A program made the translations under genes and the position numbers. Of a DNA stretch of 64,000 nucleotides, positions 1-64,000 are shown piece after piece (position 1 is the stretch's first letter; each line of letters opens with the position of its first letter). The notes below the pieces were generated by a model. That model had not been told where the DNA came from, did not search any database, and was given only the letters and a program-made list of their open reading frames with translations. The DNA lies in the NCBI RefSeq assembly GCF_025452235.1, contig NZ_CP104965.1:1116001-1180000 (forward strand), read 5' to 3'. Source of the stretch: Devosia neptuniae (GTDB lineage: Bacteria > Pseudomonadota > Alphaproteobacteria > Rhizobiales > Devosiaceae).

Positions 1-1
1 C

Positions 2-1192
2 GACAGCCCGGCCGGCTGGGATCGCACCAAGGACCCCGAAGCGCTGCGGCGCTCGAGCCAGGGCGCCCATTTCGAACCGGTGACGCTGTGGGCCGCACTG
101 TCCCAGGTAACCAGCCATATCGGCTTTGTCGCCACCGCCTCCACGACCTATGAAGACCCCTATCTGCTGGCGCGCAAATTTGCCTCGCTCGACTATATCA
201 GCAAAGGGCGGGCGGCCTGGAACGTGGTCACGACGGGCGCCGATGTGTCGAACAACTTTTCCATTCCCGGCCATCCCGCCCATGCCGACCGCTACAAGCG
301 GGCCGAAGAATTCGTCGATCTGGTCAAGGGCCTGTGGGATTCCTACGAGGACGATGCCTTTATCCGCGACAAGCAGAGCGGCATCTATCTCGACCCGGAC
401 AAGGTGCATCAGCTCAACCATTCCGGCACGTTCTTCACTGTTAGCGGCCCACTCAATGTCGGGCGCCCGGTACAGGGCTATCCGGTGATCGTGCAGGCCG
501 GGGCGTCCGAGCCCGGGCGGGAACTGGCGGCGCGCACCGCCGAAATGATCTTTACTGCCAACCAGACACTGGAAGATGCGCAGGAATTCTATGGCGATGT
601 AAAGGGACGGCTGGCGCGCTACGGGCGCAGCCAGGAAGACCTGCTGATCAGCCCTGGCATTTTCCCGGTGCTGGGTGGTACCGAGCGGGAGGCGCAGGAC
701 AATTACGATTACATCCAGTCCCTGATCCACCCATCGATCGCCTGGAGCATCCTGCAGCGGCACTATAAGGGCGTGGATCTCTCGGGCTATTCACTCGACG
801 ACCGCGCGCCGCCATTGCCGGCCGACACCGAGCTCAACAAGAGCCGGCTCAAACTGGTGACGGACCTGGTCGAGCGCAACAATCTGACGCTGCGGCAATT
901 GTATCTCGCCGTGGCGGGGGCGCGTGGCCATCGGACGGTGGTGGGTACGCCCGAGCAGATTGCCGACGCCATGGTGGAATGGTTCGAGAACGGGGCCGCC
1001 GACGCCTTCAACATCATGCCGCCCATCCTGCCGACGGGTCTCACCGATTTCGTCGACCAGGTGGTCCCCATCCTTCGTCGCCGCGGCCTGTTCCGGCATG
1101 AATATGAAGGCACGACCTTACGGGAAAATTTGGGCCTTGCCCGTCCGGCCAATAGTTTTGCCGTGGCACGTGACCAGCGGGAAGCCGGCTAG
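2..1192 (+). CDS. FMN-dependent monooxygenase, NtaA/SnaA/DszA type (5' truncated)
   Basis: This is a flavin-dependent monooxygenase of the bacterial-luciferase superfamily, in the nitrilotriacetate/pristinamycin/desulfurisation (NtaA/SnaA/DszA) group. Such enzymes oxidise small organic substrates with FMNH2 supplied by a separate reductase. The reading frame is open to the left edge: the residues before the GTG at 80 read ...RRSSQGAHFEPV and continue into TLWAALSQVTSHIGFVATAS, the usual family core, so the GTG is not a real start. Conserved pieces are ATASTTYEDPYLLARKFASLD, broken by family-typical spacing, and GRAAWNVVTT. About 396 residues are present against roughly 440-450 in the family, so only the N-terminus is missing. 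A hairpin lies directly after the stop. The substrate cannot be predicted from what is visible. Confidence 0.88.
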   Translation, partial: DSPAGWDRTKDPEALRRSSQGAHFEPVTLWAALSQVTSHIGFVATASTTYEDPYLLARKFASLDYISKGRAAWNVVTTGADVSNNFSIPGHPAHADRYKRAEEFVDLVKGLWDSYEDDAFIRDKQSGIYLDPDKVHQLNHSGTFFTVSGPLNVGRPVQGYPVIVQAGASEPGRELAARTAEMIFTANQTLEDAQEFYGDVKGRLARYGRSQEDLLISPGIFPVLGGTEREAQDNYDYIQSLIHPSIAWSILQRHYKGVDLSGYSLDDRAPPLPADTELNKSRLKLVTDLVERNNLTLRQLYLAVAGARGHRTVVGTPEQIADAMVEWFENGAADAFNIMPPILPTGLTDFVDQVVPILRRRGLFRHEYEGTTLRENLGLARPANSFAVARDQREAG

Positions 1193-1196
1193 GAGC

Positions 1197-1222
1197 GAGC
1201 GCCCCGGGGATGCGGGGCGCTC
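1197..1222. terminator. Rho-independent terminator after the monooxygenase
   Basis: Arms GAGCGCCCC (1197-1205) and GGGGCGCTC (1214-1222) form a perfect 9-bp stem followed by CTTT. It lies between the plus-strand monooxygenase stop and the minus-strand stop at 1229, so it may serve both directions. Confidence 0.7.
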
Positions 1223-1228
1223 CTTTAG

Positions 1229-1525
1229 TCAGGCGAATAGCGCCGGAGCGTTTTCGGGCGGCGGCACGCTATCGCTCATCTGATCAAGCTGGCAGAGGGC
1301 CGCCTGCAATTGATCGACCGAGACGGTGACGCCGGCCTTGGAGCGGCGCAGCCCTGGGGCGCCACGCACCGCATTGACGTCGGACAGCCAATAGGCCAGC
1401 AGCGCCCGGCGCCGGCTCAGCGTCAGACTGGCATCGGAGACGATTTCACGCGGATGATAATAGCCAACGAGATCGGCCCGGCGCACATCGAGATCATCGT
1501 CGAGCATGAAGGCTGGATTGTTCAT
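1229..1525 (-). CDS. Conserved small hypothetical protein
   Basis: A 98-residue protein of unknown function, beginning MNNPAFMLDDDLDVRRADL. The start at 1525 is chosen because GAGGGA sits 6 bases upstream; the same frame is open further upstream without a better ribosome site. The middle contains LSRRRALLAYWLSDVNAVRG followed by PGLRR and a C-terminal helix, a pattern I associate with short uncharacterised proteins of Hyphomicrobiales that start with a run of acidic residues and carry AYWxSDxxAVxGxPxLR. No signal peptide or membrane segment is seen. It begins 2 bases after the stop of a possible 45-codon gene, so the two may be cotranscribed. Confidence 0.7.
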   Translation of the reverse strand: MNNPAFMLDDDLDVRRADLVGYYHPREIVSDASLTLSRRRALLAYWLSDVNAVRGAPGLRRSKAGVTVSVDQLQAALCQLDQMSDSVPPPENAPALFA

Positions 1526-1527
1526 CG

Positions 1528-1665
1528 TCAGTCCCTCACATGCAGTCGCATCAGCGCGACTGGCCTGTGCAACTCGGCCCTGAACCGGGCCAGATCGGGG
1601 TTCCATGCCAAGCCCATGGCGGCGTAGTCGAAGCGCGATGATGTCCTTAGATCTTGTGTTTCCAT
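1528..1665 (-). CDS. Possible 45-residue small protein upstream of the 1229-1525 gene
   Basis: An ATG at 1665 opens a frame of 45 codons starting METQDLRTSSRFDYAAMGL and ending LMRLHVRD with TGA at 1530-1528. Only 2 bases separate this stop from the ATG at 1525, and the ribosome site of the downstream gene lies inside its last codons. That arrangement suggests translational coupling or a leader peptide. The ribosome site of this frame itself is weak (GGTGAAA). No family is recognised; it could also be untranslated leader sequence. Confidence 0.45.
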   Translation of the reverse strand: METQDLRTSSRFDYAAMGLAWNPDLARFRAELHRPVALMRLHVRD

Positions 1666-1842
1666 AGCATTTTCACCAATTCGCAGTGCACCTCAAGTGC
1701 AGGGGGATCAGCGTCGAAACCATGTCGACGAGGATGAATTAGGAGCGCGGCGAGCTTGGTTCAAGATGCCACACCCGGCTCTCGTGCCGGGAACTTCTCG
1801 CGCCGCCGGCAATTACCTGCCGATGGGCGAGAGGATCAATAG

Positions 1843-2097
1843 ATGACGACTCCCAACGATCTCAGTGACAAGGCATTGGCGGTCTTCGCCTTTGCCGTCT
1901 ATCACCAGCTCGGCAGCGGCGATGCGGTGACGGCTATCGTGGCTGCTGACGATGCCGGGCACCGGGTTGATCCGGAGGCAGTGGCGGAGCTGGAGCGGTA
2001 CGAACTGGCGCAGCGCCATGACGGCAAGATCACCTTCACGCCGGCGGGACAGCTCATCCTGAGCCAGATTCTGGATCGCATCCGCGGGCGCTACTGA
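1843..2097 (+). CDS. Small hypothetical protein, possible winged-helix remnant
   Basis: An 84-residue protein starting MTTPNDLSDKALAVFAFAVY. A purine-rich GAGAGGA lies upstream of the ATG. The sequence is largely helical with a C-terminal FTPAGQLILSQILDRI stretch that recalls the wing and last helix of short winged-helix proteins; this is only a resemblance. Composition and codon use match the neighbours. It converges on the minus-strand gene ending at 2101 with 3 bases between stops. Function unknown. Confidence 0.6.
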   Translation: MTTPNDLSDKALAVFAFAVYHQLGSGDAVTAIVAADDAGHRVDPEAVAELERYELAQRHDGKITFTPAGQLILSQILDRIRGRY

Positions 2098-2100
2098 CCC

Positions 2101-2403
2101 CTAGAGCTGATCGGGATGCGGCCGCTTGGTCTGCCCGACCAAGCGCGCCAGTTCGGAAAAGCTCGCCGGATCCGAGGCCGCCCGATCATTGGCCAGCAGC
2201 AGCAATCTTGGCGCAAAAGCCACGGCCTCCCGCTCGGCACTGCTGAGTTCGTCCATGCGATCGTCGCCTACCGCGATCTGTTCGGCGCGGCGCAAGGCCA
2301 GGCTCATTTCTTCCCGGCTCAACACGCCTTTCTCCACCAAGGCATTGTTGATGGCGGCAAGAGCCAGATAAAGGCCTTCCAGCTGCAGGTTCGCAATGTT
2401 CAT
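2101..2403 (-). CDS. Conserved hypothetical protein (100 aa)
   Basis: A soluble, mostly helical protein beginning MNIANLQLEGLYLALAAINN and containing VEKGVLSREEM, a phrase common in short regulatory or scaffold proteins of alphaproteobacteria. No catalytic motif, signal peptide or membrane segment is visible. The ATG overlaps the TGA of the upstream gene (ATGA at 2403-2400), so it is almost certainly translated with that gene. Confidence 0.7.
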   Translation of the reverse strand: MNIANLQLEGLYLALAAINNALVEKGVLSREEMSLALRRAEQIAVGDDRMDELSSAEREAVAFAPRLLLLANDRAASDPASFSELARLVGQTKRPHPDQL

Positions 2404-2612
2404 TGGCGGCGTCCATTCTCGGCATTGCGCGGCCGCGGTGGCGCCTTGCCATCATGCTTGCCGGGATTGGGACCAATATCGTGGCGCGGCGGATTAGCGC
2501 CGCCCGGCTTTTGGTTGTGGTGGAAACCGTCCTCCGTTTCGGGATGCGGATCGGCGACATCCCGATCCGGCCCGGCGGTTCCTGACCCTGTCGGCAGTCC
2601 ATCGCGGCTCAT
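2400..2612 (-). CDS. Small hydrophilic Pro/Gly/His-rich protein
   Basis: A 70-residue, strongly hydrophilic and probably disordered protein starting MSRDGLPTGSGTAGPDRD, rich in His, Pro, Gly and Asn, with no predicted structure. The start at 2612 is supported by a near-perfect AGGAGGT ribosome site 4 bases upstream. The stop overlaps the start of the next gene (ATGA), forming a two-gene unit. The longer minus-strand frame running to 3062 is only an open frame beyond this start. Function unknown. Confidence 0.65.
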   Translation of the reverse strand: MSRDGLPTGSGTAGPDRDVADPHPETEDGFHHNQKPGGANPPRHDIGPNPGKHDGKAPPRPRNAENGRRQ

Positions 2613-2746
2613 TTTGTACCTCCTCGTGTCGTTGCATAACCTTGATGGCCTGCGCCGGTTCCAACCAACCTGGGTTAAGCGCGTGAGGCGGGCCCGGCCA
2701 GAGAGCAACCGGATGACATGGCTGGCGTTGGTCGGCGGTTCACTGG

Positions 2747-2932
2747 ATGACAGAAATGCGCAAACCCTCGACCCGCCCGGAAACCGACAGCACCATAACC
2801 GAACTCGGCCGCGGCAAGGCCGAGCGCGTCGTGCTGGGCAGCAAGCCTTATGGCAGCATGGTGCGGATCGTGTTGGCAGTGCTGGTCTTCGTTCTGGTGT
2901 TCGGCACCATATTCTTCCTCGCCCAAGGATAA
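2747..2932 (+). CDS. Small single-pass membrane protein
   Basis: A 61-residue protein with a charged N-terminal part (residues 1-38) and one C-terminal transmembrane segment, VRIVLAVLVFVLVFGTIFF, ending AQG. The topology suggests a small inner-membrane protein with its N-terminus in the cytoplasm. The ribosome site is weak. Its stop lies 2 bases from the stop of the convergent CheB-like gene. No family is recognised. Confidence 0.6.
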   Translation: MTEMRKPSTRPETDSTITELGRGKAERVVLGSKPYGSMVRIVLAVLVFVLVFGTIFFLAQG

Positions 2933-2934
2933 AG

Positions 2935-3936
2935 CTACATCTGCCCCAGCGCGGCGCGGCGGAGCACATCGGCGTGGCGGCGCAATTCCTGGCCCTTGCG
3001 GGCGAAATCGCGGGCGCTGTGGCTGCGGCCGGCGGCGTCGGAATCGCGGGCAAGGCGATCAATCAATTGGGCGCGTTCCTCAACGATGCGCAGCGCGATC
3101 CGCACGGCTTCGTCGAGCGCGCCCTCCTGTTCCTTGGCCAAAATGTCGGCGGTGAAGGCATGGCCGACCTGGCAGCGGAAGCGCAATGGGCCGGTACGCA
3201 CCTGTGACAGCACGCCCCCGCAACTGGGGCAGGACAAAGCCACCGGATCGGCAAAGGTTTCGATATCGGCCGTCAGGCAGGGCCGGCCCAGGGCAATATC
3301 GATCTCGAGCAGCACGGCATCTGGCACGGGGAGATTGGGCCCGGGCGGTTCGGCGAGCAAATCCGCGAGGGCTCCACCCAATCGTCCGGCGGGGGCGCGA
3401 TAGTCGATGGCGCTGGCGTCCAGCGCACCAATCGGCATGTCGGCCGCGACGGCGTCATTGGGGTTCTGCACCATGGTGGTGCCGCCGCAGCGCTTGAGAT
3501 CGGCAAGGCCGGCCGCCCCGTCATTGAGCCGGCCGCTGAGCACGACGCCGATGGCGCCACCGCCATAAGAAGCGCCAACGGATCGCAGCAGCGGGTCGAT
3601 GGCGGGACGGGACAGATTTTCACGCGGACCCCGGCCGAGCCGGATCACTCGATCCAGCACCAGCAGGTGCCGGTCGACCGGCGCCACATAGACGCAGTTT
3701 TCGGCAATTGGCTGCTCGTCCTCGGCGGTCAGCACGGTGCGAGGCCCGGCAGCGCTCAGTGCATCGGCCAGAAAGTTGCGGCCTTCGGCGCCGATATGCA
3801 GGACCAGGAAGAGTGGCGCCGAGACGGTATCGGGCAGGTCCTGCAGGATTTGCCGGATGGCGGGCATGGCGCCGGTCGAGCCGCCGATGGCGACGGCGCG
3901 GCGTGGCGGGGAGGTTGAAACCGGGGCGGAGCTCAC
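2935..3936 (-). CDS. CheB-like protein-glutamate methylesterase with C-terminal Zn-ribbon
   Basis: A 333-residue protein with the CheB methylesterase fold at residues about 12-190 and no N-terminal receiver domain. The catalytic triad is visible: Ser in AIGGSTGA, His in LVLHIGAEG and Asp in RLNDGAAG. A second part holds CPSCGGVL and FRCQVGHAFT, a four-ligand zinc-ribbon, followed by a helical tail. CheB enzymes remove methyl groups or deamidate glutamines on chemoreceptors; free-standing versions like this occur outside chemotaxis loci and their targets are mostly unknown. The start is GTG at 3936, overlapping the upstream stop as GTGA, so it is coupled to the small membrane protein before it. 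No chemoreceptor gene is in the window. Confidence 0.85.
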   Translation of the reverse strand: MSSAPVSTSPPRRAVAIGGSTGAMPAIRQILQDLPDTVSAPLFLVLHIGAEGRNFLADALSAAGPRTVLTAEDEQPIAENCVYVAPVDRHLLVLDRVIRLGRGPRENLSRPAIDPLLRSVGASYGGGAIGVVLSGRLNDGAAGLADLKRCGGTTMVQNPNDAVAADMPIGALDASAIDYRAPAGRLGGALADLLAEPPGPNLPVPDAVLLEIDIALGRPCLTADIETFADPVALSCPSCGGVLSQVRTGPLRFRCQVGHAFTADILAKEQEGALDEAVRIALRIVEERAQLIDRLARDSDAAGRSHSARDFARKGQELRRHADVLRRAALGQM

Positions 3937-4208
3937 GGCCGCGCCAGCAGGACGATGAACACCAATGCCACGGCGATAGCCAGAACCAGCGCCGCATAGA
4001 TGAAGCCGCCGGCCAATTCATGCCCCTTTTCCGGTGGTGCTGGGGTAGCAGCAGCGTCCATGGCGCGCTCCTGCGCCGTTGGCGGATTGCCGGCCGCCTC
4101 GGCATCGCTGCCCAGGGGCGCGGCCGCAGGATCGGGCATGGCGACCTTTTCGCCGGTCTGGCCAGCGTCGATGCGATCGCGGATCTGCTCACTTGTGGGT
4201 GCTTGCAT
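3933..4208 (-). CDS. Small membrane protein coupled to cheB-like gene
   Basis: A 91-residue protein if started at the ATG at 4208 (MQAPTSEQIRDRIDAGQTG); an ATG at 4247 would add 13 residues, and neither has a strong ribosome site. The N-terminal half is hydrophilic and contains EKVAMPDPAAAPLGSDAEA, a signature I recognise from uncharacterised Hyphomicrobiales membrane proteins. The C-terminal 25 residues form one membrane helix. Its stop overlaps the GTG of the CheB-like gene, so the pair is cotranslated. Function unknown; membrane placement beside a methylesterase hints at a signalling partner, which is inference. Confidence 0.65.
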   Translation of the reverse strand: MQAPTSEQIRDRIDAGQTGEKVAMPDPAAAPLGSDAEAAGNPPTAQERAMDAAATPAPPEKGHELAGGFIYAALVLAIAVALVFIVLLARP

Positions 4209-4386
4209 ATTCGATGAAGCAGCAGAGAGCGATCTGGTTCCTTGCATCGGTCACGGAACGCGGATGGCTTAATATGGGTTAACGGAATTGAACGAAGCGC
4301 CAGGCAGCGGGTTGCGTTTCGGAGGAGCGGCGGGCGGGCCGCGCTGGCGGCAATCGACGCCAGGCTACACAGGCGGGTGGAGCACA

Positions 4387-4929
4387 ATGGAAGACGTAGC
4401 AGATCTCAATGGCAAGCGGATCGTCGTCGTCGAGGACGACTTCTTGTTGGCGACCGATATCTGCCGCGAATTGCGCGATCTTGGTGCCACCGTGCTGGGC
4501 CCGGCGCCCACTCCGTTTTATGCCACCCAACTCATCGGGCGCCGCAAGATCGATGCTGCGGTGCTGGATATAAGGCTCCATGGCACCAATGTGTTCGGCG
4601 TGGCCGAGCTGCTGCAAAATCAGGGTGTGCCAATCCTGTTTGCAACCGCTTATGACCGCCAGGCGCTGCCGGCCCGGTTCCGCGACGCTTCCTTACTGGA
4701 AAAGCCGCTCGATTGCAAAAAACTGGTGTCGGAAATCGTCGCCATGACACGTCGCCCGGCCACCCGGCTGTCCAGCGCGATGCCCGCACCGGCCGTGGCG
4801 CCGGCGCGGCAAGCGCCGGCCCAGAATTTTGCCCGGGCACTGGCCCGCACGCTGCGCCCTAGCCAGGGGCTAGATAGCTACCGTCAAACGCGGCAATGGC
4901 GGCCAGGCCCGGAAAATTCAGAATTCTGA
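4387..4929 (+). CDS. Receiver-domain response regulator with short tail
   Basis: A 180-residue protein: a receiver domain (residues about 8-125) plus an alanine/proline-rich, basic tail without a DNA-binding fold. Acidic pocket residues lie in VVVEDDFLL, the phosphoacceptor Asp in AAVLDIRLHG, and the conserved Lys in LLEKPLD. The start at 4387 is preferred because GGTGGAG precedes it and the receiver begins directly after; the open frame upstream has no support. The last 71 bases overlap the convergent Crp/Fnr gene. Lacking an output domain, it probably acts as a phosphate shuttle or by protein contact. Confidence 0.82.
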   Translation: MEDVADLNGKRIVVVEDDFLLATDICRELRDLGATVLGPAPTPFYATQLIGRRKIDAAVLDIRLHGTNVFGVAELLQNQGVPILFATAYDRQALPARFRDASLLEKPLDCKKLVSEIVAMTRRPATRLSSAMPAPAVAPARQAPAQNFARALARTLRPSQGLDSYRQTRQWRPGPENSEF

Positions 4930-5638
4930 CTTCGCCCTGCGCCATGGTGATCAGGTTTTTCTTGCGCAATTGCTGGATTGTGCGGTTCACGTGAACTGTG
5001 GACAGGCCCAGCGCCTCGCCCAGTTCAGCCTGGGTCAGGGCAAGCTGGAAGCGCGCATCGTTCTGGCTGACGAGGCCCACTATTCTGAGCCGGCTGTACA
5101 TTTCACACAGGCAATGGGCCAGGCGCTGTAGCGCATCGCGCGCACCCAGGCTGATGACCAGTTCGCGGCCGCAAGCCTGCTCTATCGATGCAGCACGCAT
5201 GGTGGCCACCACGATATTGGGCAGTTTATCGCCCAGAGCCGAGAATTGCTCCAAATTGATCTTGCCGATCACCGCCGGACCCAGGCTCATCACGCATTGG
5301 CGCACGGGGCTTGAGGACAGAAATCCGAAATCGCAGAAATCGCCGGGCACCACAAATCCGGTCATCTGGCGGCGCGCATTGTCCAGCACCCGGTAATGGC
5401 AAGCCAGCCCTTCCAGCAGGACCACGGCCTCCCGGCTGGGCACACCGTCCTTGAGAATTTCGGAGTGGGAGGGGACGTGAGAGATGTCGTGCACGAGAGC
5501 GACAAAGGCCGCGAGCTCGTGCGCTTGCAGTGGATAAAGCGCCTTGAGACGGCGGATGAAGACGTTCAGCGCGCTATCGGCCGATGAAGCGGCGGGTTCG
5601 ACAAAATCCTCTAGGGTGACAACGGGTTGAGTGGTCAT
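4859..5638 (-). CDS. Crp/Fnr-family transcriptional regulator
   Basis: A 259-residue regulator with a cyclic-nucleotide-binding-like beta barrel (residues about 35-150) and a C-terminal winged helix containing LTQAELGEALGLSTVHVNRT, a clear helix-turn-helix. The Fnr-type N-terminal cysteine cluster is absent, so it is not an iron-sulfur oxygen sensor. Its ATG overlaps the TGA of the upstream receiver (ATGA at 5638-5635), making it the last gene of the kinase-receiver-receiver-regulator series. That position makes it a plausible transcriptional output of the island. The 3' end overlaps the convergent receiver gene by 71 bases. Confidence 0.88.
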   Translation of the reverse strand: MTTQPVVTLEDFVEPAASSADSALNVFIRRLKALYPLQAHELAAFVALVHDISHVPSHSEILKDGVPSREAVVLLEGLACHYRVLDNARRQMTGFVVPGDFCDFGFLSSSPVRQCVMSLGPAVIGKINLEQFSALGDKLPNIVVATMRAASIEQACGRELVISLGARDALQRLAHCLCEMYSRLRIVGLVSQNDARFQLALTQAELGEALGLSTVHVNRTIQQLRKKNLITMAQGEVRILNFPGLAAIAAFDGSYLAPG

Positions 5639-6027
5639 GGAGCGGTAATCGTATCGTGCGGTCGGTCAAAGCGCGCCAGGGCGGCCAGCAATTGATCGGT
5701 ATCGGTCGGCTTGCCGACCGAAGGGAGATGGGCAAACTCGGGCGGCAGATCGCGGGTTCCATAGCCGCTACACAACACCACGGCGACACCCTTGGCCAGC
5801 AGCGGGGCGACCAGATCGAGCGCCATGCCATCCAGCAATTGCACGTCCAGCACAACGGCATTGGCAGCAAAATCCGGGCTTTCGAGGGCCGTCTTGATTT
5901 CCGATACGCGCCCCATGACGCCCACAACATCCACCCCGCGGCTGCCCAGCTCGTTAGCCAGGTCGCTCGCCAGCAGGTATTCGTCTTCACAGATCAGAAC
6001 GCGGAGATCGCCATGGGGCTGGGTCAT
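5635..6027 (-). CDS. Single-domain response regulator
   Basis: A 130-residue protein made only of a receiver domain: acidic residues in LICEDEYLL, phosphoacceptor in AVVLDVQLLDG, and the switch Thr/Ser plus Lys region in LCSGYGTRD and SVGKPTD. AAGGA lies 5 bases before the ATG. It overlaps the Crp/Fnr gene by 4 bases and lies 69 bases after the other receiver gene. Single-domain receivers of this type feed or drain phosphate in alphaproteobacterial HWE-kinase phosphorelays; the precise role here is inferred. Confidence 0.85.
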   Translation of the reverse strand: MTQPHGDLRVLICEDEYLLASDLANELGSRGVDVVGVMGRVSEIKTALESPDFAANAVVLDVQLLDGMALDLVAPLLAKGVAVVLCSGYGTRDLPPEFAHLPSVGKPTDTDQLLAALARFDRPHDTITAP

Positions 6028-6096
6028 GTTATTCCTTCGCGAAAACCATATCAGGTCCGTTCGGGCACACAGCTAACATAGGTTAAGTTGTGCGAT

Positions 6097-6459
6097 TCAG
6101 GTATGGCGGGCCTGTAGTAATCGCTCGATCGTCGCGGCGAGATTGCGGGGATCGACCGGCTTGGCGACCAGGGCACCTGAGGAGAATTCCTCCGGCAGGT
6201 CGGCTTTGGCGTGGCCGGTTGAAACGATGAACGGAATACCCGCCTGGTTAAGCCGTTGCACCAGGGTCGCGCTGGTGCCTGCGCCCAGCTTGTAGTCCAG
6301 CAGCGCGATATCGACCTGCTCGTTGTCCAGCAAGGCCTCTGCCGCTATCACACTCGCGGCCGGGCCGACCGGCACATGGCCGGCCGCGCCCAGGATCGAG
6401 ACATAGTCCCGGGCGATCAGCCATTCGTCTTCAACGATGAGGACGCGGTATGACGCCAT
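6097..6459 (-). CDS. Single-domain response regulator next to the CheB/CheR kinase
   Basis: A 120-residue receiver-only protein: LIVEDEWLIA, phosphoacceptor in IALLDYKLGAG, switch residues in IVSTGHAKAD and the Lys in ALVAKPVDP. The start at the ATG 6459 is chosen because AAGGTG lies about 7 bases upstream; a GTG at 6468 overlaps the kinase stop but its ribosome site is worse. The gene follows the kinase with almost no gap, so it is the likely cognate receiver. Confidence 0.85.
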   Translation of the reverse strand: MASYRVLIVEDEWLIARDYVSILGAAGHVPVGPAASVIAAEALLDNEQVDIALLDYKLGAGTSATLVQRLNQAGIPFIVSTGHAKADLPEEFSSGALVAKPVDPRNLAATIERLLQARHT

Positions 6460-6464
6460 CGCGA

Positions 6465-9400
6465 TCACCTTGAGTCAGGCAGCTTGATGCGCACGATCAG
6501 CCCGGCCGGGTCGAAGATGGTCTCGACCGTACCACCATGGCGATAGCCGATCTCGCCTTCGAGCAGCGAGAGCCCGAAGCCGGTGGCAGAGGGCGGACTC
6601 ACTGCGGGGCCCTCATGTTCCTGCCATTCGATGAACAGATCAGGGCCGGTCTTGTTCCAACTGACGCTGACTGTGCCATTGGGCATGGTCAGGGCGCCAT
6701 ATTTGGCGGCATTGGTCGCCAGTTCATGCAGAACCATGCCGAGCGAAAGCGCCTGCTGGGCGTTCAACCGCACATCCGGACCGCTGCTAGTGAAATGCTC
6801 CTGGCCGAAATGCTCGGTCTCGTCGCGCAGGATATCCGCCAAGGCTACCTCGGACCACTTGACCCGCGACAGCGCACTATAGGCGCGCGCCATGGCGCGC
6901 AGGCGGCCCACCAGCGCATCATGGGCCGGGTGATCGGGTGCGCCATCCAGCGTGCTGTTGACGATGCTAATGACCACCGCCAGCATATTCTTGACCCGGT
7001 GATTGAGTTCGGAAATCAGCACCTGCTGGTGTTCTTCCGCCTCTGCCAGCGTCGTCACATCGGTCAGCGAAACCACCACGCCCTGAATAGTCTTGGCCTC
7101 TTCGCGATAGGGCATGAGCCGCACGAGATAGTGGCGCCGCTCGCCATCGCGCGGCAGCTGGTGTTCGATGAGTTTGCCGGTGGCGAAAACCTGTTCGATA
7201 TGGGCCTTGAGATCAGGATACTCGAGGCGATTGGCCAGGTCGGTCAGCGGCCGGCCGACATCGCTGACGCGCAGGTTGAAAAAGGCCGAGGCCGCGGGGG
7301 TGAAATTGCGGATCACCAGATTGCGGTCGAGAAAGACCGTGGCGATCTGCGCGCTTTCGAACAGGTTCTTGAGGTCGTTATTGGCCCGGTCCAGTTCCTC
7401 CACCTTGCCGATCAATTCGGTATTGATGGTGTTGAGCTCCTCATTGAGGGACTGCATTTCCTCCTTGGAGGCTTCCAGTTCCTCATTGGTGGACTGCGCC
7501 TCCTCGTTGACCGAAACGAGTTCTTCGTTGGACGACTTCAGTTCCTCAACTGCTGTTTCATATTCCTCGATGGTCGATTGCAGCCGCTCCCGGGTGTCAC
7601 GTAATTCGCGATCCAGATCGAGCAGACCATCGACGCCCTGGCTCGCCACGTCGGTGTCCGATCTCGTGCGCGCCGGGCCGGTGACGTTGAACAGCACGAG
7701 ATAAAGCGGCTCGCCATTGCCGCGCTCGAGCATCGGCTCGACCGTTATGGTGACCAATTGCACCCGGCCCGCGTCGTCGTCGAGCGGTAGATCGGGCTTG
7801 ATCACGGCGCGTTGGGCTTCCACCGCCTCGCGCAGGGCCGAGCGCAACTCGAGCCGCAGGTCGCGGCGCGCCATGGTCAGCAACTGACGGCTGGGCGCGC
7901 CGGGCGAGGGTTCGAGGAAGCGCCCGGTTCGCGCGGAGTAATAGACCACGTCGCCATCACCATTGACCACGACATGGGGCGGGGCGAACCGTTCCAGCAC
8001 CTGGGCTTCGACCGCCTGGCGCAGGGGATAAGTGGCCTGCGCCGGCCGTTCCCGCCCGCCCGGAAACAGGCCGGTCCGGCTCTCACCGACCAGGCTGAGC
8101 AGGCGCGGCGCCGGCTGGACATGTTCGCGCGCCTGAAAAATGCGCTGCTTCTTGTCGATCAGCGCGAACAGGTCGCCATGCTGGCCAATACCTTCGGAGG
8201 TGCCGAGGAACAGATAGCCGCCAGGGCGCAGGGAATAGTGAAAGGTCGGGATGACGCGGCTTTGGATATCCGGGCCGAAATAGATCAGCAGGTTGCGGCA
8301 GGACACCAGATCCATGCGCGAGAACGGGGGGTCCCGGATGACGCTGTGCGGGGAGAAGATACACAGCTCCCGCACGTCATTACTGAGCACGTAGCTGGCG
8401 CCATCGAGGTGGAAGAAGCGCTGCCGGCGCTCCGGTGACAGGCCGCCCAGCAAGGCTTCTGGATAGCGCGCCAGCCGGGCCACCGACAGGGCCGCCTCGT
8501 CGATATCGGTGGCGAAGATTTGCACCCGCGGCGGCGGCGAGGATATCTTGTCCATATACTCGCGCATCAGGATGCCGATGGAGAATACTTCCTCCCCGGT
8601 CGCGCAACCGGGCACCCAGACGCGGATGGTGTCGCCGGCCGTCTTGCCTTCGAACAAGCGCGGAATGACGGTTTGTTCCAGCAGCTTGAACGCATCGGCG
8701 TCGCGGAAAAAATTGGTGACGTTGATCAAAAGATCGCGGAACAGGTTCATCACCTCGGGCGCTTCGCGTTTGAGCAACTCCACGTAGCCTTCGAGCGACG
8801 TCAATTGGCGCACCTGCATGCGACGGCGGACGCGGCGCAGGAAGGTCTTGGATTTGTAGCCGGAAAAATCATGCCCGGAATGGCTGCGCAGCACAGCGTA
8901 AATCTCGGCCTTGGCCCGCTCGATGGCGCCTTCCTGCTGCTCGCCTTCATGCAGGGTCAAGTTTTCGAGCACATCGAAGCTGGCGGCATAGTCGATCAGC
9001 TTTTGGCCCATTTCATCGGCCTTGGCCTCGATATCGATGAGCCCGCTGGAAATGGCGCTTTGCGGCATGGAGGGCGTGGTGGGACCATATTGGTCCGCAG
9101 TCTGCGCTACGGTCAAACCGCCGCGCTCCTTGATCGCCTTGACGCCCAGCGTGCCATCGCCATCGCCGCCGGACAGCACTATCCCGATGGCATATTCCCC
9201 ATATTGGGTGGCCAGCGAAGCAAAAAAGATATCGATCGGCTTGCGCTCGCGATGCACCGGATCGGGTTCGCGCAGGCGCAGCAGCCCATCATCGATAGTC
9301 ACGATGCCGTTGGGCGGCATGACATAGACCGTGTCGGGTTCGACTAAAGCATCCTGCTCCACCACCCGCACCGGCATGGCGGTAAAGCGGGCGATGACTT

Positions 9401-9557
9401 CGTGCAGCAAGCTCTCGTGCTCAGGGTTGAGGTGGGTGACCACCACAAAGGCCATGCCGCACCGATCCGGCAGACCCTTGAAGAAACCCTCCATGGCGGC
9501 AATGCCGCCGGCCGACGCACCGATGCCGACAACAGGAAACTTCTGGGCATCGGTCAT
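6465..9557 (-). CDS. CheB-CheR-PAS-HWE/HisKA_2 hybrid sensor histidine kinase
   Basis: A protein of about 1,030 residues with domains in order: CheB methylesterase (about 5-190; Ser in GIGASAGG, His in VTHLNPEHES, Asp in LSGGDGDGT), CheR methyltransferase (about 225-480; VPGCATGEEVFS SAM-binding motif), a Glu-rich coiled coil (about 640-740), PAS (about 745-850) and a C-terminal kinase. The kinase has the HisKA_2/HWE phosphoacceptor box ELNHRVKNMLAVV and the ATP-binding HELATNAAKYGAL. No receiver domain is fused, so phosphate must pass to a separate receiver. ATG 9557 has AGGA at good spacing; ATG 9587 and GTG 9590 are alternatives. The first of a minus-strand series with two receivers and a Crp/Fnr regulator. 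No membrane segment is evident, so it is probably cytoplasmic. Confidence 0.92.
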   Translation of the reverse strand: MTDAQKFPVVGIGASAGGIAAMEGFFKGLPDRCGMAFVVVTHLNPEHESLLHEVIARFTAMPVRVVEQDALVEPDTVYVMPPNGIVTIDDGLLRLREPDPVHRERKPIDIFFASLATQYGEYAIGIVLSGGDGDGTLGVKAIKERGGLTVAQTADQYGPTTPSMPQSAISSGLIDIEAKADEMGQKLIDYAASFDVLENLTLHEGEQQEGAIERAKAEIYAVLRSHSGHDFSGYKSKTFLRRVRRRMQVRQLTSLEGYVELLKREAPEVMNLFRDLLINVTNFFRDADAFKLLEQTVIPRLFEGKTAGDTIRVWVPGCATGEEVFSIGILMREYMDKISSPPPRVQIFATDIDEAALSVARLARYPEALLGGLSPERRQRFFHLDGASYVLSNDVRELCIFSPHSVIRDPPFSRMDLVSCRNLLIYFGPDIQSRVIPTFHYSLRPGGYLFLGTSEGIGQHGDLFALIDKKQRIFQAREHVQPAPRLLSLVGESRTGLFPGGRERPAQATYPLRQAVEAQVLERFAPPHVVVNGDGDVVYYSARTGRFLEPSPGAPSRQLLTMARRDLRLELRSALREAVEAQRAVIKPDLPLDDDAGRVQLVTITVEPMLERGNGEPLYLVLFNVTGPARTRSDTDVASQGVDGLLDLDRELRDTRERLQSTIEEYETAVEELKSSNEELVSVNEEAQSTNEELEASKEEMQSLNEELNTINTELIGKVEELDRANNDLKNLFESAQIATVFLDRNLVIRNFTPAASAFFNLRVSDVGRPLTDLANRLEYPDLKAHIEQVFATGKLIEHQLPRDGERRHYLVRLMPYREEAKTIQGVVVSLTDVTTLAEAEEHQQVLISELNHRVKNMLAVVISIVNSTLDGAPDHPAHDALVGRLRAMARAYSALSRVKWSEVALADILRDETEHFGQEHFTSSGPDVRLNAQQALSLGMVLHELATNAAKYGALTMPNGTVSVSWNKTGPDLFIEWQEHEGPAVSPPSATGFGLSLLEGEIGYRHGGTVETIFDPAGLIVRIKLPDSR

Positions 9558-9673
9558 CGGGCTATCCTGCTGGGTCTCTTCGTTCATCACCTCATTACGC
9601 TACACGAGGCAAACCGCCGACGCGACTGCCGCGCGCATTTTGCCATCGACAAACCGACATACGGGTTAGAAAT

Positions 9674-9698
9674 CCGGCGCGGTCGCTGGCCGCGCCGG
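9674..9698 (-). terminator. Hairpin after the DUF4142 gene
   Basis: Arms CCGGCGCGG (9674-9682) and CCGCGCCGG (9690-9698) make a perfect 9-bp stem just past the DUF4142 stop on the minus strand, followed by ATTTCT. The T tract is short, so termination may be partial. Confidence 0.5.
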
Positions 9699-9705
9699 CT
9701 GTAGC

Positions 9706-10230
9706 TTATTGCGCCGCCATGGCGTCGATTTCCTGCTTATGCTGTTGCAGCGTGGGGAGGGTATTGGCCGCGAAGACCTTGAGCGCGGAATCCGCACCGC
9801 TGGTGGAAAAGCCCTCGAACAGCGCCACCGCCTCGTCATGCGCCGCGACCTGGGCAGCAATGTAAGCCTGATCAAACGCCTCGCCCTCGAGGCCCGAAAG
9901 CTCATCCAACTTGCTTTGATGGGCCGGCTGCAAGCCCGGCGCCGGACTGATGCTGTCGGATTGGGCGGCCGCATTCATGTCCTCGGCGGCTTTGCCATGA
10001 TCGTCTATCATGTGCTGGGCGAAGGCCTTCACTTCGTCGCTGCTGGATTTTTCCAGCGCCAGGCGGCTCGTTTCGATCTCCAGCATGTTCGAAGATGCGG
10101 CCATGTCGGCAAATTGCTGCGGATCGGTGATCGCCGCAGGAGCGGTCGCGGCTGGTGCGGCGGGCGCGGTCTGCGCATAGGCGGCGGTGGTCCCCAGCAG
10201 GGAAGCCGTCAGAAACAGGGCCTTGAGCAT
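9706..10230 (-). CDS. DUF4142 exported protein
   Basis: A 174-residue exported protein: a signal peptide MLKALFLTASLLGTTAAYA (cleavage near residue 20), an alanine/proline linker and a DUF4142 helical bundle containing AFAQHMIDDH, the usual family phrase. DUF4142 proteins are ferritin-like periplasmic proteins of unknown biochemical role, often induced by stress. AGAGGAG precedes the ATG. It stands alone between the signalling island and the glycoconjugate locus, with a hairpin after its stop. Confidence 0.85.
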   Translation of the reverse strand: MLKALFLTASLLGTTAAYAQTAPAAPAATAPAAITDPQQFADMAASSNMLEIETSRLALEKSSSDEVKAFAQHMIDDHGKAAEDMNAAAQSDSISPAPGLQPAHQSKLDELSGLEGEAFDQAYIAAQVAAHDEAVALFEGFSTSGADSALKVFAANTLPTLQQHKQEIDAMAAQ

Positions 10231-10309
10231 TTTGTTCTCCTCTGGAAAGCAGGAAAAGCCGGATCACGGGGCAACAGTTCCGGCCGCTAATGTGGGTTAA
10301 GGGCGAACT

Positions 10310-12052
10310 TTAGTCAGGAGTTTGCCATTGCAGCGCCCGGCGGGCCTGCGCCTCGTAGCGGACGATGAGCGGCTTGATACGGCGCTGCTCATCTTCGCCG
10401 TTGCGGGCAAGCGCCATGGTCCATAGACCGATCTGGAATGCCAGATAGCATAGTCGATTGGCGGCGAGGAATTCTGCGCTGAGCGGGCGGCCGATGCGGG
10501 CGGCGAGGGCATCTGCCAGTGCCGCGCATTGCGCTGCCGATAGATCCAGCTCCACCCCGGCGGCGGCGAGGTCCCAGGCGATATCCTGGCAGCCGAGGAG
10601 GTCGTGGCTGGCGTGGTGGTCGAGCCCATCGAGCTTGGACCAGCCGTCCGGGCCGTGCACCCATTCCCAAGCATGCAGGCGATTGTCGGTTTGGCAGGGC
10701 ACGGGGGCGAAACGGCCGGGATCGCCAAGGGCGGTGCGAACGGCATCGGCGGCGGCCTCACCCCAGTGCTCCCCGAAATTATGGATCGCCATGGAGAACA
10801 GCGTGGGCAGACTGGCGCCGGGGCTGTCTGCTGGCCGGCCGGCCCGGAATGCCAGATAGTCCAACACGCGGTCCATGGACGGCACCGACGTCGTGGGCTG
10901 CGCTTCCAGCCAAGGGGTGATCAGAAAGCCATGACATAGTCCTGCCGGCGCCGGGGCGAAACCGGCCTGGGCCAGTTCGTCCGCCAGCTTTAGTTTGGCC
11001 TGCCCGCTGGAGCCGACCCCGACGAATTTTGCCAGCCAGCGCCGGCCATTAGCCATTGCCAGGAATTTGCGTTTTTCCATAGCCGGATCGGCCGGCGGCC
11101 AGAGTTCCAGCGGTTCGGCGCGCAAAGTCCGCCATGTCCCTCCGGACAGATCCCGCAACGGCGCCTGCAATGGACCTACGATGGTGGCGAGCCAGTTTTC
11201 CAGTCGGTGCTCGGGGTGGGGAGCATTGAAGACCAGTTGATCGAACGAAACGTAGTGTTTGCGCGCCCGGGCCCAGCGCTGCCGGTGTTCATCACGGGCC
11301 GCAGAGCCAAGCGCACCATCATGGCTGGGGAAAAAATGGATGCGCTGTTCGGCAATGCCATGTTCGACCAGCCAGTCGGCGACACCATTGAAGGAGCTGC
11401 CGGACAGGCCGGGGCCCTCATCGACGATTGCGTAATCGCCCCTGCCCGCCAGGAGCCGTTTGGCCAGGCTTGGCCGAATGGCGAGGTGGCGATCGAAGGG
11501 ATGGCCGGTGGGCCGGACGCTAAAAATTTCACGCGCACCAAGCGTCGCCGCCACCATAGCCGCCAGCCCTACCCCTATGCTGCGAATGCCGATGACGGTG
11601 GTGTCCGGACGCAATCCAGATTGCCGCGCCGCCGCACTAAAGGCCTCCGGGTAGAGTGCATAGAAGGCATAGCCTTCGGCCTGTTTGGTGCGGATCGTAC
11701 CGGCGCCGGACAGCAGGTCCAACGCGGTGCCGTCTGGCAGCGAATGCATATTGGTGAAGCCACTATCCCACGATTCCAGCACCATCTGCGCCAGACCGAG
11801 AAGCAGCGCGGCGCCTATCTGCCGAGATTGACTGATCTCGTCGGCAGCTAGGGCGGCGAATTCGGCGTCGGCCATGCCCTGCACCAGTTCGCTGGCACGA
11901 ATGAAAGCCGCAACCAAGGCCTGATGCCGTTCCAGCCCGGCCGGCATGGCCGCATAGGCTGCAAGCCGAGCGCGAATGTCGGCAACCAGCGCTCCGGCGT
12001 TCTCGCTCCGCTCGCTATCGCCATAAACCAACATGGATTCCGTCCCGCTCAA
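10310..12052 (-). CDS. Phosphoribosyltransferase-like / kinase-like fusion protein
   Basis: A 580-residue protein that I read as two joined domains. Residues about 100-270 resemble a type I phosphoribosyltransferase: [19 protein letters not shown], then [20 protein letters not shown] at the place of the PRPP loop, with [10 protein letters not shown] replacing the usual acidic DDxxxTGxT. Residues about 330-570 resemble an aminoglycoside-phosphotransferase/choline-kinase fold, with RRWLAKFVG (possible ATP Lys), LHAWEWV and [19 protein letters not shown] at the catalytic end; the canonical HGD is not obvious. It is divergent from the inositol-phosphate synthase gene with only 69 bases between starts, which suggests a shared regulatory region and a linked pathway. 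Activity is unknown. Confidence 0.6.
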
Positions 12053-12121
12053 TGTGTGCGCAGGAACAAAGCTTGGCAGGTGCCGTTGGCCTCATCAGCA
12101 AGGTTTGAGCGGAGCATGGCA

Positions 12122-13225
12122 ATGACAGGACGGAAAGTGCGCATCGGGGTGGTCGGCGTGGGAAACTGCGCATCTTCGCTGGTTCAAGGCCTGACCTATT
12201 ACCGTGATGCCGACGGCAATGAACCCGTGCCCGGGTTGATGCATGTTAATCTGGGCGGCTATCATGTTTCCGACATTGAAGTTGTCGCCGCTTTCGATAT
12301 TGCCAGCACCAAGGTCGGCCGCGACGTGGCCGAGGCGATCTATGCCGCGCCCAACAATACCAAACGCTTCGCCGATGTGCCGCCCACCGGGGTGATCGTG
12401 CAGCGCGGCAATACGCTTGATGGCATCGGCAAGTACCTCAAAGACGAAATCACGGAGGCCGATGCGCCAGTAGCCGATGTGGCAGCCGAATTGCGCGATG
12501 CGGAAGTGGATGTGCTGGTTTCCTACCTGCCCGTCGGCTCGGAAATGGCTAGCCAGTTTTACGCCGAAGAGGCGCTCAAGGCCGGTTGCGGCTTCGTCAA
12601 TTGCATCCCCGCCTTCATCGCCTCCAAGCCGGAATGGGAGCAGCGCTTTGCTGCCGCCGGCCTGCCGATCGTGGGCGACGACATCAAGAGCCAGGTGGGT
12701 GCCACCATCATCCACCGCATGCTGGCCAATCTGTTCCGCGACCGTGGCGTGCGGCTCGACCACACCTACCAACTCAATTTCGGCGGCAATACCGACTTCC
12801 TCAACATGCTGGAGCGCGAGCGGCTGCAATCCAAGAAGATCAGCAAGACCCAGGCGGTCACCAGCCAATTCGATGTGCCGCTGCCGGCCGATGATGTGCA
12901 TGTTGGCCCCAGCGATCATGTGCCGTGGCTGACCGACCGCAAATGGGCCTATATCCGGCTCGAGGGCACGACCTTCGGCGGCGTGCCGCTCAATGCCGAG
13001 CTCAAGCTCGAGGTCTGGGATTCGCCCAATTCGGCCGGCGTGGTGATCGATGCGGTGCGCTGTGCCAAGCTGGCGCTGGACCGTGGCATTGGCGGCGCGC
13101 TGGTCGGGCCCTCGAGCTATTTCATGAAATCGCCGCCCCGCCAGTTTACCGATGACGAGGCCCGCCGGCGCACCGAGGATTTCATTGCCGGGGCGGACGA
13201 ACCCTTGCTCGGAGCCGCCGAGTGA
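12122..13225 (+). CDS. ino1: Inositol-3-phosphate synthase
   Basis: A 367-residue myo-inositol-phosphate synthase of the short prokaryotic type, which converts glucose 6-phosphate to 1L-myo-inositol 1(3)-phosphate with NAD. The N-terminal dinucleotide fold is [18 protein letters not shown]. The family core [10 protein letters not shown] and the catalytic region [20 protein letters not shown] with [12 protein letters not shown] are intact, as is the [16 protein letters not shown] end. ATG 12122 is chosen because GGAG lies 7 bases upstream; ATG 12116 is an alternative. The stop overlaps the next gene (GTGA). It is the only visible source of inositol in the locus. The gene symbol is by homology. 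Confidence 0.93.
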
Positions 13226-13821
13226 CCAGCACGATCTATCTGCTGCGTCACGCCGCCCATGACCAGGTGGCCAATTATCTGGCCGGCCGCGCACCGGGTG
13301 TGCAGCTCGGGCCCGACGGATTGGCGCAGGCCGAGCGGTTGGGTACGCGGCTGGCGCGGGAGCCCTTCGACGCGCTCTTTGCCAGCCCGCGCGAGCGCGC
13401 CCAGCAGACCGCTGCCGCCGTGGCAGCAGCGCGGGGCAATTTGCCAATCGAGACGGTGGAAGCGCTGGACGAGGTTAATTTCGGCTCCTGGTCGGGCTGC
13501 ACCTTTACCGAACTGGGCAAGCGCGAAGACTGGCGCCGCTGGAACGCCTTGCGCAGCATGGCCGAGACGCCAGCCGGGGAAACCATGCTGGATGTGCAGC
13601 GCCGCGCCATCGGTTTTATCCGGCACATCACCACCCGCCCCGGCGATGCCCGCTTGGCGCTGGTGAGCCATGCCGACGTGATCCGCGCCATTGTCGGCCA
13701 CGTACTTGGCCTGCCCATCGATGCCTGGCAGCGCTTCGATATTGCGCCCGCCTCGATCACCACACTGGCGATCGGCGAATGGGGCGCCAAGCTTTTGACG
13801 CTCAACGAAATCACCCCGTGA
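13222..13821 (+). CDS. Histidine phosphatase family protein
   Basis: A 199-residue phosphatase of the phosphoglycerate-mutase-like superfamily. The nucleophile is in [10 protein letters not shown], the second phosphate-binding Arg in [14 protein letters not shown] and the second catalytic His in [15 protein letters not shown]. The GTG start overlaps the stop of the inositol-phosphate synthase gene. This tight coupling suggests that it removes phosphate from the inositol phosphate made by the preceding enzyme, or from a sugar phosphate later in the pathway. That role is inferred; no inositol monophosphatase-family gene is present in the operon. Confidence 0.88.
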
Positions 13822-13838
13822 TCCCGAAAGGCAATTCC

Positions 13839-14597
13839 ATGACACTGTCCGCTGCCGAAATACGCCAGCAGGTCGAGGCGCTTGGCCCATGGTTCCACAA
13901 TATCGAGCTGGGTGGTGTGCGCACCGCCCCCGAGCATTTCCTGGGCGATTACCCCAACATGAAGTGGCAGAAATTCGCCCATGCCATTCCGGCTGACCTG
14001 AGCGGCAAGAGCGTGCTCGATATCGGCTGCAATGCCGGGTTCTATTCGATCGAAATGAAAAAGCGCGGTGCCGAAAGGGTGCTGGGCGTGGACTTTGACG
14101 ATGTCTATCTGGAGCAGGCGCGCTTTGCCGCCCAGGTGGCCGAAGCTGACATCGAATTCCGCAAGCTGTCGGTCTACGATGTCGGGGCGCTGGGCGAAAA
14201 ATTCGACGTCGTGATCTTCATGGGCGTGCTGTATCACCTGCGCCATCCGCTACTGGCGCTGGACCTGATCCGCGAGCATGTCGCGGGTGACCTGCTGGTG
14301 TTCCAGTCCATGCAACGCGGCAGTTCCGAGATCTTGCCGCTGGCGGAAAACTATCCGTTTTCGGATGCGGCGCTGTTCGACGAGCCGGGCTTTCCCAAGC
14401 TGCATTTCATCGAAAACCGCTATGCCGACGATCCCACCAATTGGTTTGTGCCCAACGCGGCCTGCGCCGAAGCCATGCTGCGCAGTGCCGGTTTCGAGAT
14501 CACCGCGCATCCCGAAGCCGAGGTCTATATCTGCCGCACGACGGAGCGGCCGGCCCAGGCGTTTCCAATTTATCCAAGCCAGGGAGGCCGGGCATGA
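13839..14597 (+). CDS. SAM-dependent methyltransferase (CmoB-like)
   Basis: A 252-residue methyltransferase. The SAM-binding motif is SVLDIGCNAGFYSIEM (residues about 62-78), with VDFDDVYLEQAR for motif II and VIFMGVLYHLRHP for motif IV, an order typical of the CmoB-like/Methyltransf group. ATG 13839 is preceded by AAAGG; the open frame further up has no support. The start lies 17 bases after the phosphatase stop, and its stop overlaps the glycosidase-like gene (ATGA). Probably methylates a sugar, cyclitol or lipid-linked precursor made by this locus rather than tRNA, judging from context alone. Confidence 0.85.
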   Translation: MTLSAAEIRQQVEALGPWFHNIELGGVRTAPEHFLGDYPNMKWQKFAHAIPADLSGKSVLDIGCNAGFYSIEMKKRGAERVLGVDFDDVYLEQARFAAQVAEADIEFRKLSVYDVGALGEKFDVVIFMGVLYHLRHPLLALDLIREHVAGDLLVFQSMQRGSSEILPLAENYPFSDAALFDEPGFPKLHFIENRYADDPTNWFVPNAACAEAMLRSAGFEITAHPEAEVYICRTTERPAQAFPIYPSQGGRA

Positions 14598-15529
14598 TCG
14601 AAGCGGCAATGATCTGGAACGAGCCCAACAACAAATCGCATTGGGACCCTGAAATCGACCCGGACTGGATGCGCTTCGGCCAGATGGTCAACCTGGCCGC
14701 CGAGGCGATTGCCGAGGCCAATCCGGGCGTGACGCGCGTGCTGGGCGGCATTTCCCCGATCGATCCCGGCTTTATGACCCGGATGAAGAGTTATGGCGTG
14801 CTGGACCGCGTCAATGCGGTGGCGGTGCATGGCTTTCCGCTCGACTGGAATTTGTGGCAGATTCACGATTGGCCGCAAAAGCTGGAGGAAATCCGCGGCG
14901 TGACCGATTTACCGATCTGGGTGAGCGAGGTGGGTGTCTCCACTTTCGGCGCCGAGGAGGTGCAAGTGTGGGGGCTCAGGCGCACGGCCGAATTGCTCAG
15001 AGGCAATGCCGCCCGCATCCAGTGGTACAGCCTTTACGACCTGCCGCGCGAATGGGAGGCGACCACCCGCCATCGCGAGGCCGAGGGCTCCTCCTATTAC
15101 CGGCACTTCTACATGGGGCTGTTGCGCGAGGACGGCACGCCCAAGCCGGCGCTGGAGGAATTTGCCAGGCACGTACCGGAAATGGGCCTCGTGCAATGGT
15201 TTCACTACCAGGATCATCGGCTCGACGATGCGGTGGCCTGGATGAAGCGGTTGGGCGTGACGCATCTGCGCACGGGCCTGTCTTGGGCCGACAGTTTCCG
15301 GCCGGACGCGCTGGATTGGTTCGACCGGCAAATGCAGGCGCTCGAAGACTTCGACGTCACGGTGACATTCTGCTTCACGCCGGAACATCGCGGCGTCGCC
15401 CCGCACCATACCAGCGCGCCGCAAGTGCCCGAGGAATTTGCGGCTTTCTGCGCGCAGATGATCGAGCGCTATGCCCCGGCAACGGCCGTTCGGACATCCC
15501 CGCCGGTCGAGACGGGACTGCGGCTCTAG
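14594..15529 (+). CDS. Clan GH-A glycosidase-like protein with permuted barrel halves
   Basis: A 311-residue protein related to clan GH-A glycosidases such as GH39 beta-xylosidases. The acid/base motif WNEPN is at residues 8-12 (Glu10), directly at the N-terminus, and the nucleophile-like Glu112 is in PIWVSEVGVSTFG. The pieces that normally precede WNEPN appear at the C-terminus: GVTHLRTGLSW (221-231), DVTVTFCFTPEH (254-265) and the helix EFAAFCAQMIERYA (281-294). The start is firm: GGGAGG is 6 bases upstream of ATG 14594, which overlaps the methyltransferase stop. It may trim or transfer a glycosyl residue, possibly xylose given the UDP-xylose synthase in the locus. A chimera of two truncated barrels is the alternative explanation. 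The stop overlaps the convergent FrhB-like gene by 4 bases. Confidence 0.7.
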   Translation: MIEAAMIWNEPNNKSHWDPEIDPDWMRFGQMVNLAAEAIAEANPGVTRVLGGISPIDPGFMTRMKSYGVLDRVNAVAVHGFPLDWNLWQIHDWPQKLEEIRGVTDLPIWVSEVGVSTFGAEEVQVWGLRRTAELLRGNAARIQWYSLYDLPREWEATTRHREAEGSSYYRHFYMGLLREDGTPKPALEEFARHVPEMGLVQWFHYQDHRLDDAVAWMKRLGVTHLRTGLSWADSFRPDALDWFDRQMQALEDFDVTVTFCFTPEHRGVAPHHTSAPQVPEEFAAFCAQMIERYAPATAVRTSPPVETGLRL

Positions 15530-16899
15530 TCGTTGCGGGTGGTCAGCCGCAACCAGCGCGCCACGGCGCCCATTCTGCCCCGGCCATAGGCGAGGCCGTG
15601 ATAGAGGCGCAAGGCGGCGCGAGCCCAGCTCAGGTAAATCACGGGCGCATGCTGCCAGCGCGCCAGCCGAAACATGGAATGGCTCCAAGCGCTGATGGCG
15701 TAGCGCAGCCGGTAGATCAGCTTGCGGCGGAAGGGAAGAGCGTTGCTTGGCGCCACACGTCTGCGCGGCCTTCGGCCTCGGCGGCGCCAGGTCAGGCGAT
15801 AGGCCAGACCTTCGCGGCGCTGGCGCAGGCCGGCCGCCTGCGTGGCGGCGACATAGTCCGCATCAACCCGGCTCAGCTCCAGCCTGCCTTGGGCAATGCC
15901 GGCTTGCACGATGTCGTGCAGTTCGGGCGTGCGAACTACGACCACATTGGTGCCGCGCCAATCCGATGAATAGGGCTCCACCCAGGCATCGCCGAAAGAG
16001 ATATCGGCGGTTTCCGCCATGACATCGTCGCACCAATTGCAGGCGGAGTTCTGGAAGAAGCCGGCGCCCCAATCGCCGTCGGCAAGGTTAAACCAATCCT
16101 GCTGTCGCACTTCGCCATCCCTCAGGGTCAGTTGCGCCGTATACCAATTGGCGGGCCGCTCCGGCCCCTTGAGCCGGAATTCGGGCCGGGCCACCGCTTC
16201 GGACACGGTGTGCATCTGCCAGGCAAAGCTCTCCACCAGCCTTGCGCTCTTCATGTGGCCGCAGAACAGGCCCAACGTATAGGCGATGCGCTCGCGCAGG
16301 ACCGCATCTTCCGCCCGCAGCAGATGGACCGCCTTGATGAAGCAGGGAATGCCGACAATGGCATAGCGCCCCGGCACGGTCCGGATTTCAGCAAGAATGC
16401 CCGAGAGCTCGACGGGGTAGTAGCGGGATTTGGCCCCGGCAAGGATATCGTCGGCGGTGCGGGATATCGCATAGCGGAAATGTGGGCCGTCCGTGGCGGG
16501 TCGCACATGCGCCACGCCGTCGATCAGGCCGCGCCGCAGCAATTCGGCGGCGACCCAGCTGACCATGCCGCCCGAACTGCCGTGTTGACGGTAACCGCCC
16601 TCCGCCACCGCGCCAACATAGGCGGCGGTGAAATGGCCGAGGCGAGCATCGACTTGCGGGGTGGCGGCAAAACGCCGGGAAGCCAACTCATCCTCATTGG
16701 ACGCAGCAGGCGAAAAGGGGCAAATCCGGCCGAATGCCGCGCTGCGATCCCGTGTGCCGGGCCCAGCGGGCTTGAACTGGCCATAGGCGTCCAGCGTCAT
16801 GTGAGCGTTCGATCCCGCCGCACAGGCGCCGCAGCCGATGCACATGCCAGACGCGATAATCTGGCGCGGACTGATCGCGATTTCAGGCGAGGACGGCAT
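15526..16899 (-). CDS. FrhB/FdhB-like iron-sulfur oxidoreductase subunit
   Basis: A 457-residue protein of the coenzyme F420 hydrogenase/dehydrogenase beta-subunit family. An N-terminal CIGCGAC with a later CPF resembles a single 4Fe-4S site, followed by the family core GSSGGMVSWVAAELLRRGL, SRYYPVELS and VGIPCFIKAVHLL, then CNWCDDVMAETADISFGDAW. The C-terminal 110 residues are basic and extra. Outside archaea, members of this family occur beside pyruvyl transferases in polysaccharide loci and their reaction is not known; F420 itself need not be involved. It overlaps the pyruvyl-transferase-like gene by 17 bases and is the last gene of the six-gene minus operon. Confidence 0.85.
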   Translation of the reverse strand: MPSSPEIAISPRQIIASGMCIGCGACAAGSNAHMTLDAYGQFKPAGPGTRDRSAAFGRICPFSPAASNEDELASRRFAATPQVDARLGHFTAAYVGAVAEGGYRQHGSSGGMVSWVAAELLRRGLIDGVAHVRPATDGPHFRYAISRTADDILAGAKSRYYPVELSGILAEIRTVPGRYAIVGIPCFIKAVHLLRAEDAVLRERIAYTLGLFCGHMKSARLVESFAWQMHTVSEAVARPEFRLKGPERPANWYTAQLTLRDGEVRQQDWFNLADGDWGAGFFQNSACNWCDDVMAETADISFGDAWVEPYSSDWRGTNVVVVRTPELHDIVQAGIAQGRLELSRVDADYVAATQAAGLRQRREGLAYRLTWRRRGRRPRRRVAPSNALPFRRKLIYRLRYAISAWSHSMFRLARWQHAPVIYLSWARAALRLYHGLAYGRGRMGAVARWLRLTTRND

Positions 16900-17932
16900 C
16901 TAGATAGGCCTCCGACTCGGCCCGCAGCGAGGCAATGCGGCGCGCGATAAGCGGATCGAGAGGCTGCGTCAGGATATGGTCATAGCGACACTCATCGGCG
17001 CTTTCCGACACCATATGCGCCTCGGCCCCCAAAGCCGCGACGAGATCGCGCACCTTGTTGAAACGATAGTCCGAGGGCGCGGTGGCAAAGGGCTTGCCGT
17101 TGATCACCGCGAAGACGCAGCCGTGGAAAAAGTTGGTGATGACCGCCGCAGCACCGGCCATCAGGGCAGCGAATTCAAGCGGGCCGGCATCGATGCGCTG
17201 CATGTCGGCCCAGGGATTGTCATAGCCCACGCTGAGCAGCTGCAGATCGCGCCGCTGCGCCCAGCCCGTCACCGCCCGTATCAGCCAATCCGGAAAACCA
17301 TGACCATAGACGAGCGCATAGGGCCGCGCGTCCACAGCCGCCTTCGGCACGAGATGGGCGAACTGCAGAACGGGATCGAGCACGAGGGGCGGCCGCATGC
17401 CGAGCGCGGTTTCGACAATGTCCTGCGAATTGCGGTCCCGCACCGATATCGCGTCGAACCGGCTCAATTGCGCGGACCAGTATGGGTCCAACGCGCCCGA
17501 CTGACTGCCAAAACTTGCCGCATAGGCGGCGAGCCGGCCGGCCCTGAGGCCTTCGCCATAGAACAGCGCCTTGCCCCCATACCAGGGGTGGCTGAGATTC
17601 CACACTTCGTCGCTACCCACCAGCACCAGATCGTATGGCTCGCTCTGTTCCGGCCCCTGCAACGGAAAAGGCGGCGACAGCGGCAGCGCCTCGAACGCGG
17701 CAAAGAACTTCCGGGTTTTGGCCCGATAGCGGGCGTCCCGCGGCGCCTCGGGAACGGGCCGCAGGGCGCAGCGCCATTCGGCCAGGTTGATGCGGCTCGA
17801 CTGGTGATCGAGCAGCACTGCGTCATGGCCGCGTTCGCGCAGGCCTTCAACGAGACATCTTGCCTGCCAATAGGAGCCGTAATTGATGCAGCGGTGAAAA
17901 GTCAGCACGCCGATGCGCTGGGGCGGGGTCAT
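16883..17932 (-). CDS. Polysaccharide pyruvyl transferase family protein
   Basis: A 349-residue protein of the CsaB/WcaK-type pyruvyl transferase family, which adds ketal pyruvate from phosphoenolpyruvate to sugar hydroxyls. Family features: N-terminal RIGVLTFHRCINYGSYWQA, LVLVGSDEVWN, YAASFG near residue 137, ISVRDRNSQDI, and the C-terminal FFHGCVFAVINGKPF. The N-terminal NYGS motif and the paired FrhB-like gene downstream are typical of this subgroup. Five bases separate it from the oxidoreductase gene upstream. Pyruvylation would give the product a negative charge. Confidence 0.87.
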   Translation of the reverse strand: MTPPQRIGVLTFHRCINYGSYWQARCLVEGLRERGHDAVLLDHQSSRINLAEWRCALRPVPEAPRDARYRAKTRKFFAAFEALPLSPPFPLQGPEQSEPYDLVLVGSDEVWNLSHPWYGGKALFYGEGLRAGRLAAYAASFGSQSGALDPYWSAQLSRFDAISVRDRNSQDIVETALGMRPPLVLDPVLQFAHLVPKAAVDARPYALVYGHGFPDWLIRAVTGWAQRRDLQLLSVGYDNPWADMQRIDAGPLEFAALMAGAAAVITNFFHGCVFAVINGKPFATAPSDYRFNKVRDLVAALGAEAHMVSESADECRYDHILTQPLDPLIARRIASLRAESEAYLDAVLA

Positions 17933-17937
17933 GCGGA

Positions 17938-18951
17938 TTACCGCGCATAGATGCGGTCGAGCACATCGGCCACGATGGTGAAATCCTCGGCCGCCGCGTC
18001 GAAGCGGCCACCAGCACGGAGCTGGCTTGCCCAGGCCGTTGCCGCCCGGCCGGGCCAGGCATCAGGCGGTTCGGATAGCGCCACGCTGCTCGTGCCGCTA
18101 TGGTGATAGGCGGAAAAATCTAGGAAGGAACCACGCACATTGGCTATGCTGGCGCCGCCTTTGGTGCCGTAAAAATCGGCGCCGATGACCGCGTCGCGGC
18201 CCGCATGCAAATGCCATGAGCAGGAGATGCGCACCACCGTCCCGGTCGCCAGGGTAAGCGTGGCGGTGGCGAAATCCTCGACCGTATCGCCGTCACGGGC
18301 GATCGGTGCGCCCCGGCTGAACAGGTGGCCGGTGACCGAAGTCACGTCTGGAAAGCCCAGGGTCCACAAAGCCAGATCGACCAGATGCACGCCCAGATCC
18401 ATGACGCAACCGCCGCCGGACAGCGCCTTGTCGAAGAACCACGGCTTGTCCGGTCCATAGGCGTTGTGGAACACCAGATCGGCCGCGAAGACCTCTCCCA
18501 GCGCGCCGGATTGAACCAGATCGCGGATCCGTCGCATGCCCTCGGTATGGCGGTAGGAGAGGTCCACCCCCAATACCCGATTGGCCTGACGCGCGGCAGC
18601 CACCACTGACGCCACCTCTGACTGCGTGCGACCGAGCGGCTTCTGGCAGAAGACCGCAAGGCCACGCTCCAGCGCCCGGATAGATTGCTCGGCATGCAGT
18701 GCGCTGGGCGTGGCGATGACCAGCCCATCGAGATCATGTTCCAGCATCTCGTCTAGCGACGCCGCGACCAGTGCATCCGGCGCCAGCGCCCGGGCCGCGT
18801 CGACCATGGCGGGCGACGGATCGGAAATCATTGCCGGAACGACCAGGCCGTCTTCCACCAGCGAGCGCATGCGGATCAGGCCGATGCGGCCGGTGCCGAG
18901 AAAGCCCACACGCGGCGCGCTGGCGCGCATAGAATCTGCAGCCGGCATCAT
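17938..18951 (-). CDS. Gfo/Idh/MocA-family NAD(P)-dependent oxidoreductase
   Basis: A 337-residue sugar or cyclitol dehydrogenase. The Rossmann motif is VGFLGTGRIGLIR, the conserved active-site Lys lies in VFCQKPLGRT, and GGGCVMDLGVHLVDLALW is the usual C-terminal catalytic region with Asp and His. Inositol 2-dehydrogenases belong to this family, and an inositol-phosphate synthase is in the same locus, so an inositol or UDP-sugar substrate is plausible but not proven. The ATG at 18951 overlaps the stop of the zinc dehydrogenase (ATGA); a second ATG follows immediately. Confidence 0.88.
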   Translation of the reverse strand: MMPAADSMRASAPRVGFLGTGRIGLIRMRSLVEDGLVVPAMISDPSPAMVDAARALAPDALVAASLDEMLEHDLDGLVIATPSALHAEQSIRALERGLAVFCQKPLGRTQSEVASVVAAARQANRVLGVDLSYRHTEGMRRIRDLVQSGALGEVFAADLVFHNAYGPDKPWFFDKALSGGGCVMDLGVHLVDLALWTLGFPDVTSVTGHLFSRGAPIARDGDTVEDFATATLTLATGTVVRISCSWHLHAGRDAVIGADFYGTKGGASIANVRGSFLDFSAYHHSGTSSVALSEPPDAWPGRAATAWASQLRAGGRFDAAAEDFTIVADVLDRIYAR

Positions 18952-19934
18952 GGATAAAGCACCAGCGCCTTGAGGAAGCCATCGGGCCGGTCCCGCGTGG
19001 CATTGAGCGCTGCATCGAGTTGGTCCAGCCCATAACGGTGGGTATAGAGCGGCATCGGATCGATCCGGCCATCGACCACCGCGGCAATCGCCTCGTGCAC
19101 GCCCTGGGCGTAGATTGCCGGATCGCGTTCATGCGCATTGATCACATCCAGGCCCCGCCAGTTCCACAGCTGCATATTGACCTGGCGCGGACCATCCTGG
19201 TGATAGCCGGCAATGACCAGCCGGCCGCGTTCGCGTGTGAGTTCGGCGGCAAGATCGAGTGGCCATTGCTTGCCGGTGGCCTCGATGACCCGGTCGCAGA
19301 ACTGCCCGCCGGTCAGCTCCTTGACCTGTTCGATGATCTGCCAGTGATCCTGCATGGCAATGGTGTGCTCGGCGCCCAGTCTGTCGGCCAGATCCAGCGC
19401 GAACGGCCGGCGGGCAATGGCAATGACGCGGGCGCCGGCAGCAATTGCCAATTGCGTCAGCAGCGCGCCCAAAAAGCCGATGCCGACAATAGCCACGGTC
19501 TGGCCGGGGGAAATTCCGGCGCGCTTGAAGATATTCATCGCGCAGCCCAGCGGCTCGCCGGGAAACGGCATATCGTCCAGCTCGGGCGGCAGTTTGACCA
19601 CGGCATCGGCCTCGGCAATGTCGTGGCTGGCATAGCTGTGATAAGACAGCGTGGCGACGCGATCGCCGATAGCCAGATCAGTCACGCCCGCTCCCACGGC
19701 GTCGATAATGCCCCAGCCTTCGTGACCCAGCCCGCCCGGTTCGGTGGGAAATTTCATCCAGTCCGGTCCTGCCCATGGGGTGAGATTGGACGCGCAAACG
19801 CCACAGCCTTCGAGCCGGATGCGAACCTGGTCAGGCCCCGGCAGGGGCAGGTCATGGGTCTCGATCCGGAACAGGCCTGGTCCGGTCACCACGGCGGCCT
19901 GCAGCTGTTCGGCGGGGAAAATGGCACGGTTCAT
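18948..19934 (-). CDS. Zinc-type alcohol/polyol dehydrogenase (MDR family)
   Basis: A 328-residue medium-chain dehydrogenase. Catalytic-zinc region GCGVCASNLTPW and GHEGWGIIDAVGAGV are present, and the NAD-binding motif is VAIVGIGFLGALLTQLA. The four-Cys structural zinc loop is missing, as in several sugar dehydrogenases of this group. The start is ATG 19934 with GAGGGG upstream; the open frame begins five codons earlier at a TTG. It is coupled to the Gfo/Idh gene downstream, a pair that often performs stepwise oxidation and reduction of a sugar or cyclitol. Confidence 0.87.
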   Translation of the reverse strand: MNRAIFPAEQLQAAVVTGPGLFRIETHDLPLPGPDQVRIRLEGCGVCASNLTPWAGPDWMKFPTEPGGLGHEGWGIIDAVGAGVTDLAIGDRVATLSYHSYASHDIAEADAVVKLPPELDDMPFPGEPLGCAMNIFKRAGISPGQTVAIVGIGFLGALLTQLAIAAGARVIAIARRPFALDLADRLGAEHTIAMQDHWQIIEQVKELTGGQFCDRVIEATGKQWPLDLAAELTRERGRLVIAGYHQDGPRQVNMQLWNWRGLDVINAHERDPAIYAQGVHEAIAAVVDGRIDPMPLYTHRYGLDQLDAALNATRDRPDGFLKALVLYP

Positions 19935-19945
19935 GGCGCCGCCCC

Positions 19946-20209
19946 TCAATCGCGGTTGACAAATTTATTGAAGCGGCTCTTGCCGCCGTCGCTGGTCTGG
20001 TCCTGGTAGAGAAAGGCCAGCTTGTTCTCGTCGAAAATCTGAAAGAATTCGTCCCAGGAGATTTCTTCCAGATTATCTTCGGGCTCGCCAAAATCGATGC
20101 GCAGGATGCCGCCCTTGCCACCGGTATCCACCTTGGCCGGGTGGCCGTCGCGCGCTTCGGCCCATTTGCGGATCTCGTCGTGGCTGGTCGTGGTGTTGGA
20201 ACTGCTCAT
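19946..20209 (-). CDS. Small conserved protein of the sugar operon
   Basis: An 87-residue protein starting MSSSNTTTSHDEIRKWAEAR and containing GHPAKVDTGGKGG, ILRIDFGEPEDNLEEISWDE and FFQIFDENKLAFLYQD. This pattern belongs to a widespread small family, sometimes misannotated as a branching-enzyme fragment, whose function is not established. GGAG lies 7 bases before the ATG. It sits 16 bases after the UDP-glucose dehydrogenase stop and 11 bases before the zinc dehydrogenase start, so it is inside the operon. Confidence 0.75.
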   Translation of the reverse strand: MSSSNTTTSHDEIRKWAEARDGHPAKVDTGGKGGILRIDFGEPEDNLEEISWDEFFQIFDENKLAFLYQDQTSDGGKSRFNKFVNRD

Positions 20210-20225
20210 GATAATGCTCCTTCGG

Positions 20226-21587
20226 TCATGCGGGTGAGGCGGCGACGCGCAGGCTGCCTGCGGCGCCCTGCCCGCGCCTGATCTGGGCGGATGGCGCCGC
20301 GGGAAGGCCAAGGCCCTGGTAATCCAGCCCCGCGCGGGCGGCCTCCTGCGCTACAACGATATTGCGGAAATCGAGCAGCAACCGGCCGCGCATCGCCCGG
20401 GCAAGCTGCGTCAGATCGAGCGTGCGGTATTCGTCCCATTCGGTGAGGATCACCGCGACATCGGCGTCGCGGGTCGCGGCCAGCGCAGTATCATGCCAAT
20501 GGGCAGCGGCCAGCAGGCGCTTGGCGGCCCCAGGTTGGGGATCGTGGGCATGTACCTCCAATCCCGCCTCGATCAGTCGCGGCACGATGGTCAGCGCCGC
20601 TGCCTCACGGACATCGTCGGTATTCGCCTTGAAACTGGTGCCCAGAATAGCCACGCGGCCATGCCGGGGCGCGGCGTGGATGATCCTTTGGGCCAACGCA
20701 CCCTTGCGCGCTTCATTGCCTTCGATAAGCGCTTCGATCAGGGGCTGGGGCCGGCCATATCGCCGCCCGGTGCTGGCAAAGGCGCGGGTATCCTTGGGAA
20801 AGCACGAACCGCCAAAACCGGGGCCGGCGGCCAGAAAGGCGGTGCCGATCCGGTGATCGCGGCCGATACCGTCGGCCACGGCCTTTACATCCCCGCCCAG
20901 CGCCTCGCACAGGTCGGCCACGTCATTGATGAAGCCGATCTTGAGCGCTAGCATGGCGTTGGCGGCATATTTGATCAGTTCGGCATTGACGGTGCGCGTG
21001 GCCAGCAATGGCACCCCGGCCCGGGTCAGGGGGCGATAGAGCGTGCGCAGCAATGCCTCGGACTGCGCATCATCGACGCCGATAATGATGCGGTCGGCAT
21101 GCAGGAAATCCTCGATGGCCGAGCCTTCGCGCAGGAATTCGGGATTGGAGGCCACCGCAATATCGTCACGGCCGCGCCGCGTATCGACCAGTCGTTTCAG
21201 CCGCTGCGCCGTTCCGGCGACCACGGTGGATTTGACCACAAGGACCGCACCCTCCGGCAGGTAAGGCGCAATCTCGGTAGCGGCGGCCTCGACATAGGAG
21301 AGATCGATATCGCCATCTTCGCTCGAGGGCGTGCCTACCGCGAGGAACACCGCGTTTGCCGTGCCGACCGCCTGTTTGGCGTCGCATGCAAAGGCCAACC
21401 TTCCGGCCTGCATCTGGGCCTTGATGAGATCGCCCAAGCCCGGCTCGTAGATCGGGGTTTCGGCGCGGTTCAGCGCGGCCACCCGGCCGGCATCGATATC
21501 GCAACACGTCACCTGATGGCCGAGTTCGGCCAGACAGGCACTGGTGGTCAAACCGACATAACCCGCGCCCAAAATTACGATTTTCAT
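20226..21587 (-). CDS. ugd: UDP-glucose 6-dehydrogenase
   Basis: A 453-residue NAD-dependent enzyme that oxidises UDP-glucose twice to UDP-glucuronate. The N-terminal motif is ILGAGYVGLTTSACLAELGH; the catalytic Cys262 lies in GPGFGGSCFPKDTRAF; EFLREGSAIEDF and the C-terminal NTDDVREA region are also typical. ATG 21587 is chosen because the Rossmann strand starts at once and AAGGCGA precedes it; the frame upstream is non-coding. It is the first gene of the six-gene minus operon. Its product is the substrate of the UDP-xylose synthase at 28596-29609 in the divergent operon. Confidence 0.95.
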   Translation of the reverse strand: MKIVILGAGYVGLTTSACLAELGHQVTCCDIDAGRVAALNRAETPIYEPGLGDLIKAQMQAGRLAFACDAKQAVGTANAVFLAVGTPSSEDGDIDLSYVEAAATEIAPYLPEGAVLVVKSTVVAGTAQRLKRLVDTRRGRDDIAVASNPEFLREGSAIEDFLHADRIIIGVDDAQSEALLRTLYRPLTRAGVPLLATRTVNAELIKYAANAMLALKIGFINDVADLCEALGGDVKAVADGIGRDHRIGTAFLAAGPGFGGSCFPKDTRAFASTGRRYGRPQPLIEALIEGNEARKGALAQRIIHAAPRHGRVAILGTSFKANTDDVREAAALTIVPRLIEAGLEVHAHDPQPGAAKRLLAAAHWHDTALAATRDADVAVILTEWDEYRTLDLTQLARAMRGRLLLDFRNIVVAQEAARAGLDYQGLGLPAAPSAQIRRGQGAAGSLRVAASPA

Positions 21588-21991
21588 AGGTATCGCCTTC
21601 GATCCAGTCTGTGACAAACGCCTGGAGCAGCAATTCACCACGCGAAAGCTTTGTTCCTTGGCGCGGCGGGCAGGAACACTGGCTGATCGGACAAGCAGAG
21701 GCAGCGATTTTGCCATGGGGCCACACAGCAAGGGACTCCATGGCCGGCGGAGGTGGTTTGCGCCCTGAGCGGGGAGCAGGGTGCGGTTTAACTCAGGATA
21801 AAACCCCGCCCGCTGCGGCTTTGCGCCTGCCGATTGCCGGCAAACAGCCATGAGAAGGGGCGGGCAACGGATTCACTGCGCTTTGCGGCGATTGCTGGCG
21901 CCGGGGCCGGGCTGCAGCGCCGGGCCGAGCCGGAACCCTGCTCCCGCACGCAAGCTTACTACCGCAGCTACTTACCTTTGCAGTGGGCATC
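21588..21991. other. Divergent intergenic region between the two sugar operons
   Basis: 404 bases separate the minus-strand ugd start and the plus-strand epimerase start. It must hold both promoters. No clear sigma-70 boxes, terminator or named operator is visible, and there is no convincing gene. The segment at 21770-21800 is locally A-rich (AACTCAGGATAAAA) and could be part of a promoter. Confidence 0.5.
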
Positions 21992-23098
21992 ATGAAACAG
22001 ATTTTGATCACCGGCGGCTGCGGTTTTATCGGGCGCCATGTCACAGAAGAATTGCGCGAACGGGGCTATGGCGTTCGCATTCTCGATAGCCTGATTGACC
22101 AGGTACACAGCGATGCCGCCGCCGCAGCGCCCGAGGGTGTCGACCTCATCCGCGCCGATGTCCGGGACAAGGCGGCGCTGGTCGAGGCGCTGGAGGGCAT
22201 TGATGGCGTGATCCATCTGGCGGCCGAAGTCGGGGTCGGCCAATCCATGTACGAGATCGCCCGCTATGTCGGGGGCAATGATCTGGGCACTGCCGTCCTG
22301 CTCGAAGCCATGATCGACATGCCTGTGCGTCGCATCGTGGTTGCCTCCTCGATGAGCGTTTACGGCGAGGGGCTCTATCACACCAGCGCCGGCGACAGCA
22401 TCGACTCCGTGCGGCGGCGCAGCGTCGATATCAAGGCGGGCCGCTGGGATCCGGTGGGGCCCGATGGATCTGGGCTGGTTCCCGCGCCTACCGACGAGCA
22501 AAAGTCGGTCGATCTCGCCTCCATCTACGCGCTTACCAAATATGCGCAGGAGCGCGCGGTGCTGATCTTCGGGGAGGCCTATGGCGTGGACGCCGTAGCG
22601 CTGCGCCTGTTCAACGTCTTCGGCCCCGGCCAGGCGCTCTCCAATCCCTATACCGGCGTGCTGGCCAATTTCGCCTCCCGGCTGATCAACGGCCAGCGGC
22701 CGATGATCTTCGAGGACGGCAGGCAAAGGCGAGATTTCGTGCATGTCCGCGACGTGGCCCGCGCCTTCCGGCTGGCGCTGGAACAACGCGAGGCGGCCGG
22801 GCATGTCATCAATATCGGCAGCGGCAATGCCTATGCCATTGCCGACGTGGCCACCATGCTGGCCCGCGCCATGGGCGTACCCCAGCTCGAGCCCGACATC
22901 ATGGGCAAGGCGCGATCTGGCGATATCCGCAACTGCTTTGCCGACATTTCCAAGGCGCGCGACCTGTTGGGGTTCGAGCCGCGCTTCCGCCTCGAAGACT
23001 GCCTGGACGAGCTGGCCGATTGGGTGCGACAGGCGCAGGCAGTGGATCGCGGTGCGGAGATGAAGCGGCAACTCGAAGAGCGAGGCCTGGTTTCATGA
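21992..23098 (+). CDS. NAD-dependent epimerase/dehydratase (GDP/UDP-sugar type)
   Basis: A 368-residue extended short-chain dehydrogenase. The NAD motif is ILITGGCGFIGRHVTEELRE, the catalytic triad Ser in VVASSMSVYGEG and YxxxK in YALTKYAQE, and LRLFNVFGPGQ is the usual substrate-side motif. An insertion around residues 130-170 distinguishes it from plain UDP-glucose 4-epimerase, so the sugar is uncertain. ATG 21992 is used; a GTG 9 bases upstream is possible and neither has a strong ribosome site. The stop overlaps the start of the next epimerase (ATGA). Confidence 0.88.
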   Translation: MKQILITGGCGFIGRHVTEELRERGYGVRILDSLIDQVHSDAAAAAPEGVDLIRADVRDKAALVEALEGIDGVIHLAAEVGVGQSMYEIARYVGGNDLGTAVLLEAMIDMPVRRIVVASSMSVYGEGLYHTSAGDSIDSVRRRSVDIKAGRWDPVGPDGSGLVPAPTDEQKSVDLASIYALTKYAQERAVLIFGEAYGVDAVALRLFNVFGPGQALSNPYTGVLANFASRLINGQRPMIFEDGRQRRDFVHVRDVARAFRLALEQREAAGHVINIGSGNAYAIADVATMLARAMGVPQLEPDIMGKARSGDIRNCFADISKARDLLGFEPRFRLEDCLDELADWVRQAQAVDRGAEMKRQLEERGLVS

Positions 23099-24168
23099 CC
23101 AAAGCAACACCAACAAAATTCGACGGTCCGATCGTCATCACCGGCGGCGCGGGCTTTATCGGCAGCAATTTGGCCGATGCGCTGCTCAGCGATGGCGACG
23201 CGGTGACGGTGCTCGACAATTTGAGCCGTGCCGGGGTCAGCGAGAACCTGGATTGGTTGCGCCGCCGGCACGGCGATCGCGTGCAGGTGGCCATTGCCGA
23301 TATCCGCGATCCAGCGGCCATCGATCCAGTGCTTGCCGGTGCCAGCGCGGTTTTTCATCTGGCAGCGCAGACTGCCGTGACCACCAGCCTGCACGACCCG
23401 ATTGAGGATTTCGACGTCAATGCGCGGGGCACGCTCAATGTACTCGAAGCGGTTCGCAAGGCCGGAAGGCACGCGCCGGTGATCTTTTCGAGCACCAACA
23501 AGGTCTATGGCGGGTTGGACGATCTGCGCCTGTTCGAGCTGGATGGGCGGCATGCTCCGGCCGACGAATTGATCCGCGTGCGCGGCATCAATGAGGACCG
23601 GCGCCTCGAGCTGTGCACGCCCTATGGCTGCTCCAAGGGCGTCGCCGACCAATATGTGCTCGATTACCAGCGCTCCTACGGCATTCCCACCGCGGTGCTA
23701 AGGATGAGCTGCATCTATGGGCCGCGCCAGTTCGGCACCGAGGACCAGGGCTGGGTGGCGCATTTTCTCATCCGCGCGCTGCGGGGCGAACCGATCACCA
23801 TTTACGGCGACGGCAAGCAGGTGCGCGATATCCTGCATGTCAGCGACGCGGTGGCCGCCTATCGCGCGGTGTTGGCCAGCATCGCCAAGGTGCATGGCCG
23901 CGCCTTCAACCTGGGCGGCGGTCCGCGCAATGCGGTCAGCCTCAATATGGTGCTGGCCGAAATCCAGCAGCTTACCGGCACGCCGCTGACGCTGCACCAC
24001 GAGGCCTGGCGCGAGGGCGACCAGCTTTATTTCGTGGCTGAAACCAGCCGGCTAAAGGCCGAACTGGGCTGGCGGCAGCGCATCGGCTGGCGCGATGGGC
24101 TGCGCGATCTCGCCGCTTGGCTCGGCCACCGCGAAGGGCGCCCGACGGCGCAACAGGTGCGGGCATGA
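23095..24168 (+). CDS. NAD-dependent epimerase, CDP-paratose 2-epimerase-like
   Basis: A 357-residue extended short-chain dehydrogenase. GGAGFIGSNLADALL binds NAD; FSSTNKVYGGLDDLR and CTPYGCSKGVADQYVLDY hold the catalytic Thr/Tyr/Lys; LRMSCIYGPRQFGTEDQGW is characteristic of the CDP-paratose/tyvelose 2-epimerase subgroup. Whether the true substrate is a CDP-, GDP- or UDP-sugar cannot be told. Start and stop overlap both neighbours by 4 bases, so it is fully coupled in the operon. Confidence 0.87.
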   Translation: MTKATPTKFDGPIVITGGAGFIGSNLADALLSDGDAVTVLDNLSRAGVSENLDWLRRRHGDRVQVAIADIRDPAAIDPVLAGASAVFHLAAQTAVTTSLHDPIEDFDVNARGTLNVLEAVRKAGRHAPVIFSSTNKVYGGLDDLRLFELDGRHAPADELIRVRGINEDRRLELCTPYGCSKGVADQYVLDYQRSYGIPTAVLRMSCIYGPRQFGTEDQGWVAHFLIRALRGEPITIYGDGKQVRDILHVSDAVAAYRAVLASIAKVHGRAFNLGGGPRNAVSLNMVLAEIQQLTGTPLTLHHEAWREGDQLYFVAETSRLKAELGWRQRIGWRDGLRDLAAWLGHREGRPTAQQVRA

Positions 24169-25283
24169 GCGCGGCCCTGTCTCCCGCCGTATCGGCGACG
24201 CCGCCGCATATCCTGATGACCCTCGATGCCGTTGGCGGCGTGTGGCGCTATGCGATGGACCTTGCCGCAGGCATGGTGCGGCACGGTTTTACCTTCACCT
24301 TTGCCGGCCTGGGCCCCGCGCCCACGCCAGCCCAGCGCGCCGAAGCGGAGCGGATCGGTCAATTGATCTGGCTCGACGCGCCGCTCGATTGGCTGGCCGA
24401 GACGGAGGCTCAGCTCGACCGCATCCCGGACGTGCTGGCCGCCCTGGTCGAGCAGCAGCGCATCGATCTCGTTCATCTCAACCTGCCCTCGCAAGCCTGT
24501 GGGCTGGCGCTGCCGGTACCCACAATCGTCGTGTCGCATTCCTGCGTCGTCACCTGGTTTGCGGCCGTGCGGCAAGTCCCCCTGCCCGCCGATTGGCAAT
24601 GGCAATTGCGCCGCAATCGGGCCGGCTTTGACGCCGCCGATATGGTGCTGGCGCCCAGCCAGGCCCATGCCGACCTATTGAGCCTGAGCTATGGCCCGAT
24701 CGAGAACCTGTCCGTCGTCCACAATGCTTCGCGCGCGAGCATTGCGCCCACCCGCAAGCACGCAAAGATCTTTGCCGCCGGCCGCTGGTGGGACGAGGGC
24801 AAGAATGGCGCATTGCTCGACAAGGCGGCGCGCTGCTCGGTATGGCCGGTCGCCATGGCGGGCGCCTGCGCCGGTCCCAATGGCCAACAATTCCATCCCC
24901 GCAATGCGCGTAGTTTGGGCGAGTTGCCCCATGCGGCGGTAGCGCAAGCCATGGCCGAGGCGGCGATCGTTGCCTCGCCATCGCGCTACGAACCCTTCGG
25001 GCTGGCGGCGCTTGAAGGCGCCAAGGCTGGTGCGGCGCTGGTCCTTGCCGATATTCCGACCTATCGCGAATTGTGGGACGGGGCGGCGCTGTTTGCCGCG
25101 CCGGATGATGCCGCAGGCTTTGCCCATGCACTCAATCGGCTGGCGGGCGACGATGCGCTGCGGCACGAATTTGCGGCGCTGGCTCGCCAGCGATCAGCCC
25201 GTTTCGCCCCCGAGGCGCAATGCGCCGCCATGCGCGCGGTCTATGGGCGCCTGTTGCAATCACCCTCGGCATTGGAGGCGTGA
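24165..25283 (+). CDS. Glycosyltransferase family 4 protein
   Basis: A 372-residue GT-B glycosyltransferase with a short N-terminal Rossmann domain (VGGVWRYAMDLAAGM binds acceptor side) and a C-terminal donor domain with SPSRYEPFGLAALEGAKAGA, the EX7E motif of family GT4. DMVLAPSQAHAD is the usual linker motif. It is coupled to the epimerase upstream by ATGA and is 2 bases from the CgeB-like gene downstream. It probably retains configuration and uses an NDP-sugar made by this locus, cytoplasmic or membrane-peripheral. Confidence 0.87.
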   Translation: MSAALSPAVSATPPHILMTLDAVGGVWRYAMDLAAGMVRHGFTFTFAGLGPAPTPAQRAEAERIGQLIWLDAPLDWLAETEAQLDRIPDVLAALVEQQRIDLVHLNLPSQACGLALPVPTIVVSHSCVVTWFAAVRQVPLPADWQWQLRRNRAGFDAADMVLAPSQAHADLLSLSYGPIENLSVVHNASRASIAPTRKHAKIFAAGRWWDEGKNGALLDKAARCSVWPVAMAGACAGPNGQQFHPRNARSLGELPHAAVAQAMAEAAIVASPSRYEPFGLAALEGAKAGAALVLADIPTYRELWDGAALFAAPDDAAGFAHALNRLAGDDALRHEFAALARQRSARFAPEAQCAAMRAVYGRLLQSPSALEA

Positions 25284-25285
25284 AT

Positions 25286-26416
25286 ATGCATTTCGTGTTC
25301 TATACCCATTCGCTGGTCTCGGACTGGAACCATGGCAATGCCCATTTCCTGCGCGGCGTCATGCGCGACCTGTTGCGGCGCGGCCATTCGGCCATTGCCC
25401 TCGAGCCGGCGGATGCGTGGAGCCGACAGAACCTGGTCGAAAGCCAGGGGCGCCAGGCCGTGGAGCGGTTCGCCGCAGACTTTCCGGGCCTGCAATCGCA
25501 ACAATATGGCGCGGACTTCGACCATGCCGCCGTGATCGGCGACGCCGATGTGGTCATCGTCCACGAATGGACCGATCCGGCGCTGGTGGCCCGCCTGGGA
25601 CAGATCCGCCGTAACGGCGCCCGCTTCACCCTGCTGTTCCACGATACCCATCACCGAGCCGTCTCGGCCCGGCAGGACATAGCGGGCCTGATGCTGCAAG
25701 ATTACGATGGCGTGCTGGCCTTCGGGGAAACGCTGCGGCAGCGCTATCGCGAGGCCGGCTGGGGCCGCCAGGTGTTTACCTGGCACGAGGCGGCGGATGA
25801 TGCGCTGTTCCATCCCCTCCCCGATATCGAGCGGACCAAAGACCTGATCTGGATCGGCAATTGGGGCGATGGCGAGCGCAGTGCCGAGATCGATGAATTC
25901 CTGATCCGGCCGGCGGCGGCGCTTGGCCTGTCCGGTACGGTGCGCGGCGTGCGTTATCCCGACCATGCCCTGGCGGCCGTGCGGAAGGCGGGCCTCAACT
26001 ATGGCGGCTGGATCGCCAATGCCGATGTGCCGCCGGCCTTTGCGCGGCACAGGGTGACCCTCCATATCCCGCGCCGGCCCTATGTGGAATCGCTGCCTGG
26101 CATTCCCACCATCAGGGTATTCGAGGCGCTGGCCGCCGGCATTCCCCTGCTCTCGGCGCCCTGGGACGATGCCGAGGGCCTGTTCCGTCCGGGCCAGGAC
26201 TTCCTCTTCGCCAGAACCGGGTGGCAGATGCAGGACCTGCTGCGAGAGGTCATTTCCGACCCCAGCCTGGGCCGTCAACTCGCCGCCAATGGGCTCGAAA
26301 CCATTCGTGCCCGCCATACCTGCCGGCACCGCGTCGATCAATTGCTGGCCATTCTCACCCGGACCGGCAGTGCCCGCACCGTCAGCAAGGCCGGCGCCCT
26401 GGAGACCATGTCATGA
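25286..26416 (+). CDS. CgeB-like glycosyltransferase 1
   Basis: A 376-residue GT-B protein of the CgeB/DUF3880-like group. N-terminus MHFVFYTHSLVSDWNHGNAH carries the WNxGNA-type motif shared with the next two genes; the C-terminal part has IPTIRVFEALAAGIPLLSAPW, the donor-side loop. GGAGG lies 8 bases before ATG 25286. The three CgeB-like genes in a row are related but clearly distinct, so each probably adds a different sugar. Stop overlaps the next start (ATGA). Confidence 0.84.
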   Translation: MHFVFYTHSLVSDWNHGNAHFLRGVMRDLLRRGHSAIALEPADAWSRQNLVESQGRQAVERFAADFPGLQSQQYGADFDHAAVIGDADVVIVHEWTDPALVARLGQIRRNGARFTLLFHDTHHRAVSARQDIAGLMLQDYDGVLAFGETLRQRYREAGWGRQVFTWHEAADDALFHPLPDIERTKDLIWIGNWGDGERSAEIDEFLIRPAAALGLSGTVRGVRYPDHALAAVRKAGLNYGGWIANADVPPAFARHRVTLHIPRRPYVESLPGIPTIRVFEALAAGIPLLSAPWDDAEGLFRPGQDFLFARTGWQMQDLLREVISDPSLGRQLAANGLETIRARHTCRHRVDQLLAILTRTGSARTVSKAGALETMS

Positions 26417-27504
26417 AAATCGCATTCTATGGATCGAGCCTTCTTTCGGCCTATTGGAACGGCGCTGCCACCTATTATCGTGGCATGCTGCGGGCACTGG
26501 CCGAGAAGGGTTACGACATCACCTTCTACGAGCCCGATGTCTATGAACGGCAGCAGAACCGCGATATCGAGCCGCCCGATTGGTGCCGCGTCGTGGTCTA
26601 CCAAGGTAATGTCGAGGCCCTGATGCAGGTGACCGCCGAAGCGCGGCAGGCCGATATCGTCATCAAGGCCAGCGGCGTCGGCTTCGAGGATGACCTGTTG
26701 CTCGAACTGGTGCTGCAGCACGCCGCGCCGGACGCGCTACGCATTTTCTGGGACGTGGACGCGCCGGCCACCCTGGCCGAATTGCGCAGCGATCCCAACC
26801 ATCCCCTGCGCCAGGCGCTGCAATCGATCGACCTGGTGCTCACCTATGGCGGCGGCGAGCCGGTGATTGCCGCCTATCGCGAAATGGGGGCACAGGATTG
26901 CGTGCCGATCTACAATGGTCTCGATCCACACACCCATCACCCCGTCGCGGCTGATCCGCGCTTTGCCGGCGATCTGGGATTTCTGGGCAATCGCCTGCCC
27001 GATCGCGAAGCGCGGGTGGAGGAATTCTTCCTTATCCCCGCGGTGCGCATGCCCTCGCAGCGCTTCCTGCTGGGCGGATCGGGCTGGGCCGACAAGGCCA
27101 TGCCCACCAATATCACCTATCTCGGCCATGTCGGCACGGCCGAGCACAATGCCTTCAACGTCTCGCCCAAGGCGGTGCTCAACATTTCGCGCGCCAGCAT
27201 GGCCGAAACGGGTTTTTCTCCGGCCACCAGGGTGTTCGAGGCAGCCGGGGCCGGGGCCTGCATCATCACCGATTATTGGGAGGGGATCGAATTGTTCCTC
27301 TCGCCCGATGACGAGATCCTGGTGGCGCGCGACGGGCAGGATGTCAGCGCGATCCTGGGCGAACTCACGCCAGAGCGGGCCCGCCAGATCGGCGCAGCGG
27401 CCATGGAGCGGGTGCTGCGCGAACACACCTACGCCCATCGTGCCGAGGAGGTGGACCGCGTGTTCCGCTCGGCCGCGCGCCGGCAGGTGGAGGCGGCCGA
27501 ATGA
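26413..27504 (+). CDS. CgeB-like glycosyltransferase 2
   Basis: A 363-residue glycosyltransferase beginning MKIAFYGSSLLSAYWNGAAT. It shares the N-terminal YWNGAATYYRGML block and the C-terminal FSPATRVFEAAGAGACIITD block with its two CgeB-like neighbours. DLGFLGNRLPDRE and FLLGGSGW mark the nucleotide-binding half. ATG 26413 overlaps the upstream stop; an ATG five bases earlier is in another frame. Acceptor and donor unknown. Confidence 0.84.
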   Translation: MKIAFYGSSLLSAYWNGAATYYRGMLRALAEKGYDITFYEPDVYERQQNRDIEPPDWCRVVVYQGNVEALMQVTAEARQADIVIKASGVGFEDDLLLELVLQHAAPDALRIFWDVDAPATLAELRSDPNHPLRQALQSIDLVLTYGGGEPVIAAYREMGAQDCVPIYNGLDPHTHHPVAADPRFAGDLGFLGNRLPDREARVEEFFLIPAVRMPSQRFLLGGSGWADKAMPTNITYLGHVGTAEHNAFNVSPKAVLNISRASMAETGFSPATRVFEAAGAGACIITDYWEGIELFLSPDDEILVARDGQDVSAILGELTPERARQIGAAAMERVLREHTYAHRAEEVDRVFRSAARRQVEAAE

Positions 27505-28583
27505 GTGCGCGCTATGACATCGTCATTATCGGGCTGTCGCTGTCCTCGTCCTGGGGCAATGGGCATGCCACCACCTATCGCGCCTTGATACGTGGGCTGC
27601 GCGCCCATGGCAAAAGCGTGCTGTTCGTCGAACGCGACGTGCCTTGGTACGCCAATAATCGCGACCTGCCCGACCCCGATTTCTGCGACCTGGCCTATTA
27701 TGACAGCGTCCAGGACTTGCTGGCGCGCTACACGCCACAGCTGAAAAATGCGGGCGCGGTCATTGTGGGTTCCTATGTACCCGAGGGCATTGCGGTGATC
27801 GACGCTCTGAACAAGATGGCGCTGACCAATTGGCATTTCTACGACATCGACACGCCAGTGACGCTGGCCAGGCTTGCCCGCGGCGAGGAGGAATATCTGG
27901 CCACCCGGCAGATTCCGCTATTCACCAGCTATATGTCGTTTTCCGGCGGGCCGACGCTGGATCGGCTCGAACAGCAATTCGGCGCCCGCTCGGCGCAGGC
28001 GCTCTATTGCTCGGTGGATGCAGATCGCTATGGGCCGACGGGGGAACCCCAGCACTGGGACCTGGGCTATCTGGGCACCTATAGCCCTGATCGCCAGCCG
28101 GTACTCGAGCGGCTGCTGATCGAGCCGGCAAGGCAATTGCCCGACAGGCGTTTCGTGGTGGCCGGGGCGCAGTTTCCGCCTGATATCGAATGGCCCGCCA
28201 ATGTAGAGCGCATCGAGCACGTGCCGCCATCCGAGCACTCTTCGTTCTATAACCGGCAGCGTTTCACGCTCAATGTCACCCGCGCCGACATGGTCGCCGC
28301 CGGCTGGTCGCCCAGTGTCCGCCTGTTCGAGGCCGGCGCCTGCGGCACCCCCGTGATCAGCGATATCTGGCCCGGCCTCGATCACTTGTTTCCTGCCGAG
28401 ACCATTGTCCTCGCCAGCGACAGCGCCGATGTGGTTCGCGCCCTGCGCCAGACCACCGCGTCCCAGCGCCAAGCCATGGCCACCGCCGCGCGTCGCCACG
28501 TGCTGGCGCGGCACAGCGCCACCGCCCGCGCCGGCGAATTGCTCGCCATGCTCGGCGCGAGCGCTATCCGTTCATCCGCCTGA
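27501..28583 (+). CDS. CgeB-like glycosyltransferase 3
   Basis: A 360-residue GT-B glycosyltransferase: SSSWGNGHATTYRALIRGL at the N-terminus, DLGYLGTYSPDRQ in the centre and WSPSVRLFEAGACGTPVISD near the C-terminus, matching the two genes before it. ATG overlaps the upstream stop (ATGA). Twelve bases separate its stop from the UDP-xylose synthase gene, so a UDP-xylose or UDP-glucuronate donor is possible for at least one of the three. Confidence 0.84.
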   Translation: MSARYDIVIIGLSLSSSWGNGHATTYRALIRGLRAHGKSVLFVERDVPWYANNRDLPDPDFCDLAYYDSVQDLLARYTPQLKNAGAVIVGSYVPEGIAVIDALNKMALTNWHFYDIDTPVTLARLARGEEEYLATRQIPLFTSYMSFSGGPTLDRLEQQFGARSAQALYCSVDADRYGPTGEPQHWDLGYLGTYSPDRQPVLERLLIEPARQLPDRRFVVAGAQFPPDIEWPANVERIEHVPPSEHSSFYNRQRFTLNVTRADMVAAGWSPSVRLFEAGACGTPVISDIWPGLDHLFPAETIVLASDSADVVRALRQTTASQRQAMATAARRHVLARHSATARAGELLAMLGASAIRSSA

Positions 28584-28595
28584 AAGGCTCGTCCG

Positions 28596-29609
28596 ATGCA
28601 CATTTCCAAACCCAATATGACCATTCTGGTCGCCGGCGGCGCCGGCTTTGTCGGCTCCCATCTCTGCGATGCCCTGCTGGCGCAAGGTCATCGCGTCATC
28701 TGCGTCGACAATTTCCAGACCGGCTCGATTGCCAATGTGCAGCCGCTGCACAATCATCCGGGCTTCCGGCTGATCGAGGCCGATATCTGCGATCCGTTCG
28801 TTGCCGACGAGCCGATCGACCAGGTCTATAACCTGGCCTGCCCGGCCTCGCCGCCGCAATATCAGGCCGATCCGATGCATACGATGATGACCAGCGTGGT
28901 GGGCACGGGCAATCTGCTGCGCCTGGCCGAGCGGCATGGCGCCGGCTTCCTGCAGGCTTCGACCAGCGAGGTCTATGGCGATCCCGAGGAGCATCCCCAG
29001 CGCGAGGATTATTGGGGCCATGTCAATTGCACCGGTCCACGCGCCTGCTATGACGAAGGCAAGCGCGCCGCCGAAACGCTGTGCTTCGACATGCTGCGCG
29101 CCGGCCGCGTCGATGCCCGCGTGGTGCGGATCTTCAATACCTATGGGCCGCGCATGAGCCCCAATGATGGGCGGATCGTCTCCAACCTGATCGTGCAGGC
29201 GGTGCGCGGGCAACCGCTGACCATTTATGGCTCGGGCGAGCAGACCCGTTCCTTCTGCTATGTCAGCGACTTGGTGGCTGGCCTGATCGCTTTGATGAAT
29301 GTCGACCCCAATCCGGGCCTTCCCGTGAACATCGGCAATCCGGGCGAATTCACCATTAGCGAGCTGGCCGAGCTGGTCCTCGAGATGACCGGCAGCAGGT
29401 CCAAAATCGTGCATCGCCCCCTCCCCGAGGACGATCCGCAGCGCCGCCGTCCCGATATCGAGCGGGCCAGGCAAGTGCTGGGCTGGGAGCCGCGGCTGCC
29501 GCTCACCGAAGGCCTTGCCTTGACCATTCCCTGGTTTGCCGAACGGCTGCGGGAAACACCGCCCGCGCGGCGCGGCACGAGACAGTCCGTCGCTGCGGCG
29601 CCATGGTGA
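28596..29609 (+). CDS. uxs: UDP-glucuronate decarboxylase (UDP-xylose synthase)
   Basis: A 337-residue extended short-chain dehydrogenase that decarboxylates UDP-glucuronate to UDP-xylose. Recognised by the family signature [15 protein letters not shown], followed by [21 protein letters not shown] and [13 protein letters not shown], which is distinctive for this enzyme. NAD motif is [17 protein letters not shown]. Together with UDP-glucose dehydrogenase in the divergent operon it completes a route from UDP-glucose to UDP-xylose. Gene symbol by homology. Confidence 0.92.
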
Positions 29610-29616
29610 GGCTGCG

Positions 29617-30132
29617 ATGGCCGATGACATTCCCGAGCCGGTGGCGCGCAATATAGCATCGATCCGGCAATGGCAGGCCGAGCGGCAGGCCAAGCGCGGT
29701 ACCAGCGACAAGATTGCCGATGCGATTAGCCGATTTGCCGGCAGCATGCCCTTTGTCTACCTGCATCTGGTGATTTTCGGGTGCTGGGTGATTGCCAATC
29801 TGGGCTGGGTTCCGGGCGTGCCGCGCTGGGACCCTACGCTGGTGGTGCTGGCCATGGTTGCCTCGGTCGAAGCGATCTTTCTGACCAGCTTCGTGCTGAT
29901 CAACCAGAACCAGATGACACTGGAAGCCGACGAAAAAGCTGAATTGGATCTGCAGGTTGGCCTGTTGAACGAGGGCGAAACCACACGGCTGCTCGCCATC
30001 ACCCAGGCCATCGCCGAACATCTGGGCGTCACCAGCGGGGTCGAGCATGAGCTGGACGAATTGCGCAAGGAAACTCAGCCTGGCGTCATTCTGGACGCGG
30101 TCAAGCATGGCTCCGGCAAACCTGATGCGTGA
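29617..30132 (+). CDS. DUF1003 membrane protein
   Basis: A 171-residue protein with two membrane segments around residues 45-95 (FVYLHLVIFGCWVIANLGW and LAMVASVEAIFLTSFVLI), then NQNQMTLEADEKAELDLQ, the DUF1003 signature, and an acidic helical tail. ATG 29617 has GAGG upstream. The gene follows uxs by 7 bases but DUF1003 proteins are not sugar enzymes, so co-transcription may be incidental. Function unknown. Confidence 0.85.
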   Translation: MADDIPEPVARNIASIRQWQAERQAKRGTSDKIADAISRFAGSMPFVYLHLVIFGCWVIANLGWVPGVPRWDPTLVVLAMVASVEAIFLTSFVLINQNQMTLEADEKAELDLQVGLLNEGETTRLLAITQAIAEHLGVTSGVEHELDELRKETQPGVILDAVKHGSGKPDA

Positions 30133-30177
30133 AGCGCAGCTTGCCAAAATTACAATAATTTCAAGTCGTTAAAGATA

Positions 30178-30267
30178 TGGCGGAGAGAAAGGGATTCGAA
30201 CCCTTGAGACGGTTCCCCGCCTACACACTTTCCAGGCGTGCGCCTTCGACCACTCGGCCATCTCTCC
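30178..30267 (-). tRNA. tRNA-Ser (GGA)
   Basis: Minus-strand cloverleaf of 90 bases: acceptor GGAGAGA (5' end at 30267) pairs with TCTCTCC, a long variable arm is present as in serine tRNAs, anticodon loop CTGGAAA gives anticodon GGA, and TTCGAATC forms the T loop. The 3' CCA is encoded at 30180-30178. Confidence 0.93.
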
Positions 30268-30510
30268 GCATCGCCTTATCCCCGGGCTGGAATCGCCGGA
30301 GGGGCCGGCTGGTGGGCCGACGCGAGCGAGGCGCAATATACTTATCAGCGGCCTGGGCGCAAGGGATCACGTCAAAGAGATGACGATTGTTTTTCCCCGG
30401 GGCATTCCCATCTTGTAGGCAGACCCGTGGGCATGGCAAAAGAATACTTGTGCACGGGAGGAACGGGTAAGCCGGCTACACCTTATCCCCGTCCAGCACA
30501 GGGAACGGGA

Positions 30511-30834
30511 ATGCGGCTGATCTTGAGAATTGCCGGCACCTGGCTGATCGGCCTGGCGCTGGTTCTATTGGTTATCGATGGCACCCGCTCGCTGGGCGCC
30601 AATGCCGTGATGTTCACCAGCCTTGCCGATGCCTGGACCAGCCTGCATGAACCGAGCCTTGGCGTGGTACGGGCGTTCCTCGATAGCCGGTTCTTTGCCG
30701 AACTGCTGGAGCGGACGCTCGATGCGCTGCTGACCTATCCGGCTTTTGCCGTGTTCGGCATACCCGGCATCGTATTGGCGCTGGCCGGGCGGACGCCAAG
30801 GCGCGAGCGCTTCGTGCGGCAAGACCAGATCTGA
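30511..30834 (+). CDS. Small membrane protein
   Basis: A 107-residue protein with two hydrophobic segments, LILRIAGTWLIGLALVLLV near the N-terminus and YPAFAVFGIPGIVLALAG near the C-terminus, joined by a periplasmic-size loop. ATG 30511 follows AGGGAACGGGA, a good ribosome site. It resembles uncharacterised inner-membrane proteins of Hyphomicrobiales that precede methionine sulfoxide reductase. It lies 37 bases upstream of msrA and may share its promoter. Confidence 0.7.
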   Translation: MRLILRIAGTWLIGLALVLLVIDGTRSLGANAVMFTSLADAWTSLHEPSLGVVRAFLDSRFFAELLERTLDALLTYPAFAVFGIPGIVLALAGRTPRRERFVRQDQI

Positions 30835-30871
30835 CCCCGTTGGCCTATCTGGCATGAAAGGAAAGCATTCC

Positions 30872-31533
30872 ATGTTCTTCAAATCCAAGCCGACGACCAT
30901 CCCCTCCGCCGCCGAGGCCCTGCCGGGCCGCATCACGCAAATGCCTGTGGCCGCTGAGCATTATGTCAATGGCGCAGCGCTCAAGGGCCCCTATCCCGCC
31001 GGCGCCGAGACCATCTATTTCGGGCTGGGTTGCTTTTGGGGCGCCGAGCGGCTGTTCTGGCAATTGCCGGGCGTGATCGTGACCGCGGTAGGCTATCAGG
31101 GGGCTCGACCCCCAACCCGAGCTATGAAGAAGTGTGCTCGGGCCAGACTGGACATACAGAGGCGGTCAAGGTGGTGTATGACCCCAAGGCGATCAGCCTC
31201 GACAGGCTGCTCAAGACCTTCTGGGAGGAGCATAACCCGACCGAAGGCATGCGGCAGGGCAATGATGTGGGTACGCAATATCGCTCGGCCATCTATACCA
31301 CGACGCCCGAACAGGCGGCCGTGGTCGCGGCCAGCAAGCAGGCCTATCAGGATGCCTTGCGGGCCAAGGGCCTAGGCACCATCACCACCGAGATATCCCC
31401 GGCCGGTGAATTCTATTATGCGGAAACTTATCACCAGCAATATCTGGCCAAGAATCCGAACGGTTATTGCGGGTTGCAGGGCACCGGAGTGTCCTGTCCG
31501 ATCGGGACGGGCGTTACAGCCGCCGCCGAATAA
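30872..31533 (+). pseudogene. msrA: Peptide methionine sulfoxide reductase A, frameshifted
   Basis: MsrA reduces methionine-S-sulfoxide in proteins with thioredoxin. The first part (30872 to about 31100) has the catalytic Cys54 in [13 protein letters not shown] and reads to TAVGYQG; the rest is in the next frame, [20 protein letters not shown] through [20 protein letters not shown]. The shift lies in a run of five G at 31099-31103. Six G would restore QGGSTPNP, the family consensus, and a protein of about 220 residues. All active-site regions are otherwise intact, so this is either a recent mutation or a sequencing error in a homopolymer. The same kind of defect is seen in gyrB. A strong terminator follows. 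Confidence 0.85.
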
Positions 31534-31561
31534 GGCGACGGTTCTTAGGGGCAAAAAAGAG

Positions 31562-31591
31562 CGCCGATCCGGGTCACCGGATCGGCGTTTT
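31562..31591 (+). terminator. Rho-independent terminator after msrA
   Basis: Arms CGCCGATCCGG (31562-31572) and CCGGATCGGCG (31577-31587) make a perfect 11-bp stem with loop GTCA, followed by TTTT and preceded by an A tract. Confidence 0.88.
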
Positions 31592-31610
31592 GGTTAACGG
31601 ACTGTTAGCA

Positions 31611-31979
31611 TTGAGCATCACCATTCCTGCCATTCTGCAGCGCGCCCCTTTCGAGGCGTTCATTTTGAGCCTGCCCGGCACAAATCTGGTGCGGCAATGG
31701 GGCAATGCCTCGGTGGGCAAGGTCGGCGGCAAGATCTTTGCGCTGCTCAATACCGAGCCCGGCGCGGTGTCGCTCAAGGTGTCGGACATGGCCTATGAGC
31801 TGCTGACCGAGCTGGAGGGGATCCAGCCGGCGCCTTATCTGGCGCGCGCGGGGTGGGTGGCGATCAGTGCCAGCTCGCCGCTGAGCGAGGATGAAATCAG
31901 GGCCTATATCACCGAGGCGCATCGGCTGGTCGCATCGCGACTGACGCGGAAACTGCGGGCGGAATTGGGACTGGGGTGA
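31611..31979 (+). CDS. MmcQ/YjbR-family protein
   Basis: A protein of about 122 residues in the MmcQ/YjbR family, which has a double-wing fold and is annotated as DNA-binding without firm biochemical proof. The core WGNASVGKVGGKIFALLN and GWVAISASSPLSEDEIRAYI are typical. The best start is TTG at 31611, giving MSITIPAILQRAPFEAF; no ATG is available and the ribosome site is weak. It lies just after the msrA terminator, so it probably has its own promoter. Confidence 0.78.
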   Translation: MSITIPAILQRAPFEAFILSLPGTNLVRQWGNASVGKVGGKIFALLNTEPGAVSLKVSDMAYELLTELEGIQPAPYLARAGWVAISASSPLSEDEIRAYITEAHRLVASRLTRKLRAELGLG

Positions 31980-31990
31980 AGCCCCCAAAG

Positions 31991-32016
31991 AAAAGGGCGG
32001 CAGGTTGGTGCCGCCC
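31991..32016 (-). terminator. Rho-independent terminator after the peroxiredoxin gene
   Basis: On the minus strand the arms GGGCGGCA and TGCCGCCC (32009-32016 and 31995-32002) form an 8-bp stem followed by TTTTCTTTG. A second hairpin GCGCGC/GCGCGC lies at about 32038-32053, between it and the peroxiredoxin stop. Confidence 0.7.
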
Positions 32017-32067
32017 AGTTATCAGGGAGAAAACGAGCGCGCGCTTTAGCGCGCGAGGCAACCCGCG

Positions 32068-32703
32068 CTACGCGCGAGGCTGGGGAACAATGCGCAGATA
32101 GGGCTTCAGTTCCTTCCAGCCGTCGGGGTATTTGGCCTTGGCAGCTTCATTGGAAACGGCGGGAACGATGATGACATCCTCGCCCTGCTTCCAATTGACC
32201 GGGGTGGCGACCTGGTGCTTGGCGGTAAGCTGGAGGCTATCGATGACGCGCAGCACTTCATCGAAATTGCGGCCGGTGGAGGCCGGGTATTCGATCTTGA
32301 GCTTGACCTTCTTGTCCGGCCCGATGACGAACAGGCTGCGCACGGTCAGCGTATTGTCGGCATTGGGATGGATCATGTCGTAAAGCCGGGCGACTTCGCC
32401 CTTGGTATCGGCCAGCAGCGGGAAATTGAGCGCGGTGCCCTGGGTTTCCTCGATATCCTTGGCCCAGCCGGCATGATCCTCGAGCTTGTCGACGGAAAGG
32501 CCCAGCGCCTTGACGCCGCGCTTTTCAAATTCGGGCTTGAGCTTGGCGGTATAGCCCAGCTCGGTGGTGCAGACCGGGGTGAAATTCTTGGGATGGCTGA
32601 ACAGCACGGCCCAGGAGCCATCGATGTAATCGTGGAAATGGATATTGCCCTCGGTGGATTCGAGGGTGAAATCGGGGGCGGTATCGCCAATCAGAATGGC
32701 CAT
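32068..32703 (-). CDS. 1-Cys peroxiredoxin (Prx6 type)
   Basis: A 211-residue peroxidase that reduces hydrogen peroxide and alkyl hydroperoxides. The peroxidatic Cys is in FSHPKNFTPVCTTELG, and the long C-terminal dimerisation domain with VATPVNWKQGEDVIIVP is characteristic of the Prx6/1-Cys class, which lacks the resolving Cys. ATG 32703 has AAGGAT upstream; the extra 15 residues of the longer frame are not supported. It probably needs glutathione or another external thiol for recycling. Confidence 0.93.
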   Translation of the reverse strand: MAILIGDTAPDFTLESTEGNIHFHDYIDGSWAVLFSHPKNFTPVCTTELGYTAKLKPEFEKRGVKALGLSVDKLEDHAGWAKDIEETQGTALNFPLLADTKGEVARLYDMIHPNADNTLTVRSLFVIGPDKKVKLKIEYPASTGRNFDEVLRVIDSLQLTAKHQVATPVNWKQGEDVIIVPAVSNEAAKAKYPDGWKELKPYLRIVPQPRA

Positions 32704-32881
32704 CGTTGATCCTTGTGCGCCTGAACGGGTGATCGTCTGGTTAGGCAAAGAGTATCGTATTGCGGGCCGCCGATAGAAGCGGAGCGGCGCGAAATCTTTT
32801 TATGTTGTCGGCTGGCGGAACGCCATGGCGTTCCAATGGGATGGCATGGGACAGGATGGGGGCGGGAAACCTCGATCCGCC

Positions 32882-33129
32882 TCCCTCCCCCTTGAGGGGG
32901 AGTATTTACTCGGGACTCGCCCCACCCACGGTGTCACCCCGGCGCAGGCCGGGGCCCATCCCGAGATGCTGCGGCGACCGCAAGGTGTGTGGGCGGGGCG
33001 CCGGAATGGTGCTTATCAGGCGATCTGGCGGCGGGTTCGGACAGCTCAGGATGGGTCCCGGCCTGCGCCGGGATGACACCGCGTTCTTGAAGGCGTCCAA
33101 AGTAAACACTCCCTCCCGCAGGGGGAGGG
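32882..33129. repeat. Intergenic repeat block with a type-2 palindromic element
   Basis: The 410-base gap 32749-33158 has no gene. It carries a CT-rich box CCCTCCCCCTTGAGGGGGAG (32883 on), a palindromic element at 32930-33080 whose ends GGTGTCACCCCGGCGCAGGC and its inverse (ending in GCGCCGGGATGACACC) face each other, and a second CT/GA-rich inverted box at 33107-33129. The central element is repeated at 40663-40816 with shared internal words such as CCGCAAGGTGTG and CGATCTGGCGGCG. Part of it is also read inside a short open frame, which looks accidental. Confidence 0.8.
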
Positions 33130-33158
33130 AGGGCAGGAGCCTCAAGATCGACGCCAGT

Positions 33159-33683
33159 CTACTGCGTATTGACGGTGGCCGGGGTGGAGGCGGGGGTCGG
33201 GGCGCCATTGGTCCAGGTGACGGCCTCGCCGTTGAGCGGGATGACCGAGAGGCTCATCTTGCCCGAGCCCTGCTGCAATTCGCGGGCATGGCCGAGATAG
33301 ATCAGGGAATTGTTGGCGGCATCATAAATGCGGGTGACGCGCAGCGACTTCCAGATCAGCGAACGCCCTTCGCGGAAGATTTCCTCGCCGCCGGGGCGCA
33401 GGGAAATATTGCCGATGGTGAGCGGGCCGACCACCGAGCAATCGAGCGCGGAATAGGAGGGGTCTTCGAACCAATTGCCCTGGCTGATGCGATCGATGAA
33501 GGAGCGGTTGAAATAGGCCAGGTGGCAGACCACGCCCTCTACCCCCGGATCGGCCAGCGCATCGATGGCAATGTCATTGCCGGTCCAATCGACGCCGACC
33601 GAGCCCACGGTGCGGTTATCACCACAGGCGGCAAGGGAGACTGCGGCGAAAGCGGCGATGGCGAGGGCGGCAAGACGGTTCAT
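33159..33683 (-). CDS. creA: CreA family exported protein
   Basis: A 174-residue protein of the CreA family, whose function is unknown although it is conserved in Proteobacteria. The N-terminus MNRLAALAIAAFAAVSLAAC has a lipobox (LAAC), so the protein is probably a lipoprotein. The body has VGVDWTGNDIAIDALADPGV, EDPSYSALDCSVVGP and KSLRVTRIYDAANNSLIYL, all family landmarks. ATG 33683 is the start; the frame upstream runs into intergenic repeat sequence. It is next to, but not part of, the amino-acid transporter genes. The short tail after the CreA domain is Pro/Thr-rich. Confidence 0.88.
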   Translation of the reverse strand: MNRLAALAIAAFAAVSLAACGDNRTVGSVGVDWTGNDIAIDALADPGVEGVVCHLAYFNRSFIDRISQGNWFEDPSYSALDCSVVGPLTIGNISLRPGGEEIFREGRSLIWKSLRVTRIYDAANNSLIYLGHARELQQGSGKMSLSVIPLNGEAVTWTNGAPTPASTPATVNTQ

Positions 33684-33741
33684 GCGCAGGGTCTCCGTGG
33701 GTTGCGGGGTATAAGTGGGGCCGGAAAAGACGCAGCGCAAT

Positions 33742-33834
33742 AGTAGACCTCATCCTGAGCCCGTCGAAGGACGAAGTCGTGGCAAGATGGGTGGCACGAC
33801 CTCGTGGTTCGACAAGCTCACCATGAGGTCTACT
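33742..33834. repeat. Type-1 palindromic intergenic repeat, copy 1
   Basis: A 93-base element bounded by AGTAGACCTCA and its inverse TGAGGTCTACT, with inner words CCTGAGC..GTCGAAGGACGA and TGGTTCGACAAGCTCACCA that also pair. A second copy is at 61072-61172. It lies between creA and the permease. Confidence 0.85.
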
Positions 33835-33841
33835 GAACAGT

Positions 33842-34642
33842 TCAGCGCCGCTCATTGCGCAGGCGATTTTCCAGCAGGCGGACCAGCAGGGACAGGGAAA
33901 TGGTCATGGTGAGATAGAGGAAGGCCACGACGTTGTAGGTCTCGAAGAACAGGAAGGTGCTGGAGGAATAGACTTTGCCCAATTGGGTAATGTCCTGCAC
34001 GCCCAAAGCCGAGACCAGGGCCGAATCCTTGACCATGGAGACGAAGTCATTGCCCAGCGGGGGCAGGATGGTGCGCAGGGCCTGCGGGGCGATGATGAAG
34101 CGGAAGCAATGCCAGCGCGAGAGGCCCAGCGCGCGCGCCGCTTCGACCTGGCCGGAATTGACCGCTTCGATGCCGGCCCGGAAGATTTCGGCGATGAAGG
34201 CGGAATAGCAGATGGTGAGCGCGACGATGGCGCGCCAGGCGAAATCGAACTGGCGGATGGTGATCGTGCCACCTGTCGGCTGCAGCAGCCAATTGATGGC
34301 AGCGACCATACCGGGCGCGCCGACAAAGGCGACGTAGAACAGAAAGACCAGCACGGGAATGCCGCGAATAATCTCGACATAGAAGGTGGCCAGTTCGCGC
34401 AGCACGCGATTGGTCGAGGTGCGGGCGAGCGCGATCAGCAAGCCCAGCATAGTAGCCGCGGTGAAGGCGACGCCAGTGACCCAGAGCGTGGTGGTGATGC
34501 CGCCCGAGAGCGCACGGAAGATGACGGCATAGCCGGCATTGGCCGTCATGGCCCATAGGCCAAGCACGAAAAGCAAGGCAATGGCGAGCAGCCACCAGGG
34601 CGTGCGGGCGAGGATGGAGGGGCGGCGGGGGATGTAGGTCAT
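33842..34642 (-). CDS. Amino-acid ABC transporter permease (HisM/GlnP type)
   Basis: A 266-residue inner-membrane permease with about five to six membrane segments. The EAA loop that contacts the ATPase is [20 protein letters not shown], and [16 protein letters not shown] is the usual polar-amino-acid permease motif. The N-terminal [17 protein letters not shown] is cytoplasmic. It lies downstream of the periplasmic binding protein gene on the same strand, with 288 bases of repeats between them. No second permease or ATPase gene is present here, so it must share them with another locus or act as a homodimer. Confidence 0.9.
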
Positions 34643-34729
34643 GGTGTCTTCATGGTGGCAGCCGCAGACTCAGGGCTGCACCGGGGAGAGTATCTAGATT
34701 TGGCGCCTGTGACTCACCCCCACCCTTGA

Positions 34730-34904
34730 TCCCTCCCCACAAGGGGGAGGGAGACGATAGAGCCGAGAGTGCAGTTCCTGCGCCTCCCTCCCCTTGATGG
34801 GGAGGGAATGCGGGTGGTCGGGGAGCCACGATGTGGGGCAGAGCTGCGGAGCAAGGCCCCCTCATCCGGCGCGGTGCGCCGACCTCTCCCCCCAAGGGAG
34901 AGGT
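34730..34904. repeat. CT/GA-rich inverted repeat cluster
   Basis: Between the binding-protein and permease genes are three inverted boxes: CTCCCCACAAGGGGGAGGGA (34732 on), CCTCCCTCCCCTTGATGGGG (about 34782 on) and ACCTCTCCCCCCAAGGGAGA (about 34881 on). Each can fold back. The same family lies at 62364-62485 and 63793-63944. Confidence 0.75.
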
Positions 34905-34930
34905 GAAGGAAGGCGGGGTTGCCACGCCGC

Positions 34931-35734
34931 TTACTGGGCCGCGTTGTATTCGTAGAACCACTTCTGCTGGAATTTTTCCATGGTGCCGTCGGCCTTGATG
35001 GCGGCGATAGCGGCGTTGATGGGGTCGAGCAGGTCGGAGCCCTGGGTGAGGATGAAGCCGAAATCCTCGGCGCCGAGCGGACCGCCAATGACTTTGAAGG
35101 CGCCCGGATTGGCCCCGATATAGCCATTGGCCGAGGTCTGGTCCATCAGGACGGTATCGACGTCGCCGGCCTGCAGCGCCGAAACCGAGGTGCCGAAGGT
35201 GTCGAACAGCTTGATGCGCGGATTGCTCTCTTCGCCATCGAGCACATTATAGACCGCGACATAGAAATTGGTGGTGCCGGCCTGGGCGCCGATCAGCAGG
35301 TTGGGGTCGCCGGCAAAGCTCTCCGCATCGGTGAAGCGGGTCTCGTCGGCGCGCACCAGCATGAATTGCTCGCTGGTCAGGTAGGGATCGGAAAAATCGA
35401 TCAGCTCGGCGCGTTCCTCATTGATGGTGATGCCGTCCATGCCCACTTCGAACTGGCCATCGCGCACCGCCTGGATCATCACGTCCCAGCTGGAAAGCTG
35501 CCAATCGACCTTGGCATTGAGGCGCTTGGCGATTTCGTTGAACAGATCATATTCGAGGCCAATGCCCTCGCCGGTCTTCGGATCGGCGAAATTGAGCGGC
35601 ACATAGGCATTTTCGGTGACCGCGACGATGGTGCGGCCGCCCAGATCCGGCAGGGCATCCTGGGCCTGAACGGAAACGGCGCCGAAGGCCAGCGAGGCCA
35701 CGGCGGTGGCGAGCAGCTTGAGGATGGATGACAT
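34931..35734 (-). CDS. Amino-acid ABC transporter periplasmic binding protein
   Basis: A 267-residue exported binding protein of the family 3 (polar amino acid) group. The signal peptide is MSSILKLLATAVASLAFGAV with cleavage near VQAQDA. The mature part has VAVTENAYVPLNFADPKTGE (strand 1 substrate loop), VGMDGITINEERAELIDFSD and QAGDVDTVLMDQ, the usual ligand-contact blocks. ATG 35734 begins the protein. It should deliver an amino acid to the permease downstream at 33842-34642; the substrate cannot be assigned. Confidence 0.9.
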   Translation of the reverse strand: MSSILKLLATAVASLAFGAVSVQAQDALPDLGGRTIVAVTENAYVPLNFADPKTGEGIGLEYDLFNEIAKRLNAKVDWQLSSWDVMIQAVRDGQFEVGMDGITINEERAELIDFSDPYLTSEQFMLVRADETRFTDAESFAGDPNLLIGAQAGTTNFYVAVYNVLDGEESNPRIKLFDTFGTSVSALQAGDVDTVLMDQTSANGYIGANPGAFKVIGGPLGAEDFGFILTQGSDLLDPINAAIAAIKADGTMEKFQQKWFYEYNAAQ

Positions 35735-35872
35735 GAGGCGGCATTCTCCCGGAACGATTTGCCGGCAAGACTAGACCGGCTGGCCGGGGCTTGGGAATGG
35801 GTTTGGTGCGGCGAGAGGCGGGCCGGCGGGAAGAATTTGTTTTTGCCGTGCCCGTTCCACACACGGCGTCTT

Positions 35873-35948
35873 CCTCGGGCTTGACCCGAGGATCACTTGC
35901 AACACGTGCCATATCAAAGTGGCCCTCGGGTCAGGCCCGAGGGAGAAC
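35873..35948. repeat. Type-3 palindromic repeat, copy 1
   Basis: Inverted units CCTCGGGCTTGACCCGAGG and GGCCCTCGGGTCAGGCCCGA lie about 40 bases apart; the whole can fold on itself. A second copy is at 46937-47014. The 250-base gap 35735-35984 contains nothing else recognised. Confidence 0.78.
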
Positions 35949-35984
35949 AGCGATTGATTGCAGCATTGTGGCTAGAGCCGCGCC

Positions 35985-36353
35985 TTACGCCTCGTCGATG
36001 GTTTCCGCCTTGGGGCCGCGTTCCTGCACCGATTTGATGCAGTTCTTGGCGCTGGATTTGGATTTGTAGGTTTCCGAGCGCACCATGGGTTCGCCATTGG
36101 CGGCGACGAAGCGCACGAAGGTCTGGCCATCCTTGGAGGCGGCGAGTTCGAAGCGGTAGCCCTTGCCCTCTTCGCCCTTGGTCAGATCGACAATGGCGGC
36201 GCCGGGCGCGTTCTTCTTGATGGAATCGATGCAATTCTGCGCGCTGGCCTTGGACTTGTAAGTTTCCGACCAGACCATGATTTCGCTATTGTAGACGAAC
36301 TTGGCGACGAACTCGCCATTCTTGGCAGCAGTGATCTTGAACTTATGCGCCAT
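35985..36353 (-). CDS. YegP-type DUF1508 protein with two repeats
   Basis: A 122-residue cytoplasmic protein built of two tandem DUF1508 units: residues about 1-58 and 62-115. The word SETYKSK occurs in both, followed by a conserved ASAQNCIDSI or SSAKNCIKSV helix. YegP-like proteins form a compact alpha-beta dimer-like fold; their role is unknown although they are often stress-induced. Upstream leader is AGGGAGAGCCTGGGGTT before the ATG. Confidence 0.9.
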   Translation of the reverse strand: MAHKFKITAAKNGEFVAKFVYNSEIMVWSETYKSKASAQNCIDSIKKNAPGAAIVDLTKGEEGKGYRFELAASKDGQTFVRFVAANGEPMVRSETYKSKSSAKNCIKSVQERGPKAETIDEA

Positions 36354-36443
36354 AACCCCAGGCTCTCCCTCAAGGAGCGACGCGACGGCGCGTCGCTTTG
36401 CAATGAGCGAGATTAACCCAAGATATAAGAAAAGAAAGAGGGA

Positions 36444-36731
36444 TCAGCCCGTATGGGAGCGATCGATATGGCCCAGATCGCGGTCGGGGTCGATGCGGTC
36501 GCGCACCATTTGCTTGAGCTGCTTGACGTCAGGGAAGCCGCCATCGCGCTTGCGCTCCCAGATCAATTCACCATCGAGGCTGATCTCGAAAATGCCACCC
36601 GTGCCGGGGACCAGCGTCACCGCCCCCATTTCGAGGCTGAAGGTGGAGAGCACTTCGGAGGCCATCCAGGCCGAGCGGAGCAGCCAATTGCACTGGGTGC
36701 AATAGGTGATGGTGAGGGCGGGTTTGTTCAT
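36444..36731 (-). CDS. SelW/Rdx-family protein with CxxC motif
   Basis: A 95-residue thioredoxin-like protein of the Rdx (SelT/SelW/SelH) family. The redox motif is CTQC at residues 11-14, with ordinary Cys in place of selenocysteine, followed by LVPGTGGIFEI and the GGFPDVKQLKQMVRD end typical of bacterial members. Its start overlaps the stop of the cyclic-nucleotide-domain gene (ATGA at 36731-36728), so the two are coupled. Redox partner unknown. Confidence 0.88.
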   Translation of the reverse strand: MNKPALTITYCTQCNWLLRSAWMASEVLSTFSLEMGAVTLVPGTGGIFEISLDGELIWERKRDGGFPDVKQLKQMVRDRIDPDRDLGHIDRSHTG

Positions 36732-37189
36732 CGTGCGGCTTTGCTCTTGCGATCGGCGGGTTCGACCAGGGTGGCCAGGATCTGATCGACCAGATCGAGA
36801 TCCCGTCGCTTGCCGGCGGCCTGCTGCTGCAGATCGACCAGATAAGAGGTGGTGTAATAAAGCCGCCGCGCCAGCATGGTGGCGATATGCAGGGAAAATT
36901 CGGGGCGGCTATCGAGAAAGGTCAGCGCGTCGGGAATTTCATAGGCGGTGACGGCGGAGAGCGCCTTGACGCTGGCCGAATGGGGCATGTCGAGCAGCAC
37001 GGCCATTTCCCCGAAAATCGAGCCAGGCTCGTCGACATGAGTGACCTGGGTGCGTTCGCGGATCACTTCCACCTGGCCCGAGACCAGCACATAGAGCCGG
37101 CCCAGCCGCTCGCCCTCGGGCAGCATGAGCTGGCCGGGTTTGAAGCTGACCTGCTTGAGCCCCACACAATAATCCAGAATATCGGCCAT
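36728..37189 (-). CDS. Cyclic-nucleotide-binding domain protein
   Basis: A 152-residue protein consisting of a Crp-like cyclic-nucleotide-binding barrel (residues about 10-120: KPGQLMLPEGERLGRLYVLV, GSIFGEMAVLLDMPHSASV) and a C-terminal helix without DNA-binding wing. It therefore is a sensor or adaptor rather than a transcription factor. ATG 37189 is preceded by GGAGGGG; the longer frame adds 12 residues without support. It is coupled to the Rdx-family gene downstream. Confidence 0.85.
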   Translation of the reverse strand: MADILDYCVGLKQVSFKPGQLMLPEGERLGRLYVLVSGQVEVIRERTQVTHVDEPGSIFGEMAVLLDMPHSASVKALSAVTAYEIPDALTFLDSRPEFSLHIATMLARRLYYTTSYLVDLQQQAAGKRRDLDLVDQILATLVEPADRKSKAAR

Positions 37190-37240
37190 GCGCCCCTCCG
37201 ATTTTCGTGCGGCTATATTGCCCAAACTCGGCAGGCGGTC

Positions 37241-37274
37241 AAAGCAAAGCCGCCCGGAGTGAACCGGACGGCTT
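37241..37274 (-). terminator. Rho-independent terminator after the DUF1236 gene
   Basis: On the minus strand AAGCCGTCCGG and CCGGGCGGCTT form an 11-bp stem (one G-T pair) around a 6-base loop, followed by TGCTTTG. It lies about 75 bases past the DUF1236 stop and just upstream of the cyclic-nucleotide-domain gene. Confidence 0.75.
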
Positions 37275-37348
37275 CGGGGCGGGCGTGACTACGGAACTTC
37301 CACCCCATCCCGCCCTCGAGAGGGAGGAATAGTTGTGCGGCGCCGGGA

Positions 37349-37987
37349 CTAGTTGATCCAGACCACGGCGCGGCTGGTGCTTTCGACCAGGGCCGGGCGG
37401 CCCTCGATATAGACATAGGAATAGCTCGATTGCGGCACCGGAGTCAGTGCGACATCGGGCGGCACCACATAGCCCACGACCACATCGCCTTGCAGGGGTA
37501 CCGGAGCGATTGGGTTGGCGATGGCGTAATCGAGATAGTTCTGGGTGACCAGATAGCCCGGCGACTGCACCAGGGCGCGGCTTTGCAGATCGACGATCCA
37601 GACGCGGTCATTGGCATAGATATAGCCATAGGAGGGGTTGGTCTCGACCGGGTAGATCACCACGTCGGGCGGCAGCACATAGCCGATATCGAGCGCGCTA
37701 TCGAGATAGACCGGCTCGACCGGATGGGCGCCGGCATAATCGACCACCGAGGTTTCGATGCCCGCCTCGGCGCCCAGCGTGGCCCCGGCAAAGCCGCCGA
37801 TGGCAGCGCCCAGCGGGCCGGCCACTACTGCACCAACGGTCGCGCCGGCGATGCCGCCACCACCCGCGCCAATGGTGGCGCCGGCTTGCACATCATCTTC
37901 GGTGCCGATCAGCGTATCCTGGGCGAAGGCCGGCATGGCCATGCCAAGCGCCAACGCGGCCACACCAGCCAAAAGAAGCTGTTTCAT
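37349..37987 (-). CDS. DUF1236 exported protein
   Basis: A 212-residue exported protein: signal peptide MKQLLLAGVAALALGMAMPA (cleavage after AFA), a glycine-zipper segment (GAGGGGIAGATVGAVVAG, residues about 38-75) that may insert in a membrane, and two DUF1236 units with DIGYVLPPDVVIYPVE and VVGYVVPPDVALTPVP. AAAGGA precedes ATG 37987; the frame upstream is not supported. DUF1236 proteins are envelope-associated and of unknown role. A terminator follows. Confidence 0.85.
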   Translation of the reverse strand: MKQLLLAGVAALALGMAMPAFAQDTLIGTEDDVQAGATIGAGGGGIAGATVGAVVAGPLGAAIGGFAGATLGAEAGIETSVVDYAGAHPVEPVYLDSALDIGYVLPPDVVIYPVETNPSYGYIYANDRVWIVDLQSRALVQSPGYLVTQNYLDYAIANPIAPVPLQGDVVVGYVVPPDVALTPVPQSSYSYVYIEGRPALVESTSRAVVWIN

Positions 37988-38166
37988 TGCTCTGATCCTT
38001 TCAAGGGAGTGGACAGGCCACTCACTGCGGAAGCGCGAGACTGGGAGGTCTCGCGCGGTTACCGCCCCGTGCTGGATTAACGAGGGCCTGAAAGACTGGT
38101 TCCTGGTGGGGAATGGGGATGGCGGGCAGCTGTGGCGCATCGGCCACAGGGGACCCGGCAGGACGC

Positions 38167-38586
38167 TCAGAGGTAGGACGTCACCGCGGGCGGCTCCATC
38201 TGCTTGTCCTGGATGCCGTTTTCATAGGTGATCGGCACTCTGGCGAAATCCTGCGGCGACAGGCCGTCGAGCACCGCGATGTTGAGCGCGTGGAACCAGC
38301 CGCCCATCTGCTCGAGAAAGCCGCGCGAATAGAGCTGCACGCCGCAGGTTTTGCAGAAATGGTGGTGAATGTGATCGGGCGGCCAGAGCGAGTCCGGGGC
38401 GCGATAATCGGCCAGGTTATCGGCGCCGGTCAGCAGGCGGATGTCGTCGACGCCGACAAAGCTCTTCCAATAGCGGGTCTTGGCGCAATAGGTGCAGTTG
38501 CAACGGCGGGACTCAGCGCTGAGATCGACATCGGCTTCGAAGCTGACGGCGCCGCAATGGCAGGAGCCGTGATGGGTCTGTCGCAT
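38167..38586 (-). CDS. GFA-family (CENP-V/GFA domain) protein
   Basis: A 139-residue zinc protein of the glutathione-dependent formaldehyde-activating-like family. Zinc ligands are visible in GSCHCGAVSFE, CNCTYCAKT and HHHFCKTCGVQLY. The start ATG 38586 has GAGGAG upstream; 22 further residues of the frame are not supported. Most members of this family have no proven activity, and the name should not be taken as formaldehyde detoxification. It is 11 bases downstream of the SRPBCC gene, so it is probably the third gene of the ArsR operon. Confidence 0.87.
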   Translation of the reverse strand: MRQTHHGSCHCGAVSFEADVDLSAESRRCNCTYCAKTRYWKSFVGVDDIRLLTGADNLADYRAPDSLWPPDHIHHHFCKTCGVQLYSRGFLEQMGGWFHALNIAVLDGLSPQDFARVPITYENGIQDKQMEPPAVTSYL

Positions 38587-38597
38587 GTTTGCTCTCC

Positions 38598-39062
38598 TCA
38601 GGCGGGATTGTCGCGCAGGTAATTCACCTGCTTGTCGAGGCATTCGGTCCAACCGCTGAGATGGCTGTCGCGCTCGGCGATCGAGGCGAAGGGGGCCTGG
38701 TGGAAGCGCTGGCTGGTGACGCCATCGGCCTCGTCGAGGGTGATGGTGATATCGGTGAGATCGGTCTGGCCCGCACCCTGTTCCCAGGCAAAGCTCATGA
38801 CGATCTTTCGATTGGGCACGATCTCTTTAAACGTGCCGCCGAACCAGCCATCGGGATAATCAGCCGAGCGGATCACGCCGCGATAGGCGCCGCCGACGCG
38901 GAAATCGAGCGTATAGCTGGGGCAGGTGAAATCCTTTGGACCGAACCAGCGCTTGAGCAATTCCGCGTCGCTCCAGAGGCGGAACACCAATGCGGCCGGC
39001 GCGGCGAAGGTGCGGTCGATGAAGAGTTCGTTTGCGGCCATGGCTTCAGTTTTTGGGAGCAT
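38598..39062 (-). CDS. SRPBCC/AHSA1-family protein
   Basis: A 154-residue protein with the START-like SRPBCC fold: AAPAALVFRLWSDAELLKRW, GPKDFTCPSYTLDFRVGGAY, PNRKIVMSFAWEQ and SGWTECLDKQVNYL. ATG 39062 is chosen because AAAGGA is 8 bases upstream, even though it overlaps the ArsR gene by 17 bases; ATG 39041 is the alternative. AHSA1-like proteins bind hydrophobic ligands and are often paired with an ArsR regulator, as here. The ligand is unknown. Confidence 0.88.
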   Translation of the reverse strand: MLPKTEAMAANELFIDRTFAAPAALVFRLWSDAELLKRWFGPKDFTCPSYTLDFRVGGAYRGVIRSADYPDGWFGGTFKEIVPNRKIVMSFAWEQGAGQTDLTDITITLDEADGVTSQRFHQAPFASIAERDSHLSGWTECLDKQVNYLRDNPA

Positions 39063-39393
39063 CGGGCTGTCCTTTGGTGAGATCCTTGAGGAGGGCGTCC
39101 ATCTTGTCGAAGCCCTCGTCCCAGAATTTGCGATAGTGTTCGAGCCAGCTGGCCAGCTCGCGCAGGGGCGCGCCTTCGAGGCGAACGGGGCGCCATTGGG
39201 CGGTGCGGCCGCGCGAGACGAGCCCCGCGTGTTCGAGCACCTTGAGATGGCGGGAAATGGCCGGCAGGCTGATAGCGAAGGGCTCGGCCAGTTCATTGAC
39301 ATTGGCCTCGCCCTCTCCCAGCCGGGCCAGAATGGCGCGGCGGGTCGGGTCGGCCAAAGCGGCCAGCGTGAGGCTTAGCGGGTCGGTCTGCAT
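39046..39393 (-). CDS. ArsR-family transcriptional regulator
   Basis: A 115-residue winged-helix regulator. DPTRRAILARLGEGEANVNE and SLPAISRHLKVLEHAGLV form the DNA-binding part. The metal-binding CxC motif of classical ArsR is absent, so it is a non-metal subtype of the kind that controls SRPBCC genes. The coding sequence begins directly beside two inverted repeats (39395-39424), and it overlaps the SRPBCC gene. Autoregulation is the simplest reading. Confidence 0.9.
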   Translation of the reverse strand: MQTDPLSLTLAALADPTRRAILARLGEGEANVNELAEPFAISLPAISRHLKVLEHAGLVSRGRTAQWRPVRLEGAPLRELASWLEHYRKFWDEGFDKMDALLKDLTKGQPDAPKN

Positions 39394-39394
39394 T

Positions 39395-39424
39395 TAACGT
39401 ATCCGTTAATTAACATATGCGTTA
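39395..39424 (-). promoter_or_regulatory. Double ArsR-type operator
   Basis: Two inverted repeats of the form TAACG-N4-CGTTA lie one helical turn and a half apart (start to start 16 bases): 39395-39408 and 39411-39424 (second left arm TAACA). They abut the ArsR start codon on the minus strand. Position and symmetry fit an autoregulatory operator. Confidence 0.7.
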
Positions 39425-39523
39425 AATAGATCGAACGTAGATGGGAGTCAAGAGGGCGGATCCAGCGCGCTTGCTCCCATGGCTTGCCGCCCCTAAATAT
39501 GGGCCCTCCCCGGGAGCCCGCCT

Positions 39524-40627
39524 TTGTCAGATCCATCCCCTGCCTTGCGCGTTGTGCTTAAAACCCGCGTCGTCGTGATTGGCGCGGGGCAGGCGGGCCT
39601 GTCCTCGGCCTATCACCTCAAGCAAATGGGCCTCATGCCCGGCCGCGACTTCATCGTGCTCGACCAAGCCCCTGCGCCGGGCGGCGCCTGGCAATATCGC
39701 TGGCCTTCGCTGACGCTGAGCACGGTCAATCGCGTGCATGACCTGCCGGGCCTGTCCTTTGCCGAACTGGGGGGAGGCGATGATTCGGTGCAGGCCGCCG
39801 TGGCGGTGCCCCGCTATTTCGCGGCTTATGAGGAGCGCTTCGGGCTCAATGTGCTGCGCCCCGCCGCGGTCAGCGTGGTGTGCGACCGGGGAGCACGACT
39901 GCGGGTCGAGAGCGATCGCGGGGTGTCTTCCGCCGAGGGGCTGATCAATGCCACCGGCACCTGGGAAAAGCCGTTCATCCCGGACTATCCCGGCAAGGAC
40001 CTGTTCACCGGCCGCCAGCTGCATACCCGCGACTATAGAAATGCCGCCGAATTCGCCGGCCAGCATGTGCTGGTGGTCGGCGGGGGTATTTCGGCCATCC
40101 AGCTGCTCGATGAAATCTCGCAGGTGACGCAGACCAGCTGGGTCACCCGCACGCCGCCGCGCTTTCGCGATGGTCCGTTTGATGCTGATGCCGGCCGAGC
40201 CGCTGTGGCTTTGGTGGAAGAGCGCGTGCGCCAGGGCCTGCCGCCGGGTTCGGTGGTGTCGGTCACCGGCCTGCCCGTCACCCCGGCGATCGAGGCAGCC
40301 CGCGCGCGGGGCGTATTGAACCGCCAGCCCATGTTCGATGAGATCACGCCAACAGGGGTGCGCTGGGCCGATGGCAAGACGCTCGATGTCGATGTGATTT
40401 TATGGTGCACCGGTTTTCGCAGCGCGCTCGATCATCTGGCGCCACTGCAATTGCGCGAGCCCTCAGGCGGCATCGTGATGAGCGGGCGGCTGGCCACGCA
40501 GGTCGAGCGCGACAAGCGCATCCATCTGGTCGGTTACGGCCCCTCGGCCTCCACCATCGGCGCCAACCGCGCCGGCAGCGCCGCTGCCAAGGAACTGATG
40601 GCGTTTCTTGATTCGGGAAGTGGCTGA
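39524..40627 (+). CDS. FAD/NAD(P)-dependent monooxygenase-like flavoprotein
   Basis: A 367-residue flavoprotein with two dinucleotide-binding folds: FAD motif VVIGAGQAGLSSAYHLKQMG at the N-terminus and NADP motif VLVVGGGISAIQLLDEIS at about residue 183. The sequence between them and WCTGFRSALDHL near residue 300 resemble the flavin-dependent monooxygenase/thioredoxin-reductase-like group used on small organics or thiols. The start is TTG 39524 with GGGAG about 8 bases upstream. No specific substrate can be named; it is divergent from the ArsR operon. Confidence 0.82.
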   Translation: MSDPSPALRVVLKTRVVVIGAGQAGLSSAYHLKQMGLMPGRDFIVLDQAPAPGGAWQYRWPSLTLSTVNRVHDLPGLSFAELGGGDDSVQAAVAVPRYFAAYEERFGLNVLRPAAVSVVCDRGARLRVESDRGVSSAEGLINATGTWEKPFIPDYPGKDLFTGRQLHTRDYRNAAEFAGQHVLVVGGGISAIQLLDEISQVTQTSWVTRTPPRFRDGPFDADAGRAAVALVEERVRQGLPPGSVVSVTGLPVTPAIEAARARGVLNRQPMFDEITPTGVRWADGKTLDVDVILWCTGFRSALDHLAPLQLREPSGGIVMSGRLATQVERDKRIHLVGYGPSASTIGANRAGSAAAKELMAFLDSGSG

Positions 40628-40662
40628 CAGCCGGCGCTCGGCTCAAGCGCTCAGCGCTGCCG

Positions 40663-40858
40663 CACCCACGGTGTCACCCCGGCGCAGGCCGGGGCCCAGC
40701 TCGAGATAGCTCCGCTGCCGCAAGGTGTGCGAGCGTTTTCCCTCGAACGATCTGGCGGCGTGGCCCACGATCTCAGGATGGGCCCCGGCCTGCGCCGGGG
40801 TGACACCGTGGGTGGGGGCATGTCTTGCGCGATGGCCAGAGTGACACCGTGGGTGGGG
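40663..40858. repeat. Type-2 palindromic repeat, copy 2
   Basis: A second, near-complete copy of the element at 32930-33080: it starts CACCCACGGTGTCACCCCGG, has the shared internal words CCGCAAGGTGTG and CGATCTGGCGGCG, and ends with the inverse GGGGTGACACCGTGGGTGGG by 40816. A partial third end (GTGACACCGTGGGTGGGG) follows at 40841-40858. The 248-base gap 40628-40875 holds nothing else. Confidence 0.82.
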
Positions 40859-40875
40859 TGATATCTACGCAGAAG

Positions 40876-41151
40876 TTAACGCCGCGGGCGGCGCCCTACC
40901 GGCTCGATCAGGTCGTCTTCGACTTCGGTCTGAGGCCGGTCGTCGCCGCGGGCCAGTTCTTCATGCCAGCGGCCTTCGGCGTCCTGATAGCCGATGGCCT
41001 GGGTCTGCCCGGCGGCTTGCTGGCGGTCGGCGGCGGCGATGGCCGCGTCCAAGGCCGCGCGATGGGTCGGAAAGCTCTCCGAAAACACGTCCCCGACCTT
41101 ATAGGCAAAGCCGCCGTCATGCTCGACGACCTCGTAGCGTACATGTGCCAT
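40876..41151 (-). CDS. DUF2188 protein
   Basis: A 91-residue protein with the DUF2188 fold, beginning MAHVRYEVVEHDGGFAYKVG and ending in an acidic, basic-tailed C-terminus. FSESFPTHRAALDAAIAAA is the conserved helical part and YQDAEGRWHEE the usual C-terminal motif. Members of this family are small cytoplasmic proteins of unknown function. Good upstream purine region before the ATG. Confidence 0.83.
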   Translation of the reverse strand: MAHVRYEVVEHDGGFAYKVGDVFSESFPTHRAALDAAIAAADRQQAAGQTQAIGYQDAEGRWHEELARGDDRPQTEVEDDLIEPVGRRPRR

Positions 41152-41243
41152 GGCGCAAGTCTCCCTGTTCTGCCGGCAGGAGAACTATCGGCGCCCGTTT
41201 CGGTTGCTGGAAAAACGCTGGGCCGGACACAAACCGGGAAAAA

Positions 41244-41268
41244 CAAAAAGGGTCCCGAAGGACCCTTT
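41244..41268 (-). terminator. Rho-independent terminator after tRNA-Gly
   Basis: On the minus strand a GGGTCC/GGACCC stem with a TTCG loop (41250-41265) is extended by AAA/TTT pairing and followed by TTTTTG. It lies 30 bases downstream of the tRNA-Gly 3' end. Confidence 0.85.
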
Positions 41269-41298
41269 GTCACCAAAGCCATGCCGGACTTTGGTATT

Positions 41299-41373
41299 TG
41301 GAGCGGGCGATGGGATTCGAACCCACGACCCTAACCTTGGCAAGGTTATGCTCTACCCCTGAGCTACACCCGC
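41299..41373 (-). tRNA. tRNA-Gly (GCC)
   Basis: A 75-base minus-strand cloverleaf: acceptor GCGGGTG (5' end at 41373) pairs with CGCCCGC, D-arm AGCTCAGGGGTAGAGC, anticodon loop CTTGCCAA with anticodon GCC, and T-loop TTCGAATC. The 3' CCA is encoded. Confidence 0.95.
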
Positions 41374-41580
41374 ACTCCATATCGTCGTCACCGCCTTGGC
41401 AGTGCCCCGATGCGCGCCTATATGCCCAATCACCTGCCTGATTGCAACCCACATTTTGACCGCTTCGTCATCTTCCGGTCGCCTTGTGGATAGAAGGGCT
41501 TGTCACACCACGGTTTGCGGGCGCAAGAAGAGCCCAGAACCGACCCAGATTTCGAAAAACGCCAAGGGCCCGTCACGCCG

Positions 41581-42531
41581 ATGTCCACTCCGTTTAACGT
41601 TGCAACACCGACTTCTCCCGCTGCTGCGCCTGTTGGCGCGCTGATCAAGGATTCGACCGATCAGGCTTTCAAGGCCGACGTGATCGACGCTTCGCTCGAT
41701 ACACCCGTGCTGGTCGATTTCTGGGCGCCTTGGTGCGGCCCCTGCCGCCAGCTCACGCCGGCGCTGGAAAAAGTGGTCAATGAAAAGGCAGGCAAGATCC
41801 GCCTGATCAAGATCAATATCGACGAAAACCCCCAGATTGCCGGCCAGCTCGGCATTCAATCGATTCCCGCCGTGTTCGCCTTTTCCGGCGGCCGCCCGGT
41901 CGATGGCTTTATGGGCGCCATGCCCGAGGGCGAAGTGCGCCGCTTTGCCGATAAGGTGATTGCCGGCGCCCCCGAGCCGGCGCCGGCCGAAGGGTCGATG
42001 GAAGCCCAGATCACCGAAGCCCTCGCCGCCGCCGAAGAAGCGCTGACCGCTGGGGATCTCGGCCGTGCTGCGCAGATTTTCGGCATGGTAGTGCAGCATG
42101 TCCCCGACCATGCAGTGGCCTTGATCGGCCTCACCAAGGTGTATCTGGCCGCTGGCGAGACCGAGCAGGCCCAGGCCACGCTCGACATGATGCCCGAAGC
42201 CGAGCGCAAGGGCGAGGCCTATACCAGCCTTGCCAATTCGATTCGCCTCCTGGGTGAAGCCGCTGACCTGTCGGAAACCTCGGCGCTCGAAGCCGCGCTT
42301 GCCGCCAATCCCGATGATCACCAGGCCCGTTTCGATCTGGCCGTAGTGCTCAATGCCGAAGGCAAACGCGTCGAGGCCGCCGAGGCGCTGGTTGCCATCT
42401 TCAAGCGCGATCGCACCTGGAACGAAGACGGCGCGCGCAAGAAACTGCTCGAATTCTTCGATGCCTGGGGGCCAAAAGACCCCGCCACGCTCAAAGGCCG
42501 TCGGCTGCTGTCGGCCGCCTTGTTTTCCTGA
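41581..42531 (+). CDS. Thioredoxin-like co-chaperone with TPR-like region (YbbN type)
   Basis: A 316-residue protein: an N-terminal thioredoxin domain (residues about 25-125) with active-site WAPWCGPCRQLTP, followed by a helical TPR-like region (about 145-310) with ALAAAEEALTAGDLGRAAQI and AALAANPDDHQARFDLAVVL. This is the architecture of CnoX/YbbN, a chaperedoxin that protects and hands over proteins to GroEL under oxidative stress; the retained CGPC suggests redox activity. ATG 41581 is used. It begins an operon with the Lon-domain and Trm112-like genes. Confidence 0.9.
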   Translation: MSTPFNVATPTSPAAAPVGALIKDSTDQAFKADVIDASLDTPVLVDFWAPWCGPCRQLTPALEKVVNEKAGKIRLIKINIDENPQIAGQLGIQSIPAVFAFSGGRPVDGFMGAMPEGEVRRFADKVIAGAPEPAPAEGSMEAQITEALAAAEEALTAGDLGRAAQIFGMVVQHVPDHAVALIGLTKVYLAAGETEQAQATLDMMPEAERKGEAYTSLANSIRLLGEAADLSETSALEAALAANPDDHQARFDLAVVLNAEGKRVEAAEALVAIFKRDRTWNEDGARKKLLEFFDAWGPKDPATLKGRRLLSAALFS

Positions 42532-42544
42532 GCCGGGAGATTCT

Positions 42545-43210
42545 ATGCCTAAACGCCCTACCTCGCCCGCCGAGCTGCCCAAATCCGTCCCGGTCTTTCC
42601 CTTGACCGGGGCACTGCTGCTGCCCTTTTCGCATCGCCCGCTCAATATCTTTGAGCCGCGCTATATCGAGATGGTGGATGCGGCCCTGCGCGGCGACCGG
42701 CTGATCGGGCTGATCCAGCCCGAGGACACGTCCGAGGAAAGCCCGCGCGGCCGCAGTCCACTGCAGCAAATCGGCTGCCTGGGCCGGATCACCCATTTCG
42801 AGGAAAGCGGGGAGGGGCGCTATTTCATCATTCTGGAAGGCGTCACCCGCTTCCGGCTCGCCCATGAGCTGACGGTGATGACGCCCTATCGCCAGGGCGT
42901 GATCGCTGCCGAGGACTTTGCCACCGACTTCACCCGCGATTTCGGCGAGGACGCGGTGGATCGCGAGCGCTTCATCAAGATGATGCGCGACTATGCCGAA
43001 TTTGCCAATATCGACCTCAATTTCGAGGAGATCGAGCGCACCGGGACGGCTGACCTCGTCAATTTCTGCTGCATGGTCTCCCCCTATGGCGCCGCCGAAA
43101 AGCAGGTGCTGCTGGAAGCCCAGACGCTGGAGCAGCGCGCCGAAACCCTGATCGCCATGACCGAATTTGAAATGGCGCGCGGCGGCAATGACCGCCCCCC
43201 GCTCAACTGA
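42545..43210 (+). CDS. Lon substrate-binding-domain protein
   Basis: A 221-residue protein consisting of the Lon N-terminal (LON_substr_bdg) domain alone, with no ATPase or protease domain: VPVFPLTGALLLPFSHRPLN, IFEPRYIEMVDAALRGDR and IILEGVTRFRLAHEL are family landmarks. Free-standing LON domains are common in alphaproteobacteria and may bind unfolded peptides. GGGAGA precedes the ATG. Its stop shares one base with the next start (TGATG). Confidence 0.9.
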   Translation: MPKRPTSPAELPKSVPVFPLTGALLLPFSHRPLNIFEPRYIEMVDAALRGDRLIGLIQPEDTSEESPRGRSPLQQIGCLGRITHFEESGEGRYFIILEGVTRFRLAHELTVMTPYRQGVIAAEDFATDFTRDFGEDAVDRERFIKMMRDYAEFANIDLNFEEIERTGTADLVNFCCMVSPYGAAEKQVLLEAQTLEQRAETLIAMTEFEMARGGNDRPPLN

Positions 43211-43440
43211 TGCCCTCCGGCGTCGATCCGCGCCATGTGCTGGATGTGCGCACGCTCGAAATGCTGGTCTGCCCGCTGACCAAGACGCGGCTGATCCTGT
43301 CGGGGGACCATACCGAGCTGATCTCGGTCGCGGCGCGCTTGGCCTTCCCCATCAACAAGGGCGTGCCGCTGCTCAGCCTCGATGAAGCGCGGAGCGTCGA
43401 GCCGGATGAGATCAAGACGCTGACGCGGGGCCAGAACTAG
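43210..43440 (+). CDS. Trm112-family protein
   Basis: A 76-residue Trm112/YcaR-like protein starting MPSGVDPRHVLDVRTLEMLV, with LVCPLTKTRLILSGD at the position of the zinc-finger first strand and INKGVPLLSLDEARSVEPDE at the end. The second pair of cysteines is missing, as in many alphaproteobacterial members. In eukaryotes Trm112 activates methyltransferases; the bacterial role is uncertain. It is coupled to the LON-domain gene and converges with the UbiH-like gene, overlapping it by 4 bases. Confidence 0.85.
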   Translation: MPSGVDPRHVLDVRTLEMLVCPLTKTRLILSGDHTELISVAARLAFPINKGVPLLSLDEARSVEPDEIKTLTRGQN

Positions 43441-44660
43441 ATCGGCAGCCCGCTGAGCAGTTTTGGTCCATTGCCCGAGACACCTGCCGCGGTGCGGATC
43501 ATGGCGGCCTTGATGGGGCCGGCGCGGTCGACCAGGCCCAGGCCGAAATCGCGCACGGCGCGGATCGGGGCGGCGTCATTGGAGAATAGCCGGTTCATGC
43601 CGTCGGTCACCATGGCCATGGCCGAGGTGTCGAGCCGGCGCCAGCTCTGGTAGCGGGCCAGCGCGTCATCCCCGCCATGATCGAGCCCGAGGCGAATGGT
43701 GTCGATCACGACTTCCGCCAAAGCCGCCACATCCTTGAGCCCCAGATTGAGCCCCTGCCCGGCGATCGGATGCACCACATGGGCGGCGTCGCCCACCAGA
43801 GCCAGCCGTGGCGCGACGAAATCGCGGGCGATGCGCATGCGGAGCGGGAAGCCTGCCAGATCGTCTTCGACCGTGACAGCGCCCAGCGTCGAGCCCATCA
43901 CCGCCTCGATTTCGAGCGCCAGGGCGGCTTTGTCCATGGCGAGGAAGCGCGGCGCTTCGGCGCCGGATTCGGTCCAAACCAGTGACGAGCGATTGCCCGT
44001 AAGCGGCAGGCTGGCAAAGGGGCCGGCGGGGCGGAAATGCTCATAGGCGACGCCGTCATGGGGCAATTCATGGCTGATCGTGGTGACCAGGCCGGTCTGG
44101 CGGTAATCGTGTTCGACGACGCCAATGCCGGCCATCTGCCGCAGTGCCGATTGCGCGCCGTCGGCCGCCACCACCAAGGGCGCCACGAGCACGCGGCCAT
44201 CGGCCAGCACCAGTTGGGCGGACCGGGCATCGCTCTCCCAGGCAGTGATCTCGGCCGGCGCGATCACCTCGATCTGCTGGCCGACCGCATCGAGCAGCAC
44301 CTGCCCGCTGATGCGATTGGGCACCATATGGGCAAAGGCCTCGCCCGGCGCCACATCGCCCTCAAAACTGAGAAACAGCGGCCGCGAAATATCGCCCACG
44401 CCCGAATCGGTAATGCGCATGGCGGTGATCGGCTGCGATTGGGCGGCCATGGCGGGCCACACGCCCAAAGCCTCGAAGACGCGGCGCACGCCAGCAGCGA
44501 TAGCCGAGGCGCGATTGTCGCCCGGCACCGATAGCGGCCGCCGATCGACCAGCCCGACACGGATGCCGCGCGCCGATTGCACCAGGGCAAGCGCCAGCGT
44601 CAGCCCCACCGGACCGCCGCCGACGATCAGCACATCATGGGTTTGTGCAGCGCTGGCCAT
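43437..44660 (-). CDS. UbiH/UbiF/Coq6-family FAD hydroxylase
   Basis: A 407-residue FAD-dependent aromatic hydroxylase of the UbiH/COQ6 family. The FAD motif is VLIVGGGPVGLTLALALVQS, the DG motif AADGAQSALR, and LALVGDAAHVVHPIAGQGLN is the usual C-terminal FAD/NADPH motif. It likely adds a hydroxyl in ubiquinone biosynthesis; which ring position cannot be decided. ATG 44660 has GGAG 7 bases upstream; the open frame continues upstream without coding support. Divergent from glnK across a 263-base regulatory region. Confidence 0.9.
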   Translation of the reverse strand: MASAAQTHDVLIVGGGPVGLTLALALVQSARGIRVGLVDRRPLSVPGDNRASAIAAGVRRVFEALGVWPAMAAQSQPITAMRITDSGVGDISRPLFLSFEGDVAPGEAFAHMVPNRISGQVLLDAVGQQIEVIAPAEITAWESDARSAQLVLADGRVLVAPLVVAADGAQSALRQMAGIGVVEHDYRQTGLVTTISHELPHDGVAYEHFRPAGPFASLPLTGNRSSLVWTESGAEAPRFLAMDKAALALEIEAVMGSTLGAVTVEDDLAGFPLRMRIARDFVAPRLALVGDAAHVVHPIAGQGLNLGLKDVAALAEVVIDTIRLGLDHGGDDALARYQSWRRLDTSAMAMVTDGMNRLFSNDAAPIRAVRDFGLGLVDRAGPIKAAMIRTAAGVSGNGPKLLSGLPI

Positions 44661-44689
44661 GTCAGTTCTCCTTTCCTCTATTGAGCGCC

Positions 44690-44778
44690 TGCACGCCCTG
44701 GGTGCAAGAGGCGCAAGGTCGCGGCAGGCTTGCCGTAATTTTGCCCAATTCGCTGCAGTTTTGCACATTTTTTGTGCA
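44690..44778 (+). promoter_or_regulatory. Two NtrC-type enhancer sites upstream of glnK
   Basis: Two inverted repeats of the NtrC type TGCAC-N7-GTGCA occur upstream of glnK: TGCACG-N5-GGTGCA at 44690-44706 and TGCACA-N5-TGTGCA (perfect) at 44762-44778. They lie about 170 and 100 bases upstream of the sigma-54 promoter, the usual distance for enhancer binding. They are in the ubiH-glnK gap. Confidence 0.8.
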
Positions 44779-44860
44779 TTTGGCGGCGGGTGCGGCGCCG
44801 TGAATCGTTTATGAATTACTAATGCATTGTTTTTGCTGATGATTTTCGCGCCATTCGGAG

Positions 44861-44876
44861 TTGGCACGGCGCTTGA
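44861..44876 (+). promoter_or_regulatory. Sigma-54 promoter of glnK-amtB
   Basis: TTGGCACG (44861-44868), four bases, then TTGA (44873-44876) matches the -24/-12 consensus TGGCAC-N5-TTGC in all but the last base. Transcription would start about 44888, some 36 bases before the glnK ATG. Together with the NtrC sites this indicates nitrogen control. Confidence 0.85.
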
Positions 44877-44923
44877 GTCTAGTTGGGCATTCCAGACCAG
44901 CGCCAAGTCGCAAAGGGGCTCAC

Positions 44924-45262
44924 ATGAAACTGGTGATTGCAATTATCAAGCCATCACGCCTCGAAGAGGTTCGCCAGGCTCTCAACTCGCTCGACGTGCA
45001 CGGCATGACCGTGACCGAGGTGAAGGGTTACGGCCGCCAGAAGGGGCATTCGGAAATCTATCGCGGTACCGAATACGCCGTGCACTTCCTGCCCAAGCTC
45101 AAAGTTGAAATCGCCGTTGATGACGCCCTAGCCGATGCCGTGTCCACGGCCATCCGCGACAGCGCCCAGACCGGCCGTATCGGCGATGGCAAGATCTTCG
45201 TGCTCGATCTTCTGGCCGTCACCCGTATCCGCACCGGTGAAACCGGCGCTTCTGCCCTCTAA
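44924..45262 (+). CDS. glnK: P-II nitrogen regulatory protein GlnK
   Basis: A 112-residue P-II signal protein. Tyr51 in the T loop (GHSEIYRGTEYAV) is the uridylylation site, and the second signature GRIGDGKIFVLDLL is intact. P-II binds ATP/ADP and 2-oxoglutarate and blocks the ammonium channel AmtB when nitrogen is plentiful. AAAGGGG lies before ATG 44924. It is directly upstream of amtB (22 bases), behind a sigma-54 promoter with two NtrC sites. Confidence 0.95.
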   Translation: MKLVIAIIKPSRLEEVRQALNSLDVHGMTVTEVKGYGRQKGHSEIYRGTEYAVHFLPKLKVEIAVDDALADAVSTAIRDSAQTGRIGDGKIFVLDLLAVTRIRTGETGASAL

Positions 45263-45284
45263 GCGTCATCGGGAGAACAACAAG

Positions 45285-46649
45285 ATGAAGATGTCAAAAG
45301 TTTTGGGGAGTGCTGCAATCGCCTCCCTGCTGCTGGCGCTGCCGGCATTTGCGCAGGACGCTGCGGCGCCGGCAGCCGAGGCGGCCGCTGAAGTGACTGC
45401 CGTCGTCGACAAGGGCGACGTGGCCTGGATGCTGGTATCCACCATGGTCGTCATCGTCATGACCATTCCGGGCCTGGCCCTGTTCTATGGCGGCCTGGTG
45501 CGCGCCAAGAATATCCTCTCCGTGCTGACCCAGGTGTTCCTCGGCTTCTCGATGATCGCCATTCTGTGGGTAGCCTATGGCTATTCGCTGGCTTTCGCCG
45601 GCCCGACCGAAGGGGGCCTGTCGGCTTTCGTCGGCGACTTCTCCAAATTCTTCCTCTCGGGCGTCACCCTTGATTCTCGCGCCGCGACCTTCTCGGCCGG
45701 GTTCGAATTGCCCGAAATGGTCTTTGTGGTCTTCCAGCTGACCTTTGCCTGCATCACCTCGACCCTCATCGTCGGCGGTATCGCCGAACGCATGAAGTTC
45801 GGCGCGCTGATGGCGTTCCTGGCCATCTGGTTCACCTTCTCCTATATCCCGATGGCCCACATGGTCTGGTCGGGCCCCGGCCTGCTGTTCGGCATGGGCG
45901 CCTATGACTTTGCCGGCGGCACCGTGGTTCACATCAATTCCGGTGTGGCCGCGCTCGTTGCTGCCATCGTGCTCGGGCCGCGCCTGGGCTACATGAAGGA
46001 GCCGATCGCTCCGCACAATCTGGTCCTCACCTATATCGGTGCCGGCCTGCTGTGGTTCGGCTGGTTCGGCTTCAATGCCGGCTCCAATCTCGAAGCCAAT
46101 GCCCTGACTGCCGTTGCCCTGATCAACACCGTGCTGGCTCCGGCCGCTGCGGCTCTGGCCTGGGCCATCGGCGAAAAGGTTACCCGTGGCCATGCTTCGG
46201 CCCTGGGTGCGGTCTCGGGTGCCGTTGCCGGCCTCGTCGCGATCACCCCCGCGGCCGGCTTTGCCGGTGTCGGCGGCGCCATCGTGCTGGGTGCGGTTGC
46301 CGGTTTCGTCTGCCTGTGGGCGGTCGTCAACCTCAAGCCGATGCTCAAATATGACGATAGCCTCGATGTGTTCGGCATCCACGGCGTCGGCGGCATTGTC
46401 GGCGCCCTGGGCACCGCCATCGTCGCCAATCCCGGCTTCGGCGGCTACCCGCTGGACGGCTATGAAATGGGCGCCCAGTTCATGGTCCAGCTCACCGGCG
46501 TGATCATCGCCATCGTCTGGTCCGGTGTCGTGGCCCTGGTCGCCATGCTCATCGTCAAGGCAATCTTCGGTGGCGCCCGCGTCTCCGAATCGAGCGAAAG
46601 CGATGGCCTGGATCTGTCGAGCCACGGCGAGCGCGCCTACAACTCGTAA
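45285..46649 (+). CDS. amtB: Ammonium transporter AmtB
   Basis: A 454-residue ammonium channel of the Amt/MEP/Rh family with about 11 membrane helices after a cleavable-looking signal (KVLGSAAIASLLLALPAFAQ) and a 20-residue Ala/Glu-rich segment. Twin pore histidines are in FAGGTVVHINSG and VFGIHGVGGIVGAL, with the Trp/Phe gate regions conserved. The C-terminal tail carries no extra domain. ATG 45285 has GGGAG 9 bases upstream; a second ATG at 45291 is possible. Controlled by GlnK, encoded just upstream, and cotranscribed from the sigma-54 promoter. Confidence 0.95.
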   Translation: MKMSKVLGSAAIASLLLALPAFAQDAAAPAAEAAAEVTAVVDKGDVAWMLVSTMVVIVMTIPGLALFYGGLVRAKNILSVLTQVFLGFSMIAILWVAYGYSLAFAGPTEGGLSAFVGDFSKFFLSGVTLDSRAATFSAGFELPEMVFVVFQLTFACITSTLIVGGIAERMKFGALMAFLAIWFTFSYIPMAHMVWSGPGLLFGMGAYDFAGGTVVHINSGVAALVAAIVLGPRLGYMKEPIAPHNLVLTYIGAGLLWFGWFGFNAGSNLEANALTAVALINTVLAPAAAALAWAIGEKVTRGHASALGAVSGAVAGLVAITPAAGFAGVGGAIVLGAVAGFVCLWAVVNLKPMLKYDDSLDVFGIHGVGGIVGALGTAIVANPGFGGYPLDGYEMGAQFMVQLTGVIIAIVWSGVVALVAMLIVKAIFGGARVSESSESDGLDLSSHGERAYNS

Positions 46650-46660
46650 TAGCAACTTCA

Positions 46661-46685
46661 CCCGGCGGCGCCCTCCGCCGCCGGG
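46661..46685 (+). terminator. Hairpin directly after amtB
   Basis: CCCGGCGGCG (46661-46670) and CGCCGCCGGG (46676-46685) form a perfect 10-bp stem with loop CCCTC. No clear T tract follows, so it may be a processing or pausing signal; the stronger terminator is at 46836. Confidence 0.5.
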
Positions 46686-46697
46686 TCTCTACCAGAC

Positions 46698-46792
46698 AAA
46701 AAATTGATCGCGGCGTGCGGCTCGTGTCCCTCTTGGCCCGCCACAGAGGCTTCCCACTCGCAAACTGCACGGGCTGCACACCACGATCAATT
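46698..46792 (-). ncRNA. Candidate structured small RNA
   Basis: A 91-base segment closed by an imperfect 16-bp stem AATTGATCG... (46702 on) / ...CGATCAATT (to 46792). On the minus strand two mismatches become G-U pairs, so the stem is complete there, and the 3' side runs into TTTTTT, as in an intrinsic terminator. Inner words CCTCT/AGAGG and CGTG/CACG add a rod-like fold. No known RNA family could be assigned; 6S RNA was considered without support. It could also be a mere DNA hairpin. Confidence 0.35.
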
Positions 46793-46835
46793 GCTTCCCC
46801 CTTCGTTCTCCCTCCCTGGACGATTGCGGCGACCT

Positions 46836-46867
46836 GGCCCGCCCCTCGTGGCGGGCCTTTTCTTTTT
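46836..46867 (+). terminator. Strong Rho-independent terminator
   Basis: GGCCCGCC (46836-46843) and GGCGGGCC (46850-46857) with loop CCTCGT are followed by TTTTCTTTTTT. It closes the amtB transcript or a short RNA encoded at 46690-46835. Confidence 0.9.
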
Positions 46868-46936
46868 TGCCCGCATCCATCCTCCTCTATCCCCGATCTA
46901 TCCCTCATCGCCACCGATCTACCCACCAACCGCTTT

Positions 46937-47014
46937 CCCTCGGGCTCGACCCGAGGGCCTCTCGTCATTTGTGCCGAGCTGAGGGTGGCCCTCGGGTCAG
47001 GCCCGAGGGAGAAC
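46937..47014. repeat. Type-3 palindromic repeat, copy 2
   Basis: CCCTCGGGCTCGACCCGAGG near 46937 and GGCCCTCGGGTCAGGCCCGA near 46987 repeat the element at 35873-35948. The 658-base gap 46650-47307 otherwise holds the hairpins, the possible RNA and a weakly coding-like stretch before ftsK. Confidence 0.78.
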
Positions 47015-47307
47015 CGTGGGCGGGGGAGCGTCGGTGATAGATGGAGAGCGGTAGGTGGCGGGATCACCGCCCGCTCCCCTTCACCCAAATGCCCATCCCC
47101 GTCCCCATGGTTAGCCTTGGGTTAACCCGGTCCCGCTAGCATGAGTTCAATTGGGCCCGGTCAATTCCGGGCAGTATTGAGTTTGCTCCATGCCCAGCCA
47201 TCCCGCACCAGTGCTCGACGAAATCCGATCCCTGCCGCAGCGCGGCACACGCAGCGGGGCCAAGGCCATGCCGGCGCCGCCGCCTGCTTTGTCGATCTCG
47301 CATTCCC

Positions 47308-49926
47308 ATGCGGCTGGTCGGCTTCGTGCTGCTCGGTCTCGTCGCGATCTGCCTTGCTGCGCTCGCGTCCTGGTCGGTGGACGATCCCAGTTTCTCCTAT
47401 GCCACGAGCAAGCCGGCGGCCAATTGGCTGGGCTTTCCCGGTTCGGCCATTGCCGACATCCTGTTCCAGACCCTGGGCCTTGCCGCCCTGGTGCTGATGG
47501 TGCCGCCCGCGCTCTGGGGCTGGGCCATGGTGCGCCGCCGCGTGCCCACCCATATGGGCCTGCGCCTGATCGGCTGGCTGGGCGCCACGATCCTGGCCAC
47601 CGGCGTCTTTTCCTTCGTTGCCATGCCCGAAACCTGGCCGCTGCCCACCGGGCTCGGTGGCCTCGTCGGCACCGGCTTCATGACCCTTGCCACCATGATC
47701 ACCGGCGCCCAGCCGCAGGCGGTCACGTCGGCGCTGTTCGCCATCATCATTTCGGCCCCCGCTTTGGCGCTGTTCTGGATCGGCATGGGCCTCGGCAGCA
47801 CCGTTTCCACCGCGCCGCGCAAGGCGCAAGCCGCCGCTGCCGGCCGCAAATCCACCGCCGCCCCGGTTGAAGCCGATGACGAGCCGGAAACCAACCCGAT
47901 CGTCGACATTGCCCTCGGCGCCATGGTGCACATGGGCTATTCGCTGCGCACCGCCTTCCGCCGCGCCCGCGCCAGCCATGCCGAAAAGCGCGCTGCCGAT
48001 GCCGCGCCCTGGCGTGATGATGATCTGGAGCCCAGCCTTGATGGCCGCGCCCCTGTCGTCTCTCCGCGTGGCGAGCCCTCCTTCGATGCTCCGCAGCGTC
48101 GCATCCATTCGCCCAGCGCGCCGCAGGTCGAGCCGGGATTTGCCGCGCCCGGCGATGTCTCGCCCCGCATCAATGCGCGGCCCAGCTATGACGATACCGA
48201 AGTCGATTATCCCGACGAGCCCGATGAGGATTCCATTCCCTTCGTGCCCGATGCGCCGCTGCCGCCGTCGGTCGTCAACCACCGCCAGCAGGGGGATTCC
48301 CGCTTCCACCCGGCTGATCCGACCAAGCCGCGCGTCACTGCGCCTGCGCCGCGTCCCGTGCCGGGCAATCGCATGGCGCGCGAAGCGCAAAGCTCCTTCC
48401 TCGACGAGCCCGGCGGGTTTGAACTGCCGCCGCTGAGCCTGCTGGCCGAGCCGCGTCACAAGGGCCCCTCGCCCGAGCATGCGCCCGAGCGCCTGGAAGA
48501 AATGGCCCGCCAGCTCGAAGGCGTGCTGGAAGATTTCGGCGTCAAGGGCGACATCATCAATGTCCGCCCGGGTCCCGTCGTGACCCTGTTTGAACTCGAA
48601 CCCGCGCCGGGCATCAAATCGAGCCGCGTCATTTCGCTGGCCGACGATATTGCCCGCTCCATGTCAGCGATCTCCGCCCGCGTCGCCGTGGTCCCGGGCC
48701 GCAATGCCATTGGTATCGAGCTGCCCAACCAGAACCGCGAAACCGTCTATTTCCGCGAAATGCTGGCCAGCTCCGATTTCGAGAAGATGAAGGGCAAGCT
48801 GCCCATCTGCCTCGGAAAAACCATTGGCGGCGAGCCGGTGATTGCCGATCTAGCGCGTATGCCGCATCTGCTCATCGCCGGCACCACCGGCTCGGGCAAG
48901 TCGGTGGGTATCAATACCTTCATTTTGAGCCTGCTCTACCAGATGACGCCCGAGCAGTGCCGCATGATCATGATCGATCCCAAGATGCTGGAACTGAGCA
49001 TCTATGACGGCATTCCCCATCTGCTGACCCCCGTCGTCACCGACCCGCAAAAAGCGGTGGTGGCGCTCAAATGGGCGGTGCGCGAGATGGAAGATCGCTA
49101 TCGCAAGATGAGCAAGATCGGCGTGCGCAATATCGACGGCTTCAACCAGCGCGTCAGTGAAGCCGCCGCCGAGGGCAAGGTCATCACCCGTACGGTACAA
49201 ACCGGCTTTGACCGCGAAACCGGGGAAGCCATTTTCGAGAGCGAGGAATTCAACCTCGAAGTGCTGCCCTATATCGTGGTGATCGTCGACGAAATGGCCG
49301 ACCTGATGATGGTGGCCGGCAAGGATATCGAGGGGGCCATCCAGCGCCTCGCCCAGATGGCTCGCGCCGCCGGCATCCACATCATCACCGCCACCCAGCG
49401 CCCCTCGGTCGACGTCATTACTGGCACGATCAAGGCCAATTTCCCCACGCGTATCTCGTTCATGGTCACGTCCAAGATCGATTCGCGTACCATTCTGGGC
49501 GAGCAGGGCGCCGAGCAGCTGCTGGGCAATGGCGACATGCTCTATATGGCCTCGGGCGGCCGCACCAAGCGCCTGCACGGCCCGTTCGTATCGGATGCGG
49601 AAGTGGAAGCCGTGGTCGCCCACCTCAAGAGCCAGGGCACGCCCGATTATCTCGATTCCATCACTGCCGATGACGAAGAAGGCGGCGAATTCGGCGGCGA
49701 CAGCGATGGCGGCGGCGACGATTACGCCGGCTCGGGCGACGAGCTCTACGACAAGGCCGTCCATATCGTGCTGAGCGACAAGAAGGCCTCCACCTCCTAT
49801 ATCCAGCGGCGCCTGGCCATCGGCTATAACAAGGCGGCGACCCTAATCGAACGCATGGAACGCGAAGGCGTCATCAGCCAAGCCAACCATGCCGGCAAGC
49901 GCGAGATTTTGGTGGGATCAGACTAG
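47308..49926 (+). CDS. ftsK: DNA translocase FtsK
   Basis: An 872-residue protein with N-terminal membrane segments (residues about 3-160), a Pro/Asp/Arg-rich linker (170-390) and a C-terminal RecA-like motor. Walker A is [40 protein letters not shown] contains Walker B; the C-terminal winged-helix gamma domain is [20 protein letters not shown]. It couples division-septum assembly to chromosome dimer resolution. The start is uncertain: ATG 47308 has no obvious ribosome site, and the first membrane segment begins immediately, although family members usually have a short leader. Upstream frames show coding-like residues in other phases. Followed by intergenic repeats. Confidence 0.92.
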
Positions 49927-49942
49927 GCTCCAAGTGAGCCCC

Positions 49943-50116
49943 GATCCCCGCTTTTTCGCGTTCGCAAAAAAGCTGACCTCCCTCCCCCTTGAGGGGAGGG
50001 ATTGAGGGTGGGGGTTCTGAACTCCCCACCCGCATGGCGTTTGTGAATGCCGCAGAACCCCCATCCCCGCTTTTCGCTAGCGAAAAGCTGACCTCCCTCC
50101 CCCTTGAGGGGAGGAG
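49943..50116. repeat. Type-4 direct and inverted repeat cluster
   Basis: The gap after ftsK has two copies (49943-50001 and 50063-50116) of a unit made of a self-complementary hairpin followed by CTGACCTCCCTCCCCCTTGA. The second hairpin GCTTTTCGCTAGCGAAAAGC is a perfect 20-base palindrome (50070-50089). Between them lies an inverted pair around GGGGGTTCTG/CAGAACCCCC. A third hairpin of this type is at 51733-51771. Confidence 0.8.
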
Positions 50117-50154
50117 ACTGGATCGGGGCTATCCTTGTCCGAATGCCAAAAAAC

Positions 50155-50460
50155 TCACTTGCAGACGGGTTCACCCACCTCGAGCGCAAATTCCCTTGGG
50201 CCGGCCCAGCCGTCGCCGTGGCTATTAGGCACATCGAGGATTTTGACCTCGAGCGTGCAGCTCCCGCCGGTCACCCGATAGAGATCGGGCGCGACGAATT
50301 CCACCGCCCCAATGCCGTCAAACCCGAAGGCATCGACCACCGCCGCATCGGCGATGATCGCCTGCAATTCCTTTTGCCGCTGATATTGCGGCGGCAGCGC
50401 CGCCAGGGCCGGCAAGGCGGTCATCGCCGCAAACCCCAGTGCAATCGACAAGCGCAGCAT
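50155..50460 (-). CDS. Exported hypothetical protein
   Basis: A 101-residue protein with a signal peptide MLRLSIALGFAAMTALPALA and a short mature domain ending in a Cys-containing tail (GEPVCK) with a second Cys in GGSCTLEVK, which could form a disulfide. ATG 50460 has GGGAGAGATGGA upstream; the 10-residue extension is unsupported. No family is recognised. It is convergent with ftsK and divergent from the lolA-like gene. Confidence 0.72.
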   Translation of the reverse strand: MLRLSIALGFAAMTALPALAALPPQYQRQKELQAIIADAAVVDAFGFDGIGAVEFVAPDLYRVTGGSCTLEVKILDVPNSHGDGWAGPREFALEVGEPVCK

Positions 50461-50587
50461 TCCATCTCTCCCAAGGCGTCCGCCTGGCATGGTGGATGAA
50501 CGCTCCGTGAATGCAACCTTCCAGCTGTTGCCGCAATTGTTTTCTAGGTTAGGGTCACCTCACCCTCAGCCAGGAACAGAGATTTTC

Positions 50588-51220
50588 ATGATTCGCCGCG
50601 ATGCCCTGCTGCTCGGTCTGTCCACTGCCCTTGCCCTGAGCCTGCCCGCCTTTGCGCTTGATCGGGCGCTGAGTGCCGAGGAGCAGCAGCTCATTGCCAA
50701 TATCAATCAGCACAATTCGGCGATCCGCTCCATGGCGGGCCGGTTCCTGCAGATCGACACCAATGGCGGGCGCACCGAGGGCACCTTCTTTCTCGAGCGC
50801 CCAGACAAGGTGCGGTTCCGCTACAACCCGCCCAGCCGCGAGGAAATCGTCTCAGTGGGCCGCGGCTTTTATGTGCTCAATCGCAAGGACGAGACCTATT
50901 ACGCCTATCCCCAGGATACGATCCCGCTGCGCCAGTTCCTCGGCGACAAGATCGACCTGCTCACCGCCAATGTGGTCAATGTCACCAATTCGGACGGCTA
51001 TATGTCGATCACCGTGGTCGACCAGACCGTGGCCGGCACGGTGCAGGTGTCGCTGATTTTCGACACCACGACCTTCGATCTGGCGCAATGGAGCCTGGTG
51101 GAGCCCAGCGGGGCCGAGCTGACCTTCTCGCTCTATGATGTGGAAAAAGACGTGCAGATCCCGCGCGCCTATTTCTCGATTCCGGCGACCTATAAGGGTG
51201 TCGATCCTTCGACGCGATAG
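50588..51220 (+). CDS. lolA: LolA-like outer-membrane lipoprotein carrier
   Basis: A 210-residue exported protein of the LolA family, a periplasmic chaperone that carries lipoproteins to the outer membrane. A signal peptide (MIRRDALLLGLSTALALSLP) precedes the half-barrel with MAGRFLQIDTNGGRTEGTFF, LERPDKVRFRYNPPSREEIV and FGEtype-replacing FDLAQWSLVEPSGAELTFSL. ftsK followed by lolA is a common alphaproteobacterial gene order. ATG 50588 follows a modest AGAGA. The longer frame upstream is not supported. Confidence 0.85.
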   Translation: MIRRDALLLGLSTALALSLPAFALDRALSAEEQQLIANINQHNSAIRSMAGRFLQIDTNGGRTEGTFFLERPDKVRFRYNPPSREEIVSVGRGFYVLNRKDETYYAYPQDTIPLRQFLGDKIDLLTANVVNVTNSDGYMSITVVDQTVAGTVQVSLIFDTTTFDLAQWSLVEPSGAELTFSLYDVEKDVQIPRAYFSIPATYKGVDPSTR

Positions 51221-51297
51221 GCCCACAAGCCCCGACGCGCCTCCCTCCTCTCAAGGGGAGGGGATCGCATCGGCTCTCCGGCTATCACGCCCAAGCC

Positions 51298-51317
51298 AGG
51301 TCACACCTGCGTGACCT
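51298..51317. promoter_or_regulatory. Palindromic possible operator
   Basis: AGGTCAC (51298-51304) and GTGACCT (51311-51317) form a perfect 7-6-7 inverted repeat 38 bases before the ATG of the next gene. It could bind a dimeric regulator. No other copy is noted in the window. Confidence 0.4.
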
Positions 51318-51355
51318 CGGTGGATCGCCTGCCCTGCGCCCCCTATAGAACGGCC

Positions 51356-51706
51356 ATGCAGCGCTTTTTGCCTGTCATTGCCGTGCTTTTTACGCTCGCC
51401 TCGGTCTGGGGCGGGGCGAGTGGCTATGCCATGGCCTATTCGAGCGATGTGCCCAGCGTGGCGATCACAGCCGCGGATGATGTTTGCTTTGCGCCAGCCG
51501 CCGAGAGCGATCCGGTGGTGTCGTTCAAGGTCTGCGGCAAGAAGCAGACCGGGATTGTCATGCCCTGCAATGGGCATCCCGGCATTCTGGCGGATGCCTG
51601 CGTCGCGCCATTTGACGATGCCAGCGATGAATATACCAGCCAAATCGAGCAGTTCACCGCGTCGCGGCTGATCCTCGAACAGCTCAAGCCACCCATAGCG
51701 GGCTAG
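51356..51706 (+). CDS. Exported hypothetical protein (116 aa)
   Basis: A 116-residue exported protein: hydrophobic leader MQRFLPVIAVLFTLASVWGG, then a mature part with three cysteines (DVCFAP, KVCGKKQ, MPCNGHPG) and another in DACVAP, suggesting two disulfides. ATG 51356 is used; the frame begins upstream at 51311 without support. A 7-6-7 inverted repeat lies in its presumed promoter region. No known family. Confidence 0.65.
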   Translation: MQRFLPVIAVLFTLASVWGGASGYAMAYSSDVPSVAITAADDVCFAPAAESDPVVSFKVCGKKQTGIVMPCNGHPGILADACVAPFDDASDEYTSQIEQFTASRLILEQLKPPIAG

Positions 51707-51732
51707 GTCCCGGCGCGTTTGCGCCTTTCTCA

Positions 51733-51771
51733 CCCGCGCTTTTCGCTCGCGAAAAGCTGACCTCTCCTCCA
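51733..51771. repeat. Type-4 hairpin repeat, third copy
   Basis: GCTTTTCGCTCGCGAAAAGC followed by TGACCTCTCCTCC repeats the element seen twice after ftsK. It lies in the 100-base gap between the exported protein and the L,D-transpeptidase. Confidence 0.7.
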
Positions 51772-51807
51772 AGCGGCCCGCATTGCGGCCGCCGAAAGAC
51801 ATTTTTC

Positions 51808-52503
51808 ATGACCCTTTCTGTTCTCACCCCGTCGCTGACGCGGCGGCAATTGCTGGCGGGTGGCGCAAGCTTTGCTGCGCTCGCGCTCGCCGGTTGCACC
51901 ACGACGACACCCACTCAGCGCCCCGTCGTTCCGTCCGGGCCAATAACCTATGACGTGACGCCCGAAGCGCTGGCCATGTATGGCCCGCTGCCGGATGAGC
52001 AATTCCCCATTCCGGCCGCGCGAGTGGAACTGCTCAATCCGATCTACCGGCGCCAGGAAGTGGCAAATGAGACTGGCGAAGCGCCGGGCACGATCATTGT
52101 CGATACGGCCAACCGCTTCCTCTATTGGACGCTACCGAATGGCCGCGCCATGCGCTATGGCGTGGGGATCGGGCGGGCCGGCTTTGCCTGGGAAGGACGT
52201 GCGCATATGGCCTATAAGCGCAAATGGCCGGTGTGGACGCCGCCTGCGGACATGATCGTCCGGCAGCCGGAACTGGAAATCTATCGCCATGGCCAGCCGC
52301 CGGGGCTGGAGAACGCGCTGGGGCCGCGGGCGCTCTATATCCATCAGGGCAATACGGACACGCTCTATCGCATCCATGGCAATATGGATGTGCTGTCCAT
52401 CGGGCAGGCCGTGTCGAGCGGCTGCGTGCGCTTGCTGTTTCAGGATGTGATCGACTTGTATGATCGGGTGCCGTCGGGCGCGCCGATCGTGGTGCTGCAA
52501 TAG
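51808..52503 (+). CDS. L,D-transpeptidase (YkuD) lipoprotein
   Basis: A 231-residue cell-wall enzyme that forms 3-3 peptidoglycan cross-links or attaches proteins to peptidoglycan. The N-terminus carries twin arginines (TRRQLL) and a lipobox (ALAGC at about residue 30). The catalytic YkuD motif is in YRIHGNMD and SSGCVRLLFQDVIDLY, with the active Cys in SSGCVR. ATG 51808; a strong terminator follows. Confidence 0.92.
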   Translation: MTLSVLTPSLTRRQLLAGGASFAALALAGCTTTTPTQRPVVPSGPITYDVTPEALAMYGPLPDEQFPIPAARVELLNPIYRRQEVANETGEAPGTIIVDTANRFLYWTLPNGRAMRYGVGIGRAGFAWEGRAHMAYKRKWPVWTPPADMIVRQPELEIYRHGQPPGLENALGPRALYIHQGNTDTLYRIHGNMDVLSIGQAVSSGCVRLLFQDVIDLYDRVPSGAPIVVLQ

Positions 52504-52506
52504 GAC

Positions 52507-52538
52507 AAACGGGATCGCCCAAGGCGGTCCCGTTTTTT
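52507..52538 (+). terminator. Rho-independent terminator after the L,D-transpeptidase
   Basis: ACGGGATCGCC (52509-52519) and GGCGGTCCCGT (52523-52533) pair over 11 bases with one G-T, loop CAA, then TTTTTT. Confidence 0.9.
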
Positions 52539-52599
52539 GTTGAGCCGCGGGCCGGGCGGGTTCAGCATGGCCCCGCGATCGAATGAGCATGGTGCCTTC

Positions 52600-52995
52600 A
52601 TGACCAATACAATCCTCGCCGATATCTACCGGGGCTATATTGCCTGTCTCAACAGTCAGGATTGGCCGCGACTGGGGCAGTTCGTTGCCCAGGACGTTCA
52701 CTACAATGGCGAGCGGATCGGGCTATCAGGATATCGCAGCATGCTGGAGGAGGATTTTCGGGCGATTCCCGATCTTCATTTCGATATCGAGCTGCTGGTG
52801 TCCGAGCCGCCGCGGATCGCGAGCCGGCTGCAATTCAACTGCACGCCCAAGGGCATGCTCTTTGGTCTTGCGGTCAATGGCAGGCGCGTCTCGTTCAGCG
52901 AGAATGTCTTTTACCAATTTACCGGCGAGCGGATCGCGGCCGTCTGGTCGGTGATCGACAAGGCCGCTATTGCGGCCCAGCTCACCCTGAAATGA
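52600..52995 (+). CDS. SnoaL-like ester cyclase-type protein
   Basis: A 131-residue protein with the SnoaL/NTF2-like fold: MTNTILADIYRGYIACLNSQ, DVHYNGERIGLSGYRSMLEE, FRAIPDLHFDIELLVSEPP and FYQFTGERIAAVWSVIDKAA. The class includes polyketide cyclases and many of unknown use; a reaction cannot be assigned. ATG 52600 is preferred, ATG 52567 is possible. It is close to the terminator and convergent with the PBP1A gene. Confidence 0.8.
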   Translation: MTNTILADIYRGYIACLNSQDWPRLGQFVAQDVHYNGERIGLSGYRSMLEEDFRAIPDLHFDIELLVSEPPRIASRLQFNCTPKGMLFGLAVNGRRVSFSENVFYQFTGERIAAVWSVIDKAAIAAQLTLK

Positions 52996-53054
52996 CAACA
53001 CCCAGCCCGGCGGAGCCGAGCTGGGTGCAGATTGCGTTGGCCTGACAGGCGGCC

Positions 53055-55595
53055 CTAATTCCCGAAGATCAGGTCCATCAGCGTGCGCTGCTGTGGCTGT
53101 TCGGGCTCCTGGTAGATGACCTGGTCGCCGCCGACCGGCTGGGGCGGGGCGAATTGGCCCTGTTGCTGCTGCTGGGCCGGGGCCGAGGGGACCCAGACCT
53201 GCTGGCCGGTGGAGGGATCGACCACCAGCACCATGGGCATGCCGGTATCGGGATCGATCGGCGCGGTGGTGCCGACACCGACCGCAGGACCTTGCTGGAA
53301 ACCCCCACCCTGCTGCATGGGCATTCCCGTGGCCGGATCGATGGCCTGGGCATTAGGATCGACGACCTGCTGGCCTACCGGCAAGCCGGTCATGGGATCG
53401 ACCATCTGGCCGGTCTGGATTGGCTGGTTGGATGGCGGCGCCACCGGCTGGCCGGTCTGGGCATCGACATGCTGGACCATGGGCTGGCCGGTCGCGGGAT
53501 CGATGACCTGCTGGCCGGTGGCCGGATCGACAACAGGCTGCGCCACGGTCTGGCTATTGTCATAGGAGCCGTGCGGGATCTGGGCGATCTGCTTGCCGGC
53601 ATGGGCCTTGGTCATGAACTCAGACCAGATGACGGCCGGCACGTTACCGCCCGACAGGGTCGTCTTGGTGTCATTGTCGTTGCCCAGCCAGACGCCGGTG
53701 ACCATGGCGGCGGTATAGCCGACAAACAGCGCATCGCGGGCATTCTGCGAGGTGCCGGTCTTGCCGCCGAACTGCCAGCCATTGAGATTGGCGCCCTTGC
53801 CGGTGCCCACTTCGACTGCGGTTTCCAACATGTCGTTCATTTCGTCGAGCACATTGGGGGCGATGACGCGGCCGGGGCCGGCATCGGAGGCTTCGTAAAG
53901 CGGCTTGCCGTCCTTGGTCTCGATCTTGGTGATGACATTGGGAATGACGCCCATGCCGCCATTGGCGAAGGGAGCGTAGGCGCCGGTCAATTCGAGCAGG
54001 TTCACTTCCTGGGTGCCCAAAGCAATGGAGGGCACGGCAGTCAGGTGGCTGGAAATGCCCATGCGGGTGGCCACGTCGACCACGGCCTGGGGCGTGACGT
54101 CGATGGCGAGGCGCGCCGCAATGGTATTGAGCGAATAGGCCAGGCCCTGCCGCAACGTCACCGTGCCGGCATATTTGCCCGAGGCATTGCGCGGGCTCCA
54201 GCCATTATATTCGAACTGGGCATCTTCGGCCAAAGTGTCGGGCGTATAGCCCTTTTCCATGGCCGCCAGATACACGAAAGGCTTGAAGGTCGAGCCGGGC
54301 TGGCGCTTGGCGGTGACGGCGCGGTTATATTGGCTGGCCTGATAATCGACGCCACCCACCATGGCGCGCACCGTGCCATCGACATCCATGGCCACCAAGG
54401 CACCCTGATTGAAGCCGCGCTTGGGGCCTTCGGACGCCACCAATTCCTTGACGATGAACTCGGCGTCCTTCTGCATTTTCCAGTCGATGGTGGTCTGCAC
54501 CACCACATCGGTATCGATCTCGCCAATATAGGCGGTCATCAGGCTTTCGACCCAGTCGGCGACATAGGATTCCGAACCCGCAACGCGGGTGCGCACGGAT
54601 TGGTTGGGATCGATCTGGGCGGCGGTGGCTTCCTCGCGGGTGATATAGCCTTCCTCGGCCATGGAATTGAGCGTCAGGCGCTGGCGTTCCTTGGCGCGTT
54701 TCGGATTGGATTTTGGATTATAGGCCGAGGGCGCGGGCAGAATGCCGGCCAGCATGGCGGCCTGGCCGAGCGAGAGGTTGCGCGCGGAAACGCCGAAATA
54801 GGTCTGCGCAGCGGCCTCGATGCCGGTGGCGCCGGCGCCGAAATAGACGCGGTTCATATAGAGTTCGAGAATTTCTTCCTTGGTGAAATTCTGCTCCAGC
54901 CATACGGCCAGGATCATTTCCTGGATCTTGCGGCCCAGGGTCTGGTCGGGGGTGAGGAAGAGGTTTTTCGCCACCTGCTGGGTGATGGTGGAGGCGCCAC
55001 GGGTGACCCCGCGCGCCCGCACGCTTTCGGCGGCCACGGCGAGCAGGCCAATGGGGTCGACGCCGAAATGGCTCATGAAGCGGCGGTCTTCGCTGGCGAT
55101 GATGGCCGCGGGCACATAATAGGGCAATTCGCGATAGGTGATCGCTTCGCCGCCGGTCTGGCCGCGATTGGAAATCAAGCTCCCGTCAGCCGCCAGAATG
55201 CGGATATTGGGCGGGCGATCGGGAATGGCCCAGGTGTTGGACGAGGGCAATTGCGCGCCGTAATAGACCACGACGCCGATGACAGCGATGCCGGCCCACA
55301 GGCAAAGCACGAAGCCCCAATAGAAAATGCCCATGAGGAAGCCGCCGGTGCGCGAGCGGCGTTTTTTTGGCTTTTTCTCGCGGGCGACCGAGGCTTTGCC
55401 GCGGCGGGGTTGCTTGGGCGGCTTGCCCTTGGGATTGGGGGAGGCGCCGCCGGAGCGTTCGTCATCGACAAAAACGCCGACCGCCTTGCCCATGGAGGGC
55501 TCGACGCGCTCGCCGCCCTTGGCGCGGCTGGCCGCAGCCGGCTTGCCCTTGGGCTGGGCGCCAACGCGATCATCGGCGGAAATGCGAAAATCCAT
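53055..55595 (-). CDS. mrcA: Penicillin-binding protein 1A with repetitive C-terminal tail
   Basis: An 846-residue bifunctional peptidoglycan synthase. Order: basic cytoplasmic N-terminus, one membrane helix (about 75-100), glycosyltransferase domain with EDRRFMSHFGVDPIGLL and RGASTITQQVAKNLFLTPDQ (about 145-320), transpeptidase with Ser in PGSTFKPFVY, YSLNTIA and KTGTSQNARD. The last about 150 residues are a Pro/Gly/Gln-rich tail with repeated DPATGQP-like units (VDPATGQQ, IDPATGQP, VDPMTGLP, IDPATGMP, IDPDTGMP, VDPSTGQQ). ATG 55595; a TTG three bases upstream is possible. The tail is unlike typical PBP1A and may be periplasmic low-complexity spacer or a binding surface. Confidence 0.92.
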   Translation of the reverse strand: MDFRISADDRVGAQPKGKPAAASRAKGGERVEPSMGKAVGVFVDDERSGGASPNPKGKPPKQPRRGKASVAREKKPKKRRSRTGGFLMGIFYWGFVLCLWAGIAVIGVVVYYGAQLPSSNTWAIPDRPPNIRILAADGSLISNRGQTGGEAITYRELPYYVPAAIIASEDRRFMSHFGVDPIGLLAVAAESVRARGVTRGASTITQQVAKNLFLTPDQTLGRKIQEMILAVWLEQNFTKEEILELYMNRVYFGAGATGIEAAAQTYFGVSARNLSLGQAAMLAGILPAPSAYNPKSNPKRAKERQRLTLNSMAEEGYITREEATAAQIDPNQSVRTRVAGSESYVADWVESLMTAYIGEIDTDVVVQTTIDWKMQKDAEFIVKELVASEGPKRGFNQGALVAMDVDGTVRAMVGGVDYQASQYNRAVTAKRQPGSTFKPFVYLAAMEKGYTPDTLAEDAQFEYNGWSPRNASGKYAGTVTLRQGLAYSLNTIAARLAIDVTPQAVVDVATRMGISSHLTAVPSIALGTQEVNLLELTGAYAPFANGGMGVIPNVITKIETKDGKPLYEASDAGPGRVIAPNVLDEMNDMLETAVEVGTGKGANLNGWQFGGKTGTSQNARDALFVGYTAAMVTGVWLGNDNDTKTTLSGGNVPAVIWSEFMTKAHAGKQIAQIPHGSYDNSQTVAQPVVDPATGQQVIDPATGQPMVQHVDAQTGQPVAPPSNQPIQTGQMVDPMTGLPVGQQVVDPNAQAIDPATGMPMQQGGGFQQGPAVGVGTTAPIDPDTGMPMVLVVDPSTGQQVWVPSAPAQQQQQGQFAPPQPVGGDQVIYQEPEQPQQRTLMDLIFGN

Positions 55596-55862
55596 CAATC
55601 GAACCCGAAATAGAAAGAGCCTGAGCCTTGCCTTCTACTCTCATAAGCCATGATGGCAAACAAAGAGGTTAGCAAACCCTAAAGGCGACCAAGCCGTCCG
55701 CTGGCGCATCATTCCCGTGCTGATTGACAAGGGGGCGCTTCCTGCGCGGCTACAGCAGCGTTCTCATGGGAAATTGTGGCCGGTTTATGTGAGGATTTCC
55801 CGGTTATGCGGCCCCTGTTGCCGGTGGGCAACAAGGGGGCGATCACATTGCGGTGGGCGGGG

Positions 55863-56156
55863 TTATTCGGCGGCGTGATAATATTCGCGCGACGGGCGTA
55901 CAGCGGCAATCACGGCATCCTCGGCCATGGCCTGGAATTGAGCGTCCCCGCGCAGAGTTTCCAGACTCCGCGCGACCGGCAGGGGACCGGACCAGTCTTC
56001 AAACGCGAAAGCCAAAGCCGCAGCGGCTTCGGCAATGGCTTCGTCCAGCGTGTCGGCAACGGCAATGACGCCCGCGACATCGGGAAAGGACACGCCATAA
56101 CCGGAATCGGCGTCCTTGTGGATCAGGGCGATATAATGGGCGTCATGCATCGTCAT
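55863..56156 (-). CDS. hicB: HicB-type antitoxin
   Basis: A 97-residue HicB-family antitoxin: HYIALIHKDADSGYGVSFPD and GVIAVADTLDEAIAEAAAAL form the partial RNase H-like fold. It would normally neutralise the HicA RNase toxin and repress its own operon. ATG 56156 overlaps the hicA end and has GGAG 5 bases upstream. The upstream hicA is frameshifted, so this gene is probably an antitoxin without an active partner. Confidence 0.85.
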   Translation of the reverse strand: MTMHDAHYIALIHKDADSGYGVSFPDVAGVIAVADTLDEAIAEAAAALAFAFEDWSGPLPVARSLETLRGDAQFQAMAEDAVIAAVRPSREYYHAAE

Positions 56157-56363
56157 TCTCGCTCCAACCGGCCTGACGGTAGATCGAACGGACCGTACCG
56201 GCCGGAATATCCTTGCGCGGATGCGGCAGGATAACGGTCCTGCCGCTCGCGGGATGCCTATACTTATGGTGCGAACCACGGGTCGAAACAAGCAGAAGCC
56301 ATCCGCAGTCAACCGGCGAACAATGTCGCGGCTGTCGCGCAACCACTTCCCGCTGTTTGCCAA
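56143..56363 (-). pseudogene. hicA: HicA-type toxin, frameshifted
   Basis: HicA is an mRNA interferase with a dsRNA-binding fold. Its two halves are in different frames: the first part SRDIVRRLTADG (from TTG 56363, with GGGAGG 5 bases upstream), the second WLLLVSTRGSHHKYRHPASG through PHPRKDIPAGTVRSIYRQAG and the end NDDA. Adding one more TGGC next to the existing TGGC at the junction (about 56292) would give ADGWLLLVSTRGSHHKYRHP, a normal HicA. The catalytic His is in RGSHHKYRH. So one unit of a tandem TGGC pair appears to be lost. The hicB antitoxin overlaps its end. Confidence 0.8.
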
Positions 56364-56393
56364 ACCAGCCTCCCGGGCTTGTTGCTATGCCGT

Positions 56394-57416
56394 TCAGCGC
56401 CAGCCCAGCGCCGGGGCCACCAGCTTCAAAATCGACTCGATGACATGGGCATTGTATTCGACGCCGAGCTGGTTGGGCACGGTGAGCAGCAGGGTATCGG
56501 CTTCGGCAATGGCTTCGTCGGCCGCCAGTTCCTTGATCAGCACATCGGGTTCGGCGGCATAGCCGCGGCCGAACACGGCGCGCTTTTCCGGCTCGATATA
56601 GCCAAAACTATCCTCTTCGCGGCCGCCGCCGCCGAAATAGGCGCGGTCGGTGTCGTTGACCAGGGCAAAGATCGAGCGGCTGACCGAGACGCGCGGCTCA
56701 TGGGCGTGGCCGGCCTCTTTCCAGGCGGCGCGAAAGGCGCGGATCTGTTCGGCCTGCTGGATATGGAAGGGCTTGCCGCTTTCGTCGAATTTCAGTGTCG
56801 AGCTTTGCAGATGCATGCCCAGCTTGGCCGCCCAGATGGCGGTGGCGTCGGTCGCGGCGCCCCACCAGATGCGCTGGCGCAGGCCCTCGGAAAACGGTTC
56901 GAGCCGCAGCTTGCCGGGCGGATTGGGAAACATCGGGCGCGGATTGGGCTCGGCAAAGCCGTGGCCCTTGAGCACTTCAAGCAGCACCTCGGTCTGGCTG
57001 CGGGCCATATCGGCGTCGGTCTGGCCTTCGGCCGGGGCATAGCCGAAATAGCGCCAGCCATCGATGACCTGTTCGGGGGAGCCGCGGCTGATGCCCAATT
57101 GCAACCGGCCGCCGGCGATCAGATCGGCCGCGCCGGCATCCTCTGCCATGTAGAGCGGGTTTTCGTAGCGCATATCGATGACCGCGGTGCCGATCTCGAT
57201 GGTTTTGGTCCGGGCGCCGATGGCAGCGAGGAGCGGGAAGGGCGAGGCCAGCTGGCGGGCGAAATGATGCACGCGGAAATAGGCGCCATCGGCCCCCAAT
57301 TCCTCGGCGGCGACCGCCAGATCGATCGACTGCAGCAGTGCATCGCCCGCCGTACGGGTGCCGGACTGTGGCGAGGGCGACCAATGGCCGAAGGACAGAA
57401 AACCGATCTTTTTCAT
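56394..57416 (-). CDS. Luciferase-like LLM class flavin-dependent oxidoreductase
   Basis: A 340-residue luciferase-like monooxygenase: KKIGFLSFGHWSPSPQSGTR at the start, DGAYFRVHHFARQLASPFPL, EIGTAVIDMRYENPLYMAED and RLQLGISRGSPEQVIDGW are usual FMN-pocket segments. It would use FMNH2 and oxygen on an unknown organic substrate. ATG 57416 is chosen because the first strand begins there. It is upstream (minus strand) of the hicBA remnant, with 30 bases between. Confidence 0.86.
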   Translation of the reverse strand: MKKIGFLSFGHWSPSPQSGTRTAGDALLQSIDLAVAAEELGADGAYFRVHHFARQLASPFPLLAAIGARTKTIEIGTAVIDMRYENPLYMAEDAGAADLIAGGRLQLGISRGSPEQVIDGWRYFGYAPAEGQTDADMARSQTEVLLEVLKGHGFAEPNPRPMFPNPPGKLRLEPFSEGLRQRIWWGAATDATAIWAAKLGMHLQSSTLKFDESGKPFHIQQAEQIRAFRAAWKEAGHAHEPRVSVSRSIFALVNDTDRAYFGGGGREEDSFGYIEPEKRAVFGRGYAAEPDVLIKELAADEAIAEADTLLLTVPNQLGVEYNAHVIESILKLVAPALGWR

Positions 57417-57545
57417 GGCGGGGACCCGTGTGCTTGGCCCCAATGGCGGGGCCTTTGCTAGATATGTCGCCGCTGGCGCGGGAAAAAGCCAGATGGCAAG
57501 AACGCATTGTTCAGGGCGCGGCTCCTGCGGCGCGGCGATTGCCCG

Positions 57546-57929
57546 CTAGGGCAGCTGATAAGGCCGATATTGTTCCCGTTCGGTTTTGTATTCGTGCAGC
57601 TCGGCGATCAGGCCATCACGTAGCAGATAAAGGCTGGAGCCCAGGAAGCCGCCGGTTTTGCCTTCGTATTCGCACTCGAAATCCCACTCGCAAAATACCG
57701 CCGAGCGCTCGGCGTCGAAATAGGACCGCCCCAGATCCCATCGCGTCACGCGACCGAGATTGGGGGCCTCGTGCCAGGCCTTGAACCAGGCCATGCATTC
57801 GGCATGGCCACGATAGACCGGGCCGTAGCTTTCGACGACCAGCACATCTGGGGCCAGCAGACTGAGAAACAGCGCCTCGTCCCGGGCGAGCCAGGCTTGC
57901 ATATAGGTTTGGGCGATTGTGGTGCTCAT
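57546..57929 (-). CDS. NTF2-like/SnoaL-like protein
   Basis: A 127-residue NTF2-fold protein: MSTTIAQTYMQAWLARDEAL, DVLVVESYGPVYRGHAECM, AWFKAWHEAPNLGRVTRWDL and the C-terminal GGFLGSSLYLLRDGLIAELH. This is the common scaffold of ketosteroid isomerase-like enzymes, but no catalytic pair is clear. ATG 57929. It is between the LLM oxidoreductase and the GNAT gene on the same strand. Confidence 0.8.
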   Translation of the reverse strand: MSTTIAQTYMQAWLARDEALFLSLLAPDVLVVESYGPVYRGHAECMAWFKAWHEAPNLGRVTRWDLGRSYFDAERSAVFCEWDFECEYEGKTGGFLGSSLYLLRDGLIAELHEYKTEREQYRPYQLP

Positions 57930-57995
57930 GGTGTCGCTCGCGTTGGTGCGCTGCACCGTAGCTTGATTCTGCGCTGATGGCGGAAGCGGTTTGGA

Positions 57996-58493
57996 CTACA
58001 GCGCTATCCAATACAGACGCTTGGCGGGATCGGTGGGTGAATGCCCGCCAAAGACACCGCCCTGGCTTTCGATCACGCGCCGCGAGCTGGCATTGCTCTC
58101 GTTGCAGGTGAGCAGGACGCGCTCAATGCCGAGGTCGCGGGCGAGGATAAGGGCCTGGCGCAGGATTTCGGAGGCGTGGCCTCGGCGGCGGTGTGAGCGC
58201 AAGATGCCAAAGCCGATATGGCCGCCATTGGTGCGCAATTGATCATTGAGCGCGTGGCGCAGCGACAGGCGGCCGACGATTTGGCCGTCGACTTCGGCGA
58301 GGAGGAAGGTTTCGGGTACCGCGCCCGCTGTCAGGCCCCGCCCGTGCCGCCGGGCATCGAGACGGGCCACGTAGTCGGCAAACGAGCTTGCCGCGTCGAG
58401 ACCGAGGGCGAAAGTGAAACCCTCTTCGGCCAGTTCGCGGGTCGCAGCGCGGACCGCAGCCTCGTCGCCAAGGGCGACTGGCCGCAGCCGCAA
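57996..58493 (-). CDS. GNAT-family N-acetyltransferase
   Basis: A 165-residue acetyltransferase: RLRPVALGDEAAVRAATREL at the N-terminus, GRLSLRHALNDQLRTNGGHI, the acetyl-CoA loop with RSHRRRGHASEIL and RVLLTCNESNASSRRVIESQ. The start is the TTG 58493; a stop lies four codons upstream and no ATG is available. Substrate unknown. Seventeen bases separate it from the gyrB stop, so it may be read through from gyrB. Confidence 0.85.
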   Translation of the reverse strand: MRLRPVALGDEAAVRAATRELAEEGFTFALGLDAASSFADYVARLDARRHGRGLTAGAVPETFLLAEVDGQIVGRLSLRHALNDQLRTNGGHIGFGILRSHRRRGHASEILRQALILARDLGIERVLLTCNESNASSRRVIESQGGVFGGHSPTDPAKRLYWIAL

Positions 58494-58510
58494 TGCCCCG
58501 GCCTAACCCA

Positions 58511-60936
<2,426 letters not shown>

Positions 60937-61071
60937 GGGGTCCGAATCAGGTCGTTTCAGAGTGAATTAGTTCTAACGGAAGCGGGGTCTATCCCCAAGC
61001 AAAATGGCCTTTTTAGGGGCTTTTGACCGGGGATGCCCGTCGGTTTTGAGGGCAGGCGCAAAAGTCCCCGC

Positions 61072-61172
61072 AGTAGACCTCATCCTGAGCCTGTCGAAGG
61101 ACGAGGGCGTGGCACGATGCCGGCCTCGGCGGCACGACCTCGTGGTTCGACAAGCTCACCATGAGGTCTACT
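61072..61172. repeat. Type-1 palindromic intergenic repeat, copy 2
   Basis: A 101-base copy of the element at 33742-33834: AGTAGACCTCA and TGAGGTCTACT at its ends, CCTGTCGAAGGACGAGG and TGGTTCGACAAGCTCACC inside. It fills most of the 249-base gyrB-recF gap. Confidence 0.85.
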
Positions 61173-61185
61173 GTGACGGCCCCCT

Positions 61186-62319
61186 TCAATCCTTATAGAG
61201 CCGTCCGTCGCGCACCGTGATGGTCTGGGCGCGGGGGCCGAGGGCCTCGAACAGGAGCCGATCGGTGCCGGTGAGGAAACATTGCGTCCCCAGCCCGTCG
61301 AGGGCGGAAAACAGGGCCCGGCGGCGGTCCGGATCGAGATGGGCGGCGATTTCGTCGAGCAGCAGGAATGGGGTGATCGCAGTGCGCAATTTGACCAATC
61401 TGGCATGGGCCAGGATCAGCCCGATCAGCAAGGCTTTCTGCTCGCCGGTCGAGCCCAGGGCGGCCGGCATGCCCTTTTGGGCATAGGTCACTTCGAGATC
61501 AACACGGTGTGGTCCAGATATGGTGCGTCCGGCGGCGCGATCAAGGGCGCGCGAGCCCTGCCACGTCTCGATCAGCGCCGTTTCGAGCGCCGCCGAGGAA
61601 CTGGGCTCCGCCTCGTTTTCAAACAATGGCGTCAGCGCCAGATGGGCGGCGGGAAAACTCGAGTCATCCAGGCTTTGTTCGATCAGCGCCTGCAAATGCG
61701 TGAGGCTATCGGTGCGGGCCAGATGGATGGAGGCGCCGAGTTCGGCGAGCTGGACTTCGATGGCTGAGAGCCAACGGGCGTCGCCGCCCTCCTCAAGCAG
61801 GCGATTGCGCTGGCGCATGGCCTTGTCATAGTCGGAAACCGACGAGGAATGGCTGGGGATGAGCGTGGTGACCAGGCGGTCCAAAAAGCGGCGACGGTCG
61901 CTGGCGGGGCCGGAGAAGAGGCCGTCCATGGCCGGGGTGAGCCAGAGCACGCGCAGATAATCGCTCATCGCCTCGATGGAGCGGGCATTGGCGCCATTGA
62001 TGCGCACGCGGCGGCCGCCGTCCGGCGTGGTGCCGGTGCCGATATCGGCGGGGCCGTCATCGGTTTCGACGGTTGCCGCGACCGCCCAGCCGATATCGCT
62101 GCCCTGGGCCTGGACGGTGTCGAGGCTGGCGCGGCGCAGGCCGCGGCCGGGCGAGAGCAGGCTCACCGCTTCAAGCAGATTGGTCTTGCCGGCGCCATTG
62201 GGGCCAGTGAGGACCAGATGGCGATCATCGAGGTCCAAAGCCGCCGCCGTATAATTGCGGAAGGCGGTGAGGCGGAGGCGGGAGAGGTGGCGGGTCAATA
62301 TGGGCCTATCCCGGCACAT
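61186..62319 (-). CDS. recF: DNA recombination and repair protein RecF
   Basis: A 377-residue SMC-like ATPase that helps load RecA at gaps. Walker A is LTGPNGAGKTNLLEAVS; signature region ALGSTGEQKALLIGLILAHA; Walker B FLLLDEIAAHLDPDRRRALF. The N-terminal LSRLRLTAFRNYTAAALDLD is the conserved RecF start. ATG 62319 is the most plausible start. It is between dnaN and gyrB in the same direction, as in many alphaproteobacteria. Confidence 0.95.
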   Translation of the reverse strand: MCRDRPILTRHLSRLRLTAFRNYTAAALDLDDRHLVLTGPNGAGKTNLLEAVSLLSPGRGLRRASLDTVQAQGSDIGWAVAATVETDDGPADIGTGTTPDGGRRVRINGANARSIEAMSDYLRVLWLTPAMDGLFSGPASDRRRFLDRLVTTLIPSHSSSVSDYDKAMRQRNRLLEEGGDARWLSAIEVQLAELGASIHLARTDSLTHLQALIEQSLDDSSFPAAHLALTPLFENEAEPSSSAALETALIETWQGSRALDRAAGRTISGPHRVDLEVTYAQKGMPAALGSTGEQKALLIGLILAHARLVKLRTAITPFLLLDEIAAHLDPDRRRALFSALDGLGTQCFLTGTDRLLFEALGPRAQTITVRDGRLYKD

Positions 62320-62363
62320 GCGCCCATGATTGGCCGCCGGAGCCGCACGGCGTTCGGAGCCTT

Positions 62364-62485
62364 CCCTCTCCCCTTGAGGGAGAGGGTGGATCGGCGCAGC
62401 CGAGACGGGTGAGGGGTTGTTGCAGTCAGCATTGCAGGACCCCTCATCCGCCCTTCGGGCACCTTCTCCCTCAAGGGGAGAAGGG
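62364..62485. repeat. Type-5 CT/GA-rich inverted repeats
   Basis: CCCTCTCCCCTTGAGGGAGA at 62364 on and CCTTCTCCCTCAAGGGGAGA at 62462 on are inverted relative to one another, with CTCATCCGCCCTTCGGG nearby. The same family is at 34730-34904 and 63793-63944. It is the whole recF-dnaN gap apart from short flanks. Confidence 0.78.
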
Positions 62486-62515
62486 AGGCATCGCGTTTGC
62501 GGCTCGATCTGTCGA

Positions 62516-63637
62516 TCAAACCCGCATCGGCATCAGGACATACAGCGCCTTGGTCTCGCCTTCGTCCTTGACCAGCGTGGGAGAGCCGGCGTCGTTGAAC
62601 ATGAAGATGGCGCTTTCGCTGCGGATCTGGCCGATAATGTCGAGCAGGTAGCGCGCGTTGAAGCCGATCTCGAACCCATCGGTGTCGAATTCGACGGCGA
62701 GTTCTTCGCTGGCCGTGCCGTGGTCGGGATTGGTGACCGAGAGTTCGAGCAGGCCATCCTTGGCGGAGAGCTTGACGGCCTTGCCACCGCGATCCGAGGC
62801 AATGGTGGAGACGCGATCAACAGCGGTAGCAAAGCTCGCCCGGTCGACATTCATCTGCTTGTCGTTGTTCTTGGGGGTCACCCGATCGTAATCGGGGAAG
62901 GTACCTTCGATGAGTTTGGAGAGCAGCACCACGGGGCCGACGGTGAAACGGATCTTGGTGTCGGAAACCTCGACCTTGACCTCGCCTTCGGCGCCATCGA
63001 GGAGCTTTTGCACTTCGCCGACGGTCTTTTTCGGCACGATAATGCCGGGCATGCCCTTGGCGCCGGTCGGCGCTTCGATTTCGGCGCGGGCCATGCGGTG
63101 GCCATCGGTAGCGACGGCGCGCAGCACGGTGCCGGTGGCGGAGTTTTCCACGGCATGGAAATAGATGCCGTTGAGATAATAGCGTGTCTCTTCGTTGGAG
63201 ATGGCGAATTGGGTGCGCTCGATCAGCTCGCGCAGGGCGGAGGCGGCAATGGCGAATTCATGGCCGAAGCTGCCGGATTTCAGATCTGGGAAACTGTCGG
63301 GGCTGAGGCAGGCCAGGTTGAAGCGCGAGCGGCCGGAGGTGAGCACCATGTTCTCGCCGCCATCGGTTTCCAAGCGCACTTCGGCGCCATCGCTGAGCTT
63401 GCGCACGATTTCGTAGAGCGTGTGGGCGGGCACGGTGGTGGTGCCGGGGGTGGAGACCATGGCCGGCACGGCCTCGGTCACTTCGATATCGAGATCGGTG
63501 GCGCGCAGCTCCACCCGGTCCTCGCTGGCCTTGAACAGCACGTTGGCGAGAATGGGGTAGGTATTACGCCGCTCGACCACGCGATGCACATGGCTCAGCG
63601 ACTTGAGCAGATGATTGCGTTCGAGCGTGACTTTCAT
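62516..63637 (-). CDS. dnaN: DNA polymerase III beta subunit (sliding clamp)
   Basis: A 373-residue sliding clamp. Start MKVTLERNHLLKSLSHVHRV and the three clamp domains are recognised by RNTYPILANVLFKASEDRVE, RSRFNLACLSPDSFPDLK and the C-terminal LMPMRV. It tethers polymerase III to DNA. The usual alphaproteobacterial order dnaA-dnaN-recF-gyrB is seen here on the minus strand. It has a separate terminator upstream, so it is probably transcribed on its own from dnaA. Confidence 0.97.
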   Translation of the reverse strand: MKVTLERNHLLKSLSHVHRVVERRNTYPILANVLFKASEDRVELRATDLDIEVTEAVPAMVSTPGTTTVPAHTLYEIVRKLSDGAEVRLETDGGENMVLTSGRSRFNLACLSPDSFPDLKSGSFGHEFAIAASALRELIERTQFAISNEETRYYLNGIYFHAVENSATGTVLRAVATDGHRMARAEIEAPTGAKGMPGIIVPKKTVGEVQKLLDGAEGEVKVEVSDTKIRFTVGPVVLLSKLIEGTFPDYDRVTPKNNDKQMNVDRASFATAVDRVSTIASDRGGKAVKLSAKDGLLELSVTNPDHGTASEELAVEFDTDGFEIGFNARYLLDIIGQIRSESAIFMFNDAGSPTLVKDEGETKALYVLMPMRV

Positions 63638-63682
63638 TGACGATCAATCCTTGGCACTACGCGAGCCGCCCTTGGGAGCGAC

Positions 63683-63706
63683 AAAAAACCCCGGCAAGCC
63701 GGGGTT
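63683..63706 (-). terminator. Rho-independent terminator between dnaA and dnaN
   Basis: On the minus strand AACCCCGG and CCGGGGTT (arms 63699-63706 and 63687-63694) with loop CTTG are followed by TTTTTTG. It would end the transcript from the gene at the right edge (probable dnaA) before dnaN. Confidence 0.82.
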
Positions 63707-63792
63707 GGACATTTACAATTTGTGACCGCAAAGGCAAGGGCAGCAGGCGGTTTGCCGCAGGGATTCCACAAAGAGAGATTTTTTGCTCCCTT

Positions 63793-63944
63793 CCTTCTCC
63801 CCTTGTGGGAGAAGGTGCCCCGCAGGGGCGGATGAGGGGTCCAGCGCCCGCAACGAGCAGCAAAGCATGGGAGGGCGCAGCACCCTCACCCGGATCATTC
63901 TGCTGAACGCAGAATGATCGTCCCTCTCCCTCAAGGGGAGAGGG
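63793..63944. repeat. Type-5 repeats and hairpin in the dnaA-dnaN gap
   Basis: CCTTCTCCCCTTGTGGGAGA (63793 on) and CCCTCTCCCTCAAGGGGAGA (63922 on) are inverted copies of the type-5 repeat, enclosing GATGAGGGGTCCAGCGC and a separate perfect 11-bp hairpin GATCATTCTGC/GCAGAATGATC (63893-63919, loop TGAAC). The 314-base gap 63638-63951 holds these and the terminator and nothing else recognised. Confidence 0.75.
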
Positions 63945-63951
63945 GAAGAAC

Positions 63952-64000
63952 CTATTCTTCCAGCATGCGCTTGAGCAATTCGATCTCCTGGCAGAGCTCG
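63952..64000 (-). CDS. dnaA: C-terminal end of a probable DnaA (truncated by window)
   Basis: The last 16 codons of a minus-strand gene read ELCQEIELLKRMLEE and stop at TAG (63954-63952). This short helix resembles the end of alphaproteobacterial DnaA, and the location before dnaN fits. The length is too short to identify it from sequence alone. Confidence 0.5.
   Translation of the reverse strand, partial: ELCQEIELLKRMLEE

Follow-up and report, generated by a model that had tools for sequence, protein, structure and literature searches.

A predicted circularly permuted clan GH-A glycosidase in a sugar-nucleotide gene cluster of Devosia neptuniae

A 64,000-nucleotide stretch of contig NZ_CP104965.1 from Devosia neptuniae, here called the window, encodes a 311-residue glycosidase-like protein with its motifs in an unusual order. 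Translation of 14594-15529 places W8-N9-E10-P11-N12 and S111-E112-V113-G114 first, and HLRTGLSW (224-231), TVTFCFTPE (256-264) and EFAAFCAQMIERYA (281-294) at the C-terminus. The initial annotation had placed the first two motifs at the same residues and the others at the C-terminus, and had read this swapped order as a circular permutation of a (beta/alpha)8 barrel. The locus thus raises the question of whether such a permuted barrel exists, whether it is likely to be an active enzyme, and which place it holds in its gene cluster. The genes concerned are the following.

12116..13225, + strand: INO1, myo-inositol-1-phosphate synthase family (Pfam PF01658; TIGR03450 at 562.9 bits, below the cut-off of 638; start from sequence)
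13222..13821, + strand: histidine phosphatase family gene (Pfam PF00300)
13779..14597, + strand: TIGR04290 family methyltransferase (388.1 bits, cut-off 300)
14594..15529, + strand: PslG/GH39-like (beta/alpha)8 glycosidase of 311 aa with circularly permuted chain (translation, rotation scan, predicted model)
21983..23098, + strand: EPI1, SDR epimerase/dehydratase of the same cluster (cluster gene scan)
23095..24168, + strand: EPI2, SDR epimerase/dehydratase, unfused in the window
24117..28583, + strand: four glycosyltransferase genes, GT4a, GTb, GTc and GTd (Pfam; conserved neighbours)
28596..29609, + strand: SDR, UXS (UDP-glucuronate decarboxylase)-like (Pfam Epimerase; so annotated at the corresponding place elsewhere)

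The reading frame and the chain order

The N-terminus of the protein is firm, as had been proposed. A GGGAGG ribosome site lies 5' of the ATG, which overlaps the stop of the methyltransferase gene by 4 nt. A scan of bacterial and archaeal genomes gave at least 599 stretches, 571 of them confirmed as relatives, and the best 80 loci were kept, so that counts in them lean to close homologues. In all 80 a start codon (74 ATG, 5 GTG, 1 TTG) stands at residue 1, where the match begins, and the homologues measure 296-329 aa. That the gene is an artefact, made of truncated tandem-barrel pieces, a wrong start codon or a misassembly, is extremely improbable: the frame is indeed open upstream (a 362-aa ORF from TTG 14441), but that stretch overlaps the methyltransferase gene, the start residue is common to the best 80 loci, 118 permuted-order ORFs occur in loci L031-L174 (some genomes fetched twice), and homologues read 296-344 aa, none of tandem length.

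Family models say little about the protein. Pfam gives a sub-threshold match to PF11790, Glyco_hydro_cc (13.9 bits against a cut-off of 21), no NCBIfam model reached its cut-off, and with a limit of E 10 the Pfam scan yielded neither a GH13 nor a GH70 model. The barrel of a canonical-order relative (L013) has no Pfam match at E 0.01 either. At least 8000 database proteins match the glycosidase, the permuted order being known for the inspected rows; among 120 matches listed, from 8000 candidates scored, many carry the public-record name beta-xylosidase. Matching genes are found in 147 plasmid records, with an identity of at least 60% in 97.

Comparison with canonical-order relatives divides the protein into two exchanged parts.

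14594..15175, + strand: residues 1-194, the canonical second part, beta4-beta8 with helices (hhalign; model elements E4-9 to H185-191)
15176..15484, + strand: residues 195-297, the canonical first part, beta1-alpha3 (matches to canonical relatives; model elements E198-200 to H279-293)

The 299-residue core was rotated in steps of five residues and scored against a profile of canonical relatives. As written it reaches 150 bits over canonical positions 110-294; cut at residue 190 or 195 it reaches 242 bits, over positions 2-289 and 4-292, respectively. A homologue with 66% identity rises from 146 to 239 bits with this profile, and a canonical control scores 483-485 bits at rotations 0-15, dropping to 234. 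With a profile built from just five PslG-like sequences, rotation raises the query from 37 to 50 bits and the homologue L012 from 21 to about 34. This comparison is the weaker one, since the scores of L012 have no distinct peak at 195 and the canonical control stays at or below 6 bits. In hhalign, columns 3-193 of a profile of permuted sequences (A3) fall on columns 115-303 of the canonical profile with a probability of 100; A3 and both trees described below were built from chosen subsets of rows.

Genomes of the canonical relatives give the complementary picture, with the match to the C-terminal part of the query lying directly upstream of that to the N-terminal part in one open frame. Such an upstream match was found in G315 and G265, in 6/6 cases of a class sample and in 7/7 of an order sample. 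Canonical-order ORFs are also present in L031-L174, namely fusions to EPI2, one ORF for a PslG-like protein (L114) and another for a protein of 382 aa (L113). The homologues examined have the swapped order, with no tandem barrels among the inspected rows. The swapped order is far beyond chance, and the permuted barrel that had been suggested from the motifs is upheld by the sequence comparisons, by the order common to the homologues and by the predicted structure.

The structure model predicts a barrel of eight strands with permuted element order, a (beta/alpha)8 barrel being also the fold of PslG-type GH39 enzymes of clan GH-A. The chain runs beta4-alpha4-...-beta8-alpha8-beta1-...-beta3-alpha3, with the acid/base strand as its first element. 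A short linker near residue 195 would connect the former termini, and the new ones lie between alpha3 and beta4, so that the barrel opens directly ahead of the acid/base strand, as the initial annotation had proposed. The model is of low confidence at residues 11-15, immediately past the acid/base Glu, and at 157-166, so that the active-site geometry is not fixed by it. A second-look aligner returned no GH39 chain for the permuted model among the 50 rows listed. As the canonical chain order of GH39 is absent from the glycosidase, it is classed as a permuted relative and not as a member of this family.

Catalytic residues and known relatives

Two glutamates are candidates for the catalytic pair.

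14621..14623, + strand: Glu10, predicted acid/base, after strand beta4 (aligns with PslG Glu165; identical in 81/81 rows)
14927..14929, + strand: Glu112, predicted nucleophile, at the end of strand beta7 (aligns with PslG Glu276; identical in 81/81 rows)

The strands at which they lie are the counterparts of beta4 and beta7 in the canonical model, and the corresponding glutamates are kept in 35 and 32 of 36 canonical rows. His79, Tyr145, Arg226 and Trp231 are likewise identical in 81/81 rows. Active sites of clan GH-A enzymes typically contain such residues. Glu10 and Glu112 are predicted to act as acid/base and nucleophile in a double-displacement mechanism, and the enzyme would thus be of the retaining type. 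A permuted protein that has lost catalysis and binds a ligand or serves as a scaffold in the cluster is improbable; the low model confidence around the acid/base loop would fit it, but both glutamates and the four further residues are invariant in the permuted rows, unlike those of a decaying canonical copy (described below), which drops the acid/base Glu along with core segments.

Among solved structures, PslG of Pseudomonas aeruginosa (GH39; PDB 4zn2, 5bx9, 9g17) is the closest by sequence, and the earlier guess of GH39 had therefore named the right neighbour. In the PDB, phmmer detects PslG at E 0.024, with query residues 3-190 on chain residues 132-325; residues 209-295 fall on 34-130, below significance. 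A profile of 46 permuted homologues improves the match to E 6e-5 overall, the second stretch being weak (4.8 bits). In the phmmer alignment Glu10 falls on chain residue 139 and Glu112 on 250, both offset by 26 from Glu165 and Glu276, which PMC9075953 gives as key residues. PslG, too, is a glycosidase encoded in a gene cluster for polysaccharide synthesis (PMC9075953). PslG is longer and in canonical order, whereas the window protein, of 311 aa, is permuted, starts at strand beta4 and, judged from its sequence, has no room for a signal peptide; it would be cytosolic.

The closest canonical-order relatives found are GH39-like domains fused to an SDR, as in RHE_RS22270 of Rhizobium etli p42b and in L013, L014 and L115. 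They share 28-39% identity by segment with the window protein, the same kind of cluster and the same catalytic positions, but are unpermuted and fused to EPI2. The EPI2 of the window is 57% identical to the SDR part of L013 and 66% to that of L014.

Permuted barrels are known in another clan. GH70 glucansucrases (clan GH-H) are also naturally permuted (beta/alpha)8 enzymes with nearly the same cut; they differ in clan and catalytic residues and are large, secreted, multidomain enzymes. Their order is given in PMC4919382 as alpha3-beta4-...-alpha8-beta1-...-beta3. The cut differs by one helix, alpha3 being first in GH70 and last in the window protein. Published accounts also describe a domain permutation in MalS (PMC10223318) and a permuted CE4 domain in PgaB (PMC13366581). 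No permuted clan GH-A enzyme was found among the titles and abstracts listed from the open-licence literature, and natural circular permutation of barrel glycosidases seems to be rare in print. On the boldest reading, given below, the present case would be a natural circular permutation that spans a whole family within clan GH-A.

Distribution and origin of the two chain orders

In many related bacteria the permuted version stands where others have one of normal order, within a cluster of the same type. The canonical-order domain is fused to EPI2 in such clusters of R. etli p42b, R. phaseoli, G265 and G315. In the order of the window (taken as Hyphomicrobiales, since the closest homologues carry Devosia names) the enzyme was detected at E 1e-5 in 36/397 genomes, and GTb at E 1e-40 in the same 36. 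In 9/31 permuted genomes, some of them drafts, the two are separated by more than 0.5 Mb or are on separate contigs, so that linkage alone does not explain their matching distribution. The permuted form occurs in 31 of the 36 genomes and the canonical form in 7, with both in G1002 and G1083; in six of the seven canonical cases the domain and EPI2 lie in one open frame, and the assembly of the seventh (G1056) is fragmented. A class sample of 385 genomes had 14 with the enzyme (8 permuted, 6 canonical, none with both).

The partners of the two forms differ. INO1 (E 1e-30) is present in 31/31 permuted genomes and the phosphatase (E 1e-25) in 30/31, against 0/11 canonical-only genomes for both (5 from the order sample and 6 from the class sample); EPI2 is present in 42/42 of these genomes. 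These counts are not independent, since related genomes share history.

Apparent replacement of one form by the other is seen in G823 (L170/L202), which has a full-length permuted gene and INO1 and, elsewhere, an EPI2 fusion with a decaying canonical domain. This domain lacks the motif with the acid/base Glu, the HGFP His and a number of core segments, the frame being intact and the nucleophile motif retained. No canonical relic above 8 bits was detected near EPI2 in the 27/27 genomes fetched of 28 with the permuted form only, nor beside the window's own EPI2 (L167) at E 1e-3. In a tree of EPI2, fused and unfused sequences are intermixed, with 8 parsimony changes for the unfused label, 2 of them forced by well-supported branches; several branches are long and 11 fused rows partial. 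This mixture fits repeated loss of the fused domain.

The origin of the permutation was approached with two trees. The quick tree (125 rows) drew on 28 permuted rows and on 91/129 canonical candidates, those with WNEPN and 285 residues or more; the careful tree used 50 of the 125 rows, with L020 left out, and reordered sequences. In the careful tree a permuted clade (99/96) stands beside, not inside, the canonical clade (99/99), and the quick tree agrees, with a warning of long branches for permuted and PslG-like rows. The separate clade points to one permutation event before the sampled fusions diversified, which is the simplest reading of these sequences. An origin of the permuted clade from within the alphaproteobacterial fusions is not supported by either tree. 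A tandem intermediate was suspected in R. phaseoli, where tblastn gave a stretch with query residues 7-302 in order; this is a chance extension into the epimerase, and the stretch is in canonical order. No tandem-duplication intermediate was seen among the rows inspected.

The genomes that carry one form, the other, both, or the permuted form with a decaying canonical one represent a natural experiment on the replacement of an old chain order by a new one. Swapping the two forms would be a direct way to test this replacement, and L203 and L204 (from G1002 and G1083), with canonical fusion and permuted gene both intact, would be suitable for comparing them.

Gene cluster, regulation and possible role

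The neighbourhood is conserved. In the best 80 of at least 571 relatives, with loci ending at 10 kb or at contig ends, the permuted gene is accompanied by the phosphatase in 79, INO1 in 76 and the methyltransferase in 66, by GTd in 57, GTc in 51, GT4a in 50 and GTb in 48, and by EPI2 in 41, EPI1 in 40, ADH in 34 and GFO in 33. An ORF first counted as a neighbour (unk391, 28572-29747, - strand) runs antisense to the UXS gene and was dropped. The scanned genes of the cluster include no recognised flippase, polymerase or exporter, and TIGR04290 is named in no paper found in the open-licence literature. The cluster is probably based on UDP-glucuronate and UDP-xylose. A link to bacterial UDP-apiose synthase clusters was considered and none was made; the excerpted published account gives no conserved operon for them.

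It is very probable that the window encodes a naturally permuted, probably active, cytosolic retaining clan GH-A glycosidase that fills the place of the canonical EPI2-fused domain. Such an enzyme would work in a cluster of sugar-nucleotide enzymes and glycosyltransferases, beside INO1, phosphatase and methyltransferase, and would take the position held by the canonical-order domain in related clusters, presumably with the same role. It might trim or transfer a glycan or glycoside inside the cell, and a beta-xylosidase or transglycosidase role, as raised in the initial annotation, is conceivable. What the cluster makes is probably an intracellular glycan or glycoside related to stress, perhaps one built on inositol. 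Chain order, common ancestry with the canonical form, the positions of the catalytic residues, the single permuted clade, co-occurrence and the pattern of replacement are shown computationally; activity, retaining mechanism, cytosolic location, a role in common with the canonical domain and work on intracellular glycans or glycosides are inferences.

The presence of both forms in two genomes, and the partnership of the permuted form with INO1 and phosphatase, indicate that the two may differ in their job. The permuted enzyme could then belong to an inositol module with a substrate of its own, its distribution reflecting two cluster versions with different products. This is a minority possibility, to which the partner counts, the two intact pairs and the position of the permuted clade outside the canonical one all lend weight. 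Against it, the cluster versions share EPI1, EPI2, glycosyltransferases, UXS and methyltransferase, and in several loci ADH and GFO too, the canonical domain decays in G823 beside the permuted gene, and relics are absent near EPI2 in the permuted-only genomes searched. Replacement of the canonical domain thus remains the preferred reading. In its boldest and rather doubtful version, the stand-alone permuted gene, arisen by one permutation event, would have moved with INO1 and the phosphatase as a mobile, stress-regulated operon into clusters already equipped with the epimerase-fused canonical domain and would have repeatedly displaced it; with inositol as acceptor, the enzyme would be an intracellular transglycosidase and not a hydrolase.

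The suggestion of stress regulation comes from a motif upstream of the operon.

12063..12087, + strand: EcfG-like promoter motif GGAAC-N16-CGTT, upstream of the operon (pattern match, 28 nt before the INO1 start)

The motif resembles the EcfG consensus. The window by itself has 2 matches where chance would give 1.29, but the motif is enriched ahead of the homologous genes. Across the 80 loci, the strict pattern is present in the 350 bp before INO1 in 17/76, before EPI1 in 15/41 and before the gene at 10310 in 4/39, against a background of about 0.009 per 350 bp in these loci; it was not found upstream of ADH, GFO, UGD or the methyltransferase, nor of the permuted gene (0/80). A looser pattern occurs before INO1 in 42/76, EPI1 in 27/41 and ADH in 11/34, against a background of 0.031. 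The loci are related and these counts are therefore not independent events. The cluster may be part of the general stress response of Alphaproteobacteria.

Other genes of the window deserve mention. The gene at 10310-12052 (- strand), divergent from INO1, encodes a conserved 580-aa protein with homologues in 38/80 loci and with no Pfam and no significant NCBIfam match. Adjoining the permuted gene, 15526-17932 (- strand) encodes an FrhB/FdhB-like protein and a polysaccharide pyruvyl transferase (21/80 and 20/80 loci), an odd pairing for a sugar cluster. Parts of an amino-acid type ABC transporter lie further off, at 33842-35734.
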